NCBI RefSeq assembly: GCF_003852405.1 | Contig: NZ_QAJM01000024.1 | Coordinates: 124,001-188,000 of the forward strand | Origin: Pseudomonas sp. KBW05 | GTDB lineage: Bacteria; Pseudomonadota; Gammaproteobacteria; Pseudomonadales; Pseudomonadaceae | Direction: 5' to 3' | DNA length: 64,000 nucleotides | Shown: in pieces, positions 1 through 64,000 of the stretch | How positions within the stretch are numbered: position 1 is the stretch's first letter | How the letters are laid out: every line of letters starts with the position of its first letter | Translations under genes and position numbers: made by a program | Notes under the pieces: model-generated | Databases searched by the model: none | Seen by the model: only the letters and a program-made list of their open reading frames with translations | Told to the model about the DNA's origin: nothing

Positions 1-408
1 GCTCTCGATGTGACCGTGCAGGCGCAAATTCTGCGCCTGCTGCTGGACCTGCGCGACCGGCGCGGCCTGTCGATCATCATGATCACCCACGACCTTGGCG
101 TGGTGGCGCAGACCTGTGATTCCATCGCGGTGATGTACGCCGGGCGCTTGTGCGAGCAGGGCAGCAAGTACGACCTGCTGGCGCGCCCGCAACACCCGTA
201 CACCGCCGGCCTGATTGCTTGCCAGCCGGCCCACAGCAGCGGCCACGCCTTGCTGCGCACCATTGCCGGCCAGCCGCCGTTACTCGATGCGTTGCCAGCC
301 GGTTGCCGCTTCAACCCGCGCTGCCCGCAGGTGGGCGCCTTGTGTGCGGAGCAAGTACCGCAAGGCGTACGCGTGGCCTGTCACTACCCGTTGGGAGCGC
401 ACTCATGA
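1..408 (+). CDS. Peptide/nickel-type ABC transporter ATP-binding protein, 3' part (DppD-like)
   Basis: This is the C-terminal part of an ATPase that drives import of di- or oligopeptides (or a similar solute) from the periplasm. The 5' end lies outside the window. The reading frame is open from base 1 and begins in the D-loop (ALDVTVQ), so Walker A, the signature and Walker B are missing here. The switch histidine is visible in MITHDLGVVAQ. The C-terminal extension with RFNPRCPQVGALC is the oligopeptide-transporter C-terminal domain found in DppD/OppD proteins. Its stop overlaps the start of the next ATPase in ATGA, so the two are translationally coupled and probably form a heterodimer. The substrate cannot be read from the sequence. 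Confidence 0.9.
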   Translation, partial: ALDVTVQAQILRLLLDLRDRRGLSIIMITHDLGVVAQTCDSIAVMYAGRLCEQGSKYDLLARPQHPYTAGLIACQPAHSSGHALLRTIAGQPPLLDALPAGCRFNPRCPQVGALCAEQVPQGVRVACHYPLGAHS

Positions 409-1376
409 GCCTGTTGCAGATCAAGGACCTGGAGGTGAAGTTTGCCGCGTCCGGCTCCGGCTTCCTGGGGTTGAACAAGCAGTGGGTGAGGGCGGTCAAC
501 GGTGTTTCGCTGAACCTCGCGGCGGGGGAAACCCTGGGTTTGGTTGGCGAGTCCGGCAGCGGCAAGAGCACGTTGGGCCGGGCGATCTTGCACCTCAATC
601 CGATCAGCGCTGGGCAGGTACTGTTCGATGGCATCGACATGGCCCATGGCAGTCCCATCGACATCGCCCGCCTGCGCCACGAAACCGCGATGATCTTCCA
701 GGACCCTTATGCTGCACTGAACCCGCGCCACACCATCGGCGAAACCATTGCCGAAGTGCTGCGGGTGCAGCGCAAGGTCACGCCGGACCAGATCCCGCAC
801 CGCATCGATGAACTGCTCGACCTGGTCGGCTTGCGCCCGGAACTGGCCAGTCGCAAGCCCGGCTCCCTCAGCGGCGGCCAGTGCCAGCGCGTCGGTATCG
901 CCCGCGCATTGGCGGTGGAGCCGCGCCTGATCATCGCCGATGAGTGCGTGGCGGCGCTGGATGTGTCGATCCAGGGCCAGATCATCAACCTGTTGCTGGA
1001 ACTGCAACAACGCATGAACCTGGCGATCCTGTTTATCGCCCATGACCTGGCCATCGTGCGTCGCCTGTGCGACCGCGTGGCGGTGATGTACCTGGGCAAG
1101 ATCGTTGAGGAAGGGCCGGTGGAAGCGGTCTTCACCGCGCCGCGCCATCCCTATACGGCGGCGTTGATCGAAGCGATACCCGAGATCGATCCCAATCGGC
1201 CGTTGCCTACAGAACCTTTGCCCGGTGAGCCACCGAGCCCGCTTAACCTGCCTGCCGGTTGCGCCTTCCACCCGCGTTGCCGGCATGCGCAAACGATGTG
1301 TTCCGTGGTGTTGCCGCCTACCCATTTCCTGCACGAGCATCGGTACAGTTGCGTGCTTGAAGAACCGTTGCTTTAA
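405..1376 (+). CDS. Peptide-type ABC transporter ATP-binding protein (DppF/OppF-like)
   Basis: Second ATPase of the importer, 323 residues, as usual for DppF/OppF. Walker A is GESGSGKST at about residues 48-56, the signature LSGGQCQR begins near 155, and Walker B with the catalytic glutamate is ADEC at 178-181. A switch histidine is in IAHDLAIVRR, and the C-terminal oligopeptide domain carries AFHPRCRHAQTMC. The start is the ATG of the ATGA overlap with the upstream ATPase; an in-frame extension further upstream would run through that gene. One oddity is that the usual ADEPVSALD is ADECVAALD here, with a cysteine after the catalytic glutamate. It is followed 32 bp later by the binding protein gene, so this is the end of a transporter operon. 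Confidence 0.92.
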   Translation: MSLLQIKDLEVKFAASGSGFLGLNKQWVRAVNGVSLNLAAGETLGLVGESGSGKSTLGRAILHLNPISAGQVLFDGIDMAHGSPIDIARLRHETAMIFQDPYAALNPRHTIGETIAEVLRVQRKVTPDQIPHRIDELLDLVGLRPELASRKPGSLSGGQCQRVGIARALAVEPRLIIADECVAALDVSIQGQIINLLLELQQRMNLAILFIAHDLAIVRRLCDRVAVMYLGKIVEEGPVEAVFTAPRHPYTAALIEAIPEIDPNRPLPTEPLPGEPPSPLNLPAGCAFHPRCRHAQTMCSVVLPPTHFLHEHRYSCVLEEPLL

Positions 1377-1408
1377 CCTTCTGCCATTCATTAACAAGGA
1401 GTTGTGAT

Positions 1409-2923
1409 ATGCAATCGCGCCATTTGAAGTCTCTCGCCGCCGCTACATTGACCGCATGGTCCCTGACTGCCGGGTTGGCGCAAGCCGCCGGTGTTCTCAC
1501 CATCGGCTGCCGTGAAGACAGCACCACGTTCGACCCGATCAAAAGCGCGCAAAACCGTGACACCTGGGTGTTCGCCAACGTGTACGACACCCTGGTACGC
1601 GTGGATAACCTGGGTACCAAGATGGAGCCGGGGTTGGCAGAAAGCTGGGACATTTCCAAGGACGGCCTGACCTACACCTTCAAGCTGCGCGATGCGAAGT
1701 TCTCTGATGGCTCGGCGATCAGTGCCGACGATGCGGCGTTCAGCCTGTTGCGCATCCGTGACAACAAGGCCTCGCTGTGGAGCGATCCGTTCAGCCTGAT
1801 CGACACGGCCAAGGCGGCCGATCCGAAGACGCTGGTGGTCACCCTCAAGACGCCTGCCGTAGCCTTCCTCTCGCAACTGGCGTCGCCGACGGTGTCGATC
1901 CTGTCGGAAAAGGCCATGACCAAGATGGGCGAAGACGCCTACTCGGAAAACCCGGTAACCTCCGGCGCGTTTACCGTGGACGAGTGGCGCAAGGGCGACC
2001 GCGTGATCCTGAAGAAGAACCCGAACTTCTGGCAGGCCAAGAACGTCAGCCTGGACGGCGTGGAGTGGGTCTCCGTGACCGACGATAATACGCGCATGCG
2101 CATGGTGCAGAACAACGAACTGGACACGGCGATCTTCGTGCCGTTCTCCCGCGTTGAAGAGTTGAAGAAAGACAAGAACGTGGTGATCCATGCCGATCCG
2201 TCGACCCGTGAAGATCACCTGCTGATCAACCACGAGCACGGCCTGCTGGCCAAGCCCGAGGTGCGTCAGGCGCTGGACCTGGCCATCGACAAACAATCGC
2301 TGGTGAAGACCGCCACTTACGGCCAAGGCACCGTGGCCTATTCCTACATCCCCAAAGGCTCGCTGTACCACTACGCCAACAACCTGCAACGCCCGTATGA
2401 CCCGACGGCCGCCAAGAAGCTGCTGGCCGATGCCGGCGCCAAGGACTTGAAGCTCAACTACGTGGTCAACGCCGGCAACGAAGCCGACGAGCAGATCGCG
2501 GTGATCATCAAGGACCAGTTGGCCAAGGTCGGCGTGACCGCCAACCTGCAAAAGGTCGACCCGACCCAGAGCTGGCAGATGCTGGTGGACGGTGAGTACG
2601 ATATTTCGGTGATGTACTGGACCAACGACATCCTTGACCCGGACCAGAAGACCACTTTCGTTCTGGGCCACGACACCAACCAGAACTACATGACCCGCTA
2701 CAAGAACGACAAGGTCAAGAACCTGGTGGCGGCCGCACGGATCGAGGCCGACCCGGTCAAGCGTGAGCAGATGTATGTGGAGTTGCAGAAGCTGGCGAAG
2801 CAGGACGTGAACTGGATTGACTTGTACTACAGCCCGTATATCAACATCTCACGCAGTAACATCAGTAACTTCCTGCAAAACCCGTTGGGGCGTTTCACCC
2901 TTGAAGAAGTCGTGAAAAACTAA
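1409..2923 (+). CDS. ABC transporter periplasmic substrate-binding protein, family 5
   Basis: Periplasmic solute receptor of the importer encoded upstream, 504 residues, normal for the family 5 extracellular binding proteins (DppA/OppA type). A Sec signal peptide is clear: basic start, hydrophobic core, and an AQA cleavage site after residue 26. The mature protein has the family features TFDPIKSAQ near the N-terminus, YDTLVRVD, the LAESWDISKDGLTYTFKLR block and the DGEYDISVMYW block. Spacing after the second ATPase is 32 bp, with the purine-rich AAGGAG upstream of the ATG. The ligand is unknown: dipeptide, oligopeptide, opine or glutathione transporters would look alike at this level. Confidence 0.9.
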   Translation: MQSRHLKSLAAATLTAWSLTAGLAQAAGVLTIGCREDSTTFDPIKSAQNRDTWVFANVYDTLVRVDNLGTKMEPGLAESWDISKDGLTYTFKLRDAKFSDGSAISADDAAFSLLRIRDNKASLWSDPFSLIDTAKAADPKTLVVTLKTPAVAFLSQLASPTVSILSEKAMTKMGEDAYSENPVTSGAFTVDEWRKGDRVILKKNPNFWQAKNVSLDGVEWVSVTDDNTRMRMVQNNELDTAIFVPFSRVEELKKDKNVVIHADPSTREDHLLINHEHGLLAKPEVRQALDLAIDKQSLVKTATYGQGTVAYSYIPKGSLYHYANNLQRPYDPTAAKKLLADAGAKDLKLNYVVNAGNEADEQIAVIIKDQLAKVGVTANLQKVDPTQSWQMLVDGEYDISVMYWTNDILDPDQKTTFVLGHDTNQNYMTRYKNDKVKNLVAAARIEADPVKREQMYVELQKLAKQDVNWIDLYYSPYINISRSNISNFLQNPLGRFTLEEVVKN

Positions 2924-2948
2924 GTCCTCACCAACAACATAGATCAAC

Positions 2949-3037
2949 TGTGGGAGCTGGCTTGCCTGCGATGGCGGTCTGTCAGTGATGAATACCTCGC
3001 CTGACACTCCGCCATCGCGGGCAAGCCCGCTCCCACA
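2949..3037. repeat. Intergenic REP doublet (REPIN-like palindrome)
   Basis: Two inverted arms, TGTGGGAGCTGGCTTGCCTG at 2949-2968 and GCGGGCAAGCCCGCTCCCAC at 3017-3036, are separated by about 50 bases. This is the REP-pair arrangement common between genes in fluorescent pseudomonads. It lies between two convergent genes. Confidence 0.8.
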
Positions 3038-3077
3038 TTTTTTTGTGGTCACATTTGGTTCTGTGTTGTTTCAGGGG

Positions 3078-3818
3078 TTATTGCGCGTCAAACGCCTGGC
3101 CGTTGATGCCAGCACTGTCCGGCCCCATCAGGTACAGGTACACCGGCATGATCTCTTCCGGCGCCGGCCGCTCCATCGGGTTCTCCCCCGGATACGCCTG
3201 GGCGCGCATGCTGGTGCGTGTGCCGCCTGGGTTGATGCTGTTGGAGCGTACCGCTGCCACATCCTCAAGCTCGTCAGCCAGGGTCTGCATCAAACCCTCG
3301 GTGGCAAATTTCGACACACCATAAGCCCCCCAATACGCCCGACCCTTGCGCCCGACGCTGCTGGAGGTAAACACCACCGACGCATCCTGGGACAGCTTGA
3401 GCAGCGGCAGCAAGGTGCTGGTCAGCATGAACATCGCGTTGACGTTCACGTGCATCACCCGCATGAAGTTTTCACCGGACAACTGCTCGATCGGCGTACG
3501 TGGGCCGATGATCGAGGCGTTGTGCAGCAGGCCGTCGAGGTGGCCGAATTCCTTTTCGATCATCGCTGCCAGCTCATCGTATTGATGGGGCAGGGCGGTC
3601 TCCAGGTTGAAGGGGATCACCACCGGCTGAGGTTGGCCGGCTGCTTCGATTTCGTCATAGACCTGGGCCAGGTTGGCTTCGGTCTTGCCCAGCAACAGCA
3701 CGGTGGCGCCGTGGGCGGCGTAGGTTTTTGCCGCCGCCGCGCCAATCCCGCGGCCGGCGCCGGTGACCAGAATCACCCGGCCTTTGAGCAGTTCTGGACG
3801 TGCAGAGTAATCAAACAT
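3078..3818 (-). CDS. Short-chain dehydrogenase/reductase, YciK family
   Basis: An NAD(P)-dependent oxidoreductase of the classical SDR fold, 246 residues from the chosen ATG at 3818 (MFDYSARPELL); a further ATG at 3833 would add five residues. The cofactor motif TGAGRGIG is at about residues 19-26, NASIIG replaces the usual NNAG, the catalytic serine is in FTSSSVGRKG, and the active-site YGVSK is present. The match is to YciK-type SDRs, whose substrate is not established. It lies downstream of mupP and ubiG on the same strand, an order I recall from other Pseudomonas genomes, but a REP doublet separates it from mupP. Confidence 0.88.
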   Translation of the reverse strand: MFDYSARPELLKGRVILVTGAGRGIGAAAAKTYAAHGATVLLLGKTEANLAQVYDEIEAAGQPQPVVIPFNLETALPHQYDELAAMIEKEFGHLDGLLHNASIIGPRTPIEQLSGENFMRVMHVNVNAMFMLTSTLLPLLKLSQDASVVFTSSSVGRKGRAYWGAYGVSKFATEGLMQTLADELEDVAAVRSNSINPGGTRTSMRAQAYPGENPMERPAPEEIMPVYLYLMGPDSAGINGQAFDAQ

Positions 3819-3880
3819 AAATAGCCTCGACAAAATTCAACAGGTTGCAAACACCCAATTTGGAAACAGCGCAGGTCCCC

Positions 3881-3969
3881 TGTGGGAGCGGGCTTGCTCG
3901 CGAATGCGGAGTGTCAGTCACAGATACTTCAACTGATCCACCGCTTTCGCGAGCAAGCCCGCTCCCACA
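3881..3969. repeat. Intergenic REP doublet (REPIN-like palindrome)
   Basis: The arms TGTGGGAGCGGGCTTGCTCG (3881-3900) and CGCGAGCAAGCCCGCTCCCA (ending near 3968) are nearly perfect inverted copies about 50 bases apart. It sits between mupP and the SDR gene. It differs slightly in sequence from the element at 2949 (GCTCG instead of CCTGC), so two REP subtypes are present. Confidence 0.82.
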
Positions 3970-4005
3970 TTTGGATCTTCATTGGTCTGTAGATTCAGTG
4001 CGCCA

Positions 4006-4677
4006 TCAGCAACTGCACAGTGCGTTATCCAGCACCTTGCGCAGTTCCAGCGGGTGGTCCACCACCACGTCGGCGCCCCAGTTGCGTGGGTTGTCGTCCG
4101 GGTGGATATAGCCGTAGGTCACCGCAGCGGTGCGGGTGCCGGCATCGCGGCCAGACTCGATGTCACGCAGGTCATCGCCCACGAACAACACGCTGGCCGG
4201 GTCCAGGTCGAGCATCTTGCACGCCAGGATCATCGGCTCCGGGTCCGGCTTGCTGTTTTTCACGTGGTCCGGGCAGATCAGCAGGGCCGAGCGCTCGGCC
4301 AAGCCCAGTTGCTGCATGATCGGTTCGGCAAAGCGCAGCGGCTTGTTGGTGACTACGCCCCACACCAGCTTGGACTTCTCGATGTCCGCCAGCAGTTCGG
4401 CCATGCCGTCGAACAGTTTGCTGTGCACCGCGCAACCCTTGAGGTAGCGCTCCAGGAACTCCAGGCGCAGTTCTTCAAAGCCTGGGGATTCCGGGTCCAT
4501 GGAAAAGGTCACGGCGACCATTGCCCGCGCACCGCCGGAGATTTCATCGCGGATGTGCGCATCGTTGATCGGCGCCAGGCCACGGTCGGCGCGCATGGCT
4601 TGGCAGATGGCGATAAAGTCCGGCGCGGTGTCCAGCAGCGTACCGTCCATATCGAAGAGAACCGCTCGCAACTTCAC
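4006..4677 (-). CDS. mupP: N-acetylmuramic acid 6-phosphate phosphatase MupP (HAD family)
   Basis: A HAD-superfamily phosphatase of 223 residues. In Pseudomonas this protein, long annotated as a phosphoglycolate phosphatase (Gph), removes phosphate from MurNAc-6-P in the cell-wall recycling pathway that feeds UDP-MurNAc synthesis and bypasses fosfomycin action. Visible HAD motifs are FDMDGT at residues 8-13 (nucleophile Asp9), VVTNKP (motif II), KPDPEP (motif III lysine) and FVGDDLRD (motif IV). It lies 4 bp downstream of ubiG on the same strand, the conserved Pseudomonas arrangement, and this context favours MupP over a true Gph. Confidence 0.87.
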
Positions 4678-4681
4678 AGGC

Positions 4682-5380
4682 TTACTCCTCGCGCAGGGTC
4701 TGGATCATGTAGTTGACGTCCACGTCGCTGGCCAGTTTGTAGTGCTTGGTCAGCGGGTTGTAGGTCAGGCCGATGATGTCCTTGACGGTCAGCCCGGCCT
4801 GGCGGCTCCAGGCGCCCAGCTCGGACGGGCGGATGAACTTCTTGAAGTCATGGGTGCCACGCGGCAGCAGCTTCATGATGTATTCGGCGCCGATGATCGC
4901 GAACAGGTAGGCCTTGGGGTTGCGGTTGATGGTGGAGAAGAACACCTGGCCGCCCGGCTTGACCATGCGGAAGCAGGCGCGGATTACCGAGGACGGGTCC
5001 GGCACGTGTTCGAGCATTTCCAGGCAGGTGACCACGTCGAATTGCTCGGGCATTTCTTCGGCGAGGTCTTCGGCGGTGATCTGGCGGTATTCGACGTTAA
5101 CGCCGGACTCCAGCTGATGCAGTTGGGCCACGGCCAGTGGCGCTTCGCCCATGTCGATACCCATCACCGTGGCGCCGCGCTGGGCCATGGCTTCGCTGAG
5201 GATGCCGCCGCCGCAGCCGACGTCCAGCACCTTCTTGCCGGCCAGGTTGACGCGCTCGTCAATCCAGTTGACCCGCAGCGGGTTGATGTCGTGCAAGGGC
5301 TTGAACTCGCTTTCGCGGTCCCACCAGCGGTGGGCCAGGGCTTCGAATTTGGCGATTTCGGCGTGGTCGACGTTGCTCAT
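4682..5380 (-). CDS. ubiG: Ubiquinone biosynthesis O-methyltransferase UbiG
   Basis: SAM-dependent O-methyltransferase that carries out both O-methylations in ubiquinone synthesis, 232 residues as expected. The family start [19 protein letters not shown] is present. The SAM-binding motif I is VLDVGCGGG near residue 50, followed by GATVMGIDM. The later block EMLEHVPDP is the UbiG/MenG-type post-motif. It is transcribed leftwards and closely coupled to mupP. Confidence 0.95.
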
Positions 5381-5444
5381 GGTGCATCCTCTAAATCTGA
5401 TAAATCGGTTTGTCGGTCTTGAACGTACGGCTTCAAGGCCGGCG

Positions 5445-6776
5445 TTATTCGTGGTGCCCGCTGATGCGCTTGCCCCAGGCCATGGCCGTGGCGGTCAGTT
5501 GCTGTTCATCCATGCGGGTCAATTGCCGGTCGTCGAGCAATTGCTTGCCGGCGACCCAAAGGTGTTTCACGCAATCGCGTCCGGTGGCATATATAAGCTG
5601 TGAGACCGGATCGTAGACCGGTTGTTGCGCCAGCCCCGACAGATCGAAGGCGACCATATCCGCCGCCTTGCCGACTTCCAGTGAGCCAATCTCGCTTTCC
5701 AGGCCCATGGCCCGCGCGCCATTGAGGGTGGCCATGCGCAGGGCGCGGTGGGCATCCAGGGCCGTGGCCGAGCCGGCGACAGCCTTGGCCAGCATCGCTG
5801 CCGTGCGGGTTTCGCCCAGCAGGTCGAGGTCATTGTTGCTGGCGGCGCCATCGGTGCCGATGGCCACGTTGACGCCAGCCTGCCACAAGCGCTCCACCGG
5901 GCAGAAGCCGCTGGCCAGTTTCAGGTTGGATTCCGGGCAGTGGATCACGCTGGTGTTGCTTTCTACCAGCAAAGCCAGGTCATCTTCGCTGATTTGGGTC
6001 ATATGAACGGCCTGGAAGCGCGGGCCCAGCAACCCAAGGCGGCCCAGGCGCGCGAGTGGGCGTTCGCCGGTCTGCTCGACGGCTTGCTGCACTTCAAAGG
6101 CGGTTTCGTGCACGTGCATGTGGATCGCGGCGTCCAGCTCTTCGGCGATCACGCGGATTTTTTCCAGGTTGGCATCGCACACGGTGTAGGGCGCATGAGG
6201 GCCGAAGGTGACCTTGATGCGCGGGTGGTGCTTGAGATCACCGAACAGCTCGACACCCTGGCGGATGGCCTCGTCGGCGCTGCTGGCGCCGGGAATCGGG
6301 AAGTCGAGGATCGGAATCGCGATTTGCGCACGCATGCCGCTGTTATGCACGCAGTCACTGGCGACCTTGGGGTAGAAGTACATGTCCGAGAAACAGGTGA
6401 TGCCACCCTTGAGCTGCTCGGCGATGGCCAGGTCGGTGCCGTCGCGTACGAACGCCTCATCGACCCACTTGGCCTCGGCGGGCCAGATGTGTTTTTCCAG
6501 CCAGGTCATCAGCGGCAAATCATCGGCCAGGCCGCGAAACAGGCTCATCGCCGCATGCCCGTGGGCGTTGATCAGGCCGGGGCTGAGCAGCATGCCCGGC
6601 AACTCGCGGACCTCGGTGGCTGCCAGTTTCAATGCCGCCGCCCGTGGGCCGATAAAGGCAATGCGTCCCTCACGGATGCCCACGCCATGTTCCTTGAGCA
6701 CCACGCCGGCAGGTTCGACGGGCACCAGCCAGGTGGGCAGTAATACCAAGTCGAGCGGGGCGGCAGTGGCGGTCAT
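5445..6776 (-). CDS. mtaD: 5'-methylthioadenosine/S-adenosylhomocysteine deaminase (TRZ/ATZ family amidohydrolase)
   Basis: A metal-dependent amidohydrolase of 443 residues. It probably deaminates 5'-methylthioadenosine to methylthioinosine, the first step of the Pseudomonas methionine salvage route. Metal ligands are seen in the early NAHGHAAM, the central HMHVHE and a later histidine in QAVHMTQ; the catalytic aspartate is in [13 protein letters not shown]. It is divergent from mtnA, with 109 bp between the two starts, so the two salvage genes probably share a control region. The older label 'chlorohydrolase/TRZ-ATZ family' would describe the same protein. Confidence 0.88.
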
Positions 6777-6885
6777 CGCGGGCTTCTTCCCAGGCAGCTA
6801 TAAAAGAAGGCCGAAGTATACCCGAGCGTCCTGGCTGGCGGATCGCTATAATCGGCGGCTTTTGTTCATGAGTGCGGAGTAAGGG

Positions 6886-7956
6886 ATGCGCGATCGACTG
6901 TTGGCTGCGGAGAAAGTGAAGGCCATCGATTGGCGTGATGGCGCGCTGTACCTGCTCGATCAGCGTGCCTTGCCATCCCGGGAAGACTGGGTGGCGTGCT
7001 CCACGGTCGAGGCCGTGGCCGCAGCGATCCGCACCATGGTCGTGCGCGGCGCGCCGGCCATCGGCATCAGTGCGGCCTATGGCTTGGTGCTCGCCGCCCG
7101 TGAACGTATCGCCGAGGGCGGTGACTGGCAGGCTGCGTGGGAAGAGGACTACGCACTGTTGGCTGAAAGCCGTCCCACTGCGTCGAACCTGTTCTGGGCC
7201 CTGAAGCGCATGCGTGATCGTCTGGATCGCCTCAAAAAGCACGCCGATCCGTTGGCCGTGCTGGAGGCCGAGGCCATTGCGATCCATGAAAGTGATCGGG
7301 AAGCCAATTTGAACATGGCCCAGCTGGGCGTCGAGCTGATCCGCAAGCATCAGGGCAACGCCCAGGCGATCCTGACCCATGGCAATGCGGGTGCGTTGGC
7401 TACGGGCGGTGTGGGCACGGCCCTTGGCGTGATTCGGGCGGCCTTCCTGGAGGGCATGGTCGAGCAGGTCTACGCCAACGAAACCCGCCCCTGGCTGCAA
7501 GGCTCGCGGCTGACGGCCTGGGAGCTGGCGGGCGAGGGCATTCCGGTGACGGTGAATGCCGACTCGGCGGGCGCACATATCCTCAAGACCAAAGGCGTGA
7601 CCTGGGTGATCGTCGGTGCCGATTGCATTGCCGCCAATGGCGATGTGATCAGCAAGATCGGCACCTACCAGCTCGCCGTATGCGCTATGCACCATGGCGT
7701 GCGCTTTATGGTGGTGGCGCCGAGTTCGACGGTCGATTTGATGATGGCAACGGGCGATGACGTCGCGCTGGAAGAGCGTGATCCGGGCGAGTTGCTGGAG
7801 ATTGTCGGGCAGCGTTTGGGGGTGGATGCGTTCAATCCGGTGTTCGACGTGACGCCGGCGGATCTGATCGACGTGATCGTCACGGAAAAGGGCATTGTCG
7901 AACGGCCGGATGTGGCCAAGATGGCCAAGTTGATGTGCCGTAAGCGGCTGCATTGA
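6886..7956 (+). CDS. mtnA: Methylthioribose-1-phosphate isomerase MtnA
   Basis: Isomerises methylthioribose-1-phosphate to methylthioribulose-1-phosphate in methionine salvage; 356 residues, eIF2B-alpha-like fold. Family signatures are [27 protein letters not shown], the GAD block at 244-246 and [14 protein letters not shown]. The start is ATG at 6886, preceded by AGTAAGGG. Against the B. subtilis enzyme as I remember it, the catalytic Cys of the THCN motif (Cys160) is glycine here (Gly166 in ILTHGNAG). A cysteine, Cys247, directly follows the catalytic Asp246 (GADC, where many homologues have GADR). I recall the same pattern in other Pseudomonas MtnA proteins, so it is probably a clade trait, not decay. 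A run of ten G follows the stop. Confidence 0.92.
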
Positions 7957-7977
7957 GGGGGGGGGGCTGTTGGACCG

Positions 7978-8053
7978 CATTCGCGAGCAAGCCCGCTCCC
8001 ACATTTTGAATGTGTTCACAAATCAAATGTGGGAGCGGGCTTGCTCGCGAATG
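7978..8053. repeat. Intergenic REP doublet (near-perfect inverted pair)
   Basis: CATTCGCGAGCAAGCCCGCT (from 7978) is followed after a short AT-rich spacer by its inverted copy AGCGGGCTTGCTCGCGAATG (to 8053). The arms match over about 28 bases, giving the tightest palindrome of this class in the window. It sits between mtnA and gyrA and could fold as a terminator-like hairpin for mtnA. Confidence 0.85.
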
Positions 8054-8378
8054 GGCCGATAAGTCAACAAATCCTTCGGATTCACTCCCGAAAAATAGCA
8101 CCAACCCGCCTCTAAGCCCCTCTCGTCCCCCTCAAGCCTGTCACCCGTCAACTAACTATGCTCCATGCGCATCTGGGGGATAGGTGCGTGGCGGCGATTG
8201 TGATAACATCCGGCGGTTTCCAAGGCCGCCCCGAGGGGTTGCCTATAACGTGCAGATCCGTGTCATAACTCGTTGATTTGTCGTAAGTCGTTGTCAGGCA
8301 CCGTGCCGGCAGCGGCGAGCTTCGTTCGTCCCATATGGATGTGACGAGGTTTCACCCGAAAAAGGAATCAGGCTTCTC
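8054..8378 (+). promoter_or_regulatory. Upstream region of gyrA, no gene seen
   Basis: About 325 bases with no convincing reading frame. It must carry the gyrA promoter. The segment TTGTGATAACATCCGGCGG near 8198 looks like part of a control region, but I cannot assign -35 and -10 boxes with confidence. The gyrA ribosome site is AAAAAGGA at about 8360. Confidence 0.35.
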
Positions 8379-11048
8379 ATGGGCGAACTGGCCAAAGAAA
8401 TCCTCCCGGTCAATATCGAAGACGAGCTGAAACAGTCCTACCTCGACTACGCGATGAGCGTAATTGTCGGTCGGGCACTGCCTGATGCGCGCGATGGCTT
8501 GAAGCCCGTGCACCGGCGTGTGCTGTTCGCGATGAGCGAGCTGGGTAACGACTGGAACAAGCCGTACAAGAAATCTGCCCGTGTTGTCGGTGACGTGATC
8601 GGTAAGTATCACCCTCACGGCGACACTGCGGTGTACGACACCATCGTTCGGATGGCGCAGCCGTTTTCCCTGCGCTACCTGCTGGTAGACGGCCAGGGCA
8701 ACTTCGGTTCGGTCGACGGCGACAACGCCGCGGCCATGCGATACACCGAAGTGCGCATGACCAAGCTGGCGCACGAGCTGCTGGCTGACCTGCACAAAGA
8801 AACCGTGGACTGGGTGCCGAACTACGACGGCACCGAAATGATCCCGGCTGTGATGCCAACCCGTATTCCCAACCTGCTGGTCAACGGTTCCAGCGGTATC
8901 GCCGTGGGCATGGCGACCAACATCCCGCCACACAACCTCGGTGAAGTCATCGACGGTTGCCTGGCCCTCATCGACAACCCTGAGCTGACCGTCGATGAGT
9001 TGATGCAATACATTCCCGGCCCGGACTTCCCGACCGCCGCGATCATCAACGGTCGTGCCGGTATCATCGAAGCCTACCGCACCGGCCGTGGCCGCATTTA
9101 CATGCGCGCCCGCTCGATGATCGAAGACATCGACAAGGTCGGTGGCCGCCAGCAGATCGTCATCACCGAGCTGCCTTACCAGTTGAACAAGGCGCGCCTG
9201 ATCGAGAAGATCGCCGAGCTGGTCAAAGAGAAGAAGCTGGAAGGCATCACCGAGCTGCGCGACGAGTCCGACAAAGACGGTATGCGCGTGGTGATCGAGC
9301 TGCGCCGTGGCGAAGTGCCTGAGGTGATCCTCAACAACCTCTACGCCCAGACCCAGCTGCAAAGCGTGTTTGGTATCAACGTGGTTGCACTGATCGACGG
9401 CCGCCCGCGCATCCTGAACCTCAAGGATCTGCTGGAAGCCTTCGTGCGTCACCGCCGCGAAGTGGTCACCCGCCGTACCGTGTTCGAACTGCGCAAGGCC
9501 CGCGAGCGCGGCCACATCCTGGAAGGCCAGGCAGTTGCGTTGTCGAACATCGACCCGGTAATCGCCTTGATCAAGGCCTCGCCAACCCCGTCGGAAGCCA
9601 AGGAAGCGCTGATCAGCACGCCTTGGGAATCCAGCGCCGTGGTGGCGATGGTTGAACGTGCCGGTGCCGACTCGTGCCGTCCAGAGACCTTGGACCCACA
9701 ATACGGCCTGCGCGAAGGCAAGTACTTCCTGTCGCCGGAACAGGCCCAGGCCATTCTGGAACTGCGCCTGCACCGACTGACCGGCCTGGAGCACGAGAAG
9801 CTGCTGGCCGAGTACCAGGAGATCCTCAACCAGATCGGCGAGTTGATCCGCATCCTCAGCAGCGCCGTGCGCCTGATGGAAGTGATCCGCGAAGAACTGG
9901 AAGTGATCCGCGCCGAATACGGCGACGTGCGCCGCACCGAGATCCTCGATGCTCGCCTCGACCTGACCCTGGGTGACATGATCCCGGAAGAAGAGCGCGT
10001 CGTGACCATTTCCCACGGTGGCTACGCCAAGACCCAGCCTCTGGCTGCGTACCAGGCCCAGCGCCGTGGTGGTAAAGGTAAATCGGCTACCGGCGTGAAG
10101 GATGAGGACTACATCGCTCACCTGCTCGTGGCCAACAGCCACACCACGCTGCTGCTGTTCTCCAGCAAAGGCAAGGTGTACTGGCTCAAGACCTACGAGA
10201 TCCCGGAAGCCTCCCGTGCCGCCCGTGGTCGTCCGTTGGTCAACCTGCTGCCGCTGGACAGTGATGAATACATCACCACCATGCTGCCGGTCGAGGAATA
10301 CACCGAAGGTCACTTCATCTTCATGGCGACCGCCAAAGGCACCGTCAAGAAGACCCCGCTGGAATCCTTCAGCCGCCAGCGCAGCGTGGGCCTGATCGCC
10401 CTGGAGCTGGACGAAGGTGACGTACTGATCTCCGCCGCCATCACCGATGGCGAGCGTGAAGTCATGCTGTTCTCCGACGGTGGCAAGGTGACACGCTTCA
10501 AGGAATCCGACGTGCGTGCCATGGGCCGTACTGCCCGCGGTGTGCGCGGCATGCGCCTGCCAGAAGGGCAGAAGCTGATTTCGATGCTGATCCCGGAAGA
10601 AGGCAGCCAGATCCTCACCGCTTCGGCGCGTGGTTACGGCAAGCGTACCGCCATCAGCGAGTTCCCGGAGTACAAGCGTGGCGGCCAGGGCGTGATCGCC
10701 ATGGTCAGCAACGACCGCAACGGCCGTCTGGTCGGCGCAGTCCAGGTGCTCGATGGCGAGGAAATCATGCTGATTTCCGACCAGGGCACCCTGGTACGTA
10801 CCCGTGTGGCCGAAGTGTCGAGCCTGGGCCGTAACACCCAGGGCGTGACGCTGATCAAGCTGGCCAGCGACGAGACACTGGTGGGCCTGGAGCGAGTCCA
10901 GGAACCATCGGAAGTCGAAGGCGAGGAGTTTGAGGGTGCAGAGCGCGAAGGGGAAGGCTTTGATGGCGAGGTGATCGCAAGCGGCGATGACAACGTCGAC
11001 GAGCCAACCCTCGACGCTGCCGCAGACGAAGAAGAACCGCAGGAATAA
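8379..11048 (+). CDS. gyrA: DNA gyrase subunit A
   Basis: Breakage-reunion subunit of DNA gyrase, 889 residues. The N-terminal catalytic domain has the active-site tyrosine in AAMRYTE at Tyr122. The quinolone-resistance region [10 protein letters not shown] has Thr83 and Asp87, the wild-type residues in Pseudomonas, so no classical target resistance is seen. The GyrA box QRRGGKG is in the C-terminal beta-pinwheel domain, followed by pinwheel repeats (GYGKRT, GRNTQG) and an acidic tail rich in Glu/Asp. Start and length agree with P. aeruginosa-type GyrA, whose tail is of similar composition. It is followed by a hairpin terminator, so it is probably its own transcription unit. Confidence 0.98.
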
Positions 11049-11059
11049 GCGGACACACA

Positions 11060-11092
11060 GGGGGCGGATGAAGATTCGCCCCCTTGTTGTTT
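11060..11092 (+). terminator. Rho-independent terminator after gyrA
   Basis: A GC-rich stem GGGGGCGGA / TTCGCCCCC with a six-base loop, followed by TTGTTGTTTG. It begins 12 bp after the gyrA stop. Confidence 0.75.
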
Positions 11093-11134
11093 GTCCCCTT
11101 TGAAACAACATGTCCTTTGGCTGGACGCGGTCAA

Positions 11135-11221
11135 TGTGGGAGCTGGCTTGCCTGCGATGGCAGCGCCACGGTATCACTGCGATACCGAGGTGCCCTTATC
11201 GCAGGCAAGCCAGCTCCCACA
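11135..11221. repeat. Intergenic REP doublet (REPIN-like palindrome)
   Basis: The arms TGTGGGAGCTGGCTTGCCTG and CGCAGGCAAGCCAGCTCCCA are perfect inverted copies about 50 bases apart, in the gyrA-serC interval. This is the same subtype as the element at 2949. Confidence 0.83.
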
Positions 11222-11291
11222 AGGATTCGCTCCAGAGAAAGGGTGTTGCCGAACATGATTGCAGCCCCACCAGATCAGAGTGAGATTGGAT

Positions 11292-12377
11292 GTGAGCAAG
11301 AGAGCCTATAACTTCTGTGCCGGTCCCGCGGCGCTTCCTGAAGCAGTCCTGCAGCGTGCGCAGGGTGAACTCCTCGACTGGCATGGAAAAGGCCTCTCTG
11401 TGATGGAAATGAGCCATCGCAGCGATGAGTTCGTGTCCATTGCCAACAAGGCCGAGCAGGATCTGCGCGACTTGCTGGACATCCCATCGAACTACAAAGT
11501 GCTGTTCCTGCAAGGCGGCGCCAGCCAGCAGTTCGCGCAGATCCCACTGAACCTGCTGCCGGAAGATGGCACTGCCGACTATATCGACACCGGTATCTGG
11601 GGCCAGAAGGCCATTGAAGAGGCCTCGCGCTACGGCAACGTCAACGTCGCCGGTACCGCCAAGCCCTACGATTACTTCGCGATTCCCGGTCAGAACGAGT
11701 GGAAGCTGTCGAAGGATGCGGCCTACGTCCATTACGTGCAGAACGAAACCATTGGCGGCCTGGAGTTCGACTGGGTGCCGGAGGTCGGCGACGTGCCGTT
11801 GGTGTGCGACATGTCCTCGGACATCCTCTCGCGCCCGATCGACGTGTCCAAGTACGGCATGATCTACGCCGGGGCGCAGAAGAACATCGGCCCGAGCGGT
11901 ATCCTCGTCAACATCATCCGCGAAGACCTGCTGGGTCGCGCCCGTTCGCTGTGCCCGACCATGCTCAACTACAAGGTCGCGGCCGACAACGGCTCGATGT
12001 ACAACACGCCGCCGGCGTTCGCCTGGTACCTGTCCGGCCTGGTGTTCGAGTGGCTGAAAGAGCAGGGCGGTGTCGCCGCCATGGGCAAGCTCAACGAAGA
12101 GAAGAAGCGCACCCTGTACGACTTCATCGACGCCAGCGGCCTGTACAGCAACCCGATCAACCTGAGCGACCGCTCGTGGATGAACGTACCTTTCCGCTTG
12201 GCTGACGATCGCCTCGACAAGCCATTCCTGGCCGGTGCCGACGCGCGCGGCCTGCTGAACCTCAAGGGCCACCGTTCGGTCGGTGGCATGCGCGCCTCCA
12301 TCTACAACGCTGTCGACATCCACGCGATCAATGCGCTGGTTGCCTACATGGCAGAGTTCGAAAAGGAACACGGCTAA
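11292..12377 (+). CDS. serC: Phosphoserine aminotransferase
   Basis: PLP enzyme that converts 3-phosphohydroxypyruvate to phosphoserine, and also acts in pyridoxal phosphate synthesis; 361 residues, the usual Pseudomonas length. I chose the GTG at 11292 because it gives the standard start SKRAYNFCAGPAALPEAVL; upstream in-frame GTG and TTG codons would add residues not found in the family. The PLP lysine is in YAGAQKNIGPSG. GGASQQF and SSDILSRP are family blocks. No strong ribosome site is seen. It overlaps pheA by one base (TAATG) and heads the serC-pheA-hisC-tyrA/aroA-cmk operon. Confidence 0.95.
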   Translation: MSKRAYNFCAGPAALPEAVLQRAQGELLDWHGKGLSVMEMSHRSDEFVSIANKAEQDLRDLLDIPSNYKVLFLQGGASQQFAQIPLNLLPEDGTADYIDTGIWGQKAIEEASRYGNVNVAGTAKPYDYFAIPGQNEWKLSKDAAYVHYVQNETIGGLEFDWVPEVGDVPLVCDMSSDILSRPIDVSKYGMIYAGAQKNIGPSGILVNIIREDLLGRARSLCPTMLNYKVAADNGSMYNTPPAFAWYLSGLVFEWLKEQGGVAAMGKLNEEKKRTLYDFIDASGLYSNPINLSDRSWMNVPFRLADDRLDKPFLAGADARGLLNLKGHRSVGGMRASIYNAVDIHAINALVAYMAEFEKEHG

Positions 12378-13471
12378 TGTCTGAGCAAGAACTCAAGGCC
12401 CTGCGCGTACGCATTGACAGCCTGGACGAGAAAGTCCTGGAGCTGATCAGTGAGCGCGCGCGATGTGCCCAGGAAGTGGCGCGGGTGAAGATGGCATCCC
12501 TGGCGGAAGGCGAAGTGCCGGTGTTCTACCGGCCTGAGCGTGAAGCCCAGGTGCTCAAGCGTGTGATGGAGCGCAACAAAGGCCCGCTGGGCAACGAAGA
12601 GATGGCGCGGTTGTTCCGCGAAATCATGTCCTCGTGCCTGGCCCTGGAGCAGCCACTGAAAGTGGCTTACCTCGGCCCTGAAGGTACCTTCACCCAAGCG
12701 GCGGCCATGAAGCACTTCGGCCACGCGGTGATCAGCAAGCCAATGGCAGCGATCGACGAAGTGTTCCGTGAAGTGGCAGCCGGTGCGGTGAATTTTGGCG
12801 TGGTCCCGGTGGAAAACTCCACCGAGGGCGCGGTCAACCACACCCTGGACAGCTTCCTTGAGCACGACATGGTGATCTGCGGCGAAGTCGAGCTGCGTAT
12901 CCACCACCACTTGCTGGTGGGCGAGAACACCAAGACCGACAGCATCAGCCGTATCTACTCCCACGCCCAGTCCCTGGCCCAGTGCCGCAAGTGGCTGGAT
13001 GCGCACTACCCGAATGTCGAGCGCGTGGCGGTGTCCAGCAACGCCGAAGCGGCCAAGCGGGTCAAGGGCGAGTGGAACTCGGCGGCCATCGCCGGGGATA
13101 TGGCAGCGGGCCTGTACGGCCTGACGCGCCTGGCCGAGAAAATCGAGGACCGCCCGGATAACTCCACACGCTTCCTGATGATCGGCAGCCAGGAAGTGCC
13201 GCCGACGGGCGACGACAAGACCTCGATCATCGTCTCCATGAGCAACAAGCCCGGCGCACTGCATGAGCTGTTGGTGCCGTTCCATGACAACGGGATTGAC
13301 CTGACGCGCATCGAGACTCGTCCGTCGCGCAGCGGTAAATGGACCTACGTGTTCTTTATCGATTTCATCGGCCATCACCGTGACCCGTTGGTCAAGGGTG
13401 TGCTGGAGAAAATCAGTCAGGAAGCGGTGGCACTCAAGGTGCTGGGCTCCTACCCGAAAGCGGTTTTGTGA
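12377..13471 (+). CDS. pheA: Bifunctional chorismate mutase/prephenate dehydratase (P-protein)
   Basis: Makes phenylpyruvate from chorismate in phenylalanine synthesis, 364 residues. An AroQ-type chorismate mutase domain occupies roughly residues 1-90 (LRVRIDSLDEKVLELISER). A prephenate dehydratase domain follows (YLGPEGTFTQAA, PVENSTEGAVNHTLD, DNSTRFLMIG). A C-terminal ACT domain for phenylalanine feedback has the binding motifs KPGALHELL and RIETRPSR. It is coupled to serC by TAATG, and hisC follows 9 bp later. Confidence 0.97.
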   Translation: MSEQELKALRVRIDSLDEKVLELISERARCAQEVARVKMASLAEGEVPVFYRPEREAQVLKRVMERNKGPLGNEEMARLFREIMSSCLALEQPLKVAYLGPEGTFTQAAAMKHFGHAVISKPMAAIDEVFREVAAGAVNFGVVPVENSTEGAVNHTLDSFLEHDMVICGEVELRIHHHLLVGENTKTDSISRIYSHAQSLAQCRKWLDAHYPNVERVAVSSNAEAAKRVKGEWNSAAIAGDMAAGLYGLTRLAEKIEDRPDNSTRFLMIGSQEVPPTGDDKTSIIVSMSNKPGALHELLVPFHDNGIDLTRIETRPSRSGKWTYVFFIDFIGHHRDPLVKGVLEKISQEAVALKVLGSYPKAVL

Positions 13472-13480
13472 GGCGTTAAC

Positions 13481-14593
13481 ATGAGTGGCAACTTCCTCGC
13501 CCTGGCGCAGCCGGGCGTGCAACAACTGTCGCCTTACGTTCCGGGCAAGCCTGTGGACGAGTTGGCGCGTGAGTTGAACCTGGATCCGGCGAAGATCGTC
13601 AAGCTGGCCAGTAACGAGAACCCGTTGGGCCCAAGCCCCAAGGTGTTGGCAGCGATTCGTGAAGAGCTGGCCGAGCTGACCCGTTATCCCGATGGCAACG
13701 GCTTTGCCCTGAAGTCGCTGCTGGCTGAAAAGTGCCGGGTCGAGCTGAATCAGGTAACCCTGGGGAACGGCTCCAACGACATTCTTGAGCTGGTGGGCCG
13801 TGCTTACCTGGCGCCGGGCCTCAACGCGGTGTTCAGTGAGCACGCGTTTGCCGTCTACCCGATCGTCACCCAGGCGGTTGGCGCAGATGCGCGGGTGATT
13901 CCAGCGAAGGACTGGGGGCACGATCTGCCGGTCATGCTGGCGGCCATCGATGCACAGACCCGCGTGGTGTTTATCGCCAACCCGAACAACCCGACCGGGA
14001 CCTGGTTCGATGCGCAGGCGCTGAACGATTTCCTGCAGGACGTGCCCGAGCACGTGCTGGTGGTGCTGGACGAGGCCTACATCGAGTACGCCGAAGGCAG
14101 CGACCTGCCGGACGGCCTGGACTTCCTGGCGGCCTACCCGAACCTGCTGGTATCGCGCACGTTCTCCAAGGCGTATGGCTTGGCTTCGTTGCGGGTTGGC
14201 TACGGTTTGTCCACGGCCGTCGTCGCCGACGTGCTGAACCGCGTACGCCAGCCGTTCAACGTCAACAGCCTTGCCCTGGCGGCGGCTTGTGCGGCGGTGA
14301 AGGATGCCGAGTATCTGGAAGAGGGTCGCCGCATCAACGAAAGCGGCATGTTGCAACTGCAAGAGGGTTTCCGTGAGCTGGGTCTGGGTTGGATTCCGTC
14401 CAAAGGCAACTTCATCTGTGTCGATCTTGGCCAGGTGGCTGCCCCGGTGTTCCAGGGGCTGCTGGCTGAAGGTGTGATCGTGCGTCCGGTGGCCAACTAC
14501 GGCATGCCGAACCACCTGCGTATCACCATTGGTTTGCCGGCCGAGAACGCCCGCTTCCTGGAGGCGTTGGCCAAGGTTCTGGCTCGTGGTTGA
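13481..14593 (+). CDS. hisC: Histidinol-phosphate aminotransferase (HisC2-type, aromatic operon copy)
   Basis: Class I/II PLP aminotransferase, 370 residues. The PLP lysine lies in SRTFSKAYGLASLRVGYG, the substrate loop is ASNENPLGPSPK, and the aspartate block is VLDEAYIEYAEG. Its position between pheA and the tyrA-aroA fusion matches hisC2 of P. aeruginosa, so besides histidinol phosphate it may transaminate aromatic keto acids. That dual use is inference from context. Only ten bases separate its stop from the first possible start of the next gene. Confidence 0.93.
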   Translation: MSGNFLALAQPGVQQLSPYVPGKPVDELARELNLDPAKIVKLASNENPLGPSPKVLAAIREELAELTRYPDGNGFALKSLLAEKCRVELNQVTLGNGSNDILELVGRAYLAPGLNAVFSEHAFAVYPIVTQAVGADARVIPAKDWGHDLPVMLAAIDAQTRVVFIANPNNPTGTWFDAQALNDFLQDVPEHVLVVLDEAYIEYAEGSDLPDGLDFLAAYPNLLVSRTFSKAYGLASLRVGYGLSTAVVADVLNRVRQPFNVNSLALAAACAAVKDAEYLEEGRRINESGMLQLQEGFRELGLGWIPSKGNFICVDLGQVAAPVFQGLLAEGVIVRPVANYGMPNHLRITIGLPAENARFLEALAKVLARG

Positions 14594-14621
14594 TGTCACT
14601 GCAATGCAACCTGCTGTGCCT

Positions 14622-16832
14622 ATGATCGGTCGCCTGGTGGTGGTCGGTCTGGGGTTGATCGGCGGCTCCTTCGCCAAAGGCCTGCGTGAAAGCGGGTTGT
14701 GTGGCGAAGTGGTCGGTGTGGACCTGGACCCGCAGTCGCGCAAGTTGGCGGTTGAACTCGGGGTAGTCGATCGCTGTGAGGCCGACCTGGCGCTTGCCTG
14801 CCAGGGTGCGGATGTGATCCAGCTGGCGGTGCCGATCCTGGCCATGGAGAAGTTGCTGGCGTTGTTGGCCGGCATGGACCTGGGCCAGGCGATCCTGACG
14901 GACGTCGGCAGCGCCAAAGGCAATGTGGTGCGCGCGGCGCAACTGGCGTTTGGCGGCATGCCGGCGCGCTTTGTGCCGGGTCACCCGATTGCCGGCTCCG
15001 AGCAGAGTGGGGTGGAAGCTTCCAACGCGCAGTTGTTCCGTCGCCACAAGGTGATCCTGACGCCGCTGGAGCAGACCGATCCGGCCGCGCTGGCCGTTGT
15101 GGATCGTCTCTGGCGCGAGCTGGGGGCGGACGTGGAACATATGCAGGTCGAGCGCCACGATGAAGTGTTGGCGGCGACCAGCCACTTGCCCCATCTGTTG
15201 GCATTTGGTTTGGTGGACTCCTTGGCCAAGCGCAACGAGAATCTCGAGATTTTCCGTTACGCCGCCGGTGGCTTCCGTGATTTCACGCGGATTGCCGGCA
15301 GTGATCCGGTGATGTGGCACGACATCTTCCTCGCCAACCGCGAAGCGGTGTTGCGTACCCTGGACACCTTCCGCAGCGACCTCGACGCCTTGCGCGACGC
15401 AGTTGACGCGGGTGATGGGCATCAATTGCTGGGCGTATTCACCCGTGCGCGGGTGGCGCGGGAGCATTTCAGCAAGATCCTGGCGCGCCGGGCCTACATG
15501 GAGACGGCGGTGGACGCCGATGAGCTGACGTTCCTGGCCAGTCCGGGCGGCTGCGTGAGCGGGCGTATCCGCGTGCCGGGCGACAAGTCGATCTCCCATC
15601 GCTCGATCATGCTGGGTTCTTTGGCCGAGGGTGTGACGGAGGTCGAAGGTTTCCTCGAAGGCGAAGATGCCTTGGCGACCTTGCAGGCGTTTCGCGACAT
15701 GGGCGTGGTGATTGAAGGCCCGCACCATGGGCGCGTGACCATTCATGGGGTGGGTTTGCATGGCTTGAAGGCAGCGCCAGGGCCGATTTACCTAGGGAAC
15801 TCCGGTACGTCCATGCGGTTGCTTTCCGGGCTGCTGGCCGCGCAAAGCTTCGACAGTGTGCTGACGGGCGATGCTTCTTTATCCAAGCGTCCCATGAGTC
15901 GTGTGGCCAAGCCGCTGCGGGAAATGGGCGCGGTGATCGACACCGGCCCTGAAGGGCGGCCGCCGCTGACCATTCGTGGCGGTCAGGCGTTGAAAGGGCT
16001 GACGTACGCGTTGCCGATGGCCAGCGCGCAGGTCAAGTCCTGCCTGTTGCTGGCCGGGCTGTACGCCGCAGGCACGACCTCGGTGACCGAGCCTGCGCCG
16101 ACCCGTGATCATACCGAGCGCATGCTGCGTGGCTTTGGTTATCCGGTGGCGGTTGACGGGGCGACTGCGTCGGTCGAGTCCGGGCATGCGCTGACGGCAA
16201 CCCGTATCGAGGTGCCGGGGGATATTTCCTCTTCGGCGTTTTTCCTGGTGGCCGCTTCGATTGCCGAGGGCTCCGAGTTGTTGCTGGAGCATGTTGGCAT
16301 CAACCCGACGCGTACCGGGGTGATCGATATCCTGCGACTGATGGGGGCGGATATCACCTTGGAAAACCCGCGTGAAGTGGGGGGGGAGCCTGTCGCCGAT
16401 CTGCGTGTGCGCGCCGCAGCGCTGAAGGGGATCGAGATTCCCGAAGCGCTGGTGCCGTTGGCGATCGATGAGTTCCCGGTGCTGTTTGTTGCGGCAGCTT
16501 GTGCGGCGGGGCGCACCGTTTTGCGGGGCGCTGAAGAGCTGCGCGTTAAAGAGTCTGATCGTATTCAGGTCATGGCCGATGGTCTGTTGGCGCTGGGGGT
16601 CAAGTGTGAACCGACCCCCGATGGGATTATTATCGACGGTGGCCCGATGGGTGGTGGTGAAGTCCATGCTCACGGTGATCATCGGATTGCCATGGCCTTC
16701 AGCGTTGCTTCCCTGCGGGCGACAGCGCCGATTCGTATCCGTGACTGCGCCAATGTAGCTACATCTTTTCCGAACTTTCTTACACTGTGTGCCCAAGTCG
16801 GCATTCGTGTAGCCCAAGAGGCTCAATTGTGA
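14622..16832 (+). CDS. Fused prephenate dehydrogenase / 3-phosphoshikimate 1-carboxyvinyltransferase (TyrA-AroA)
   Basis: A two-domain enzyme of about 736 residues joining the tyrosine-branch dehydrogenase to EPSP synthase. Residues 1 to about 300 are TyrA: NAD site [15 protein letters not shown], and [14 protein letters not shown] with a catalytic histidine. The rest is Aro[33 protein letters not shown], the catalytic LRVKESDR and [11 protein letters not shown]. The fusion is typical of Pseudomonas. The start is uncertain: ATG at 14622 (MIGRLVVVG) gives the family N-terminus, and ATG at 14604 would add six residues. Its stop overlaps the cmk GTG start by four bases. Confidence 0.95.
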
Positions 16833-17518
16833 ATATTAAAGCACCGGTGATTACCATCGACGGGCCAAGCGGCTCGGGCAAAGGCACGATCGCCGGCATC
16901 CTGGCCAAGCGCCTGGGTTGGTGCCTGCTGGATTCCGGCGCCCTTTACCGCCTGCTGGCTTTTGCTGCGCGCAACCATGGCGTAGACCTGACCAACGAAG
17001 AATCCTTGAAGCTGTTGGCGGCGCATCTTGATGTGCAGTTCGTCGGGGCGACGGAAGGTCATCCGCAACGCATCATCCTGGAAGGGGATGATGTAACCGA
17101 CGACCTGCGTAATGAACAAGTCGGTTCCTGGGCTTCGCAGATTGCCGCGCTGCCGGCCGTACGTGACGCATTGCTGCAGCGTCAGCGGGCTTTTCAGGAG
17201 CCGCCGGGCCTGGTGGCTGACGGGCGCGATATGGGAACCGTCGTGTTTCCCGAGGCGCCGCTGAAGGTTTTCCTGACGGCCAGCGCCGAGGAGCGGGCTC
17301 GCCGCCGCTACTTGCAGTTGAAGGGCAAAGTCGATGGTGTTAGTCTGTCGAGTCTGCTAGATGAGATCCGTGCACGTGATGAGCGTGATACCCAGCGCGC
17401 AGTAGCCCCGCTTAAACCGGCGGCTGATGCGATACAGCTGGATTCCACGGAGTTGTCCATCGAGCAGGTGCTGGAACGCATCTTGAGCGAAATCGCCATT
17501 CGCGATATCGCCGGGTGA
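16829..17518 (+). CDS. cmk: Cytidylate kinase
   Basis: Phosphorylates CMP/dCMP, 229 residues. The P-loop is GPSGSGKGT near residue 11, and the CMP-binding block is [13 protein letters not shown]. The lid region has [11 protein letters not shown], and [16 protein letters not shown] is the family C-terminal motif. The start is GTG at 16829, inside the stop of the upstream fusion gene (GTGA), which gives the usual [14 protein letters not shown] start. A hairpin follows immediately. Confidence 0.96.
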
Positions 17519-17520
17519 CC

Positions 17521-17566
17521 AAGAAGGCCGCAGGGGACCAGTCATAGTCCTGCGGTGGCTTCTTTT
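17521..17566 (+). terminator. Hairpin terminator between cmk and rpsA
   Basis: AAGAAGGCCGCAGG pairs with CCTGCGGTGGCTTCTT (one bulge) around a loop near GACCAGTCATAG, then TTTT. It starts two bases after the cmk stop. It may terminate or attenuate the aromatic operon before rpsA. Confidence 0.6.
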
Positions 17567-17578
17567 AACTGAAACTGA

Positions 17579-17638
17579 CCCACACCGTCTGGGGTGTGGA
17601 GATGGGCGTATTCTTCGCCCTTATCAACAGGAATTAAA
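17579..17638 (+). promoter_or_regulatory. Structured 5' leader of rpsA with two small hairpins
   Basis: Just upstream of rpsA are two consecutive stem-loops: CCACACC/GGTGTGG (17580-17599) and GGGCG/CGCCC (17604-17620). A weak ribosome site, ACAGGAA, follows. In E. coli, ribosomal protein S1 represses its own translation through hairpins in an rpsA leader with a poor Shine-Dalgarno, so these may serve the same purpose. That function is inferred from position and shape only. Confidence 0.4.
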
Positions 17639-19327
17639 ATGAGCGAAAGCTTTGCGGAACTCTTTGAAGAAAGCCTAAAAACCCTGAACCTTCAGGCAGG
17701 CTCCATCATCACCGGTGTTATCGTTGATATCGATTACCAAGCTCGCTGGGTAACCGTTCACGCTGGTCTGAAGTCTGAAGCTCTGATCCCGCTGGAACAG
17801 TTCTACAACGATGCTGGTGACCTGACTATCAATGTCGGTGACGAAGTTCACGTTGCTCTGGACTCGGTTGAAGACGGTTTCGGTGAAACCAAGCTGTCCC
17901 GTGAAAAAGCCAAGCGCGCTGAATGCTGGATTGTTCTCGAAGCAGCCTTCGCAGCTGAAGAAGTGGTCAAGGGCGTTATCAACGGTAAGGTTAAAGGCGG
18001 CTTCACTGTCGACGTTAACGGCATCCGTGCGTTCCTGCCAGGTTCTTTGGTCGACGTTCGTCCAGTGCGCGATACCACGCACCTGGAAGGCAAGGAACTC
18101 GAATTCAAGGTCATCAAACTCGACCAGAAGCGCAACAACGTTGTCGTTTCCCGTCGCAGCGTCCTGGAAGCAGAGAACTCCGCCGAGCGTGAAGCTCTGC
18201 TGGAATCCCTGCAGGAAGGCCAACAAGTCAAAGGTATCGTCAAGAACCTCACCGATTACGGCGCATTCGTCGATCTGGGTGGCGTCGATGGCCTGCTGCA
18301 CATTACCGACATGGCTTGGAAGCGTATCAAGCATCCATCTGAAATCGTCAACGTTGGCGACGAGATCGATGTAAAGGTTCTGAAATACGATCGCGAGCGC
18401 AACCGTGTTTCCCTGGGCCTGAAGCAACTGGGTGAAGATCCATGGGTTGCTATCAAAGCTCGTTACCCAGAAAGCACTCGCGTAACCGCGCGTGTTACCA
18501 ACCTGACCGACTACGGCTGCTTCGCTGAGCTGGAAGAAGGCGTGGAAGGCCTGGTGCACGTTTCCGAAATGGACTGGACCAACAAAAACATCCACCCTTC
18601 GAAAGTCGTACAAGTCGGCGACGAAGTGGAAGTTATGGTTCTGGACATCGACGAAGAGCGTCGTCGTATCTCCCTGGGCATCAAGCAGTGCAAATCTAAC
18701 CCATGGGAAGATTTCTCTGGCCAGTTCAACAAGGGCGATAAAATCTCCGGCACCATCAAGTCGATCACCGATTTCGGTATCTTCATTGGTCTGGACGGCG
18801 GCATCGACGGCCTGGTTCACCTGTCCGACATCTCCTGGAACGAAGTTGGCGAAGAAGCTGTTCGTCGTTTCAAGAAGGGCGACGAGCTGGACACCGTTAT
18901 CCTGTCGGTTGACCCAGAGCGCGAGCGCATCTCCCTGGGTATCAAGCAGCTGGAAAGCGACCCGTTCTCTGAATACGTTCAGGACAACGACAAAGGCGCA
19001 ATCGTTAAGGGCATCGTGAAAGAAGTTGACGCTAAAGGCGCCATCATCACTCTGGCCGACGATATCGAAGCGACTCTGAAAGCCTCCGAAATCAGCCGTG
19101 ACCGCGTTGAAGACGCGCGCAACGTTCTGAAAGAAGGCCAGGAAGTAGAAGCCAAGATCATCAGCGTTGATCGCAAGAGCCGCGTGATCCAACTCTCCAT
19201 CAAGTCGAAAGACGAAGTGGAAGAGAAAGAAGCTATGCAGAGCCTGAAATCGGCTCCAGAAGCTGCTGCAACTGGCGAGACCACTATGGCCTCCCTGCTG
19301 CGCGAAGCAATGGCCAAGCAGAACTAA
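17639..19327 (+). CDS. rpsA: 30S ribosomal protein S1
   Basis: RNA-binding ribosomal protein needed for translation initiation on structured mRNA, 562 residues. Six S1 (OB-fold) repeats can be read from recurring blocks such as [32 protein letters not shown] and [17 protein letters not shown], each with a downstream RISLG-type strand. The start is ATG at 17639 ([13 protein letters not shown]), preceded by ACAGGAA. Longer in-frame openings upstream would run through the leader hairpins. The codon choice is that of a highly expressed gene (many GTT, CGT and GAA codons). Confidence 0.98.
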
Positions 19328-19344
19328 GTTCTGTAAAGCTATAG

Positions 19345-19373
19345 AAAAAGGGCGACTTCGGTCGCCCTTTTTT
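19345..19373 (+). terminator. Rho-independent terminator after rpsA
   Basis: A perfect stem AAAAAGGGCGAC / GTCGCCCTTTTTT with a four-base TTCG loop and a T-run, 17 bp after the rpsA stop. Confidence 0.93.
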
Positions 19374-19488
19374 GTGCCTGAAATTCGTTGAATCAACAAC
19401 CAAGAACCAAGCGGTATGAGCGGTTGTCAGAACTGACTATAGTCGTTTGAAAAGCTGCTCCCGTGTTGGCTATTCAGTAAGGGTTGGA

Positions 19489-19773
19489 ATGAACAGGCTT
19501 ATCGTAGTGTTCGCAATGGCAGTGCTTGCAGGCTGCTCCGTCACCAGTGCCAAAACCCATGCCCGGCACGGTGTAAGCGGTATCGAGATCGATTGCTCTG
19601 GCCTTGGCTCTGGTTGGGACAAGTGTGAGAAGCGTGCGGCACGTGAGTGCAAGATGCAGGGCTACAAGGTTGTCACCAGGTCCAGCGATGCAAAGGACGA
19701 GGAGGGTGACTATCTTTTCGGCTGGAACCCGGCAGGTGCCGTCACTCGGACGATGTTGGTGATCAGCAATTGA
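19489..19773 (+). CDS. Small putative lipoprotein, function unknown
   Basis: 94 residues starting at the ATG at 19489 (MNRLIVVFAMAVLAGCS). It has a type II signal peptide with lipobox LAGC, so lipidation at Cys16 is likely. The mature part has four further cysteines or near-cysteine blocks (EIDCSGLGSGWDKCEK, ARECKMQGYKV), and Cys spacing suggests a small disulfide-bonded fold. I recall similar short lipoproteins in Pseudomonas, but no function can be given. A longer reading with an extra 14 residues from 19447 would spoil the signal peptide. It lies alone between the rpsA terminator and ihfB. Confidence 0.7.
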   Translation: MNRLIVVFAMAVLAGCSVTSAKTHARHGVSGIEIDCSGLGSGWDKCEKRAARECKMQGYKVVTRSSDAKDEEGDYLFGWNPAGAVTRTMLVISN

Positions 19774-19905
19774 GGGGGTGAGCCCTGTTTTACTGTCGTT
19801 GATCGCTCTGGTAGATAAGTTAAGGCATGGGCTGTTCAAATTCGTCAAGTCATGCTAAAACCTTCGAAGCGCTTTTCCTAGCTGCTTGAAAAAGAAGGGA
19901 AAAAT

Positions 19906-20202
19906 ATGACGAAGTCGGAGTTGATCGAACGAATTGTCACCCATCAAGGGCTGCTTTCATCCAAGGATGTAGAGCTGGCCATCAAGACCATGCTTGAACA
20001 AATGTCCCAATGTCTGGCGACCGGCGATCGGATTGAGATTCGCGGGTTTGGGAGTTTCTCGCTGCACTATCGCGCTCCGCGGGTTGGGCGTAATCCCAAG
20101 ACTGGGCAGTCGGTTAGTCTCGACGGTAAGTTCGTTCCTCACTTCAAGCCGGGCAAGGAGTTGCGGGATCGGGTGAACGAAGAGGAGGAGGAGGATCTCT
20201 GA
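19906..20202 (+). CDS. ihfB: Integration host factor subunit beta
   Basis: DNA-bending protein of 98 residues, the beta half of IHF. The family start [10 protein letters not shown] is present, and the DNA-minor-groove arm with the conserved proline is in [24 protein letters not shown] precedes an acidic C-terminal tail (NEEEEEDL). It lies downstream of rpsA as in enteric bacteria and P. aeruginosa, and 22 bp before the lapA-like gene. Purine-rich AGAAGGGA precedes the ATG. Confidence 0.96.
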
Positions 20203-20224
20203 GTTTTTGGTTTGGGAGACATTT

Positions 20225-20449
20225 ATGCGTGGAGCTCGTCGAGTTTTCTTGAGTTTGATTCTATTGGCCGTCGCCTTGGCGGTTTTGGTATTTGTGCTGG
20301 AAAATCAGCAAGAAGCTACTGTCGCATTCTTGGGGTGGTCCACCTCCAAAATGCCGTTGTCTGTATTTGTGGTGTCTGCATTGGTGGTCGGCATGGTTAT
20401 CGGGCCTGTTTTTGGTCGGATGGTTCGGCAAAAAACGCGTCGTGATTAG
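20225..20449 (+). CDS. LapA-domain (DUF1049) inner-membrane protein
   Basis: 74-residue membrane protein of the LapA/YciS type, connected in E. coli with LapB control of LpxC and lipopolysaccharide assembly. Two hydrophobic segments are visible (about residues 7-24 and 45-62), separated by ENQQEATVAFLG, the family hallmark; a basic tail RMVRQKTRRD follows. The ATG at 20225 follows GGGAGA at a good distance; a TTG 18 bp upstream is less likely. It is co-directional with ihfB and next to the O-antigen locus, but it belongs to the conserved flank. Confidence 0.85.
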   Translation: MRGARRVFLSLILLAVALAVLVFVLENQQEATVAFLGWSTSKMPLSVFVVSALVVGMVIGPVFGRMVRQKTRRD

Positions 20450-20732
20450 GCGGGCCTAAGGCTCTCTGCGTGGCTTCAGCTTGAAGGTGGGCTTTGGGTG
20501 CATTGATGTGCGGACAGTTATGTCTAGGGTGATTTTTCTGTAGGACTTCTTCCTCGTCATGTCAAGTCTTGTAATGTGACGCAGAGATGGCAAACTGCAA
20601 TCCGTTCTCGATAACGGTCATTTTGTGTGTCTGGCATTGACTCTGCAGTGATGCCTGGGGTTTTTGGTAGGCTATAAGCACAGAGTTCGCATAACGAGCC
20701 CGCAGTTTCTCTCAAGAAGGCAGGTTTTTGTT

Positions 20733-22073
20733 GTGAGCAGTAGTTTCCGTGCCCCTCCGGTTTCCAGGTCTGATGAAGTTGATTTTTCTGCTTTGTTTCA
20801 TCTCATTTGGAAACAAAAATATCTAATTATATTTGTGGCTTGTGTCGTCACGTTAATTGCCGCGGCTTACGCCTTCACTGCGACGCCTGTGTATCAGGTC
20901 AGTAGTGTGTTACGCCCTGCCGCCATCAATGAGCTTGATGCGCTCAATCGATCTGAGGTTTATCAATTGCCTCCTGGTATGGCGCTGACTGCGGTTGGTG
21001 CGGCGCTGGAGTCATATGAGACTCGTTTAAATTTCTTCCGCGCAAACCAGAAGCTATTCAAAAGTTTTGAGCGCCCGGGGCGAACGCTTGAGCAGAGTTT
21101 TGAAGAGTTTAATAGAAGCTCCATTCGCCTTGTTTTGCCTGATCCTAAAAAGGCAGACTCGCTGAGCGCGTATATAAAGCTTGAAATGAACTATCCCGCA
21201 GGAATCGATGGTGTTGCGATACTTAATGGATTTATTGAGTATGCGATCGCAAGCGAGCAACAACGGATCGCTTCTGATTTAAATATCATTGTTAAAAACA
21301 GACTCAATGAGCTGAAGGGTAAGCTGGATGCTGCTCGATCCGGTTATAGCGTTGACAAGGAAGCTAAGATTGCTTCTTTGACTGAAGCAGATCAATTGCG
21401 CCGTGCTCAGTTGCTGGACGAGCTTACTGCGTTGCGTGCTCAGTTAAAAAATCAGCGTATGAATCGTATGGCTCAGCTCGACGAGGCGATTGGTATTGCC
21501 AAATCCCTTGGTATCAAGAAGCCGTCAACGCCATCCTCCTTGGGCGACATGAGTCGGGATAATGGCTCGAACGTCATGCGTACAGAAATCACCAACCAGG
21601 CAATCCCTCTGTACTTTATGGGTGTAGAGGCGCTTGAAGCCGAGCGTACTGCACTGCTGCAGCGTAAGTCTGATGATTTCACCGATCCCCGGATTGGCCA
21701 GATTGCCAAGGAGCTGCAATTGCTCAAGTCCAATCGGCAGATTGAAGTTCTCAACAGTCGTGAAAATGAAGATCGCTTTCTTGCGGGCGTTCAGCCGTTG
21801 CGCGCTGAAGAGGCACGGTTACGTAACTTGAATATGGATATGACCCGTTTGAAGTTGGTCACCATTGACCAGCAGGCGTTGGAGCCGCTGAATCCGATCA
21901 AGCCAAGACGTTTGTTGATCGTAGCGTTCGGAATGATCTTCGGGGTGGTTCTGGGCTTGGCTCTGGCTTTTGCCCGCCACATCGTGAAGACGAGTGTTGC
22001 TACGGCGAAGCAGAAATATGTTGCCGTAGAAGCTTCTCCGATCAGTAGTTCTCGTGAGGTAGAGCGGGCCTGA
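20733..22073 (+). CDS. wzz: O-antigen chain-length determinant protein Wzz
   Basis: Polysaccharide co-polymerase that sets O-antigen length, acting with Wzy in the inner membrane. About 446 residues from the GTG at 20733, which follows AAGAAGG; a longer frame from 20664 lacks a ribosome site. There is an N-terminal membrane segment after the FSALFHLIWKQ block. A long coiled periplasmic region has repeated Glu/Leu/Arg-rich helices, and a proline-rich block (LEPLNPIKPRR) leads into the C-terminal membrane segment, all classic for Wzz. It is larger than enteric Wzz, as in P. aeruginosa wzz1. It is the first gene of the O-antigen locus, though a 790 bp gap separates it from wbpA. Confidence 0.93.
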   Translation: MSSSFRAPPVSRSDEVDFSALFHLIWKQKYLIIFVACVVTLIAAAYAFTATPVYQVSSVLRPAAINELDALNRSEVYQLPPGMALTAVGAALESYETRLNFFRANQKLFKSFERPGRTLEQSFEEFNRSSIRLVLPDPKKADSLSAYIKLEMNYPAGIDGVAILNGFIEYAIASEQQRIASDLNIIVKNRLNELKGKLDAARSGYSVDKEAKIASLTEADQLRRAQLLDELTALRAQLKNQRMNRMAQLDEAIGIAKSLGIKKPSTPSSLGDMSRDNGSNVMRTEITNQAIPLYFMGVEALEAERTALLQRKSDDFTDPRIGQIAKELQLLKSNRQIEVLNSRENEDRFLAGVQPLRAEEARLRNLNMDMTRLKLVTIDQQALEPLNPIKPRRLLIVAFGMIFGVVLGLALAFARHIVKTSVATAKQKYVAVEASPISSSREVERA

Positions 22074-22092
22074 GGCAGTTTGCAAGCAACAA

Positions 22093-22147
22093 AACGACAA
22101 ACGCACCAGCGCCAAAAAACCATTGGCGCGCTGGTGCGTTTGTCGTT
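22093..22147. repeat. Long perfect inverted repeat after wzz
   Basis: AACGACAAACGCACCAGCG (22093-22111) is repeated inverted as CGCTGGTGCGTTTGTCGTT (22129-22147): a 19-bp perfect stem around a 17-base loop. It starts 19 bp after the wzz stop and would make a very stable RNA hairpin. It has no long T-run, so it may be a terminator, an RNA stabiliser or a leftover of a mobile element. Confidence 0.75.
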
Positions 22148-22862
22148 GGTGCGATGGTGTTGCTTTGCGTTGCCTGCGTCCTATGACCTATTGGTGCGAC
22201 GCTTAACCTGAATAATTCCTGAACCCTTCGTGGATCTGTCTCTTGCTGCCGTTTCGGCCTTGATTTTTCGTGTTGGTTCGTGAGCTAATTATTTTTGACT
22301 TGATGCGCTTTATATGCGGGTGCGCAGGAGTTTTATTATGCTGTGGCTGCGGATCGGTCGAAGCGGCGCGTCCCCGTCGAGTTCTTGGTGGTGTCAGTGA
22401 AGACGCAGCGCGCGAGAGCTGGGTGGGGGGTGGCGCCCTCGGGATTTCTATTTTTTGCTTGAGTTGGTGAATCTTGCTAGGCTTCGCTTCTGGTCATGTA
22501 TCGTGAATGCAACAGATGTCTATATTTTATAGCTAAGTGCCATCTTTTTTGAGCGGCTTGTTGGCGCTGGTTGTTTAATCCTGTCCGGAGTGTTGCGGTT
22601 GCCTCAAGCAATATGCTTCGGGGCAGGCAGCGGGTGCCATGTCGGTAGACAATGCGGAGTCTCGCAGCGGCGGCGTGTTTTCAAGTACGCCTATTTCAGC
22701 CGCTGGAGGGGTGGTTTGGTGTAAAGGGGCTGAATGCATAGTTTGATGGTTGGGATGCGAGAAATGACGTTATCTCTATGTTTGAGTGATGAAGTGTAGA
22801 GGTAGCAGTCGCCCAGCTATATAATAGGATATATTTGTAATATTTACTTGGAGTTTAGCCTG
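22148..22862 (+). promoter_or_regulatory. 715-bp intergenic region before wbpA; candidate promoter
   Basis: No convincing gene. A 66-codon open frame at 22270 has no ribosome site and no recognisable protein. The last part is AT-rich. A perfect TATAAT at 22820-22825, 38 bp before the wbpA ATG, could be a -10 box, but no good -35 box lies at the right distance. A TTGGAG ribosome site for wbpA is at 22848-22853. I looked for an ops/JUMPStart element and saw no clear match. Confidence 0.4.
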
Positions 22863-25143
<2,281 letters not shown>

Positions 25144-25150
25144 TGTCTAT

Positions 25151-25732
25151 ATGAACTACACCTCTCACGCTACTGCGATCATAGATGAGGGTGCCACTAT
25201 CGGTGAGGATTCCCGTATTTGGCACTTCGTTCACGTATGCTCTGGCGCGAAAATCGGTGCGCGGTGCTCATTGGGGCAGAACGTCTTCATCGCAAACAAG
25301 GTGGTCATTGGAGATAACGTCAAGATTCAAAATAATGTCTCGGTATATGACAATGTGACGTTGGAAGATGACGTGTTTTGCGGGCCGAGCATGGTGTTTA
25401 CTAATGTTTATAACCCGCGCAGTTCGGTCTCGCGAAAAGATGAGTATCGAGATACCTATGTTAAGAAAGGCGCTACTCTCGGCGCCAACTGCACAATCGT
25501 GTGCGGTGCAACAATTGGAGAGTACGCGTTTGTAGGTGCGGGGGCTGTGATAAAGGGCGACGTCAAGCCCTACGCTCTCATGGTTGGTGTGCCAGCACGT
25601 CATATCGGCTGGATCAGCCAGCAAGGAGAGCGTATCCCGCTTCCCCTCCGAGGGGAGGGCACATTTCTCTGTCCGCACACAGCGCTGCGATATAAGTTGA
25701 ACGGTGAAGACATGGAGTGCCTTGATTTATGA
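25151..25732 (+). CDS. wbpD: UDP-GlcNAc3NA N-acetyltransferase WbpD (left-handed beta-helix)
   Basis: Acetyl-CoA-dependent N-acetyltransferase of 193 residues that acetylates the 3-amino group made by WbpE. It is a hexapeptide-repeat protein: successive [LIV]G-x-x-x-x turns run from [17 protein letters not shown] through [17 protein letters not shown] to [20 protein letters not shown]. The catalytic region has [13 protein letters not shown], and the C-terminal tail has [12 protein letters not shown]. The ATG at 25151 gives the family start; upstream in-frame codons lie inside wbpB. Its stop overlaps the wbpE start in ATGA. Confidence 0.93.
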
Positions 25733-26859
25733 CTATTCCTTTTGTTGATCTTAGAACTCAATATTTGGCGCTCAAGTCAAGTATACAGGCGCGTATAGAT
25801 GGTGTTCTGGAGCACGGCCAGTACATTATGGGGCCTGAGGTTGCAGAGTTGGAGGAGCGACTGGCGCGTTACACTGGAGCTAAGCATTGTGTAACCGTCT
25901 CGAGTGGCACGGACGCGCTGCTGATCAGTTTGATGGCGTTGAATGTTGGTCCAGGTGATGAAGTCATTACCACGCCTTTTACGTTCGCGGCCACTGCAGA
26001 AGTGATTGTGCTGCTCGGTGGTATTCCAGTTTTTGTGGATATCGATCCACTGACTTGCAATATAGATCCGAGCAAAATTGAAGCGGCCATTACAACTCGT
26101 ACAAAAGCCATTATGCCCGTTAGCCTATATGGCCAGCCCGCTGATATGGATGAAATTAACGCAATCGCTGCTCGACATGGTTCTATCCCTGTCATTGAGG
26201 ATGCGGCGCAGAGTTTCGGCGCGGTCTACAAGGGGAATAAAAGCTGTAACCTGTCGACGATCGGTTGTACGAGTTTTTTTCCAAGCAAGCCGCTTGGATG
26301 CTATGGCGATGGTGGTGCGATATTTACATCGGATGATGAGCTCGCGCAGGTGTTTCGTGAGATTCGCGTTCACGGCCAGAGTCGTCGGTATTGGCATACC
26401 CGTGTAGGACTGGGTGGGCGAATGGACACTCTTCAATGCGCCATTGTTCTCGCTAAGCTTGAGCGTTTTGAGTGGGAGGTCAGCCAGCGGATCGAGAATG
26501 GTGATCGCTACAACACGCTAATGGATGGGCTTGGGGTCGAGCGCGTGCGTCTTGCGGCTGAACGTACCAGTATGTATGCGCAATATACTGTATTGGTCGA
26601 ACAGCGTGAGCAGGTGCAAGTGCTGCTGAAGAATGCCGGTATTCCAACAGCCGTGCATTATCCTGTGCCATTGAATGAGCAGCCCGCGTATTCGAAATAT
26701 GGCTCTGCATTGGATACACCGATTTCTTCAGCGGTGTCGAAACGGGTAATGAGCTTGCCGATGAGTGCAGATGTGGGTGAGGCTATTGATCACGTCGCTT
26801 CGCAATTGTCCGAGGTTTTAAGTCGCTTGGAAACTGATGTTGCAAGTGCTGTTGGATGA
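25729..26859 (+). CDS. wbpE: UDP-2-acetamido-2-deoxy-3-oxoglucuronate aminotransferase WbpE
   Basis: DegT/DnrJ/EryC1-type PLP aminotransferase of 376 residues that puts an amino group on C3 of the keto sugar from WbpB. The family start is [23 protein letters not shown] binds the PLP phosphate, DAAQSFGA has the PLP-ring aspartate, and the Schiff-base lysine is Lys187 in [15 protein letters not shown]. The tail has [18 protein letters not shown] overlaps occur at both ends (with wbpD and wzx), so translation of this block is coupled. Confidence 0.94.
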
Positions 26860-28148
26860 GTAGGAAGTTATTAGGAAAGGCGGGTATCTTTCTGTTCGCA
26901 AATATTGTGAACGCCGCCATCCCGTTTTTGCTATTGCCAATATTGACGCGTGTTTTAACGCCTGCTGATTATGGTGTTGTAGCGATGTTCAGCATCATGG
27001 TCAGCATTTTTGGCGCGCTGACAGGGTTGAGCGTACACGGGGCCATTGGTGTGCGCTATTTTGAGTTGGATCGAAAGGCGCTGGCCGGGTACGTCGCTGA
27101 TTGCGTCACCATACTGTGCGTCAGTACGTTGGTCGTACTCTTGTTAGTCGCTGTTATAGGTGACCGTTTGGTCTCGATTACCAATGTGCCATACCGCTGG
27201 CTGTTAGTGGCCGTCGTTGTGTCCGGTTTGCAGTTTATCGTCAATATCAAACTCACGCTTTGGCAAGTTAGTCAGAACGCCAAGAGCTATGGTGTATTCC
27301 AGGTTTCGCAGGGCCTTGTGAATTCAGCGTGCTCGTTGTTGTTGATTTTTCTGTTTTACATGGCCTGGGAAGGGCGAGTGTGGGGGCAGGTAGTCGCGAC
27401 CGCGGCGTTTGGCGTGTTGGCATTATTTGCGCTGTTCAGAAGCAAAGAACTGAATTTTCGTCATGATGGGCAAACGTATTACCGTGATGCGCTTAACTTT
27501 GGTGTGCCGCTGATTCCGCATGTAATAGGCGGGCTCGCGATGGTAGTCGCAGACAGGTTCATCGTTGGCAGCTTTCTTGATCTGGAATCGGTTGGTATTT
27601 ACACCCTGGCATTGCAGTTTGGCATGGCAATGGGGTTGATCGCCGATGCATTTTCAAAAGTATACAGCCCATGGTTATACCGAAAACTCAAGGACAGCAC
27701 GCCAGCAGCACGCTTGGAAGTGGTAGGTGTCACCTATTTGTCATGGCTGTTTTTTATTATGTTGGCGCTGGCAGCCCAGGTGTTCTGCTCGTTATTCTTC
27801 TTGAAAATTGTCGGTGAAAATTTTTATAAGGCTCAAGAAATACTTTTTTGGTTTTTCTTGGGGCAGACCTTTAAAGGAATGTATCTTACCGTCACGGGCT
27901 TGTTCTTTTTCTCCTCTCGCACCGGAAGGCTTTCATTTATAACATTGTCAACGGGTGGGGTATCGATTTTAGCATCTTTGTGGTTTGTTGAACGCTTTGG
28001 CTTGGAGGGGGCAGCGATGGCGTATGCTCTTTCTGAGTTTATTTTATTCTTTTTTGTCTGGGCGTTTTCTAGGCTGATTTATCCGATGCCGTGGTTGAGC
28101 GTGTTTTCCTCTCTGTCGACTGTATTGCTCAGAAAGGCCTCCAAGTGA
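26856..28148 (+). CDS. wzx: O-antigen flippase Wzx
   Basis: Multi-spanning inner-membrane protein of 430 residues from the polysaccharide-transporter branch of the MOP superfamily, which flips the lipid-linked repeat unit to the periplasm. About 12 hydrophobic segments can be counted. The N-terminal block NAAIPFLLLPILTRVLTPA with ADYGVVAMF is a Wzx hallmark. The central FGVPLIPHVIGG is also typical. It is coupled to wbpE by an ATGA overlap. This is the only flippase of this type in the locus. A gap of 191 bp without a gene follows. Confidence 0.92.
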   Translation: MSRKLLGKAGIFLFANIVNAAIPFLLLPILTRVLTPADYGVVAMFSIMVSIFGALTGLSVHGAIGVRYFELDRKALAGYVADCVTILCVSTLVVLLLVAVIGDRLVSITNVPYRWLLVAVVVSGLQFIVNIKLTLWQVSQNAKSYGVFQVSQGLVNSACSLLLIFLFYMAWEGRVWGQVVATAAFGVLALFALFRSKELNFRHDGQTYYRDALNFGVPLIPHVIGGLAMVVADRFIVGSFLDLESVGIYTLALQFGMAMGLIADAFSKVYSPWLYRKLKDSTPAARLEVVGVTYLSWLFFIMLALAAQVFCSLFFLKIVGENFYKAQEILFWFFLGQTFKGMYLTVTGLFFFSSRTGRLSFITLSTGGVSILASLWFVERFGLEGAAMAYALSEFILFFFVWAFSRLIYPMPWLSVFSSLSTVLLRKASK

Positions 28149-28339
28149 GTTCCAGGGGCGCTACTTCGGTGAAATGTTAAAAATTGTATTGGGTTTGGCT
28201 ACGGCTTCGTTACTTGGTGTAGAGTTTGCCGGTAGCTAAAGTAGGGTTCACGTGCGGCCTAGGGACCAGGGCTGTATAGGTTGTCTGTGACCATTTCATG
28301 GTCTGTCATCATGACTAGATGTTTTCCGAGAGTAATACC

Positions 28340-29089
28340 ATGCGAGTCATTGCAAAGCTTGATGTGAAGCCTCCATACGTGGTCAAGCCAGTCCACTTCG
28401 AGGGGCTTCGAAAGGTCGGCACCCCAGAGGAGCTGGTAGCTCAGTTTTATCAGCAGGGAGCTGATGAGATTTTCTATATTGATATTGTGGCCAGTCTCTA
28501 TAGACGAGAGGTCCTTTATGACTATATCGAAGCGGCGGCTAGAAAACTTCTTGTTCCGTTTGCCGTCGGGGGGGGCGTGCGCAGTGTCGAAGACTTCTCT
28601 CGCCTTTTCCATCATGGTGCAGACAAAGTGGTGGTGAATACGGGTGCTTTGGAAGTGCCTGCGATGATTGATGATGCTGCCAAGATTTTTGGGGGGCAGT
28701 CGGTTGTCGTCAATATTGAAGCCAAATCCATCGGCGACCAAAAATGGGTTTGCTACACCGATTGCGGGCGAATCAGTTCTGGTCGTGATGTCGTGCAATG
28801 GGCGAAAGAAGTTGAGCTCCGTGGGGCAGGTGAAATCCTGCTGCAATCGGTGGATTGCGACGGTAGGCAGCGGGGCTTTGATATTGCTTTGGTGAAGGTG
28901 GTGGTTGATGCGGTAAACATCCCCGTGGTTGCAGCGAGTGGTGCCGGTACGTTGGAGCACATTCTTGAAGTCGCACAGGTGGCTGCCCCAAGTGGTATTG
29001 CTCTGGCGTCGGTGTTGCACTACCAGAAAACGACGATTGCTGATGTAAAGCGTTTCTTGATTGAGCGCGGCGTGGAGGTACGGGTATGA
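28340..29089 (+). CDS. HisF-like amidotransferase subunit, set 1 (sugar amidination)
   Basis: A 249-residue (beta/alpha)8 protein of the imidazole-glycerol-phosphate synthase cyclase family, but in an O-antigen locus. In WbpG-type systems HisF is thought to pass ammonia from HisH to the sugar amidotransferase. The position of the first cyclase aspartate is kept (Asp8 in AKLDVK). The second, Asp130 of standard HisF, is glutamate (Glu127 in VVNIEAK). AVGGGVRS and ASGAGTLEH phosphate-site motifs remain. The start is ATG at 28340, seven bases after GAGAG. It overlaps the following hisH by ATGA-type coupling. I infer that it works with the 29702 protein, not in histidine synthesis. Confidence 0.86.
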
Positions 29090-29694
29090 CTCACCTTGTT
29101 GGTGTCGTGGATTACGGCGCAGCGGGCAATGTTTTTAGCATCGCGAGGGCGCTTGAAATCGCTGGGGCCCATGTGCGAGTCATCAAACAGCCTAAGGATC
29201 TTCAAGGTATCAGCAAGTTAGTGATGCCGGGTGTTGGTAGTTTTGTTGACGGTATGCGCGAGTTGAAAGCTTCGGGTATGGCAGAAGCAATTGTCGAATT
29301 TGCCGACGAAGGACATCCTCTGCTGGGTATCTGTTTGGGAATGCAGGTGCTGAGCAAGATTGGATTTGAATACGGTGTGACATCTGGCTTGGGCTTGATC
29401 AATGGAGAGGTCAGGCAGATGTTGTGTGATAGCGTGGTTCCCCATATGGGCTTTAATAACTTGTCCGTGGTTGGCGAGTCGGCGCTGTTGAAGGGCATTA
29501 CGCCTCAGGATTTGTTTTACTTTATGCATTCCTATGAGGTTCAGGCCTATACCAACATTATTTCGTTGAGCACATATGGTGGGCATCAATTTGTCTCCGG
29601 TGTTCAAAGTGAGAATGTGTTCGGGTTGCAATTTCATCCCGAGAAAAGTAGGCAAGTCGGTGTTCGTGTTTTCGAAAACTTCCTGAGTGTGTGA
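29086..29694 (+). CDS. HisH-like glutaminase subunit, set 1 (sugar amidination)
   Basis: Class I glutamine amidotransferase of 202 residues that releases ammonia from glutamine. The catalytic triad is intact: cysteine in GICLGMQVL, and histidine and glutamate in LQFHPEKS. The family start VVDYGAAGNVFSIARAL is present. It forms a pair with the HisF-like protein encoded just upstream (four-base overlap). It is followed within eight bases by the PP-loop amidotransferase, making a HisF-HisH-amidotransferase block. Confidence 0.9.
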   Translation: MTHLVGVVDYGAAGNVFSIARALEIAGAHVRVIKQPKDLQGISKLVMPGVGSFVDGMRELKASGMAEAIVEFADEGHPLLGICLGMQVLSKIGFEYGVTSGLGLINGEVRQMLCDSVVPHMGFNNLSVVGESALLKGITPQDLFYFMHSYEVQAYTNIISLSTYGGHQFVSGVQSENVFGLQFHPEKSRQVGVRVFENFLSV

Positions 29695-29701
29695 GTTCGA
29701 A

Positions 29702-30919
29702 ATGAATAATCAAGAATCCTTCGGGCGTTACGGTCTTCCGCTAGATATACAATTTTGCAAGAAGTGCGCGATGAATAATCAGCGTCCTTCTTCAACGGTC
29801 GAGTTCAAGAATAAGCCTGGCGAAATCAAGAAAGCTATTTTCTTCAATGAGCACGGCGTGTGCGACGCTTGTACTTTTGCAGAAAAGAAGAAAACCATCG
29901 ACTGGAATGAGCGTGAGCGCGAGCTGCGCGAGCTGTGTGACAAACATCGGCGATACGATGGTCGCTACGATGTCGTGGTACCAGGCAGTGGCGGCAAAGA
30001 CAGTGTAATGGCTGCACATGTTTTGAAGTTTAAGTACAACATGAACCCGATCTTGGTTACTTGGCCGCCAGCGATTTACACCGTTATTGGTCGTGATAAT
30101 TTTGATGCCTGGATAAATGCCGGTTTTGCAAATTATACGTATCATCAAAACAAAAAAGTTCACCGGACGTTAACGCGTTTGGCGTTCGAAAAACTGTGTC
30201 ACCCTTTTCAGCCATTCATTTTGGGGCAAAAAAACCTGGCCCCCAAAATGTCGGCGTTGTTTGGTATTCCGTTGGTTGTTTTCGGAGAAAACGAGGCTGA
30301 ATACGGCAATGCGATTTTGGATAACGATAAGCCAACGCGAGATCCAAAATATTATACGGCAGAGAATCAAGTCGCTGATTTGTATCTCGGCGGTGTTAGT
30401 GCCGCGCAGCTAATGGAGGAGTATAAGTTTACCTTGGCAGACCTGGAGGCCTATCTGCCGGCGGATCCTTATAAATTGCAATCGGTTGGAACCGAGGTTC
30501 ATTATCTCGGCTACTACATGAAATGGCACCCTCAAGAAACGTATTATTTCTCCGTCGAAAATTCCGATTTCATGCCAAACGACTCTCGTACTGAAGGCAG
30601 TTTCAGTAAGTACAGTTCGTTGGATGATATGATTGACTGGTTGCACTACTACACCACCTATACCAAGTTTGGTATCGGACGCGCTACCTATGATGCCGCC
30701 CAGGAAATTCGTAATGGTGACATTAGTCGCGATGAAGGCATTGCACTGATCAAGCGTTTTGATGGTGAATACCCAGAGGTTTACCAAAAGCAATGCCTGG
30801 AGTACATGGGCATTACCGAACAGCGTTTCAATGATGTTATTGAAGAATTTCGCACTCCCCATCTTTGGGAAAAAACTGCGAGTGGTTGGCAGCTACGCAA
30901 GCCAATCTGGAAATCTTAA
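29702..30919 (+). CDS. N-acetyl sugar amidotransferase, PtmG-like (410-residue type)
   Basis: PP-loop ATPase that probably converts an N-acetyl group to an acetamidino group, using ammonia from the HisH/HisF pair encoded before it. About 405 residues from the ATG at 29702; a GTG at 29687 would add five. The PP-loop is VVPGSGGKDSVMAAHVL, and N-terminal CKKC and CDAC pairs may bind zinc. Long blocks such as PFQPFILGQKNLAPKM and TKFGIGRATYDAAQEIR agree with my memory of Campylobacter PtmG (Cj1324), found in the legionaminic acid cluster. Here too legB follows 24 bp later. This type is longer than and clearly different from the WbpG type at 40425. Confidence 0.85.
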   Translation: MNNQESFGRYGLPLDIQFCKKCAMNNQRPSSTVEFKNKPGEIKKAIFFNEHGVCDACTFAEKKKTIDWNERERELRELCDKHRRYDGRYDVVVPGSGGKDSVMAAHVLKFKYNMNPILVTWPPAIYTVIGRDNFDAWINAGFANYTYHQNKKVHRTLTRLAFEKLCHPFQPFILGQKNLAPKMSALFGIPLVVFGENEAEYGNAILDNDKPTRDPKYYTAENQVADLYLGGVSAAQLMEEYKFTLADLEAYLPADPYKLQSVGTEVHYLGYYMKWHPQETYYFSVENSDFMPNDSRTEGSFSKYSSLDDMIDWLHYYTTYTKFGIGRATYDAAQEIRNGDISRDEGIALIKRFDGEYPEVYQKQCLEYMGITEQRFNDVIEEFRTPHLWEKTASGWQLRKPIWKS

Positions 30920-30943
30920 TAAATTTATAAGGATGACGTCTCC

Positions 30944-31921
30944 GTGAACGTATTGATAACAGGTGCTGATGGTTTCATAGGTTCACACCTCACTGAACTT
31001 TTGGTCGCCGAAGGGTACACCGTAAAAGCGCTCTCTCAGTATAATTCGTTTAATAACTGGGGTTGGCTGGAAAATGTTGGCTGCCGGAAAGAGATCGAAG
31101 TTTTAAGTGGTGATGTGCGTGACCCTCACTACTGTAAACATATTACGGAAAATATTGATGTGGTTTTCAACCTGGCTGCGTTGATTGCTATTCCGTACTC
31201 ATATGTTGCACCTGATAGTTACGTTGATACGAATATCAAGGGTACCTTGAATATCTGCCAGGCCGCACTTGAAAATGGTGTTGGCCGAGTGATTCATACG
31301 TCTACCAGTGAGGTTTACGGCACAGCCCAATATGTCCCGATAGACGAAAAGCACCCGTTGCAGGCTCAATCGCCTTATAGCGCCTCTAAAATTGGTGCGG
31401 ATGCCATGGCGATGAGCTTTTTCAATTCTTTCGGTCTTCCGTTGACCATTGCCCGCCCCTTCAATACCTACGGCCCGCGGCAGTCAGCTCGGGCTGTTAT
31501 TCCTACGATCATCACTCAGATTGCCAGTGGGATGAAACAAATCAAGCTTGGCGATACTACGCCGACGCGTGACTTCAACTATGTTGCTGATACATGCCGT
31601 GGTTTTCTGCAGCTGGCCCGGTGTGAGCAAGCTATTGGCGAAGTTGTCAATATCGGTTCTAACTATGAAATTTCAGTGGCGGATACACTCAACCTCATCC
31701 GTGAATTGATGGGCAGTGATGTCGAGTTCCTGACGGATGAGCAGCGAATCCGACCTGAAAAATCCGAAGTGTTTCGCCTTTGGTGTGACAACACGAAGAT
31801 TCGCGGATTGACCGGTTTTGAACCTGAGTACTCTATCCGCGATGGCTTGCAAAAGACTATTGATTGGCTTGTTCAGCCGGAAAACCTGGCCAAGTACAAA
31901 GCTGATATCTATAACGTCTGA
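30944..31921 (+). CDS. legB: NDP-N-acetylglucosamine 4,6-dehydratase LegB (extended SDR)
   Basis: Extended short-chain dehydrogenase of 325 residues. It probably makes the 4-keto-6-deoxy intermediate from GDP- or UDP-GlcNAc, the first committed step to legionaminic acid. The NAD site is TGADGFIGSHL (residues 7-17), with VFNLAALIAIPYSY; serine/threonine in HTSTSEVYGTA and Tyr145-x3-Lys149 in YSASK complete the triad. RPFNTYGPRQSARAVIPT is the substrate-side motif of sugar dehydratases. It is first of a tightly packed seven-gene nonulosonate block. In C. jejuni the GDP-linked sugar is the substrate, and a guanylyltransferase-like gene is also present here. Confidence 0.88.
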   Translation: MNVLITGADGFIGSHLTELLVAEGYTVKALSQYNSFNNWGWLENVGCRKEIEVLSGDVRDPHYCKHITENIDVVFNLAALIAIPYSYVAPDSYVDTNIKGTLNICQAALENGVGRVIHTSTSEVYGTAQYVPIDEKHPLQAQSPYSASKIGADAMAMSFFNSFGLPLTIARPFNTYGPRQSARAVIPTIITQIASGMKQIKLGDTTPTRDFNYVADTCRGFLQLARCEQAIGEVVNIGSNYEISVADTLNLIRELMGSDVEFLTDEQRIRPEKSEVFRLWCDNTKIRGLTGFEPEYSIRDGLQKTIDWLVQPENLAKYKADIYNV

Positions 31922-31931
31922 GTAAATCACC

Positions 31932-33083
31932 ATGTTCGCTTCGCTCATCCAGTTTATCCGAGAGCAATACCGCACTAACGATTTTATTCCTTTGCATGCC
32001 CCGGTTTTTTCTGGGCGCGAACGTGACTACGTTTTGGAAACTATCGAGTCCACATTCGTTTCTAGCGTAGGTGCTTTCGTTGAGCGCTTTGAGAGCGACA
32101 TGGCTGGCTATACTGGAAGCCAAAAAGCCGTAGCAACAGTCAACGGTACTGCCGCGCTACACACTGCACTTATGTTGGCGGGCGTTCAGTCCGGTGATCT
32201 TGTGATCACGCAGGCGCTGACGTTTGTGGCCACGTGTAATGCAATTGCTTATTGTGGGGCTCAACCCGTTTTTATTGACGTTGATCGACACACGCTTGGC
32301 CTTTCACCTCTAGCCCTTGAGAAGTGGTTGGAGGAGATGGCCCGTAAAGACGATGATGGCACGTGCAGATTGAAGTCGACAGGGCAGGTTGTGCGGGCGT
32401 GTGTGCCAATGCACACCTTTGGGCATCCCGTCGAACTGGACAGTCTTGTCGCGGTCTGCGCGCGCTGGGGCATAGCACTCGTTGAGGATGCTGCAGAGTC
32501 TTTGGGCAGTTTTTACAAGGGGCGCCATACCGGTGTTTTTGGCCGTGTAGGCGTTCTGAGTTTTAATGGCAACAAGATCATTACCACGGGTGGTGGTGGA
32601 ATGATTCTTGCCGATGAGGATCTAGGTCGACGTGCAAAGCACCTCACCACTACTGCCAAGCAGCCGCACCCCTATGAGTATGTTCACGATGAGGTTGGCT
32701 ACAATTATCGTCTGCCAAACCTGAATGCGGCGCTCGGATGTGCTCAGCTTGAGCAGTTGGAAGACTTTATCGCGGCGAAGCGCAAGTTGGCCTCTGCGTA
32801 TTCGACTGCTTTGCAAGGCAGTGATCTGAGATTCTTCACCGAACCCGACAATTGCCGTTCCAACTATTGGCTCAATGCGGTGATCTGTGAGGATTCGAAA
32901 GCTCGGGATAGGTTGTTGAAAGAAACCAATGAGGGCGGAGTGATGACGCGGCCTATCTGGCAACTGATGAATCATTTGTCTATGTATGGTGGTTGCCTTC
33001 GTGGTGATTTGACGAATTCCGAGTGGCTGGCTGAACGTATAGTCAACCTGCCGAGCAGTGTCATTTCGGAGTTGCCGGATTGA
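31932..33083 (+). CDS. legC: LegC-family aminotransferase
   Basis: DegT-family PLP aminotransferase, 383 residues, that would put the 4-amino group on the LegB product. The start FIPLHAPVFSGRERDYV resembles LegC proteins. TVNGTAALHTAL binds the cofactor phosphate, DAAESLGSFYKG carries the ring aspartate, and the Schiff-base lysine is Lys215 in SFNGNKIITTGGGG. It follows legB by ten bases, and its stop overlaps the TTG start of the next gene. The amino group it adds becomes N7 of the final nine-carbon acid. Confidence 0.9.
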   Translation: MFASLIQFIREQYRTNDFIPLHAPVFSGRERDYVLETIESTFVSSVGAFVERFESDMAGYTGSQKAVATVNGTAALHTALMLAGVQSGDLVITQALTFVATCNAIAYCGAQPVFIDVDRHTLGLSPLALEKWLEEMARKDDDGTCRLKSTGQVVRACVPMHTFGHPVELDSLVAVCARWGIALVEDAAESLGSFYKGRHTGVFGRVGVLSFNGNKIITTGGGGMILADEDLGRRAKHLTTTAKQPHPYEYVHDEVGYNYRLPNLNAALGCAQLEQLEDFIAAKRKLASAYSTALQGSDLRFFTEPDNCRSNYWLNAVICEDSKARDRLLKETNEGGVMTRPIWQLMNHLSMYGGCLRGDLTNSEWLAERIVNLPSSVISELPD

Positions 33084-34234
33084 GCCGTAAAGTTGCGGTA
33101 TTTACAGGTACTCGGGCTGAGTATGGTTTGCTGTATTGGCTTATCAAGGGCATTCAGGAAAGTCAGCACCTAGAGTTGCAGCTTATCGTCAGTGGGATGC
33201 ACCTTTCGCCCGAGTTTGGTGAAACCTGGAAGCAGATTGAGCAGGATGGTTTCGGGATTGACGCAAAAGTGGAGATGTTGCTTTCGTCGGACACCTCCGT
33301 TGGCGTGGTCAAATCCATGGGGCTCGGAACGCTTGGGTTTGCAGATGCGCTCGACCGTCTCAAGCCTGATGTACTTGTTGTACTGGGGGATCGCTTCGAG
33401 GCCTTGGCAATTGTTCAGGCTGCCCTCGTAATGAGAATTCCGGTGGCGCATCTACACGGCGGGGAGATAACAGAGGGCGCATACGACGACGCCATTCGTC
33501 ACGCTATCAGCAAGATGTCATATCTTCACTTTGTTTCCGCGCAAGCTTACAGGCGCCGTGTGATTCAGATGGGTGAGTCGCCAGATCGGGTCTTTGACGT
33601 GGGTGCGATAGGGCTGGATCACGTGTTGCGCACTGCCAGAATGGACAGCGCCCAGCTTTCCGAGAGCTTGAGCTTTTCGATCAAGCAACCATTTTTTCTA
33701 GTAACCTATCATCCCGTAACGATGCAGGGTGAAGATCCGGTTGAGACCTTCAATGCGCTCCTGGAGGCTTTGGATGAGTTCCCTCTGCACCAGGTCATCT
33801 TCACATACCCCAATGCTGACAATGGGGGGAGAGCAATAATTCCTCTTTTGGAAGATTATGCCCAGCGCCAGCCTGAGCGGGTTCTGGCAATTCCTTCCCT
33901 TGGCTTCAAGCGGTATTTGAGTGCTGTTCCATTGGCTTGTGCTGTAGTCGGGAACTCCTCAAGCGGTATCATCGAAGTTCCCGCATTCGGAATTCCAACG
34001 GTGAACATTGGTATTCGCCAGAAAGGGCGCTTGGCTGCCGACTCGGTAATCGACTGCGATTCGACGAAGGTCGATATAGAGAGAGCACTTTGCCTTGCCT
34101 TATCTGAGCCGTTCGCCTTGGCTTGCAAATCGACCACGAATCCTTACGGCCAAGGCAACGCTTCTGAAACCATCATTGGCGTTTTGGAGCAGTTCGAGGG
34201 AGCAACTCACAAATCTTTTCACGACTTGGGCTGA
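33080..34234 (+). CDS. legG: Hydrolysing NDP-sugar 2-epimerase LegG (NeuC family)
   Basis: Releases the nucleotide and inverts C2 to give 2,4-diacetamido-2,4,6-trideoxymannose, the direct precursor of legionaminic acid. 384 residues; the UDP-GlcNAc 2-epimerase fold of the NeuC type is shown by VFTGTRAEYGLLYWLI, VLGDRFEALA, AHLHGGEITEGAYDDAIRH and VGNSSSGIIEVPAFG. The start is TTG at 33080 within the legC stop (TTGA overlap), giving SRKVAVFTGTRAEYG. The NeuC type separates this pathway from pseudaminic acid, where the hydrolase PseG is unrelated. It is the only 2-epimerase in the locus. Confidence 0.9.
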   Translation: MSRKVAVFTGTRAEYGLLYWLIKGIQESQHLELQLIVSGMHLSPEFGETWKQIEQDGFGIDAKVEMLLSSDTSVGVVKSMGLGTLGFADALDRLKPDVLVVLGDRFEALAIVQAALVMRIPVAHLHGGEITEGAYDDAIRHAISKMSYLHFVSAQAYRRRVIQMGESPDRVFDVGAIGLDHVLRTARMDSAQLSESLSFSIKQPFFLVTYHPVTMQGEDPVETFNALLEALDEFPLHQVIFTYPNADNGGRAIIPLLEDYAQRQPERVLAIPSLGFKRYLSAVPLACAVVGNSSSGIIEVPAFGIPTVNIGIRQKGRLAADSVIDCDSTKVDIERALCLALSEPFALACKSTTNPYGQGNASETIIGVLEQFEGATHKSFHDLG

Positions 34235-34237
34235 ACC

Positions 34238-35326
34238 ATGGATTTGATTAGCAGAGATTCGGTTTACATCATCGCGGAAGCCGGTGTTAATCATAACGGC
34301 GAGCGTGAATTGGCGTTTGCATTGATTGACGCCGCCGCGCAGGCAGGAGCAGACGCAGTAAAGTTCCAGACCTTCGATGCAAAGCGGCTTGCTGCCAAGC
34401 ACTTGGAAAAGGCGGCCTATCAAAAGAAGAATTCCGACAGCACTGAAAGTCAGCTCGCCATGCTTCAAAAACTCGAGTTGCCTCAAGAATGGCATCATGA
34501 ACTACAGAGGCATGCCCGGGAGCAGGGCATCGAATTCTTGTCGACCGCATTTGACTCGGACAGCCTCGAATTCTTGGCGGACCTGGGTATGCCTTTATAC
34601 AAGGTGCCGTCGGGTGAGCTAACGAACGGACCGCTTTTATGGCAGTTCGCTAAAACCGGAAAAAAACTGGTTCTTTCTACCGGAATGGCCACTCTATCAG
34701 AGGTGGAACAAGCGCTAGCAATCGTTGCGCATGCGCTTGTGTCTGTTTCTGAGCCGAAAAACCTGGATGAGGTTTGGGAGAATTGGGGTCGTAGCAGTTC
34801 GCGCAAGATGCTTTGTGGTCACGTGACTTTGCTCCATTGTACCTCGCAGTATCCGACCCCATGGGGGGAGGTGAATCTCAGGGCAATGGACACGCTGGCC
34901 GCTGCCTTTGGGTTGGAAGTCGGTTACTCAGACCACACGGTAGGTGGCTTGATTTCGATTGCTGCCGTGGCGCGTGGTGCCAAGGTGATCGAGAAGCACT
35001 TTACGTTGAGTCGGGCGTTGCCAGGCCCGGATCATCTGTCTTCACTTGAGCCTGACGAATTGCAGGCGATGGTTTCTGATATTCGCGCGCTTGAACAAGC
35101 ACTTGGCGATGGCGCCAAGGCTCCCCAGGACAGTGAATGGGATACACGCAGAGCGGCGAGACAGCAAGTCGTAGCGAGCTGTGATATCCCGCTCGGCAGT
35201 GTGTACACTCGGGCGCACCTGACCACTGCTCGCAGCGGGAAGGGGCTGCCGGCAACCATGCTGTGGGAATTAGTCGGAAGAAAAGCATCTCGTAGCTATA
35301 TGGCCGGTGAGAATATAGATCTGTGA
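34238..35326 (+). CDS. legI: Nonulosonic acid synthase LegI (NeuB family)
   Basis: Condenses the six-carbon 2,4-diacetamido sugar with phosphoenolpyruvate, giving a legionaminic-type nine-carbon acid; 362 residues. NeuB motifs: IIAEAGVNHNGE, AGADAVKFQTF, YKVPSGELTN, STGMATLSEVE and the metal/PEP-binding GYSDHTVGG with EKHFTLSR. A C-terminal antifreeze/SAF-like domain is indicated by ASCDIPLGSVYTRAHLTTAR. It lies three bases after legG and overlaps legH by GTGA. Confidence 0.92.
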   Translation: MDLISRDSVYIIAEAGVNHNGERELAFALIDAAAQAGADAVKFQTFDAKRLAAKHLEKAAYQKKNSDSTESQLAMLQKLELPQEWHHELQRHAREQGIEFLSTAFDSDSLEFLADLGMPLYKVPSGELTNGPLLWQFAKTGKKLVLSTGMATLSEVEQALAIVAHALVSVSEPKNLDEVWENWGRSSSRKMLCGHVTLLHCTSQYPTPWGEVNLRAMDTLAAAFGLEVGYSDHTVGGLISIAAVARGAKVIEKHFTLSRALPGPDHLSSLEPDELQAMVSDIRALEQALGDGAKAPQDSEWDTRRAARQQVVASCDIPLGSVYTRAHLTTARSGKGLPATMLWELVGRKASRSYMAGENIDL

Positions 35327-35997
35327 GTGGTGAGGAAGTCGAGTTGAGACCCCCATTGATTCTGTTGGGCGCGGGAGGACATGCGAAAGTGCTGTTGTCG
35401 CTTATTCGCGCCTGCGGCTTTGAAGTGTTGGGGGTCTGTGATCCTGGGTTGGCGCGAAGAGGTGTCATCGAGTGGCGCGGTATCAAGGTATTGGGCTCCG
35501 ATGAAGCTGTGTTCGCCATGGATCCGCACTCAGTAGGACTGGTGAACGGTGTTGGTCAATTGGTGAGGGGCGCTGGGCGGCGCTCGGTGTTTGATGCATT
35601 TGCAGCGCGTGGGTTCGGGTTTCCTGCCTTGGTTCACCCCGCCGCTTGGGTTGATGAGTCTGTATCGCTGAGCCCAGGTGTCCAGGTTATGGCGGGCGCC
35701 ATCATTCAGGCTGATGTGGTGATTGGGGAAAACTCCATTATCAACACTCGCGCAAGTGTTGATCACGACTGCCAATTGGGGTGCGATGTTCATGTTGCGC
35801 CGGGTGCAACACTTTGCGGTGGTGTTTTTCTGGCGGATAGGGTTTTTGTTGCCAGCGGAGCAACAGTCATACAAGGTCTCAGTATTGGTGAGGGTGCAGT
35901 TGTGGGGGCCGGAGTCGCGGTGGTCAGGGATCTGGCCGCTCATCAGACTCTTTTAGGCCCGGCAGCGCGCAGTAAGATTGCTGGTCAAGACCATTAG
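35323..35997 (+). CDS. legH: Sugar N-acetyltransferase, NeuD/PglD family (LegH candidate)
   Basis: Left-handed beta-helix acetyltransferase of 224 residues. The N-terminal PglD-type nucleotide-sugar domain has LLGAGGHAKVLL, and hexapeptide turns follow (VMAGAIIQADVVIGENSIIN, then HVAPGATLCGGVFLADRVF). The catalytic histidine is in ASVDHDCQLG. In the legionaminic pathway LegH acetylates the 4-amino group added by LegC, before the LegG and LegI steps; that is the most likely role. A NeuD-like O-acetyltransferase is the alternative. The start is GTG at 35323, overlapping the legI stop. Confidence 0.85.
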   Translation: MSGEEVELRPPLILLGAGGHAKVLLSLIRACGFEVLGVCDPGLARRGVIEWRGIKVLGSDEAVFAMDPHSVGLVNGVGQLVRGAGRRSVFDAFAARGFGFPALVHPAAWVDESVSLSPGVQVMAGAIIQADVVIGENSIINTRASVDHDCQLGCDVHVAPGATLCGGVFLADRVFVASGATVIQGLSIGEGAVVGAGVAVVRDLAAHQTLLGPAARSKIAGQDH

Positions 35998-36005
35998 GGA
36001 TTTTT

Positions 36006-37061
36006 ATGCAACAGTGGGAATCAATACTTATCACGCCAGATACCTCCCTAGGAGAGGCTATTAAGACGCTTGACGAAGCGGCTTTGCGTATCGTTCTAGT
36101 GGTCGATACGGAGCGACGCCTGTTAGGCACGTTGACCGATGGCGATGTCAGGCGCAGTTTGCTGAAGCAACAGCCTCTGGATATCAAGGTGCAAGAAGTG
36201 ATGTGCAGTTCCCCTCAAACAGTGGGCAGGGATTGGACAAAACAACGCATTCTCGCGGTCATGGACAAGCTTCAGTTGTTGCAGCTGCCGGTGGTCGATG
36301 CGCAACATCGAGTTGTCGGGTTGGAAACCCTTCAAGGGCTGACGCAGAAAGCGCATCGGGATAATCCCGTTTTCCTGATGGCAGGTGGATTTGGATCGCG
36401 TTTGCGCCCGTTGACGCATAATTGCCCCAAGCCGCTTCTAAAAGTGGGTGATAAACCCATTTTGGAATTGATCATTGAGAGCTTCATTGCGGCAGGCTTT
36501 CATCGGTTTTTTATTTCAACCCACTATATGCCGGAAATGATCCGAGAGTATTTCGGTGATGGTTCTCGTTGGGGAGTGAGTATTCGTTATGTTCACGAAG
36601 ATACCCCGCTGGGGACGGGGGGTGCCTTAGGGCTCTTGCCGCATGATGAAATAGATTTGCCTATGTTCATGATGAACGGTGATCTGCTGACTACGTTGAA
36701 TTTCCGGAATGTACTGGAGTTTCACGAGGGGCATTCGGCCGTTGCAACTATGTGCGTGCGCGAATACGAGCATCGCGTACCTTATGGGGTCATTCAAAGC
36801 GATGGGCATCGTATTAGTTCAATGGTCGAGAAGCCGGTACATCGCTGCTTTATCAATGCAGGAATCTATTTGCTATCGCCCGAACTGGTCAGAAGCGTGA
36901 AGCCAGGCACGCATATCGATATGCCTACTTTGTTGGAACAAGAAATCGCCAACCGTAAAGATGTGAATATTTTCCCTATCCATGAGTATTGGCTGGATAT
37001 CGGTCGGATGGAGGATTTCCAGCGAGCCCAATCTGATATAGGTGGTCTCTTCAATGGTTGA
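36006..37061 (+). CDS. ptmE: CBS-domain sugar-1-phosphate nucleotidyltransferase (PtmE-like)
   Basis: 351 residues: two CBS motifs at about 1-115 (LGTLTDGDVRRSLLK; LPVVDAQHRVVGLETLQ), then a nucleotidyltransferase domain starting PVFLMAGGFGSRLRPLTHNCPKPLLKVG. NGDLLTTLNF carries the metal-binding aspartate and VEKPVHRCFINAGIYLL the sugar site. In C. jejuni, PtmE transfers GMP to glucosamine-1-phosphate to begin the GDP-linked legionaminic route; domain layout and neighbours fit that role. The CBS pair may sense a nucleotide. It starts nine bases after legH and overlaps legF by eight. Confidence 0.87.
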   Translation: MQQWESILITPDTSLGEAIKTLDEAALRIVLVVDTERRLLGTLTDGDVRRSLLKQQPLDIKVQEVMCSSPQTVGRDWTKQRILAVMDKLQLLQLPVVDAQHRVVGLETLQGLTQKAHRDNPVFLMAGGFGSRLRPLTHNCPKPLLKVGDKPILELIIESFIAAGFHRFFISTHYMPEMIREYFGDGSRWGVSIRYVHEDTPLGTGGALGLLPHDEIDLPMFMMNGDLLTTLNFRNVLEFHEGHSAVATMCVREYEHRVPYGVIQSDGHRISSMVEKPVHRCFINAGIYLLSPELVRSVKPGTHIDMPTLLEQEIANRKDVNIFPIHEYWLDIGRMEDFQRAQSDIGGLFNG

Positions 37062-37761
37062 GTACACGCCTAATATGGATATTTTGGCGATTGTCCCGGC
37101 GCGGGCCGGAAGCAAAAGGCTGCCGGGGAAAAACACCTTGGAGCTACACGGAAAGCCGTTGATCTGCTGGACTTTGGAGGCGGCGCAAAAGAGTCGAGTC
37201 ATTGATCTGCTGGTCGTCAGCAGTGATGACGATGAGGTGTTGGCACACGGTGAGCGATTGGGCGCTCGTACCCTAAGACGCCCCAGCGATTTGGCGCAGG
37301 ACACGTCAACTACGTACGATGTGCTCCTGCACACTTTGGAATCCCTCAAGCTAGAAGGGGTGAGACCCGCTCGAATTATGTTGTTGCAACCCACTTCACC
37401 GTTACGTGACGCTGACGATATCAAGGCAGCAGTGAGTCGGATGAATGAAACCCAGGCTAAAAGCGTGGTGAGCGTCTGTCCATGTGAGCATTCTCCGTTG
37501 TGGTCCAATACGCTGGGCGCACAGGGACAAATGGACGACTTCCTGTCACCGGCGCTACTCAATCAGCGCAGCCAGGATCTACCTTTATACTATAGGCTGA
37601 ACGGCGCTGTTTATATCGCCAATACACAATCTTTTATAGAGCAAAAGGGCTTTTTCATGTCAAACAGCATGGCGTATGTCATGCCAGCAGAAAAGTCAGT
37701 TGATATTGATACTATTATCGATTTTAAACTTTGCCAGATCATTTTAGAAATGCGTGTTTGA
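37054..37761 (+). CDS. legF: CMP-legionaminic acid synthetase LegF (NeuA family)
   Basis: Activates the nonulosonic acid with CTP; 235 residues. The NeuA motifs are IVPARAGSKRLPGKN near the start, LLQPTSPLRDADDI, and KSVDIDTIIDF near the end, holding the metal-binding aspartates. I chose ATG at 37054 because AGGTGG lies about eight bases upstream, although it overlaps ptmE by eight bases; ATG at 37075 would lose seven residues. The stop overlaps the next ATG (TGATG). With it, the pathway from GlcNAc to CMP-sugar is complete in one operon. Confidence 0.9.
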   Translation: MVEYTPNMDILAIVPARAGSKRLPGKNTLELHGKPLICWTLEAAQKSRVIDLLVVSSDDDEVLAHGERLGARTLRRPSDLAQDTSTTYDVLLHTLESLKLEGVRPARIMLLQPTSPLRDADDIKAAVSRMNETQAKSVVSVCPCEHSPLWSNTLGAQGQMDDFLSPALLNQRSQDLPLYYRLNGAVYIANTQSFIEQKGFFMSNSMAYVMPAEKSVDIDTIIDFKLCQIILEMRV

Positions 37762-39041
37762 TGAAAAAGTTTTTCGCAAGAATCAATGTTGTTTTTAGGT
37801 CTTTTTGTCGTGCAAATGGTTGGCGAGAACTCAAGCAATCTGATCTTCTCATCCTGAGGCATGATGCCGATTGCGGATACCGGTATGCCAATGCGGTCTA
37901 TTCGCCGATTGCAGATACCCTGGTCGAGCATTGCCTCTCTGCGGGCTTTACTGTGCAGTCCGTAGCAACACCCTTCAGCCACATCACCAAGCAGCGCGCA
38001 TTTAATTACCCCGTGGCATTCAACCGCCCGTTTCTTGCAATCGCGCTGTGGGCACGTGTTTTGAAACTGTTGATTGGGCCTGAAAAAAGTAAGGCATGGG
38101 CCTCTACGAAGAAAACGAATCTTTGGCTGAGCATCCTTGCACGTGTAAAGCCTCAAATGGTGATCGGTATTCAACCTGATATTTCTTTATGTCGGGCGGG
38201 CCGGGTTTTGGGCGTTCCTGTTTACGACATACAGCACGGTGTTATTGAGTCGAGTAACAGTTGGTACGGTGAAATATTAGAAAGAAACTCCGAAGACGCT
38301 GAATTACCGAGTGGCTTTTTGTGTTGGGATCATGAAAGCGCGAAGGTGCTTGAAGCCTGGGCACCCGCTCGGGGGGCAGAGGTTCTGGTCGTTGGCCATC
38401 CGTGGTATCAACGCTTTAGAAATCCGTCAGCCAATGATGGTTTGGTTCGAGAGGCCTTGCAGTCAAGCAGGATTGCCGTTGGCGACAAGCCAACAATTCT
38501 GGTTGCGCTGCAGTGGGGGTTGCACATCCATTATTATGCGGACACTGACTTCAATCACGTAATGTGTGATGCGCTGGAGTCGGTTATTTTGCAAACGCAA
38601 GGCCAGTACCAATGGCTGCTGAGGCTTCACCCGCTGCAGCTTACGGGTGCAGAAGGTGATCATTGCGAGAAATACCTGGCTGCTACGTTTGGTCATCTTG
38701 CGGATGTCGAATGGTATAAAACCAGTACTGTTCCGTTACCCCTATTGTTGTCGCAAGTTGATTTACACATCACTGATATGAGTTCTGTGGTGATTGAGGC
38801 CTCATGGTTTGGTATCCCTTCTGCGCTACTGAACCCCTTTCTCGAAGAGGGTGGCTGCATAGATAAGCTCTATCTGCGAGAGCGGCAAAGCGGTATCGCA
38901 AAGATTATTCCCCAGCAAAATGCAGCTATCACATCCTGGATCGCGGAAGCGTTACAAACGAAATTTCAGTCCACAGAAAAAGAGTTGCCTCATTCAGGTG
39001 TGAACTCCTTTCTAGATAGAAGGCTGGTGAAAAATGTCTAG
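37761..39041 (+). CDS. Putative glycosyltransferase, candidate legionaminyl transferase
   Basis: 426 residues with no transmembrane segments and a likely two-domain GT-B shape. The middle has PDISLCRAGRVLGVPVYDIQHGVIES; a 'QHG' block like this occurs in surface-polysaccharide proteins of uncertain family. The C-terminal half has LLRLHPLQLTG and DLHITDMSSVVIEASWFGIP, similar in style to nucleotide-sugar sites of capsule and teichoic-acid type transferases. It sits directly after legF (TGATG overlap) and before hisH of set 2 (eight-base overlap). I therefore infer that it uses CMP-legionaminic acid. I do not recognise the family with certainty. Confidence 0.65.
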   Translation: MKKFFARINVVFRSFCRANGWRELKQSDLLILRHDADCGYRYANAVYSPIADTLVEHCLSAGFTVQSVATPFSHITKQRAFNYPVAFNRPFLAIALWARVLKLLIGPEKSKAWASTKKTNLWLSILARVKPQMVIGIQPDISLCRAGRVLGVPVYDIQHGVIESSNSWYGEILERNSEDAELPSGFLCWDHESAKVLEAWAPARGAEVLVVGHPWYQRFRNPSANDGLVREALQSSRIAVGDKPTILVALQWGLHIHYYADTDFNHVMCDALESVILQTQGQYQWLLRLHPLQLTGAEGDHCEKYLAATFGHLADVEWYKTSTVPLPLLLSQVDLHITDMSSVVIEASWFGIPSALLNPFLEEGGCIDKLYLRERQSGIAKIIPQQNAAITSWIAEALQTKFQSTEKELPHSGVNSFLDRRLVKNV

Positions 39042-39660
39042 ACGAAAAATTTCCGTCATCGACTACGGGGCCGGCAATATTGCCTCCGTTGTTAACATGA
39101 TCCGGCACGTTGGCGGCGAAGCTGAGGTTATTTCATCGCCTCGCGATTTGGCTCAAGCCAGCAAGTTGCTTCTCCCGGGTGTAGGCGCGTTTGATCATGC
39201 GATGAAGTGTCTGCATGACGGGGGGTGGCTCCCAGAGCTGAATAAGTGCGTATTGCAGAACGAGGTCCCTGTCATGGGAATCTGCTTGGGCATGCAGTTG
39301 ATGTGCAAGTCTAGCGAGGAGGGCGTTGCACAGGGATTGAATTGGATCAGCGCCAGCGTTCAGCGCTTCAATTTTGAAGCACAGCACTTACGCCTTAAGG
39401 TGCCGCACATGGGATGGAACGCCGTTGATGTGGTCAAGGACGATCCGGTGTTTGATGATCGCTCCATACTGAGACGTTTCTACTTCGTACATTCGTATTA
39501 CGTTAGTTGTCACGACAGAGACGATGTATTGCTGGAATGCAATTACGGTCAAAAATTTGTGGCGGGATTTCGGAGTAAAAATATTTGGGGCTTTCAATTT
39601 CACCCGGAAAAAAGCCACAAGTTTGGTATGGAAATATTCAAACGATTTCTAGAGGTGTGA
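39034..39660 (+). CDS. HisH-like glutaminase subunit, set 2 (sugar amidination)
   Basis: Second class I glutaminase in the locus, 208 residues. The catalytic cysteine is in GICLGMQLM, and histidine and glutamate in FQFHPEKSHKF. The start is SRRKISVIDYGAGNIASV. It is clearly diverged from the set 1 HisH (29086), so it is not a recent duplicate. It overlaps the upstream transferase by eight bases and is followed by hisF after one base. I infer that it supplies ammonia to the WbpG-like protein at 40425. Confidence 0.9.
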   Translation: MSRRKISVIDYGAGNIASVVNMIRHVGGEAEVISSPRDLAQASKLLLPGVGAFDHAMKCLHDGGWLPELNKCVLQNEVPVMGICLGMQLMCKSSEEGVAQGLNWISASVQRFNFEAQHLRLKVPHMGWNAVDVVKDDPVFDDRSILRRFYFVHSYYVSCHDRDDVLLECNYGQKFVAGFRSKNIWGFQFHPEKSHKFGMEIFKRFLEV

Positions 39661-39661
39661 C

Positions 39662-40423
39662 TTGCTAAGCCATAGAGTGATACCTGCTTTGCTTCTGAGT
39701 GACTCGGGCCTGGTGAAAACACAGCGCTTCGCCAATGCCAAGTATGTGGGCGATCCGATCAACGCTATCCGCATTTTCAATGAAAAAGAAGTGGATGAGT
39801 TGGTCGTGTTGGACATTGATGCAACCCGCTTGAATCGAGAGCCTGATTACGCCTTGATCGAGGAGTTTGCTGGCGAGTGCTTTATGCCCCTGGGTTATGG
39901 CGGCGGGATTCGCACCGTGGAGCAAGCCAGGCGGTTGTTTTCGTTAGGCGTTGAAAAGGTGGTCCTGCAAACTGCCGCCTTGGAGAACCCCTCCCTTGTT
40001 ACCGAGATGGCCTCTCGATTTGGCAGCCAGAGCATAGTTGTATCAATCGATGTCAAGAAAGATTGGTTGGGCAGGACGAGGCTTTGGGGCTCATCGAGTA
40101 AGCGCAAGCTCAAGGCCGATTGGCTGGCCGTCATAAAGGAGTTGGAGTCGGCAGGCGCGGGTGAGCTTCTTCTGAATTCGGTAGATCGAGATGGTGTGCA
40201 GAATGGTTACGACCTAGATGTGATAAGGTCCGCCGCAGCAATACTTGATATACCCTTGGTGGCACTCGGAGGTGCGGGTAACATGGCGCATTTGCTTGAA
40301 GCTGTGCAGGCCGGAGCCTCCGCAGTGGCTGCAGGAAGCCTATTCGTATTACAGGGACCCCATCGGGCGGTGCTGATCAGCTACCCCGGATACTCAGCGC
40401 TCGATAAGCTCTTCAGGAGTTAA
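39662..40423 (+). CDS. HisF-like amidotransferase subunit, set 2 (sugar amidination)
   Basis: 253-residue HisF homologue starting at TTG 39662. It aligns residue for residue with standard HisF at the N-terminus, but the first catalytic aspartate, Asp11 of the CLDV motif, is replaced (VIPALLLSDSG, Leu11). The second, Asp130, is kept in VVSIDVKK. MPLGYGGGIRT and LNSVDRDGVQNGYD are family blocks. Cyclase activity is therefore unlikely, and a pure ammonia-channel role fits. The set 1 HisF shows the opposite loss. Confidence 0.87.
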   Translation: MLSHRVIPALLLSDSGLVKTQRFANAKYVGDPINAIRIFNEKEVDELVVLDIDATRLNREPDYALIEEFAGECFMPLGYGGGIRTVEQARRLFSLGVEKVVLQTAALENPSLVTEMASRFGSQSIVVSIDVKKDWLGRTRLWGSSSKRKLKADWLAVIKELESAGAGELLLNSVDRDGVQNGYDLDVIRSAAAILDIPLVALGGAGNMAHLLEAVQAGASAVAAGSLFVLQGPHRAVLISYPGYSALDKLFRS

Positions 40424-40424
40424 T

Positions 40425-41555
40425 ATGCAGGTTAAACAACACCAGGTATGTACACGGTGTGTCATGGATACCAGTGCTTCAAATATCTCTTTTGATCAAG
40501 ACGGTATTTGTAATTTTTGCACCTCTTTTGAGCGCCAACTCAATGAGGTTGTTTTCGCAACAGACGAAACCCGCGCAATTCGTCGGGCGGCCTTTATCGA
40601 ACAAGTAAAGAAGGCGGGCAAGGGGAAGCGTTACGATTGTGTCATGGGGTTGTCGGGCGGCGTGGACAGTTCCTATGCGCTTGACCTCGCGGTAAAGGAA
40701 GGTTTACGACCTTTAGCGGTCCATATGGACAACAATTGGAACTCCGAGCTGGCATCAAGCAACATCAAAAACCTGGTTGCGGGCCTGAATGTCGACCTGT
40801 ATACCCATGTTATTGATTGGCCTGAATATAAAAAGTTGATGCAGGCTTTTTTTGATGCTGATGTTATCGATGTAGAGCTTCTTTATGACAATGCTATGTT
40901 GGCGGTTAATTATAGCCAGGCAAAGAAGTACGGAATAAAGTATATCCTCTCCGGTAGCAACTCCGCCACAGAAGGCATGCCTATGCCTGAGGGGTGGAAC
41001 TGGCGTAAATGGGACAAGACAAATATCAAGGCATTGGGGAAGTTGGGCGGCGTCAAGCTTAAGACTTTTCCTGTCGTCGGCACTGTAGATTATGTGGTCA
41101 ATCGCGTAATCCGCCGTATAGAGTGGGTTCCTTATTTAGATTATTACGACTACCAGAAGGATCAGGCTCTAGAGTTGCTAGAGCGTGAGTATGGCTATAA
41201 GCGTTACCCTTACAAGCACTATGAGTCTATCTTCACGCGATTTTACCAAGGGTATCTGCTGCCAGAGAAATTTGGTGTCGATAAGCGAAAGCTGCATCTT
41301 GCAACGCTTGTGATGAGTGGGCAAATGAGCAGGGATGATGCGCTGGCAATGCTTCAAGAGTCGCCATACCCGGTTCTCGAGGGGCTTGAGACCGATCGAA
41401 GATATTTCTTGAAGAAGATGGGCTGGAGCGAGGCTGATCTGTCGAGTTATCTCGCTCGTCCTGAAAAGAGACATGATCTCTATCCGAGTGACAGGGCGTT
41501 CTGGGATTGGATGAGAAAGACATACCAAGCGTACTCATCAAGAACGAAGGCTTAG
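40425..41555 (+). CDS. wbpG: N-acetyl sugar amidotransferase WbpG-like (376-residue type)
   Basis: PP-loop ATPase of 376 residues, the length I recall for P. aeruginosa WbpG. The PP-loop is MGLSGGVDSSYALDLAV; paired cysteines CTRC and CNFC lie near the N-terminus, and ILSGSNSATEGMPMPEGW is in the family core. It probably makes the 3-acetamidino group on the diacetamido uronic acid from WbpABDE, with ammonia from HisH/HisF set 2. The assignment to this sugar rather than the legionaminic acid rests on subtype and is inference. It starts two bases after hisF. Confidence 0.86.
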   Translation: MQVKQHQVCTRCVMDTSASNISFDQDGICNFCTSFERQLNEVVFATDETRAIRRAAFIEQVKKAGKGKRYDCVMGLSGGVDSSYALDLAVKEGLRPLAVHMDNNWNSELASSNIKNLVAGLNVDLYTHVIDWPEYKKLMQAFFDADVIDVELLYDNAMLAVNYSQAKKYGIKYILSGSNSATEGMPMPEGWNWRKWDKTNIKALGKLGGVKLKTFPVVGTVDYVVNRVIRRIEWVPYLDYYDYQKDQALELLEREYGYKRYPYKHYESIFTRFYQGYLLPEKFGVDKRKLHLATLVMSGQMSRDDALAMLQESPYPVLEGLETDRRYFLKKMGWSEADLSSYLARPEKRHDLYPSDRAFWDWMRKTYQAYSSRTKA

Positions 41556-41660
41556 TCAAATACCGGTTAACTATTCTCTGTGTTGCCACGCACGTGCAAT
41601 AAGTGCCGTGAGAACACGGGGGATGGTTGGCCGCGTTTCTAGGTCGCGAAAGGAGTTTTT

Positions 41661-42734
41661 ATGAGTGTTCTAGTCCGAAAGTCGACATTGTTGCTGGCTT
41701 TTTTTTCACTGTCCTCAGTTGTTTTTTATATTTTTGTCGGCCGCCATGCGCTCGCCGGAGACATCGACTTTCAATTTTATGCAGACTCACTGTCGTATGA
41801 GCGTATCTATCGGGATCTGAACCTGAATTCGCTTTCTGATCTTGTGACATTTAACGCGAACTTTCTAGGTCCGATACTTATTCTTGATCTGTTCAGTGGC
41901 AGTCGAGAGTGGGTGCTCTTTTTTAACTTGTTTGTCTTGTTCCTGGTCGTATGGATCGTCAGGGCGCGCCTTGAATTGAATGCGTCGACTTTTTTGCTTT
42001 TGTTTTTTTTGAGCCCGCTTACATTTTCAAGTTTGCAGTCGGTGAATAAAGAGATCTTGTCGATTTTGTCTGTTGCGCTTGTGGTGGCGTGGTCTGTCCG
42101 CAGGAACGCTGCTTATTTGTTGTTCGCGTTGTTGTGTTCGGTTTTGGTTAGGTGGCAACTTTCTTTGTTTGTGGTGGCTGTTTATATTTCGTTGTCAGGG
42201 CTCAACCCGCTAAGGCGAAGTAGGTATATATACATATTTCTGGTCCTGGTATTTGTTTCGTGCATCTATCCGATGGTGTCTGGATATTTTGAACGGGTCA
42301 ATGAAATTGCCGGCGATGGATCCCTTTCAGGGGGCGGAAGCGGCTTGTATTCCCTTTTTAATAGCCTGCAGCAGAGCGGTGGCTATTTCTTGGTGTTTGT
42401 TCCAAAAGCCTTGCAGGCAATGTACGGCATGGTCTTCAAATTAGGCGATACCTTCAATCCTGACGCAGGCTTGTTTTACAATCGCGTGATGGTGACGCTG
42501 CACTGTGTCGTTGCGTTTTTGCTGTTTTTGTACACGCTAGTTAAGCGCCGCTTGCGAATGTCGGATGACTTTGTGTTTATCGCAGTCGTGTATTGCGTGA
42601 TCTTCGTGCTCAGCCCTATTTATGCCCCACGGTATTTTTATCCGGTATATTTTTTGCTGTGCTTGGTCAATGCCAGGGCTGTGAAGGCGGGCTCAGATAT
42701 AAATCCCGGTTTGAGCGAGACGGTTCGCTCATGA
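41661..42734 (+). CDS. wzy: Probable O-antigen polymerase Wzy
   Basis: 357-residue protein made mostly of hydrophobic segments (about nine or ten), with one larger hydrophilic loop around residues 205-240 (GYFERVNEIAGDGSLSGGG). This is the usual Wzy picture: poor sequence conservation but a characteristic topology. SPLTFSSLQSVNKEILSI with a charged KE is reminiscent of EpsG/Wzy-type polymerases. It is the only polymerase candidate in the locus. AAAGGAG precedes the ATG. It is notably AT-rich with long T-runs. Confidence is moderate because the call rests on topology and context. Confidence 0.78.
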   Translation: MSVLVRKSTLLLAFFSLSSVVFYIFVGRHALAGDIDFQFYADSLSYERIYRDLNLNSLSDLVTFNANFLGPILILDLFSGSREWVLFFNLFVLFLVVWIVRARLELNASTFLLLFFLSPLTFSSLQSVNKEILSILSVALVVAWSVRRNAAYLLFALLCSVLVRWQLSLFVVAVYISLSGLNPLRRSRYIYIFLVLVFVSCIYPMVSGYFERVNEIAGDGSLSGGGSGLYSLFNSLQQSGGYFLVFVPKALQAMYGMVFKLGDTFNPDAGLFYNRVMVTLHCVVAFLLFLYTLVKRRLRMSDDFVFIAVVYCVIFVLSPIYAPRYFYPVYFLLCLVNARAVKAGSDINPGLSETVRS

Positions 42735-42765
42735 TGGGTTTTCATAATAAGTGTGTTAAGAATAT

Positions 42766-43902
42766 ATGGATAGCAAGCACATGAAGGTCATGTTGGTGAG
42801 CCATGTTTCACCTGATTCTATTTATGGCGCCGGGTCCAGTTTGCGCCAACATATGCGCCTGCTCGGCGCTCACCGCCTGACGTTATTGTCCCCTGTGCAC
42901 AAGCGAGCGGAGTCGGTTGACAGCGGCGTCGAGGTCAAGAGGATATTTAGTCCCGTTACCTACAATAACGATGCGACCCATTCTCTGTTCCGCGTATGGG
43001 GGTTGTCGCTTTTCTCGCGAGTGGCATTTTGGTTTACGTCACCGTGGGTTCTGTATCAGCTTTTCAGAACCTCTCCTGATATTGTCCACTTGAATAGCTT
43101 GGTGTTATCCGACTTTTTGCTGTTGTTGAGATTTTACCGGCTCTTCAGGAAGGTCTCGATTGTTTCGCACGTCAGGGAAATGTTGAAGCCCTCGCTTTCC
43201 GCATGGCAAAAATTTCTTATTTTGACGTGCGATCATTTTGTTTTCATTGATAAGGCCGTCCAGCTTCGTTTCTTTAGTGCTGTGGGGGCGCCGAAGGACT
43301 TTGATATCGTCCAGAATCCCTTCAAGGGTTCCGTAGAGGTCGCCGGCGGGGCGGCAGGGTTGGTTGTCGATCCTGAAAAGCAAGTTTTCGCGATGGCGGG
43401 CCGAATCGAAAATGGCAAAGGCGTTCTCGAGATCTGTCGCGCATTTAGCGAGTTGGAATCAGATGCCGCTGTACTCGTAATTGTGGGTGGCGGAGCGCCG
43501 TCATGCTTAGAGGAGATCGCTTCACTGGTCGGCTCGAGTCAAGGCAGAATTGTTTATCTGGGTGAAGTCAAGAACCTGCAGGAAACCGGATTTTTTGGAC
43601 GTGTCGACTTTTTGATAAGAGGGGAGCCTTTTTTCTGTACCGGTCGTACCGTGTACGAGGCGCTCTATTCGGGAGGGCAGGTGATCTTGCCGGGGCATCC
43701 AAATAATCTCGACGAAGATGGTATTCTTGCGGGGTTTAGAGGCAGTGTCAGATTTTACGCGCCCAACGATTTTTCGGGCCTCATGGCGATCATCCGCGAA
43801 CAGCTGCATAACGGCAAATCTTGCGAGCCAAGAGACACCCGCAGCAATTATGTTGACTATTCAGATCTTCTAAATACTATTTATTCCAAGGTGACTAAAT
43901 GA
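42766..43902 (+). CDS. Glycosyltransferase, GT4 family
   Basis: 378 residues, GT-B fold. N-terminal [21 protein letters not shown] is typical of GT4 enzymes. The donor-site half has [21 protein letters not shown] and [19 protein letters not shown], where GT4 enzymes usually have the EX7E motif (E...TVYEAL). It is cytoplasmic or peripheral, and should add one sugar to the growing lipid-linked unit. It sits between wzy and gmd and overlaps gmd by ATGA, so L-fucose from the gmd/fcl branch is a possible donor, but that is inference. A second ATG at 42781 is possible. Confidence 0.83.
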
Positions 43903-45023
43903 GCATTAAAAAAGCGCTAATAACGGGTGTGACAGGTCAGGATGGCTCCTATCTCGCCGAACTCTTGCTCAGTAAAGGTTATGAAGTGCATGGAATCAAA
44001 CGCCGTGCCTCTTCTTTCAATACACAGCGTGTAGACCATATTTATCAGGACCCACACGTAGATAATCGCAATTTTGTCCTGCATTACGGTGATCTCACCG
44101 ATTCCTCGAACTTGACTCGTATTATCAAGGAAGTTCAGCCGGATGAGGTTTACAACCTGGGCGCACAATCGCACGTGGCTGTGAGTTTCGAATCGCCTGA
44201 GTACACGGCTGACGTGGATGCGATGGGTACGCTACGTATCCTGGAGGCCATTCGTTTGTTGGGCCTGGAGAAAAAAACTCGTTTCTACCAGGCATCTACC
44301 TCTGAGCTGTATGGCCTTGTACAAGAGACACCTCAGAAAGAAACGACACCGTTCTACCCGCGTTCGCCCTATGCCGTTGCCAAACTGTACGCCTACTGGA
44401 TAACGGTAAACTACCGTGAGGCGTATGGCATGTACGCGTGTAATGGCATCTTGTTTAATCATGAGTCGCCACGCCGTGGTGAAACATTCGTGACGCGAAA
44501 GATCACGCGAGCGCTGGCCAATATTTCCCAAGGCCTGGAGCAATGTGTGTTTTTGGGGAACCTGGACGCCTTGCGTGACTGGGGCCATGCCAAAGATTAC
44601 GTGCGTATGCAATGGATGATGCTTCAGCAAGACCAACCTGAAGACTTTGTCATCGCAACAGGCGTGCAGTATTCGGTGCGTGAGTTCATTCGTTGGTCGG
44701 CTGCCGAGCTTGGCGTTTCCCTGCGTTTTGAAAACAGCGGCGTGGAAGAGATTGCTGTTGTCGATGCGATCCAAGGGGATCTTGCACCGGCGTTGAAGGT
44801 AGGCGATATCATCGTTCGGGTTGACCCGCGTTATTTCCGCCCGGCGGAAGTAGAGACCCTGCTGGGTGATCCGACGAAGGCCAAAACCAAGTTGGGTTGG
44901 ACCCCCGAGATCACCGTTCAGGAAATGTGTGCGGAAATGGTCCGTGAGGACCTCAAGGTTGCCCAGCGCCACGCGCTGTTGAAGCAACACGGGCATGACA
45001 TTCCCGTCGCGACGGAGAACTGA
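43899..45023 (+). CDS. gmd: GDP-mannose 4,6-dehydratase
   Basis: Converts GDP-D-mannose to GDP-4-keto-6-deoxymannose, 374 residues. NADP site [15 protein letters not shown], the [16 protein letters not shown] block, catalytic threonine/glutamate in ASTSELYG, and [10 protein letters not shown] with the active-site tyrosine and lysine. [16 protein letters not shown] is diagnostic for Gmd. It overlaps the upstream glycosyltransferase by four bases and is followed by fcl after three. Confidence 0.96.
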
Positions 45024-45026
45024 TCA

Positions 45027-46001
45027 ATGGCGCGCAATTTGGATGCACGCGTACTGGTTGTTGGTCATCGTGGAATGGTTGGCTCTGCCATCGTGCGGCG
45101 GTTGTCCGGTTTGGGTTACACAAACGTCCTGACTTTGGGGCGTGAAGATCTTGACCTGATTGATCAATCGGCTGTCAGGGCCTACTTTCAGTCGCACGAG
45201 ATTGATCAGGTTTACCTCGCCGCGGCTAAGGTGGGCGGTATCCACGCCAATAACGTTTATCCTGCCGATTTCATCTACGACAACCTGATGATCCAGGCCA
45301 ATGTAATTGAGGCTGCTCATCGCGCGAATGTGCAGAAACTGTTGTTTCTGGGGTCTTCCTGTATCTATCCCAAACACGCGTCGCAGCCGATGGTGGAAGA
45401 TGCGTTGTTGACGGGGACTCTTGAACCCACCAACGAACCTTATGCAATCGCTAAGATTGCGGGCATCAAGTTGTGCGAAAGTTATAATCGCCAACACGAT
45501 CGTGATTACCGCAGTGTCATGCCCACCAATTTGTACGGGCCTAACGACAACTATCACCCGGACAATAGCCATGTCATCCCTGCGTTGTTACGCAGGTTTC
45601 ACGATGCGGTTGCCCAGCAGCTAGAGGAGGTTGTTATCTGGGGCAGTGGCAACCCTATGCGGGAGTTCTTGCATGTCGATGATATGGCCGCGGCGAGTGT
45701 GCATGTGATGGAGCTTGACGCCCTTAACTATCAGGCCAATACGCAACCCATGTTGTCGCATATCAACGTGGGCACTGGCGTTGACTGTTCGATTCGCGAG
45801 CTGGCTGAAACGATTGCCAAGGTCACAGGTTATCAAGGCTCTCTGCGATTTGACGCGAGTAAGCCAGATGGCACTCTGCGCAAGTTGATGGATGTCTCGC
45901 GCCTGCGTTCGCTAGGGTGGGAGGCCAGCATCAGTCTTGAGAAGGGGCTCAGTGATGCCTACCGGTGGTTTGTTGACAACCGCCTGAGTGTCCGAGACTG
46001 A
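45027..46001 (+). CDS. fcl: GDP-L-fucose synthase
   Basis: Epimerases C3 and C5 and reduces C4 of the Gmd product to give GDP-L-fucose; 324 residues. [16 protein letters not shown] is the NADP site; [10 protein letters not shown] holds the catalytic serine and [11 protein letters not shown] the tyrosine and lysine. The cysteine/histidine pair for epimerisation fits SSCIYP and the region after [20 protein letters not shown]. The gene pair gmd-fcl, with manC downstream, gives the full GDP-fucose branch apart from phosphomannomutase. Confidence 0.94.
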
Positions 46002-46028
46002 TGTTTCCCAGTGCCTGCTCGGCAGGAT

Positions 46029-46064
46029 GTTCCTGCCGTCGTTCCTGCCGTCGTTCCTGCGACG
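46029..46064. repeat. Three tandem 12-bp repeats between fcl and manC
   Basis: GTTCCTGCCGTC occurs twice in tandem, followed by a third variant copy, GTTCCTGCGACG. It lies in the 240-bp gap that separates fcl from manC, which holds no gene that I can see. Confidence 0.7.
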
Positions 46065-46241
46065 AACAGTGATGCCTTGGGTTCTGGCGTTGCGGTGCTA
46101 TTACGTCGCCAGGGATCATGTAGGGAGCGTATGATTGGCGGCTTGCGATAGATATGGATTGGTTGGCAGCGTCTCCGGGGTGTCATTGCACCCTGGGAGT
46201 AACTGTTTGTGCCGTTCGAATAGAGTCAAAGGATGATTTGA

Positions 46242-47657
46242 ATGTTTCTTCCGGTAATCATTGCGGGTGGTTCAGGTACTCGCCTGTGGCCCCTGTCTCG
46301 TCAGCTGAATCCTAAGCAGTTTTTGCCGCTTGTAGAGGCGGGGATGACGATGCTGCAGGCGACCATCAATCGACTCGATGGGCTGGAACATTTGCCTGCG
46401 CGATTGATTTGCAACGAGCACCATCGTTTCTTGGCGGCTGAGCAGCTTCGCCAGTCGGGCGTTGAAGAGGCGAAGATCATACTTGAGCCGCTTGGGCGCA
46501 ATACCGCACCCGCTATTGCTCTGGCTGCGTTGCAGGCGTTGTCATCAGGCGATGATCCTGTGCTGTTGGTTCTCGCTGCGGATCACTTGATTCAGGATGT
46601 GGGGGCATTCCACGCCAGTGTTCGTTCTGCGTTGGCACTTGCCGAAGCGGGCAAGCTGGTTACTTTCGGCGTGGTTCCGACTCATCCGGAAACAGGATAT
46701 GGCTACCTCTGCCGTGGAACGTCTGTTGGGGAAGGCGGTTTCAAGGTTGACCGATTCGTTGAAAAACCGGACTTGAAAACGGCTGAGAAGTACTTGGCTA
46801 CGGGAGGGTATTATTGGAACAGCGGCATGTTTATGTTCCGTGCCAGCCGTTATCTTGAGGAGCTCGAACAGTTTCAGCCGAAAATATTGTCTGCATGCCG
46901 TGAGTCCCTGGCCAAAGGGCAGCAGGATATGTATTTCACTCGCGTCGACGCCGACACGTTTGCGACTTGCCCTGACGTTTCCATTGATTATGCGGTGATG
47001 GAAAAGACAAACGATGCCGTCATGGTTCCCTTGAGTGCAGGTTGGAGTGATATCGGCTCCTGGTCCGCCCTGTGGGACGCCGGTGTGAAGAATGCCGAAG
47101 GTAATCTCTTCCGGGGCGATGTGCTGGCCGAACGGACCACCGATAGCTATGTTCACGCGACTCATCGCCTGGTGGCGACGCTGGGGATTGAGGACCTGAT
47201 TATCGTTGAAACCAAGGACGCGGTTTTAGTGGCGCACAAGGATCAAGTGCAAGACGTCAAGATGATCGTCGACAGGCTCAAAGCCGCCGGGCGTTATGAA
47301 CATGCAAACCACCGCGAGGTCTATCGCCCTTGGGGGGTCTACGATTGTATCGACAGTGGTGAGCGGTACCAGGTCAAAAGGATCACAGTAAAACCTGGCG
47401 AGAAACTATCGGTGCAGATGCATCACCACCGGGCGGAGCACTGGATTGTCGTGAGTGGTACTGCTCGTGTTACCAACGGCGATAAGACTTATCTGGTTAC
47501 TGAAAATCAATCGACATATATCCCGATCGGACATGTTCACGCATTGGAAAATCCCGGGATGATTCCTCTTGAATTGATAGAGGTTCAGTCAGGATCCTAT
47601 CTAGGCGAAGACGACATTGTTCGGTTCGAAGATATTTACGGTCGAGTGAAGGATTGA
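46242..47657 (+). CDS. manC: Mannose-1-phosphate guanylyltransferase / mannose-6-phosphate isomerase
   Basis: Type II bifunctional PMI-GMP enzyme (AlgA/WbpW/ManC family) of 471 residues that supplies GDP-mannose to Gmd. The guanylyltransferase domain has [16 protein letters not shown] at the start and [14 protein letters not shown]. The C-terminal cupin isomerase domain has [29 protein letters not shown] and the metal-ligand glutamine and histidines. No phosphomannomutase gene is present; AlgC encoded elsewhere usually fills that role in Pseudomonas. Confidence 0.94.
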
Positions 47658-47661
47658 TTTT

Positions 47662-48429
47662 TTGAAAGTTTCTATTATTACGGTTTCTTACAATAGTGGT
47701 AAGACAATCAGGGATACTATTGAATCGGTCCTGGCGCAAACGTATTCAGATATTGAATACATCATTGTTGATGGTGCCTCCCGCGACAATACCATGAGCA
47801 TTGTTCAAGAGTATTCAACCTCTATTGCCAAGGTCGTGAGCGAGCCCGACAAGGGCATTTATGATGCGATGAACAAAGGCATCGCGCTGGCGACGGGTGA
47901 TGTGATCGGTATTTTGAACTCCGATGACTTCTACGAAAGCGATCAATCGATTGAGTGGGTGGTGGCCGCGTTTAATGCTAACCCGCAAAGCTCACTGGTG
48001 TTTGGCGATATTGTTTTTGTCTCGCCCGATAATCTTCAGCGCGTAACCCGGTTGTATGCCGCTGCTCATTTCAAGGCATGGAAGCTGCGGTTTGGCTGGA
48101 TGCCACCGCACCCAGGGACCTTCGTCAAGGCCGCTGCCTACAGGGCTGTGGGTGACTACTCCCTGTTGTATAAAATCTCTGCCGACTATGAAATGTTTGT
48201 TCGGCTGCTACTCATTAAGCGCCTGGCTTATACCCACCTCGACAAAGTGCTCGTCCGTATGCGTTCGGGAGGTGTCAGTACTGCCGGATTCAAAAGCAGT
48301 TTGCGCCTTAATAAGGAAATTGTTCAGGCATGCCGGAGAAATGGCATCTATACCAACTTGTTGATGATCTTGAGTAAGATACCTTTCAAGTTGTTGGAGT
48401 TTCTGAAACCGACAGGTTCGAAACGCTGA
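47662..48429 (+). CDS. Glycosyltransferase, GT2 family (WcaA-like)
   Basis: GT-A fold transferase of 255 residues. SIITVSYNSGKTIRDTIESV is the nucleotide-binding start, EYIIVDGASRDNT the first aspartate motif, and GILNSDDFYESDQ the DXD-like metal site. The start is TTG at 47662 with AAGGATTG upstream. Its stop overlaps the wbpV ATG (TGATG). It has no membrane segment. In P. aeruginosa, transferases next to wbpL often add the second sugar, so that position is plausible but unproven. Confidence 0.87.
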   Translation: MKVSIITVSYNSGKTIRDTIESVLAQTYSDIEYIIVDGASRDNTMSIVQEYSTSIAKVVSEPDKGIYDAMNKGIALATGDVIGILNSDDFYESDQSIEWVVAAFNANPQSSLVFGDIVFVSPDNLQRVTRLYAAAHFKAWKLRFGWMPPHPGTFVKAAAYRAVGDYSLLYKISADYEMFVRLLLIKRLAYTHLDKVLVRMRSGGVSTAGFKSSLRLNKEIVQACRRNGIYTNLLMILSKIPFKLLEFLKPTGSKR

Positions 48430-49391
48430 TGAAATCTATACTGGTTACCGGCGCTTCAGGGTTCCTGGGGCGCAATCTTATCGGCCGCCTACAGGCGGAT
48501 GGTTACACCGTGGCCGGTTCGATACGTCGCCCCTCCAGCGTGTTGTCAGCGACTGTCAGGACGCATCTCGTGGATGTCGAAAATCCGCAAGACTCCTGGG
48601 TACCAGCCTTGGCGGGGGTTGACACCGTTGTGCATTGCGCCGCCCGGGTCCATGTGATGCTCGACAAATCGGCAAATCCATTGGCCGAGTTTCGCAAGGC
48701 GAATGTTGAGGCAACGTTGAGATTGGCTCGTGAATCGGCGGCCGCAGGCGTTCGCAGATTCATCTTTGTCAGCTCGATCAAGGTCAACGGCGAGCAAACG
48801 TTGCCGGGTGCGCCTTATACGGCTGATGACATCCCTCAGCCCACTGATCCTTACGGTATCTCCAAGCTGGAAGCGGAAGCTGGCCTTTTGGCGCTTGCCG
48901 AGACCGTCGATATGGACGTGGTCATCATCCGCCCCGTACTTGTCTATGGGCCGGGTGTCAAAGCCAACTTTTTAAGTTTGATGACCTGGTTGTCGAGGGG
49001 CGTTCCTTTGCCCTTGGGGGCGATCCACAACAAGCGCAGTCTGGTAGCGTTGGATAATCTTTGCGACCTGATCGTAACCTGCGTAGATCATCCCGCTGCT
49101 TCCAATCAGGTATTTCTGGTCAGTGATGGCGAAGACCTCTCCACCACGGCACTGTTGCGCCGAATGGCTGAAGCGTTGAACGCACAGGCGCGCCTTCTTC
49201 CTGTGCCAGTCTGGGTGCTGAGGCTTGGTGCATTGCTGATAGGGAAGCCCGAGCTCTCCCAACGGCTGTGTGGGTCACTTCAAGTCGATATCACAAAGAC
49301 ACGCACTTTGTTGGGCTGGACTCCGCCAGTAAGTGTCAACACTGCACTTGCAGCGACGGCCAAGCATTATCTGAACCCGAGCAAGCTATGA
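48429..49391 (+). CDS. wbpV: UDP-4-keto-6-deoxy-HexNAc C4 reductase (WbpV/WbpK-like)
   Basis: Extended SDR of 320 residues. NAD(P) site ILVTGASGFLGRNLI, VVHCAARVHVM, catalytic FVSSIKVNGEQ, and Tyr/Lys in DPYGISKLEAE. It lies directly before wbpL and wbpM. In P. aeruginosa the WbpV or WbpK proteins at this position reduce the WbpM product to UDP-D-QuiNAc or UDP-D-FucNAc. Which of the two is made cannot be decided from motifs alone; I lean to WbpV by general resemblance. It is coupled at both ends (TGATG and ATGA overlaps). Confidence 0.82.
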   Translation: MKSILVTGASGFLGRNLIGRLQADGYTVAGSIRRPSSVLSATVRTHLVDVENPQDSWVPALAGVDTVVHCAARVHVMLDKSANPLAEFRKANVEATLRLARESAAAGVRRFIFVSSIKVNGEQTLPGAPYTADDIPQPTDPYGISKLEAEAGLLALAETVDMDVVIIRPVLVYGPGVKANFLSLMTWLSRGVPLPLGAIHNKRSLVALDNLCDLIVTCVDHPAASNQVFLVSDGEDLSTTALLRRMAEALNAQARLLPVPVWVLRLGALLIGKPELSQRLCGSLQVDITKTRTLLGWTPPVSVNTALAATAKHYLNPSKL

Positions 49392-50407
49392 ACTTTTTTT
49401 GGATTCTGCCGGTATTGGCAGGCGCTTCGCTGTTGTTGACGTGGTTGTTGCGTCGTTATGCGCTCGCTGCGAGCCTGATTGATACGCCCAATGCGCGCAG
49501 TTCTCACACGATCCCGACGCCCAGGGGGGGAGGGGTTTCCATTGTTCTCTGCTTTCTGTTGGCAGTCCCCGCGCTTGCACTGGCGGGGCTTGTTTCCTGG
49601 GCTTGGGCGTGGGCGCTGCTAGGGGCAGGCGCCGGGGTTGCGGTACTGGGATTCATGGATGACCACGGGCATATTGCTGCCAGGTGGCGCTTGCTGGGGC
49701 ATTTCTCCGGTGCAATCTGGGCGCTGCTTTTTATCGGTGGCCTACCTCCTGTGGTGTTTTTTGGCCACTCCGTTGAGCTGGGCTGGTTCGGGCACGTTAT
49801 TGCCGTCCTGTATTTGGTCTGGTTGCTGAACCTCTATAACTTCATGGACGGGATTGACGGAATCGCCAGTGTTGAAGCGCTTTGTGTGTGCCTGGGCATG
49901 TGCGCTATCTACTGGCTGGCCGGAGCAGAGCAATTGGTCTGGCTGCCGTTGGTCCTATCGATGGCAGTACTGGGTTTCTTGTTCTGGAACTTTCCACCTG
50001 CACGTATTTTCATGGGCGATGCGGGCAGTGGTTTCATCGGTGTAACCCTCGGCGTGCTTTCACTTCAGGCGGGGTGGGTTTCATCGCAGCTACTCTGGGC
50101 TTGGCTTGTTATGCTCGGAGTGTTTATTGTGGACGCTACGTTCACTCTGATCAGACGGCTGATTCGAGGCGACAAGGTTTACGAAGCGCACCGCAGTCAT
50201 GCCTATCAATTTGCTTCGCGGCGTTTTGGTCGTCATCGGCCCGTTACGTTGGCAGTACTTGCCATCAACATGATCTGGCTGTTCCCCATCGCAGTGTGTT
50301 CAGTCCTGTTCGATATTGAAGGGTTTTTGGCAGTCGCTGTCGCCTACTTGCCGTTGGTATTCCTGGCTTTCAAGTTTCATGCGGGTGAAAAGGAAAGAGC
50401 AGCTTGA
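49388..50407 (+). CDS. wbpL: Undecaprenyl-phosphate HexNAc-1-phosphate transferase WbpL (initiating enzyme)
   Basis: WecA/MraY-family integral membrane enzyme, 339 residues with about ten or eleven membrane segments, that starts O-unit assembly by moving QuiNAc/FucNAc-1-phosphate to undecaprenyl phosphate. Key motifs: HTIPTPRGGGVSIV, LYNFMDGIDGIASVE with the aspartates, FMGDAGSGFIG, and HRSHAYQ in a cytoplasmic loop. The start is ATG at 49388 within the wbpV stop; longer in-frame readings lie inside wbpV. In P. aeruginosa WbpL also initiates the common polysaccharide antigen. Confidence 0.92.
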   Translation: MNFFWILPVLAGASLLLTWLLRRYALAASLIDTPNARSSHTIPTPRGGGVSIVLCFLLAVPALALAGLVSWAWAWALLGAGAGVAVLGFMDDHGHIAARWRLLGHFSGAIWALLFIGGLPPVVFFGHSVELGWFGHVIAVLYLVWLLNLYNFMDGIDGIASVEALCVCLGMCAIYWLAGAEQLVWLPLVLSMAVLGFLFWNFPPARIFMGDAGSGFIGVTLGVLSLQAGWVSSQLLWAWLVMLGVFIVDATFTLIRRLIRGDKVYEAHRSHAYQFASRRFGRHRPVTLAVLAINMIWLFPIAVCSVLFDIEGFLAVAVAYLPLVFLAFKFHAGEKERAA

Positions 50408-50509
50408 GCAGTCGCTCAAGCAGGCGTTGTTTGTGCAATGTGTCGATAGAATTGTGTTTAGTGCATGGGCTCGTATGTGTAGTTGAACCCTGCGACGTGG
50501 GAGGTTGAT

Positions 50510-52504
50510 GTGGATAGGATGCGCGCGCTACTGCTGGGATTGCCACGCCGATACAAGCGGGTCATACAGGTGATGGCGGATGTTTTTCTGGTGTGGTTTG
50601 CTCTTTGGGCCGCATTTGTCGTACGCCTTGGCGTCGACGAAATGATCAACCCGGTCAAGCTGCACTTGTGGCTGTTCGCCGTCGCCCCAGTTATTGCAAT
50701 TCCACTGTTCATTCGCTTCGGCATGTATCGCGCGGTCATGCGCTACTTCGGTAACGATGCCTTGATAGCGATTGTCAAGGCGGTGACTCTTTCTGCATTG
50801 GTGCTGGCATTGGTTGTCTACTGGTACAGCAATCACCAGAATGTTGTTCCCCGTTCTATCATTTTCAACTATTGGTGGCTCAGCCTGATCACGATTGGCG
50901 GGTTGCGCTTGGCAATGCGTCAGTATTTTTTGGGCGACTGGTTCACTGCTGCGCAGCACGTTCCATTCACTCGCCGTGACGACGGCTTGACCAAGGTGGC
51001 CATCTACGGTGCTGGCGCTGCTGGTAATCAACTGGTAGCGGCGCTGCGCATGGGCCGTGTCATGCGTCCCGTTGCTTTTATCGATGACGACCTGTCTATT
51101 TCTGACCGAGTGATTTCCGGGCTTCAGGTCTACAAGCCAAAAAATATACAACGCATGATTGATGCAACCGGGGCCCAGGAGATCCTGCTCGCGATTCCAT
51201 CATCCAACCGTGGACGGCGTCGTGAGATCCTTGGCTTTCTCGAGGGTTTTCCTCTGCATGTGCGAAGCGTCCCCGGGTTCATGGATCTGGCCAGCGGCCG
51301 TGTCAAGGTTGATGATATCCAGGAAGTCGATATCGCCGACTTGCTAGGGCGTGATTCAGTACCCGCCCAAAGTGAATTGCTTGAGCGTTGCGTCAAGGGC
51401 CAGAGCGTTTTGGTTACCGGAGCAGGCGGGTCCATCGGTTCGGAGCTTTGCCGTCAGATTCTTGCCCTGCAGCCGACGACTTTGCTGCTGTTCGACCACA
51501 GCGAGTTCAATCTTTACACTATTTTAAGTGAGCTGGAACAACGCGTGACGCGTGAGTCGCTGCCTGTTCGGCTTCTCCCCATCCTGGGGTCCGTGCGCAA
51601 TCAAGACAAGCTACTGGAAGTGATGAAGGCCTGGCGAGTAGACACGGTTTACCATGCTGCGGCCTACAAGCATGTCCCCATGGTCGAGCACAATATTGCT
51701 GAGGGCGTGTTGAACAATGTGATCGGTACTTTGAATACAGCGCAATCAGCACTCCAGGCTGGCGTTTCAAATTTCGTACTGATTTCTACCGATAAAGCTG
51801 TTCGCCCAACCAATGTGATGGGCAGCACGAAGCGCTTGGCGGAAATGACCCTGCAGGCACTCAGTCGCGAACTGGCGCCCGTTTTGTTCGGTGATAAAGC
51901 CAATGTCTCGCGAGTGAACAAGACCCGCTTCACTATGGTTCGATTTGGCAATGTATTGGGCTCATCGGGATCGGTAATCCCGCTGTTTCACAAGCAAATC
52001 AAATCCGGCGGGCCGCTGACGGTCACCCATCCCAAGATCACCCGTTATTTCATGACGATTCCTGAAGCTGCGCAATTGGTGATTCAGGCAGGCTCCATGG
52101 GGTTGGGCGGCGATGTGTTTGTGCTCGATATGGGCGAGCCGGTAAAAATTGTCGAGCTCGCCGAAAAAATGGTGCATTTGTCGGGGCTGAGTATCAGGTC
52201 CGAGCAAAACCCCCATGGCGATATTGCGATTGAGTTCACCGGTTTGCGCCCGGGTGAAAAGCTCTACGAAGAGCTGCTGATAGGCGACAATGTGGTGGCG
52301 ACTCCGCACTCGATGATTATGAGTGCGAATGAAGATTATCTGTCATGGGAGGTTCTGAAGGGGAAACTTTCGGAACTGCTGGCAGCGGTTGACAGGGACG
52401 ACTACAGCCGCGTTCGGCAATTGTTGCGTGACACCGTCAGCGGCTATTCGCCGGACGGGGAAATTGTCGATTGGATGTATCTGCAGCGTCGGTTTGAGCC
52501 CTGA
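50510..52504 (+). CDS. wbpM: UDP-GlcNAc C4,C6-dehydratase WbpM
   Basis: Membrane-bound dehydratase that makes UDP-4-keto-6-deoxy-GlcNAc for QuiNAc/FucNAc, 664 residues. The GTG at 50510 follows GGAGG by five bases and gives DRMRALLLGLPRRYKR, matching the P. aeruginosa start; a longer frame from 50483 is less likely. Four N-terminal membrane segments, a CoA-binding-like domain (VAIYGAGAAGNQLV), then the catalytic SDR domain with VTGAGGSIGSELCRQI. The usual Tyr of the triad is Met (NVMGSTKRLAEM), the known SMK feature of WbpM. C-terminal DGEIVDWMYLQRR also matches. It closes the shared O-antigen gene set. Confidence 0.96.
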   Translation: MDRMRALLLGLPRRYKRVIQVMADVFLVWFALWAAFVVRLGVDEMINPVKLHLWLFAVAPVIAIPLFIRFGMYRAVMRYFGNDALIAIVKAVTLSALVLALVVYWYSNHQNVVPRSIIFNYWWLSLITIGGLRLAMRQYFLGDWFTAAQHVPFTRRDDGLTKVAIYGAGAAGNQLVAALRMGRVMRPVAFIDDDLSISDRVISGLQVYKPKNIQRMIDATGAQEILLAIPSSNRGRRREILGFLEGFPLHVRSVPGFMDLASGRVKVDDIQEVDIADLLGRDSVPAQSELLERCVKGQSVLVTGAGGSIGSELCRQILALQPTTLLLFDHSEFNLYTILSELEQRVTRESLPVRLLPILGSVRNQDKLLEVMKAWRVDTVYHAAAYKHVPMVEHNIAEGVLNNVIGTLNTAQSALQAGVSNFVLISTDKAVRPTNVMGSTKRLAEMTLQALSRELAPVLFGDKANVSRVNKTRFTMVRFGNVLGSSGSVIPLFHKQIKSGGPLTVTHPKITRYFMTIPEAAQLVIQAGSMGLGGDVFVLDMGEPVKIVELAEKMVHLSGLSIRSEQNPHGDIAIEFTGLRPGEKLYEELLIGDNVVATPHSMIMSANEDYLSWEVLKGKLSELLAAVDRDDYSRVRQLLRDTVSGYSPDGEIVDWMYLQRRFEP

Positions 52505-52722
52505 TCGAGAGAAATAGTGTAGGGGTGTCCTGATGTGCCCAGCGTCGTTGAATAAACTCCGTTGACCGGACTGCTGTTTTTGCTGCTTGGTTTAAATGGG
52601 TGATGGCAGCGTGCCATGCAATTAGTTATTATGGGTCTTTTCACGCTATCCAAAAAAGCTTCAGTGTGAAGTGCTTGGCTAGTCGATTTTAATGTTCGAC
52701 ATTCTTCGTTGGTATGTAAAAA

Positions 52723-53085
52723 ATGAATCTTTCTAATGTGTTTATTTGTATTGGCTGTGCTTTTGCCGTGGCTTCAGGTCAAGTGCTAATGAAGGTTGCG
52801 AGTCTTTCCTGGAATGAGATGGGCGGTCTGTTTAATATTCGGACCCTGTCGTGGTTGGTCACTGCATTTGCTGTATATGGTCTTTCTTCACTGGTCTGGA
52901 TTTATGTGTTGAGGCATATCCCGTTATCTCAAGCATATCCTTTTTTGTCTATTACGTTCTTATTGGTGCCTATCGCCAGTGCGGTGTTTTTTTCTGAAAA
53001 ATTTGATTGGGTTAACGTGGCGTCGGCGGTGTTGATTGTGGCAGGTGTTTCATTGAATTCCTTCGTTCGGCAAAACATTTCATGA
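52723..53085 (+). CDS. Small multidrug/EamA-type membrane protein, candidate glycolipid flippase
   Basis: 120 residues, four predicted membrane segments. ASGQVLMKVAS is the conserved first-helix region of small-multidrug-like DMT proteins, and LSQAYPFLSITFLLVPIAS the fourth-segment signature. ArnE/ArnF-type members of this group move polyprenyl-phosphate sugars across the inner membrane. It precedes a polyprenyl-phosphate glycosyltransferase and a GT-C-like protein, so it may flip the lipid-linked sugar, the job done by GtrA in phage serotype-conversion modules. It is AT-rich and starts 218 bp after wbpM. Confidence 0.78.
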   Translation: MNLSNVFICIGCAFAVASGQVLMKVASLSWNEMGGLFNIRTLSWLVTAFAVYGLSSLVWIYVLRHIPLSQAYPFLSITFLLVPIASAVFFSEKFDWVNVASAVLIVAGVSLNSFVRQNIS

Positions 53086-53134
53086 TTTAAGTGATTTCAA
53101 TTAAAATTGGCATACTCACAGGTTTGGGTTACTT

Positions 53135-54160
53135 ATGTTAGAGAAGATACCTTCATCGGTTCGCATTGCAGTTGTTATTCCTTGTTATAAAACAAAGAAA
53201 TTCATTTTGGATGTCGTTGGTCGAATTGGCGGGGAGGTCTCTGCGATCTATGTCGTTGATGATAAATGTCCAGAAAGTACCGGCGATTATGTAAAGCGTG
53301 AGTGTGCCGATCCGCGTGTCCATGTTGTATTCAACTCAGTAAATCTAGGTGTTGGTGGTGCGGTGATGGCGGGCTATTCTGCCGCGATTGCTGACGGTTG
53401 CGACATATTGGTCAAAATCGACGGTGATGGTCAAATGGACCCTGCGTTGATTTTGAGTTTTGTCTCGCCGATCATCGCGGGACAAGCGGATTATGTAAAG
53501 GGCAATCGTTTTTTTGATCCCGAGTCGTTGAACGGCATGCCGTTTATCCGGCTGTTCGGCAATGCGGTACTTTCGTTTCTTACCAAACTCTCCACGGGAT
53601 ACTGGCATTTATTCGACCCGACCAATGGCTACACTGCCATTCATAGTGAGGTCGCAAAACTGCTGCCCTTGGAAAAAATCAGTCAGCGTTATTTCTTTGA
53701 AACAGACATTTTATTCCGGCTCTCGTTGCAAGGCGCCGTCGCGCACGATTTGCCTATGTCTGCGCATTATGCGGACGAAGAAAGCAATCTTAAGATCGGC
53801 AAGGTGATCCCTGAATTCCTAGCCAAGCACTTCAAAAACACCGCAAAACGGTTTTTCTATCGATATGTACTGCGTGATTTCTCCCTTGCGACTATCGAGT
53901 TTGTGTTGGGGATGATGTTGCTCGTATTTGGCTTGGCCTATGGAGCGACCCATTGGTACGCCTCTGTGCAAACGGGTACCCCCGCCACGGCAGGTTCAGT
54001 AATGATTGCCGCGTTGCCGCTTCTGACAGGCATTCAGTTTTTGTTGGCTTTTTTTAACTACGACATCCTGGCAGTCCCCAAACGTGCCCTGCACCCGGCT
54101 TTATCACATCGCTCAAGTATCGTATTGAACATCGCCGAAAGGCAGAAGGAGAGGGCCTGA
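53135..54160 (+). CDS. Polyprenyl-phosphate glycosyltransferase, GT2 family (GtrB/DPM1-like)
   Basis: 341 residues. The GT-A domain has VVIPCYKTKKFILDV, a nucleotide-binding VVDDKCPESTGDYV, and the metal site VKIDGDGQMDP; DPTNGYTAIHSEV is the conserved acceptor block of dolichol/bactoprenol-phosphate sugar synthases. Two C-terminal membrane segments (about residues 250-272 and 288-308) anchor it, as in GtrB. It probably makes undecaprenyl-phosphate-hexose on the cytoplasmic face. Its stop overlaps the next ATG by one base. Confidence 0.87.
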   Translation: MLEKIPSSVRIAVVIPCYKTKKFILDVVGRIGGEVSAIYVVDDKCPESTGDYVKRECADPRVHVVFNSVNLGVGGAVMAGYSAAIADGCDILVKIDGDGQMDPALILSFVSPIIAGQADYVKGNRFFDPESLNGMPFIRLFGNAVLSFLTKLSTGYWHLFDPTNGYTAIHSEVAKLLPLEKISQRYFFETDILFRLSLQGAVAHDLPMSAHYADEESNLKIGKVIPEFLAKHFKNTAKRFFYRYVLRDFSLATIEFVLGMMLLVFGLAYGATHWYASVQTGTPATAGSVMIAALPLLTGIQFLLAFFNYDILAVPKRALHPALSHRSSIVLNIAERQKERA

Positions 54161-56109
54161 TGTCTTGGTTTTTGCTACTGCCTTTGGCGTCTATCGCAGG
54201 GTATGTTTTCGCATTGGCGCGGCATACATCCGTGCGATGGAGCGTGGCACCTATTACGGTGCTCAGTGCAATTGTGCTGGTACTGTTTTTTTCTGATTTT
54301 GTTTCTCTTTTACGCCCGGCAAGCCTGTGTTTGACGTTTGGCGGTATTGCGATGCTTGCGATGGAATGCAAGCAGTACTATAAAAAACATGGGTTTTCTT
54401 TTTCCACTGCAATCGTTCGAAATGTCTCACTCGTCGGCTTGGCGATCTTTTTTCTAATTGACGTTAATAAAAATGCTCAGTTTGTAAGCTGGGACATGTT
54501 CTCTCATTGGGGAACAATAATTAAGTTAATGGAGTTCGCGAATACTGCTATCGATTTGAATAATCATGGCTACCGCCTCTACTTTCAGGACTATCCCCCT
54601 GGCGCCGCGTATGTTGCCTACTATTTTCTTCGGTTTACCGGCTTTCACGAGAACATAGCAATATTTTCTCATGCTCTGCTGTTGCTGTTCATAGGTTTGC
54701 CCGCGGTTGCAGCATCGAACACATCATTTCGTACGCAGGGATTGCTTGTAGCGGCACTAACGTTTGTTTTAGTCATGCTGATGGGGCAGGGCTGGTCGAC
54801 TATCCTGATCGATCAAATCGTGGGTGCGCTTTTTGGTGTGACACTCGCGATCTATTGGGGCGAGCGTAACGAGCCAAACCGTTGGATTGCGCTCCCGCCA
54901 GTGTTTGGTTTTTTGGTATTAACGAAGGATTCAGGTGCAAGTTTTGCCGTCGCCGCGATTGTTCTGATACTGGTTGTACACTGGTACAGAACTCGCCGTC
55001 TGGCAGTTGGATCGTTCGGTGGAACAAGCACGTGGAAGGCATTAGCTCTTTGCGTGCTCGTGCCGGTGGCAGTGAGTTACTCATGGTCGGCACACGTCAA
55101 GAGCGCTGAGCTGGGTCGATCACTTGCCGGTATTTCGATCAGTGGGATGATCAAGCAAGCCTCTCATTGTTGCACAACCGATCGTGAACACTTCGTTCTC
55201 GCCAGGTTTTCGGATCGTATGCTTGGTATCGAGCCCGACGCGGCAGGGGCGGGCAAAAGCACCGGTCAGATGATTAAGCAAGTTGCGACTACGCACTGGG
55301 ATGCGCCAGGCAAATTAGCGCTCGCATTATTTATAGTTGGGCTTCTGATTGCAGTGTTGCAAGCCAATAGTGCAGACCGTCGTAGCTATGCACTGTTGGT
55401 TCTAGGGATCAGCGCGGGAGGGGTTGTCTATTGCCTGCTTTTGTTACTTTATTACCTGTATGGATTTAGTGATTCTGAAGGGCGGGCTCTAAGTTCATTT
55501 GAACGCTACTATGGTTCATATGCCTTGGGTACAGCCTTCCTGCTCTTGGCGGGGTTGGGCTCATTACCATTTTCTTCAAGAACGCAGAAAATTTCAGGGA
55601 TGATATTGCTGTTAGCCTTGCTTGCTCCCATTACTTGGCTGGGTCGCAGCAGCATTCAGCCCTATTTGTGGAAGGGCGGTCCTGAGTATTTTCCCACTCG
55701 CGATGAATTGGTCCGACCTCTGATACATCCATTTGTCGATGAGGCTTACCCGCGAGTGAGTGTCCTGGTCGTCTGGCAGGCTGAAAAACCCTCAGTTGTT
55801 GGATTGGAATACTGGATCTTGCGTTACGAGCTCACCCCGCGCACACCGCAAGCGGGAGGCTGTTTCTCCTTCGGGCCTCCGTTGTATCCAGGTGATACCA
55901 CAACGTGCAATTGGGCCGAAGATACATTCAAACGCACCTTGGGTAATAACCATTACGTGTTCGTCGGCAGTGGGCTTCAGTCGTTGCGGAAGGCCTATCC
56001 ATCTGTTTTTGATGAGACAACGGCGACGGGTAACTCTGCAATACTCAAGGTCACTCAGGATACGCCAGGTGTCATTATTTTGAAGAAGTGGCGGGGCGAG
56101 CCGCGCTGA
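54160..56109 (+). CDS. Multi-spanning membrane protein, candidate GT-C glycosyltransferase
   Basis: 649 residues with roughly twelve hydrophobic segments and a C-terminal soluble part of about 130 residues. After the first helices, FVSWDMFSHWGTIIKLM and YFQDYPPGAAYVAYYF place an aspartate and a 'YPPG' loop as GT-C enzymes (ArnT/PMT style) do on the periplasmic side. No close family is recognised. Because it is coupled to the polyprenyl-phosphate glycosyltransferase, I infer that it transfers the flipped sugar onto the O-antigen, like the serotype-specific Gtr proteins. It is the last gene before the conserved comEA flank. Confidence 0.68.
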   Translation: MSWFLLLPLASIAGYVFALARHTSVRWSVAPITVLSAIVLVLFFSDFVSLLRPASLCLTFGGIAMLAMECKQYYKKHGFSFSTAIVRNVSLVGLAIFFLIDVNKNAQFVSWDMFSHWGTIIKLMEFANTAIDLNNHGYRLYFQDYPPGAAYVAYYFLRFTGFHENIAIFSHALLLLFIGLPAVAASNTSFRTQGLLVAALTFVLVMLMGQGWSTILIDQIVGALFGVTLAIYWGERNEPNRWIALPPVFGFLVLTKDSGASFAVAAIVLILVVHWYRTRRLAVGSFGGTSTWKALALCVLVPVAVSYSWSAHVKSAELGRSLAGISISGMIKQASHCCTTDREHFVLARFSDRMLGIEPDAAGAGKSTGQMIKQVATTHWDAPGKLALALFIVGLLIAVLQANSADRRSYALLVLGISAGGVVYCLLLLLYYLYGFSDSEGRALSSFERYYGSYALGTAFLLLAGLGSLPFSSRTQKISGMILLLALLAPITWLGRSSIQPYLWKGGPEYFPTRDELVRPLIHPFVDEAYPRVSVLVVWQAEKPSVVGLEYWILRYELTPRTPQAGGCFSFGPPLYPGDTTTCNWAEDTFKRTLGNNHYVFVGSGLQSLRKAYPSVFDETTATGNSAILKVTQDTPGVIILKKWRGEPR

Positions 56110-56235
56110 TTCTCTAGAGTATGGCTATCACCGCTGGAATACCCGGCAGTGGTAGCCATATGCCTCGCGGAAGACGGTTTGCTAACACCTTGTAACCCTC
56201 CCATTTTTGACTCTCCCACAACATCACCTAAGTTT

Positions 56236-56263
56236 GAAAAGCAGCTTCGGAAAGCTGCTTTTC
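56236..56263 (+). terminator. Perfect hairpin at the right end of the O-antigen locus
   Basis: GAAAAGCAGCTT pairs perfectly with AAGCTGCTTTTC around a CGGA loop, 28 bp before the comEA start. The tract after it (TCTCTCAT) is only partly T-rich. It may end transcription from the O-antigen operon or act in the comEA leader. Confidence 0.6.
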
Positions 56264-56290
56264 TCTCATAGTTGTCAAGGAGCGTCACCC

Positions 56291-56623
56291 ATGCAAAACA
56301 CCTACATTTCTTCCCTGATTTTCGCCTTCCTCACCACTCTCTCCGTCACTACCACCGCAGCCCCTTCAATCAAACCCGAAGCGCCAACCCCCATCACTGC
56401 GCAAATAACCAAGGTCGAGCAATCCGCCAAGGTCAACTTGAACGCCGCCGACGCCGAAACCCTGCGTCGTGACTTGTTTGGCATCGGGGCCGCCAAAGCC
56501 AAGGCGATCGTCGCCTACCGCGATAGCAACGGTCCGTTCACGGCAGTGGATGAGTTGTTGGAAGTGAAGGGCATCGGCAAGGCGTTGCTGGAGAAGAACC
56601 GCGAAAGGCTGTCGCTCAATTAA
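56291..56623 (+). CDS. ComEA-family helix-hairpin-helix protein
   Basis: 110 residues: a signal peptide (MQNTYISSLIFAFLTTL..., cut after about residue 24), a short linker, then a ComEA-type double helix-hairpin-helix DNA-binding domain (VNLNAADAETL, GIGAAKAKAIVAYRDSNGPF, LLEVKGIGKALLEKN). Exported and probably periplasmic, as for ComEA receptors that pull in DNA during transformation; a role in competence here is only an inference. AAGGAGCG lies seven bases before the ATG at 56291. A similar gene follows wbpM in P. aeruginosa as I recall, marking the right border. Confidence 0.9.
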   Translation: MQNTYISSLIFAFLTTLSVTTTAAPSIKPEAPTPITAQITKVEQSAKVNLNAADAETLRRDLFGIGAAKAKAIVAYRDSNGPFTAVDELLEVKGIGKALLEKNRERLSLN

Positions 56624-56639
56624 GCAGCCAGGAGGCCGG

Positions 56640-57218
56640 TCATTGATCGGCCTTTTCATCCTCCCGGACCTGCGTTTTCAAGGTGTCTCGCACCACGTCC
56701 ATGATCCGCGTTGCCAACTGCGGATTCTCGACACTCCTGGCCAGCACCAGCGCGCCCACCAGTGTCGACATCATCACCAGTGCCTGAGCGTCAGCACGGC
56801 CTTCACCCAACGCTGTTTCAATCTGTTTGAGCCGTGCGTCGAGCACTGCATCCGTTGTCGGACTAGGCTGGCCTCGCAGCCCTAGTTCGGAACACATGGT
56901 CGGCAAAGGGCAACCCTGATCCGGAGAGCTCTGGTGCCAATCCGACAGGTAGCTGTCGATGAACGCGTCCAACGGCCGTTCCTGGCTGAACAGCATCTCG
57001 CAGTGGGCATCGAGCTCTGCGGCCGAGGCGAGCAGGGCTTTTTCCACCAGTTCGTTCTTCGACTTGAAGTGTGCGTAAAACCCGCCATGCGTCAGGTTCA
57101 GCGCTTTCATCAGCGGTTGCAAGCCGGTGGCGCCAATGCCGTCGCGGCGAAAGCGTACCGACGCTTCCTTGATGATGCGCTGATGGGTTTGGGCTTTATG
57201 GTCTTGGGAGTAACGCAT
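56640..57218 (-). CDS. TetR/AcrR family transcriptional regulator
   Basis: 192 residues from the ATG at 57218 (MRYSQDHKAQTHQRIIKEA); the longer open frame upstream has no family match. The N-terminal HTH is GATGLQPLMKALNLTHGGFYAHFKSKNEL. The C-terminal half has CPLPTMCSELG, with cysteines typical of the subgroup with a TetR_C-type ligand domain. It is divergent from the GntR gene, with 130 bp between the starts. The target genes are unknown. Confidence 0.88.
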   Translation of the reverse strand: MRYSQDHKAQTHQRIIKEASVRFRRDGIGATGLQPLMKALNLTHGGFYAHFKSKNELVEKALLASAAELDAHCEMLFSQERPLDAFIDSYLSDWHQSSPDQGCPLPTMCSELGLRGQPSPTTDAVLDARLKQIETALGEGRADAQALVMMSTLVGALVLARSVENPQLATRIMDVVRDTLKTQVREDEKADQ

Positions 57219-57348
57219 AGGGCTGCCTCGGTAACGAAATGGCAGTTTAACGGAGTTGAACGTTATTACACATCCAGCGAAGCGCAGCGGTTGGCACGAA
57301 AAGTGATTACGTCTACGCAACGGATTGTTCAACAATCGTGGGGGAGTG

Positions 57349-57993
57349 ATGACACTCAGTCTGTCGTTAGCCGACCAGATCGCCCTGGAGCTTCGCGCCG
57401 ACATTATTGGTGGGCGGCTGCTGCCGGGAATGGCGTTGGTCGAGGTGGAATTGGTAAAGACTTATAACGCATCGCGCAACACGATACGCGAAGCGTTGCA
57501 TCGCCTGGGGCAGGAGGGCCTGACCCGGTACGTGCGAAACAAGGGGGTTATGGTCCGGCGCCTGGAGCGTGAAGAGGTACGCGACTTGTTTGTAGTCCGG
57601 CGCACGCTTGAGTTGCAGGCCATCGCCCAGAGCCGCGCATTGACCGTCGATCAATCCGAGCGCATGCAAAATGCTATCGACGCCACCACCCTGGCACGGG
57701 AGCGTGAGGATTGGCGCGCCGTGGCCACCCACAGCCTGGTGTTCCACCAACAGATTGTCGGGCTGATGCGCAGCCCGTTGTTCGATGAGTTTTTCGCCCA
57801 GGTGATCGCCCAGTTACGCCTGGTGTTTTGTGCAGCACCCGATGAGCAGCGTTTCCAGTCGCCCTGGCTGGAGCGCGACCGCGAGATATACGCGCTATTG
57901 GTCCAAGCGGACAAACCGGCAGCAGGGCAGGCGCTGAGTTTATATCTGGACGACTCGGAGCGTGTGTCGCTGGCCCTGTTCACCCACCCCTGA
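57349..57993 (+). CDS. GntR family transcriptional regulator with FCD domain
   Basis: 214 residues. The N-terminal winged HTH has LVKTYNASRNTIREALHRLGQEGL. A helical FCD ligand-binding domain follows (EEVRDLFVVRRTLELQAIAQ, then HSLVFHQQIVGLMRSPLFDEFF), in which an aspartate and histidines usually bind a metal ion or organic acid. The ATG at 57349 follows GGGGGAGTG. It lies 12 bp before the DUF1989 gene and is probably its regulator. Confidence 0.88.
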   Translation: MTLSLSLADQIALELRADIIGGRLLPGMALVEVELVKTYNASRNTIREALHRLGQEGLTRYVRNKGVMVRRLEREEVRDLFVVRRTLELQAIAQSRALTVDQSERMQNAIDATTLAREREDWRAVATHSLVFHQQIVGLMRSPLFDEFFAQVIAQLRLVFCAAPDEQRFQSPWLERDREIYALLVQADKPAAGQALSLYLDDSERVSLALFTHP

Positions 57994-58005
57994 TCGAGGA
58001 GTTCC

Positions 58006-58857
58006 ATGATGTACAAAGACTATCCGGCGGCATATCAGGTCAGCAAAGGTTCGGCGCTGCAGGTTGATACGGCGTTTTATGAGCGTATTCGCGAACGTGT
58101 CGACCAACGTACCTTGATCGAACAATTCGAGGTGCCGATTCGTACGGGGAGGGCGTGGAAAGTGCCGGCCGGGCATGTGTTCCGGGTGACCACCCCGGTT
58201 GGCCCGCAGGTGGGCGACTTTAACGTGTGGAACGCTCATGACCCGCGCGAACGGCTGTGGGCGGCACGCACGCGGCAGTTGCAGGGCGCCCATGTCAGCA
58301 CCCATGACCGCTTGTGGTCGAACCTGCCGTTCCTGCGGCCCCTGGTGACCATCACCGATGACAGCCTGGCGAGCTACGGCATCGATGAGCACGGCGGGCG
58401 CCTGCATGACCTGCTCGGTACGCGCTGCGATCCGTATGTGAACCGCATGCTCACCGGCGAGGACTTTCATCACCATTGCCATTCCAACCTGACGCGGGCG
58501 GTTTTACCCTACGGCCTGACGGAATTCGACGTGCATGACGTGCTGAATATTTTCCAATGCACCGGCCTCAATCAGGACGACATGTATTTCATGAAGGCAT
58601 GCCCGGCGCAGAAGGGTGATTACCTGGAGTTCTTTGCCGAGATTGATCTGCTGTGCGCGCTGTCGACGTGCCCGGGCGGGGACCTGTCACTGCCGATGTG
58701 GGGGCCGGACGCCCAGGACCCACTGACGGTGTGTCGTCCGCTGGGTGTTGAGATCTACCGGTTGGAAGAGGCGTTGCTCAGCGGCTGGAGCCAGCCGGAA
58801 CGTGCTGCCTACAAGGGGCAGCACGGGTTGCATATTGCCAAGGCGGCTTGGGAGTAG
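58006..58857 (+). CDS. DUF1989 family protein (urea carboxylase-associated type)
   Basis: 283 residues with the DUF1989 layout: a central GPQVGDFNVWNAHDPRERLW block, RLWSNLPFLRPLVTI, the metal-like cluster HHHCHSNLTRAV and a second cysteine in STCPGGDLS. Family members are often found beside urea carboxylase or amine/amide transport genes, and their reaction is not settled. Here it follows a GntR regulator and faces an ethanolamine-type permease on the other strand. A link to small nitrogen compounds is plausible, but no function can be named. Confidence 0.85.
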   Translation: MMYKDYPAAYQVSKGSALQVDTAFYERIRERVDQRTLIEQFEVPIRTGRAWKVPAGHVFRVTTPVGPQVGDFNVWNAHDPRERLWAARTRQLQGAHVSTHDRLWSNLPFLRPLVTITDDSLASYGIDEHGGRLHDLLGTRCDPYVNRMLTGEDFHHHCHSNLTRAVLPYGLTEFDVHDVLNIFQCTGLNQDDMYFMKACPAQKGDYLEFFAEIDLLCALSTCPGGDLSLPMWGPDAQDPLTVCRPLGVEIYRLEEALLSGWSQPERAAYKGQHGLHIAKAAWE

Positions 58858-58867
58858 GGCCTGGGAG

Positions 58868-58916
58868 GGGCTGCTTCGCAGCCCAGCGGGAGCAAGCTCC
58901 CTCGCCACAGGTTTTT
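58868..58916. repeat. Two adjacent hairpins between convergent genes
   Basis: GGGCTGC-TTC-GCAGCCC (58868-58884) and GGGAGC-AA-GCTCCC (58888-58901) are followed by CTCGCCACAGGTTTTTG. This is another common Pseudomonas intergenic element. The T-run suggests that it ends transcription of the DUF1989 gene. Confidence 0.65.
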
Positions 58917-58927
58917 GTCAGGCACTA

Positions 58928-59095
58928 TCAGCGGTCTTGCGCGTCCTTGGCATCCGCCTGGGCGTTGCGTTCGGCCACGCGTTTGCGTTGTTCGTCGGTG
59001 AGTTCCACCTTGTTGGCGCTGTCCCGCAGCATCAGCAGGCCACCGACGATCGAGCCGATTGCCACCACTAAAATCAACCACGCATACCACGGCAT
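58928..59095 (-). CDS. Small DUF2897 membrane protein
   Basis: A 55-residue gene. The protein starts MPWYAWLILVVAIGSIVGGL, a single membrane segment, then LMLRDSANKVELTDEQRKR and a charged Ala/Asp/Arg-rich tail ending in KDAQDR. AAGGAGA lies at the right distance upstream of the ATG on the minus strand. I recall this as DUF2897, a short conserved Pseudomonas protein of unknown function. It lies between the DUF1989 gene and the permease. Confidence 0.8.
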   Translation of the reverse strand: MPWYAWLILVVAIGSIVGGLLMLRDSANKVELTDEQRKRVAERNAQADAKDAQDR

Positions 59096-59206
59096 AAGGC
59101 TCTCCTTGAGGCAGATTGCCGTGGGAGAATTTTCCCACGGGAATAACTGCTTTGAGTAACGGGCTTTCTCAGTAGTTCAGTGTAGGCCCGTTCTGCCTCC
59201 AGTAGA

Positions 59207-60571
59207 TCAGAGCCCGGTCAACATCGCATCTGCCGGTGCATCGGCACGGTGCTGCGCGGTCATCTGGAAGTAGGCAAACCCTACCGCCATGAAGCCCAGG
59301 AAGATCAACCCGATCAACGTGTTGAACCAGGCCATGGCCACCAGGCATACCACCGCCAGTACCAGTGCGATGCCCGGCACAATCGGGTAGCCCGGGGCGC
59401 GGAAGGTGCGCTCCAGCAGCGGTTCGGTCTTACGCAGCTTGAACAGGCTGAGCATGCTCATGATGTACATCACGATGGCGCCGAACACCGCCATGGTGAT
59501 CATCGCGGCGGTGAGCGTCATGCCGCCCAGGTTGATCAAACCGTCGCTGTAGATCGCGGCGATGCCGACCACACCACCGGCGAGGATGGCGCGGTGGGGT
59601 GTCTGAAAGCGCGACAGCTTGGCGAGGAACGATGGCAGGTAACCCGCGCGGGCCAGGGCGAAGAACTGACGCGAATAGCCGAGGATGATGCCGTGGAAGC
59701 TCGCCACCAGGCCGAACAGGCCGATCCACACCAGCATATGCAGCCAGCCGGAGTGGTCGCCCACCACGGTTTTCATCGCTTGCGGCAGTGGGTCGTTGAT
59801 GTTCGATAAGGTGCGCCAGTCACCCACGCCCCCGGCGAAGAACATCACGCCCATGGCCAGGATCACCAGGGTCAGGATGCCGCTGATGTAGGCTTTTGGA
59901 ATGGTGCGCTTGGGATCTTTCGCTTCTTCTGCGGCCATGGCCGCGCCTTCGATGGCGAGGAAGAACCAGATCGCAAAGGGAATCGCCGCAAACATCCCGG
60001 CAATCGCTGGCGCGCCAAAGGTGTCGGAACCTGCCCAACCATTCAGCGCGAAGTTACTGAAGCTGAACGCCGGGGCGACCACGCCCATGAATACCAGCAG
60101 CTCGGCCACGGCAAGTACGCACACCACCAGCTCAAAGGTGGCGGCGAGTTTCACGCCGAGGATGTTCAGGCCCATGAACACGAAGTAGGCGCCGACGGCC
60201 GCATGTTTCGGGTCGAGCGCCGGAAACTGCACGTTGAGATAGGCGCCGATGGCCAGGGCGATGGCGGGCGGGGCGAACACGAATTCAATGAGGGTCGCCA
60301 GCCCGGCAATCAAGCCGCCTTTCTCCCCAAACGCGCGGCGGCTGTAGGCAAACGGCCCGCCTGCATGGGGAATGGCGGTGGTCAGCTCGGTGAAACTGAA
60401 GATAAAGCAGGTGTACATCGCGGCGACCATCAACGACGTCACCAGGAAGCCCAAGGTTCCTGCGACGCCCCAGCCGTAGCTCCAACCAAAATATTCCCCG
60501 GAGATCACCAGGCCGACGGCAATGCCCCACAAATGCAGGGTGCCCAAGGTGGGCTTGAGTTGTGTGTTCAT
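59207..60571 (-). CDS. Ethanolamine permease (APC family)
   Basis: Twelve-segment amino acid/polyamine/organocation transporter of 454 residues. It has the ethanolamine-permease start TLHLWGIAVGLVISGEYFGWSYGW, and GGPFAYSRRAFGEKGGLIAG; FFLAIEGAAMAAEEAKDPKR is a conserved APC loop. I chose ATG at 60571, since AGGGAGCG lies upstream; an in-frame ATG at 60607 gives an atypical extension. No eutBC ammonia-lyase genes are visible nearby, so the substrate could be ethanolamine or a related amine. Confidence 0.88.
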   Translation of the reverse strand: MNTQLKPTLGTLHLWGIAVGLVISGEYFGWSYGWGVAGTLGFLVTSLMVAAMYTCFIFSFTELTTAIPHAGGPFAYSRRAFGEKGGLIAGLATLIEFVFAPPAIALAIGAYLNVQFPALDPKHAAVGAYFVFMGLNILGVKLAATFELVVCVLAVAELLVFMGVVAPAFSFSNFALNGWAGSDTFGAPAIAGMFAAIPFAIWFFLAIEGAAMAAEEAKDPKRTIPKAYISGILTLVILAMGVMFFAGGVGDWRTLSNINDPLPQAMKTVVGDHSGWLHMLVWIGLFGLVASFHGIILGYSRQFFALARAGYLPSFLAKLSRFQTPHRAILAGGVVGIAAIYSDGLINLGGMTLTAAMITMAVFGAIVMYIMSMLSLFKLRKTEPLLERTFRAPGYPIVPGIALVLAVVCLVAMAWFNTLIGLIFLGFMAVGFAYFQMTAQHRADAPADAMLTGL

Positions 60572-60736
60572 CGTGCTGCGCTCCCTGAACGGTTTGGAAT
60601 GATTCAAGGTGTTGCAGCGGCCATGCCAGCCTGAGAATCATTGTCGTAAAGGCACGCAACTGTCGTCGGGGGGATGGTTTGGCGTTTGAATCTCGGCAGG
60701 GTTGCACCAGATAAGTGCGATGTTGTTTGAGCTGCC

Positions 60737-60826
60737 GCTATCGCGGGCAAGCCCGCTCCCACACTTGACCGCGTTCGCAAGGCGAGCACCCATCAAACTG
60801 TGGGAGCCGGGCTCGCCCGCGATGAG
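60737..60826. repeat. Intergenic REP doublet (REPIN-like palindrome)
   Basis: CTATCGCGGGCAAGCCCGCT (from 60738) and its diverged inverted partner TGGGAGCCGGGCTCGCCCGC (60801-60820) flank a spacer of about 40 bases, in the gap between the permease and kdpF. Confidence 0.72.
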
Positions 60827-60874
60827 GCCCTCCCAGCCAGCACAAATCTCCCTGTAATCCCCGCATAAACCCAC

Positions 60875-60928
60875 TCTTTACGCCGTCTTTACGCCCCACC
60901 CACACCCTCGCTCTCGTTCCTTTACGCC
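60875..60928 (+). promoter_or_regulatory. Candidate KdpE-binding direct repeats upstream of kdpF
   Basis: TCTTTACGCC occurs at 60875-60884 and again at 60886-60895, an 11-bp spacing (one helical turn); a third CTTTACGCC is at 60920-60928. In E. coli the response regulator KdpE binds TTTA-rich direct repeats spaced by about 11 bp upstream of kdpF. The arrangement fits an operator for the potassium-starvation response. kdpD and kdpE themselves would lie outside the window. Confidence 0.5.
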
Positions 60929-60985
60929 ACTCCTGCGGACAATTGCCCCACACGCGGCAATACGCCGCAAAACGGAGAAACTTCC

Positions 60986-61075
60986 ATGAGCGTTCTGGAC
61001 GGGGTGTCACTGCTATTGGCCGTGGCGCTGTTCATTTATCTGCTGGTTGCGCTGTTACGCGCGGATCGGAACTAG
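60986..61075 (+). CDS. kdpF: K+-transporting ATPase subunit KdpF
   Basis: 29-residue single-span peptide (MSVLDGVSLLLAVALFIYLL, then VALLRADRN) that stabilises the Kdp complex. It is short enough to be missed by gene finders. ACGGAGAAA precedes the ATG. The stop (TAG) is part of TAGGAG, the ribosome site for kdpA ten bases on. Confidence 0.92.
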   Translation: MSVLDGVSLLLAVALFIYLLVALLRADRN

Positions 61076-61085
61076 GAGCTTGGCC

Positions 61086-62780
61086 ATGCACAGTTATGAC
61101 TATTGGCTGATCATCGCCTTCTTTGCCGTGGTGTTGGTGCCGGCGCCGTTCCTGGGCCGGTTCTACTACAAGGTGATGGAAGGCCAGCGCACCTGGCTGA
61201 GCCCGGTCCTGGGGCCCGTCGAAAAAGCCTGCTATCGCCTCTCGGGGGTGGATGAACATCAGGAACAAAGCTGGCAGAAGTACATGCTGGCGCTGCTGGC
61301 ATTCAACCTCGCCGGCTTCCTGCTGCTGTTCGCCATCCTGCTGTTCCAGGACTACCTCCCACTGAACCCGCAGAAATTACCGGGCCAGGAATGGACGCTG
61401 GCCTTCAACACGGCCGTCAGTTTCATGACCAACACCAACTGGCAGTCCTACAGCGGTGAGGCGTCCCTGAGCTACCTCAGCCAGATGGCTGGCCTGACTG
61501 TGCAGAACTTCGTCAGTGCGGCCACCGGCCTGGCCGTCCTTGTCGCGTTGTGCCGTGGGATCGGGCGCAAATCCGCGCAGACACTGGGCAACTTCTGGGT
61601 CGACATGACCCGCGCCACCCTCTACGGACTGCTGCCCCTGTGCCTGGTGCTGGCGTTGTTCCTGGTGTGGCAGGGCGTGCCGCAGACCTTTGCGCATTAT
61701 GTCGATGCGTTGACGATGCAGGGGGTGGATCAGGTGATCCCCCTCGGCCCGGCCGCCAGCCAGATTGCGATCAAGCAACTGGGCACCAACGGTGGTGGCT
61801 TCTTCGGCGTCAACTCGGCGCACCCGTTTGAAGATCCGACCGCGTGGGCCAACCTGTTTGAGGTGGCGTCGATCATCCTGATCCCGGTGGCGCTGGTGTT
61901 CACCTTCGGTCACTACGTCAAGGACCTGCGCCAGAGCCGCGCGATCCTCGGCTGCATGCTGGCGTTGTTCCTGATCGGCGGCGCCACCTCGCTGTGGTCC
62001 GAGTACCAGCCCAACCCGACCCTGAGCCACCCGGCTGTCGAACAGACTGCACCGTTGGAAGGCAAGGAAGCGCGCTTCGGTACCACCGGCACCGTGCTCT
62101 GGTCGGTGACCACCACCGCGGCGTCCAACGGCTCGGTCAACGGCATGCAGGACAGCCTCAGCCCGCTGAGCGGCATGGTCGCGCTGGTCAACATGATGGT
62201 CGGCGAAGTGATCTTCGGCGGCGTCGGTGCCGGCATGTACGGCATGTTGCTCAACGTGTTGATCGCGGTGTTCCTCGCCGGCTTGATGATCGGTCGCACG
62301 CCGGAATACCTCGGCAAGAAACTCCAGGCCAAGGAAGTGCAATTGCTCGTGGTGACCTTGCTGGTGATGCCGGTGGGCGTGCTTGTCCTCGGTGCCATCG
62401 CCGCCAGCCTGCCCGGCCCGGCAAGTGCCATTAGCAACCCCGGCCCCCACGGTTTCAGCCAGTTGCTCTACGCCTACACCTCGGCCAGTGCCAACAACGG
62501 CTCGGCGTTCGGCGGCTTCAGCGCCAACACCGCGTTCCACAACCTGATGCTCGGCCTTGGCATGTTGATCGGCCGCTTCGGCTACATCCTCCCGGTATTG
62601 GCCCTGGCCGGCAGCCTGGCGATGAAGAAGGCCGCACCGATTGGCCAGAACAGCTTCCCGACCCATGGCCCGCTGTTCGTGACCCTGTTGACCGTGACCA
62701 TCTTGCTGGTGGGCGGCCTGACTTTCCTGCCGACGCTGGCGCTGGGACCCATTGCTGAACATTTGAGCATGGGCTTCTAA
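61086..62780 (+). CDS. kdpA: Potassium-transporting ATPase subunit KdpA
   Basis: Ion-channel-like subunit of the high-affinity Kdp pump, 564 residues and about ten membrane segments. Selectivity-filter-like loops are visible in FMTNTNWQSYSGE, GTNGGGFFGVNSAHPFEDPT, TAASNGSVNGM and ASANNGSAFGGF, each with the glycine core of the four P-loop repeats. The start is ATG at 61086 (MHSYDYWLIIAFFAVV) after TAGGAG. It binds K+ in the inner membrane and passes it to KdpB. Confidence 0.97.
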   Translation: MHSYDYWLIIAFFAVVLVPAPFLGRFYYKVMEGQRTWLSPVLGPVEKACYRLSGVDEHQEQSWQKYMLALLAFNLAGFLLLFAILLFQDYLPLNPQKLPGQEWTLAFNTAVSFMTNTNWQSYSGEASLSYLSQMAGLTVQNFVSAATGLAVLVALCRGIGRKSAQTLGNFWVDMTRATLYGLLPLCLVLALFLVWQGVPQTFAHYVDALTMQGVDQVIPLGPAASQIAIKQLGTNGGGFFGVNSAHPFEDPTAWANLFEVASIILIPVALVFTFGHYVKDLRQSRAILGCMLALFLIGGATSLWSEYQPNPTLSHPAVEQTAPLEGKEARFGTTGTVLWSVTTTAASNGSVNGMQDSLSPLSGMVALVNMMVGEVIFGGVGAGMYGMLLNVLIAVFLAGLMIGRTPEYLGKKLQAKEVQLLVVTLLVMPVGVLVLGAIAASLPGPASAISNPGPHGFSQLLYAYTSASANNGSAFGGFSANTAFHNLMLGLGMLIGRFGYILPVLALAGSLAMKKAAPIGQNSFPTHGPLFVTLLTVTILLVGGLTFLPTLALGPIAEHLSMGF

Positions 62781-62792
62781 GGGGATATGACA

Positions 62793-64000
62793 ATGAATAT
62801 GCCTGCAAAAAACGCCGCTCCCGTGACTACCCAGGAGCCCGCCAAAACCGCCATCTCCGCCCTGTGGCGCCCGGCGCTGGTCCAGGCCTTCGTCAAGCTG
62901 GACCCGCGCCAACTGCAACGCTCGCCGGTGATGTTGGTGGTCGAACTGACCGCCATCCTCACCACCGTGCTGTGCTTTGTGCCCGACACCACCGTGCCGA
63001 CGTTCGTCGCCGTGCAAATCGCTGTGTGGTTGTGGTTCACCGTGCTGTTCGCCAACTTCGCCGAAGCCTTGGCCGAAGGGCGTGGCAAGGCCCGTGCCGA
63101 CAGCCTCAAGGCCGGCAGCGAAGGCCTCAGCGCACGCCGCAAGGAAGCCGACGGCAGCTTCAAGGTCGTGCCGGCCACCAGCCTGCGCAAAGGCGATGTG
63201 GTGCGCGTCGCCGCCGGGGAAATGATCCCTGGTGACGGCGAGGTCATCGAAGGCATTGCGGCGGTTAACGAAGCGGCTATCACCGGCGAATCCGCACCGG
63301 TGATTCGTGAATCCGGCGGCGACCGTTCGGCGGTCACCGGCAACACGCGCCTGGTCTCGGACTGGCTGCTGATCCGCATCACCGCCAACCCCGGCGAGTC
63401 CACCCTGGACCGCATGATCGCCCTGGTCGAAGGCGCCAAACGCCAGAAAACCCCCAACGAAGTGGCGCTGGATATCCTGCTGATCGGCCTGACCCTGATC
63501 TTCCTGCTGGTGGTGGTGACCCTGCAACCGTTCGCCCACTTCGCCAATGGCAGCTTGCCCCTGGTGTTCCTGGTCGCACTGCTGGTGACGTTGATTCCTA
63601 CGACGATTGGCGGCCTGTTGTCGGCCATCGGCATCGCCGGCATGGACCGCCTGGTGCGCCTCAACGTGATCGCCAAATCCGGGCGCGCGGTGGAGGCGGC
63701 GGGGGACGTGCACGTGCTGCTGCTGGACAAGACCGGTACCATCACCTTTGGCAACCGCCGTTGCTCGGCGGTGGTCGCGGCGCCTGGCGTCAGCGGCCGC
63801 GAGCTGGCCGAAGGCGCGTTGCTGGCATCCCTGGCGGACGACACGGCGGAAGGCAAATCCATCGTCGAATACCTGCGTGCGCTGCACCCCCAAGCCGAGC
63901 CGTCCCTGGACGCACTGACCGCCGTACCGTTCAGCGCCGAAACCCGCTTGTCCGGCGTCGACTACCAAGGCCGCGTATTCCGCAAAGGCGCGGTGGATTC
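62793..64000 (+). CDS. kdpB: Potassium-transporting ATPase ATP-binding subunit KdpB, 5' part
   Basis: P-type ATPase subunit, cut by the window end after about 402 codons. N-terminal helices, then the actuator domain with GEMIPGDGEVIEGIAAVNE and ITGESAPV, membrane segments with PTTIGGLLSAIGIAGMD, and the phosphorylation motif LLDKTGTITFGN with the aspartate near residue 312. I chose ATG at 62793, eight bases after AAGGGG; ATG at 62787 is too close to the ribosome site and 62799 is also possible. It follows kdpA by 12 bp; kdpC and kdpDE would be expected beyond the window. Confidence 0.96.
   Translation, partial: MNMPAKNAAPVTTQEPAKTAISALWRPALVQAFVKLDPRQLQRSPVMLVVELTAILTTVLCFVPDTTVPTFVAVQIAVWLWFTVLFANFAEALAEGRGKARADSLKAGSEGLSARRKEADGSFKVVPATSLRKGDVVRVAAGEMIPGDGEVIEGIAAVNEAAITGESAPVIRESGGDRSAVTGNTRLVSDWLLIRITANPGESTLDRMIALVEGAKRQKTPNEVALDILLIGLTLIFLLVVVTLQPFAHFANGSLPLVFLVALLVTLIPTTIGGLLSAIGIAGMDRLVRLNVIAKSGRAVEAAGDVHVLLLDKTGTITFGNRRCSAVVAAPGVSGRELAEGALLASLADDTAEGKSIVEYLRALHPQAEPSLDALTAVPFSAETRLSGVDYQGRVFRKGAVD

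Follow-up and report, generated by a model that had tools for sequence, protein, structure and literature searches.

The closest described relatives of the genes considered here amidinate nonulosonic acids or amino sugars. One gene of a Legionella locus is termed homologous to ptmG, the C. jejuni gene for making CMP-Leg5Am7Ac (PMC3766260), and the products reported from Legionella and Campylobacter are 5-acetamidino-7-acetamido forms (PMC3766260, PMC3958885). A PP-loop, a zinc tetracysteine and an ATP-to-AMP mechanism have been proposed for this amidotransferase family in a source that also reports WbpG of P. aeruginosa acting on a diamino-uronic acid (PMC10607449). Further known systems are WbpG-HisH-HisF of P. 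aeruginosa O5 (ManNAc3NAmA) and WbuX-WbuY-WbuZ of E. coli O118/O151 and O145 (FucNAm). The O-unit of P. fluorescens ATCC 49271 contains two acetamidino sugars, a nonulosonic acid and FucNAm. A search by title and opening lines of abstracts, covering a minor part of the literature on Pseudomonas O-antigen structures, found no published description of a locus with two such gene sets.

Two amidotransferase sets in one O-antigen locus

The O-antigen locus of Pseudomonas sp. KBW05 lies in the window, the 64-kb stretch of DNA that was analysed, and contains two distinct three-gene sets at 28340-30919 and 39034-41555, ordered hisF-hisH-amidotransferase (set 1) and hisH-hisF-amidotransferase (set 2; Table 1).

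Table 1. Genes of the KBW05 O-antigen locus, in window coordinates.
Feature	Position	Strand	Basis or remark
wbpA-, wbpB-, wbpD-, wbpE-like genes	22848..26859	+	same four in G156, G159, G262, G389, 63-86%
wzx flippase	26856..28148	+	Pfam PF01943 above cut-off
hisF1, set 1	28319..29089	+	start 28319 or 28340; ORF, profile search, residue check
hisH1 glutaminase, set 1	29086..29694	+	TIGR01855; Cys and His/Glu motifs
PP-loop amidotransferase 1, legionaminic type	29687..30919	+	TIGR03573, tree, PDB 8wex relative; likely start 29702
legB, legC, legG (NeuC type), legI (NeuB type), neuD-type acetyltransferase, ptmE-like, legF-like	30944..37761	+	
candidate legionaminic acid transferase, no family match	37731..39041	+	position after legF
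hisH2 glutaminase, set 2	39034..39660	+	TIGR01855 above cut-off
hisF2 (AglZ/HisF2 family), set 2	39662..40423	+	NF038364, 358 bits
PP-loop amidotransferase 2	40425..41555	+	TIGR03573, 264.6 bits; own clade, hexosamine/uronate side
wzy polymerase candidate	41661..42734	+	name given from place and hydrophobicity
GT4-like gene, gmd, fcl, manC-like, GT2 gene, wbpV-like, wbpL-like, wbpM-like	42766..52504	+	

Both amidotransferases exceed the NCBIfam TIGR03573 cut-off of 203.2 (330.1 bits for the first, 264.6 for the second), and their translations carry the SGGxDS PP-loop (SGGKDS and SGGVDS) and the two CxxC pairs (CKKC/CDAC and CTRC/CNFC) of the zinc tetracysteine that mark the family (PMC10607449). 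The HisH proteins both score above TIGR01855 (195.3 and 224.1, cut-off 105.4) and share GICLGMQ and FHPEKS. HisF2 passes the cut-off of 310 for the AglZ/HisF2 model, and HisF1 reaches no NCBIfam cut-off, its best match being TIGR00735 hisF (263.4 vs 294.55). The hisF1 ORF opens at 28319, the start given in an earlier note on this DNA being an internal ATG at 28340. Amidotransferase 1 has 410 aa from a GTG, or 405 aa from the ATG at 29702, which is the length of its orthologues in G156 and G159; amidotransferase 2 has 376 aa.

Upstream of wzx, the wbpA-like gene is above the TIGR03026 cut-off (424.9 vs 189.8), while no equivalog model (NCBIfam) reached cut-off for its three neighbours, whose names wbpB, wbpD and wbpE we assume from gene order. 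Together the four genes probably encode the route to UDP-2,3-diacetamido-uronic acid and are the likely source of the set 2 substrate. Between the sets, the LegB, LegC, NeuC, NeuB and NeuD models all score above cut-off, with LegB (TIGR04180, 514.6, cut-off 475) directly 3' of amidotransferase 1; the ptmE-like CBS-nucleotidyltransferase was named by its Pfam CBS and NTP_transferase matches, and the legF-like CMP transferase falls under the PseF cut-off (162.9 vs 205.7). The protein encoded next has no Pfam or NCBIfam match, and a gene of its type also comes after legF in G156, G159, G389, G640 and G417; a legionaminic acid transferase is proposed as its product. The protein encoded after set 2, likewise with no match in Pfam or NCBIfam, is by place and hydrophobicity a probable Wzy polymerase. 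The remaining genes would provide fucose and QuiNAc, transferases and initiation; those at 43899, 45027, 47662, 48429 and 49268 have Pfam matches, that at 42766 is below cut-off, and the names manC, wbpV and wbpM are assumed from sequence and order.

The sets are of different subtypes

A simple duplication of one set is ruled out by pairwise identity and by phylogeny. Only short pieces of the two amidotransferases were aligned by blastp (26% identity over 109 and 28% over 57 residues), and identity between the sets is 39% for HisF and 37% for HisH. The deepest split of a 75-row tree (100/100) separates the two amidotransferases, the first standing in a 30-row clade (100/100) of legionaminic/pseudaminic-linked enzymes that includes Legionella's, the second with hexosamine/uronate-linked enzymes. 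The earlier note's view that the sets differ in gene order, sequence and subtype and are not duplicates is thus borne out by ORFs, blastp and tree, as is its placing of set 1, beside legB, with the legionaminic type, on which the Legionella clade and the LegB model agree. The outcome that the note named as refuting it, both enzymes within one subtype, was seen neither in this tree nor in an earlier, smaller selection of loci.

Within its half of the tree, amidotransferase 2 belongs to a separate clade of 11 Pseudomonadaceae rows plus Roseateles. A WbpG-context clade, defined by PAO1-like wbp gene order (9 rows, 100/99), joins the WbuX-type and wbpA-neighbour types (99/94), with amidotransferase 2 outside. 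The named sequences of P. aeruginosa WbpG, Campylobacter PtmG and PseA lie outside this tree, as do L066, the second enzymes of L118 and L153, L168, L151, L114 and 17 FucNAm-type loci. The earlier tree, which drew on 27 of the 80 named loci and was limited to enzymes 300-499 aa long, joined the second enzyme of L118 to the set 2 clade at 92 and left L066 and the second enzyme of L153 unplaced.

Set 1 and legionaminic acid

Amidotransferase 1 is 52% identical to a Legionella quateirensis enzyme of the same clade, itself almost the same protein as the NASAT of L. pneumophila (PDB 8WEX), which matches residues 3-406 of the set 1 enzyme at a phmmer E of 3.6e-149. As in the Legionella/Campylobacter PtmG system, leg genes and hisF/hisH adjoin the enzyme; unlike NASAT and PtmG, set 1 shares its O-antigen locus with a second set, and its enzyme belongs to a sub-clade that also takes in loci of Pseudomonas, Desulfobulbaceae and Methyloversatilis. 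Of 79 set-1-type loci, 70 have two or more of legI/G/C/F/ptmE; nine lack two leg genes, L093, L094, L108 and L133 showing none. In the genus sample LegB exceeded its cut-off in 5/6 genomes with a set-1-type set vs 10/393 others (p 2e-7).

The substrate of set 1 would be legionaminic acid or its CMP form, yielding Leg5Am7Ac. Sequence gives no position on the sugar, and the enzyme might instead act at C7 or at an earlier step, with CMP still to be added to its substrate, which we regard as very unlikely given the 5-acetamidino-7-acetamido products of Legionella and Campylobacter cited above.

The sugar of set 2

Set 2 resembles P. aeruginosa O5 in its half of the tree, its hisH-hisF-amidotransferase order and its accompanying wbpABDE-like genes. 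It differs in that its amidotransferase is no member of the WbpG-context clade, in a tree built without P. aeruginosa's own sequence, and in that KBW05 has no WbpI-type epimerase. The likeness to WbpG claimed in the earlier note therefore extends only to the half of the tree, the enzyme's own clade standing apart from loci with PAO1-like order. No WbpI-type or wecB-type epimerase was found in the genome, where the sole PF02350 gene is legG, so the uronic acid is probably the gluco form; a wecB-like gene was seen in 7/9 WbpG-context loci, in the stretches examined. The E. coli enzymes share set 2's half of the tree, that of O118/O151 being 38% identical, but the WbuX-type order is amidotransferase-hisH-hisF-fnlA-wbjC-wecB and no fnlA-wbjC-wecB pathway was found beside set 2 among the locus proteins read. 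FucNAm as second sugar, as in P. fluorescens ATCC 49271, would suit the loci of G156, G159 and G406 more than that of the window.

The wbp diamino-uronate genes lie beside all 11 Pseudomonadaceae members of the set 2 clade (in G702 the stretch shows wbpD and wbpE only), an association of p 0.009 with kinship ignored that carries little weight because wbpB is common anyway, in 15 of 26 FucNAm-type genomes. Set 2 is the only set in the four clade members checked (G389, G640, G417 and G071). No leg or pse genes were found in the fetched stretches of G071, whose NeuB match lies on another contig, and its set 2 substrate is therefore not legionaminic acid.

We consider it rather likely that set 1 leads to an amidinated legionaminic acid and that the sugar amidinated by set 2 is the 2,3-diamino-uronic acid for which the wbpABDE-like genes would provide; by co-occurrence, a uronic acid is the most likely set 2 substrate, nucleotide-linked and with 2,3-diacetamido groups, probably gluco. 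A less probable alternative is that set 1 modifies legionaminic acid and set 2 another N-acetyl sugar such as QuiNAc. This would suit a clade apart from the WbpG-context clade, a Roseateles member whose genome has no wbpB match, and the wbpV/wbpL-like genes of the window and of most fetched stretches of the clade; the latter, however, are also present in many loci whose sets are of other types, and the 11/11 association and the reported action of P. aeruginosa WbpG favour the diamino-uronic acid.

Loss of cyclase residues in HisF

Of the catalytic aspartates, which we take to be T. maritima D11 and D130, HisF1 keeps the first and has Glu for the second (D/E), HisF2 has Leu for the first and keeps the second (L/D), and the genome's own HisF keeps both (D/D). 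That separate hisF, above cut-off on contig C65, adjoins a weaker match taken as hisA; with the lost aspartates it rules out the sets as extra copies of the histidine operon. Across 137 HisF proteins (those left of 146 after identical ones were merged, with loci fetched twice skipped), Leg-set proteins keep the first aspartate and mostly lose the second, and in the other sets this pattern is reversed. Each set group forms one clade (99 and 98), the two joining at 87 when four long rows are removed, and tests of alternative branching orders gave p 0.57 and 0.50; it is only the residue pattern that suggests separate losses of the cyclase.

Each set would then work as a three-protein machine forming acetamidino groups, in which HisH releases ammonia from glutamine, the HisF-like barrel, a cyclase no more, conducts it onward, and the PP-loop enzyme uses ATP to activate the carbonyl of a sugar N-acetyl group so that ammonia enters and acetamido becomes acetamidino.

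Exchange, conservation and possible function

Two-set loci were found in 4/399 genomes of the genus; pairing is uncommon yet recurrent in relatives, and both sets belong to kinds already described. In G389, G640 and G417 a single hexapeptide transferase replaces set 1 exactly between wzx and legB, the leg genes and set 2 being retained, so set 2 is independent of set 1. An exchangeable slot in a mosaic locus, and the broken TIGR03573 genes of relatives G290, G359 and G444, might suggest that one set is a product-less relic of locus exchange in KBW05. This we judge most improbable, as the six genes are unbroken, retain their key motifs and, compared with relatives, have pN of 0.06-0.23 against pS of 0.72-0.94, where silent sites are near saturation (dN/dS was obtainable for 2/15 comparisons). 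Low pN beside near-saturated pS indicates that both sets are under purifying selection.

On the favoured reading, the O-unit would contain QuiNAc, fucose, amidinated legionaminic acid and an amidinated diamino-uronic acid, and both acids would each carry their own counter-charge. Set number equals the number of acidic-sugar pathways in 46/49 genomes. We tentatively suggest, and hold it somewhat doubtful, that the HisF channel lost its cyclase along two lines (second Asp mostly to Glu in Leg sets, first Asp to Leu in all others) and that O-antigens use the sets as counter-charges, set number following acid pathways, two acids having two sets and neutral FucNAm sets occurring with exactly one acid.

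Since all hisH/hisF/PP-loop sets receive similar annotations, a genome sequence does not readily reveal which acetamidino sugar is made. Tree and neighbours together offer a route to the likely sugar of each set (legionaminic, pseudaminic, FucNAm, WbpG-type and one further clade), and the window provides a locus pairing two predicted amidination sets. The exchange between wzx and legB allows naturally occurring O-antigens to be compared that differ in the presence of one predicted amidine. Since loss of O-antigen genes, including wbpG, is reported to have protected pseudomonads from tailocins (PMC8319346), such changes of charge may matter for sensitivity to phages and tailocins.

Two amidotransferase sets of different kinds

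The claim of the earlier note that one O-antigen locus holds two HisF/HisH/amidotransferase sets was borne out, both being intact (see table of coordinates). The window spans positions 124001–188000 of contig 17 in a 6.5 Mb genome, with a GC content of 0.46–0.55 across window positions 20001–56000 against 0.58–0.65 in most flanking DNA, and the histidine-pathway hisF of this genome is on a separate contig. The names wbpB, wbpD, wbpE, legF, manC, wbpV, wbpM and wzy follow gene order, with no model over its cut-off.

In a 75-row amidotransferase tree (midpoint-rooted for drawing), the deepest branch (100/100) separated 38 nonulosonic-acid-linked rows, including enzyme 1 of the window, from 37 hexosamine/uronate-linked rows, including enzyme 2. 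A quick tree of 85 rows gave the identical main split; at several deep joins the tree programme flagged long branches coming together. The proposed likeness of set 2 to WbpG thus held for its half of the tree but not for its clade, as enzyme 2 fell outside the WbpG-context clade (nine rows, 100/99) and outside the group (99/94) which that clade forms with the WbuX and wbpA-neighbour types. Instead, enzyme 2 formed a clade (100/99) with genomes G389, G640, G417, G071, G262, G681, G588, G405, G431 and G702, joined next by Roseateles (97/86). This Roseateles locus (L174, genome G399) was the only member of the set 2 clade in the tree from outside Pseudomonadaceae; its genome had no wbpB match, and wbpA-like and wecB-like genes lie near its enzyme, hinting at another substrate.

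Coordinates of features in the window and in sampled genomes (G) and fetched loci (L)
Feature	Position	Remark
Set 1	window 28340-30919	hisF1-hisH1-amidotransferase 1
Set 2	window 39034-41555	hisH2-hisF2-amidotransferase 2
436-aa protein	window 37731-39041	after legF
Hexapeptide-repeat transferase	L048:16192-16701	between wzx and legB
Hexapeptide-repeat transferase	L225:8375-8890	between wzx and legB
Hexapeptide-repeat transferase	L226:9839-10345	between wzx and legB
607-aa protein	L039:14096-15916	~4 kb from WbpG-context set
607-aa protein	L087:7787-9607	
Amidotransferase gene in two pieces	G290:C1:4858487-4859502	
Amidotransferase gene in two pieces	G359:C1:6797534-6798549	
Amidotransferase gene in two pieces	G444:C220:12707-13797	
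Amidotransferase gene in two pieces	L166	
Set HisF with both catalytic Asp	L122, L165, L167, near 11250	alphaproteobacterial

Amidotransferase subtypes in the genus

The N-acetyl sugar amidotransferase model TIGR03573 was run against 399 Pseudomonas genomes and matched in 58, over the cut-off in 49, with 53 over-cut-off proteins among those listed. Subtypes were assigned by tree and neighbouring genes. In one legionaminic-type genome (G076), which is outside the 15 genomes with LegB over cut-off, legB appears to be split into three pieces.

Subtypes of over-cut-off amidotransferases in the genus sample
Subtype	Enzymes	Neighbouring genes
FucNAm	26	fnlA in fetched stretch 26/26
WbpG-context	9	wbpB in genome 9/9; wecB-like gene in stretch 7/9
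Window set-2 clade	4	wbpB in genome 4/4
Legionaminic	6	leg genes adjoin 6/6
Pseudaminic	3	PseI, PseC, PseF over cut-off in G262, the one genome scanned for Pse models
wbpA-neighbour	4	near distant wbpA-like gene
Unplaced (G166)	1	

The 607-aa proteins score under the TIGR03573 cut-off and are perhaps WbpS-like amidases; similar frames of 607–631 aa were also listed in the genus and family searches. The two-piece genes are likely pseudogenes or assembly errors.

Loci with two sets over cut-off occurred in four of 399 genus genomes (G000, the window genome, with G156, G159 and G262) and six of 398 family genomes (G000, G262, G588, G681, G431, G702), the two samples overlapping. Two more, in Pseudomonas sp. 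HAR-UPW-AIA-41 (G405, L090) and P. fluorescens PS662 (G406, L091), were found via set 1. Legionaminic sets are paired with window-type sets in G000, G405 and G588, and with FucNAm sets in G156, G159 and G406, while pseudaminic sets are paired with window-type sets in G262, G681, G431 and G702. Within the genus sample, a hexosamine-type set was present in 4/9 genomes with a nonulosonic-type set and 40/390 others (p = 0.011, kinship ignored).

Set 1 and its HisF

A six-sequence set 1 profile was run against the species-genome collection and the best 80 of 123 loci were kept; L168 proved pseudaminic-like and was dropped. Among the remaining 79, a NeuB-type gene was found in 66, at least two of legI, legG, legC, legF and ptmE in 70, and both hisF and hisH near the enzyme in 72. 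Some loci lacking leg genes are short contigs; in L093, L094 and L133 (>21 kb each) leg genes were not found. Hosts among these best loci include Pseudomonadota, Bacteroidota, Armatimonadetes, Lachnospiraceae and an archaeon, among others. Outside the family, a second enzyme lay within 10 kb in at least six of the 79, a lower bound as flanks reach 10 kb at most; these occur in Flavobacterium, Vogesella, Undibacterium and Roseateles, with pseudaminic-like ones in Halodesulfovibrio and Formivibrio.

Across 137 distinct set HisFs from fetched loci (the window's two excluded), all 72 beside legionaminic-type enzymes kept the first catalytic Asp, their second position being Glu in 68, Asp in three and Gln in one. 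The other 65 all kept the second Asp, with Leu (63) or Thr (1) at the first and one truncated. HisF1 and HisF2 of the window fit the same rule. The three with both Asp set themselves apart from the other 69 of the 72. If these positions have the catalytic roles which we take them to have, neither kind would be a cyclase, save those three. Since the Asp missing from one group is kept in the other, both are expected in the ancestor that the groups share, with cyclase activity lost at least twice; recruitment into the sets could have occurred either once or twice.

Exchange of set 1 and number of acidic-sugar pathways

The window, G389, G640 and G417 share, in order, wbpABDE, wzx, leg genes, the 436-aa protein, set 2, a wzy-like gene, gmd, fcl and manC. 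Between wzx and legB, the latter three have one hexapeptide-repeat transferase (169–172 aa) in place of set 1, and each genome has a single TIGR03573 match. Set 1 is therefore a block that can be exchanged, and set 2 persists in its absence. The transferase possibly provides O-acetylation instead of amidination. The 436-aa protein, in the same place also in G156 and G159, had zero matches in Pfam and NCBIfam searches and is a candidate legionaminic acid transferase family.

Amidines are cationic. For each of the 49 over-cut-off genomes we tabulated the uronate-type pathways and NeuB-type genes lying no more than 25 kb from the enzyme on its own contig, counting pathways rather than residues. 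Sets equalled acid pathways in 46/49, a relation formed on the same data in which it is counted; G389, G073 and G293 had two acids and one set, and none of the 49 had more sets than acid pathways. Two acids were present in 4/4 two-set loci, one of each pathway, versus 3/45 single-set loci (p = 1.7e-4, kinship ignored). This association is partly built in, because a set of the nonulosonic or uronate kind presupposes the acid on which it acts. The informative cases are the FucNAm loci: all 24 with a single set had exactly one acid pathway (14 uronate, 10 NeuB). In this scoring, G076 counted as one acid (a second NeuB-type piece lies 20 kb away), G273 was assigned on wbpD and wbpE (its wbpB is on another contig), three wbpA-neighbour loci were scored from fetched stretches, and one contributing search covers the matches listed, from about 398 bits upward. 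A strict rule is at odds with the three slot-exchange genomes (G389, G640, G417), in which two acids go with a single set.

The earlier note had proposed two acetamidino sugars in one O-unit. An amidinated legionaminic acid is likely for set 1 and an acetamidino uronic acid, probably of gluco configuration, is a reasonable reading for set 2; an O-unit with two amidines has reportedly been described. Two-set loci are uncommon but recurrent, and both sets belong to kinds already known.
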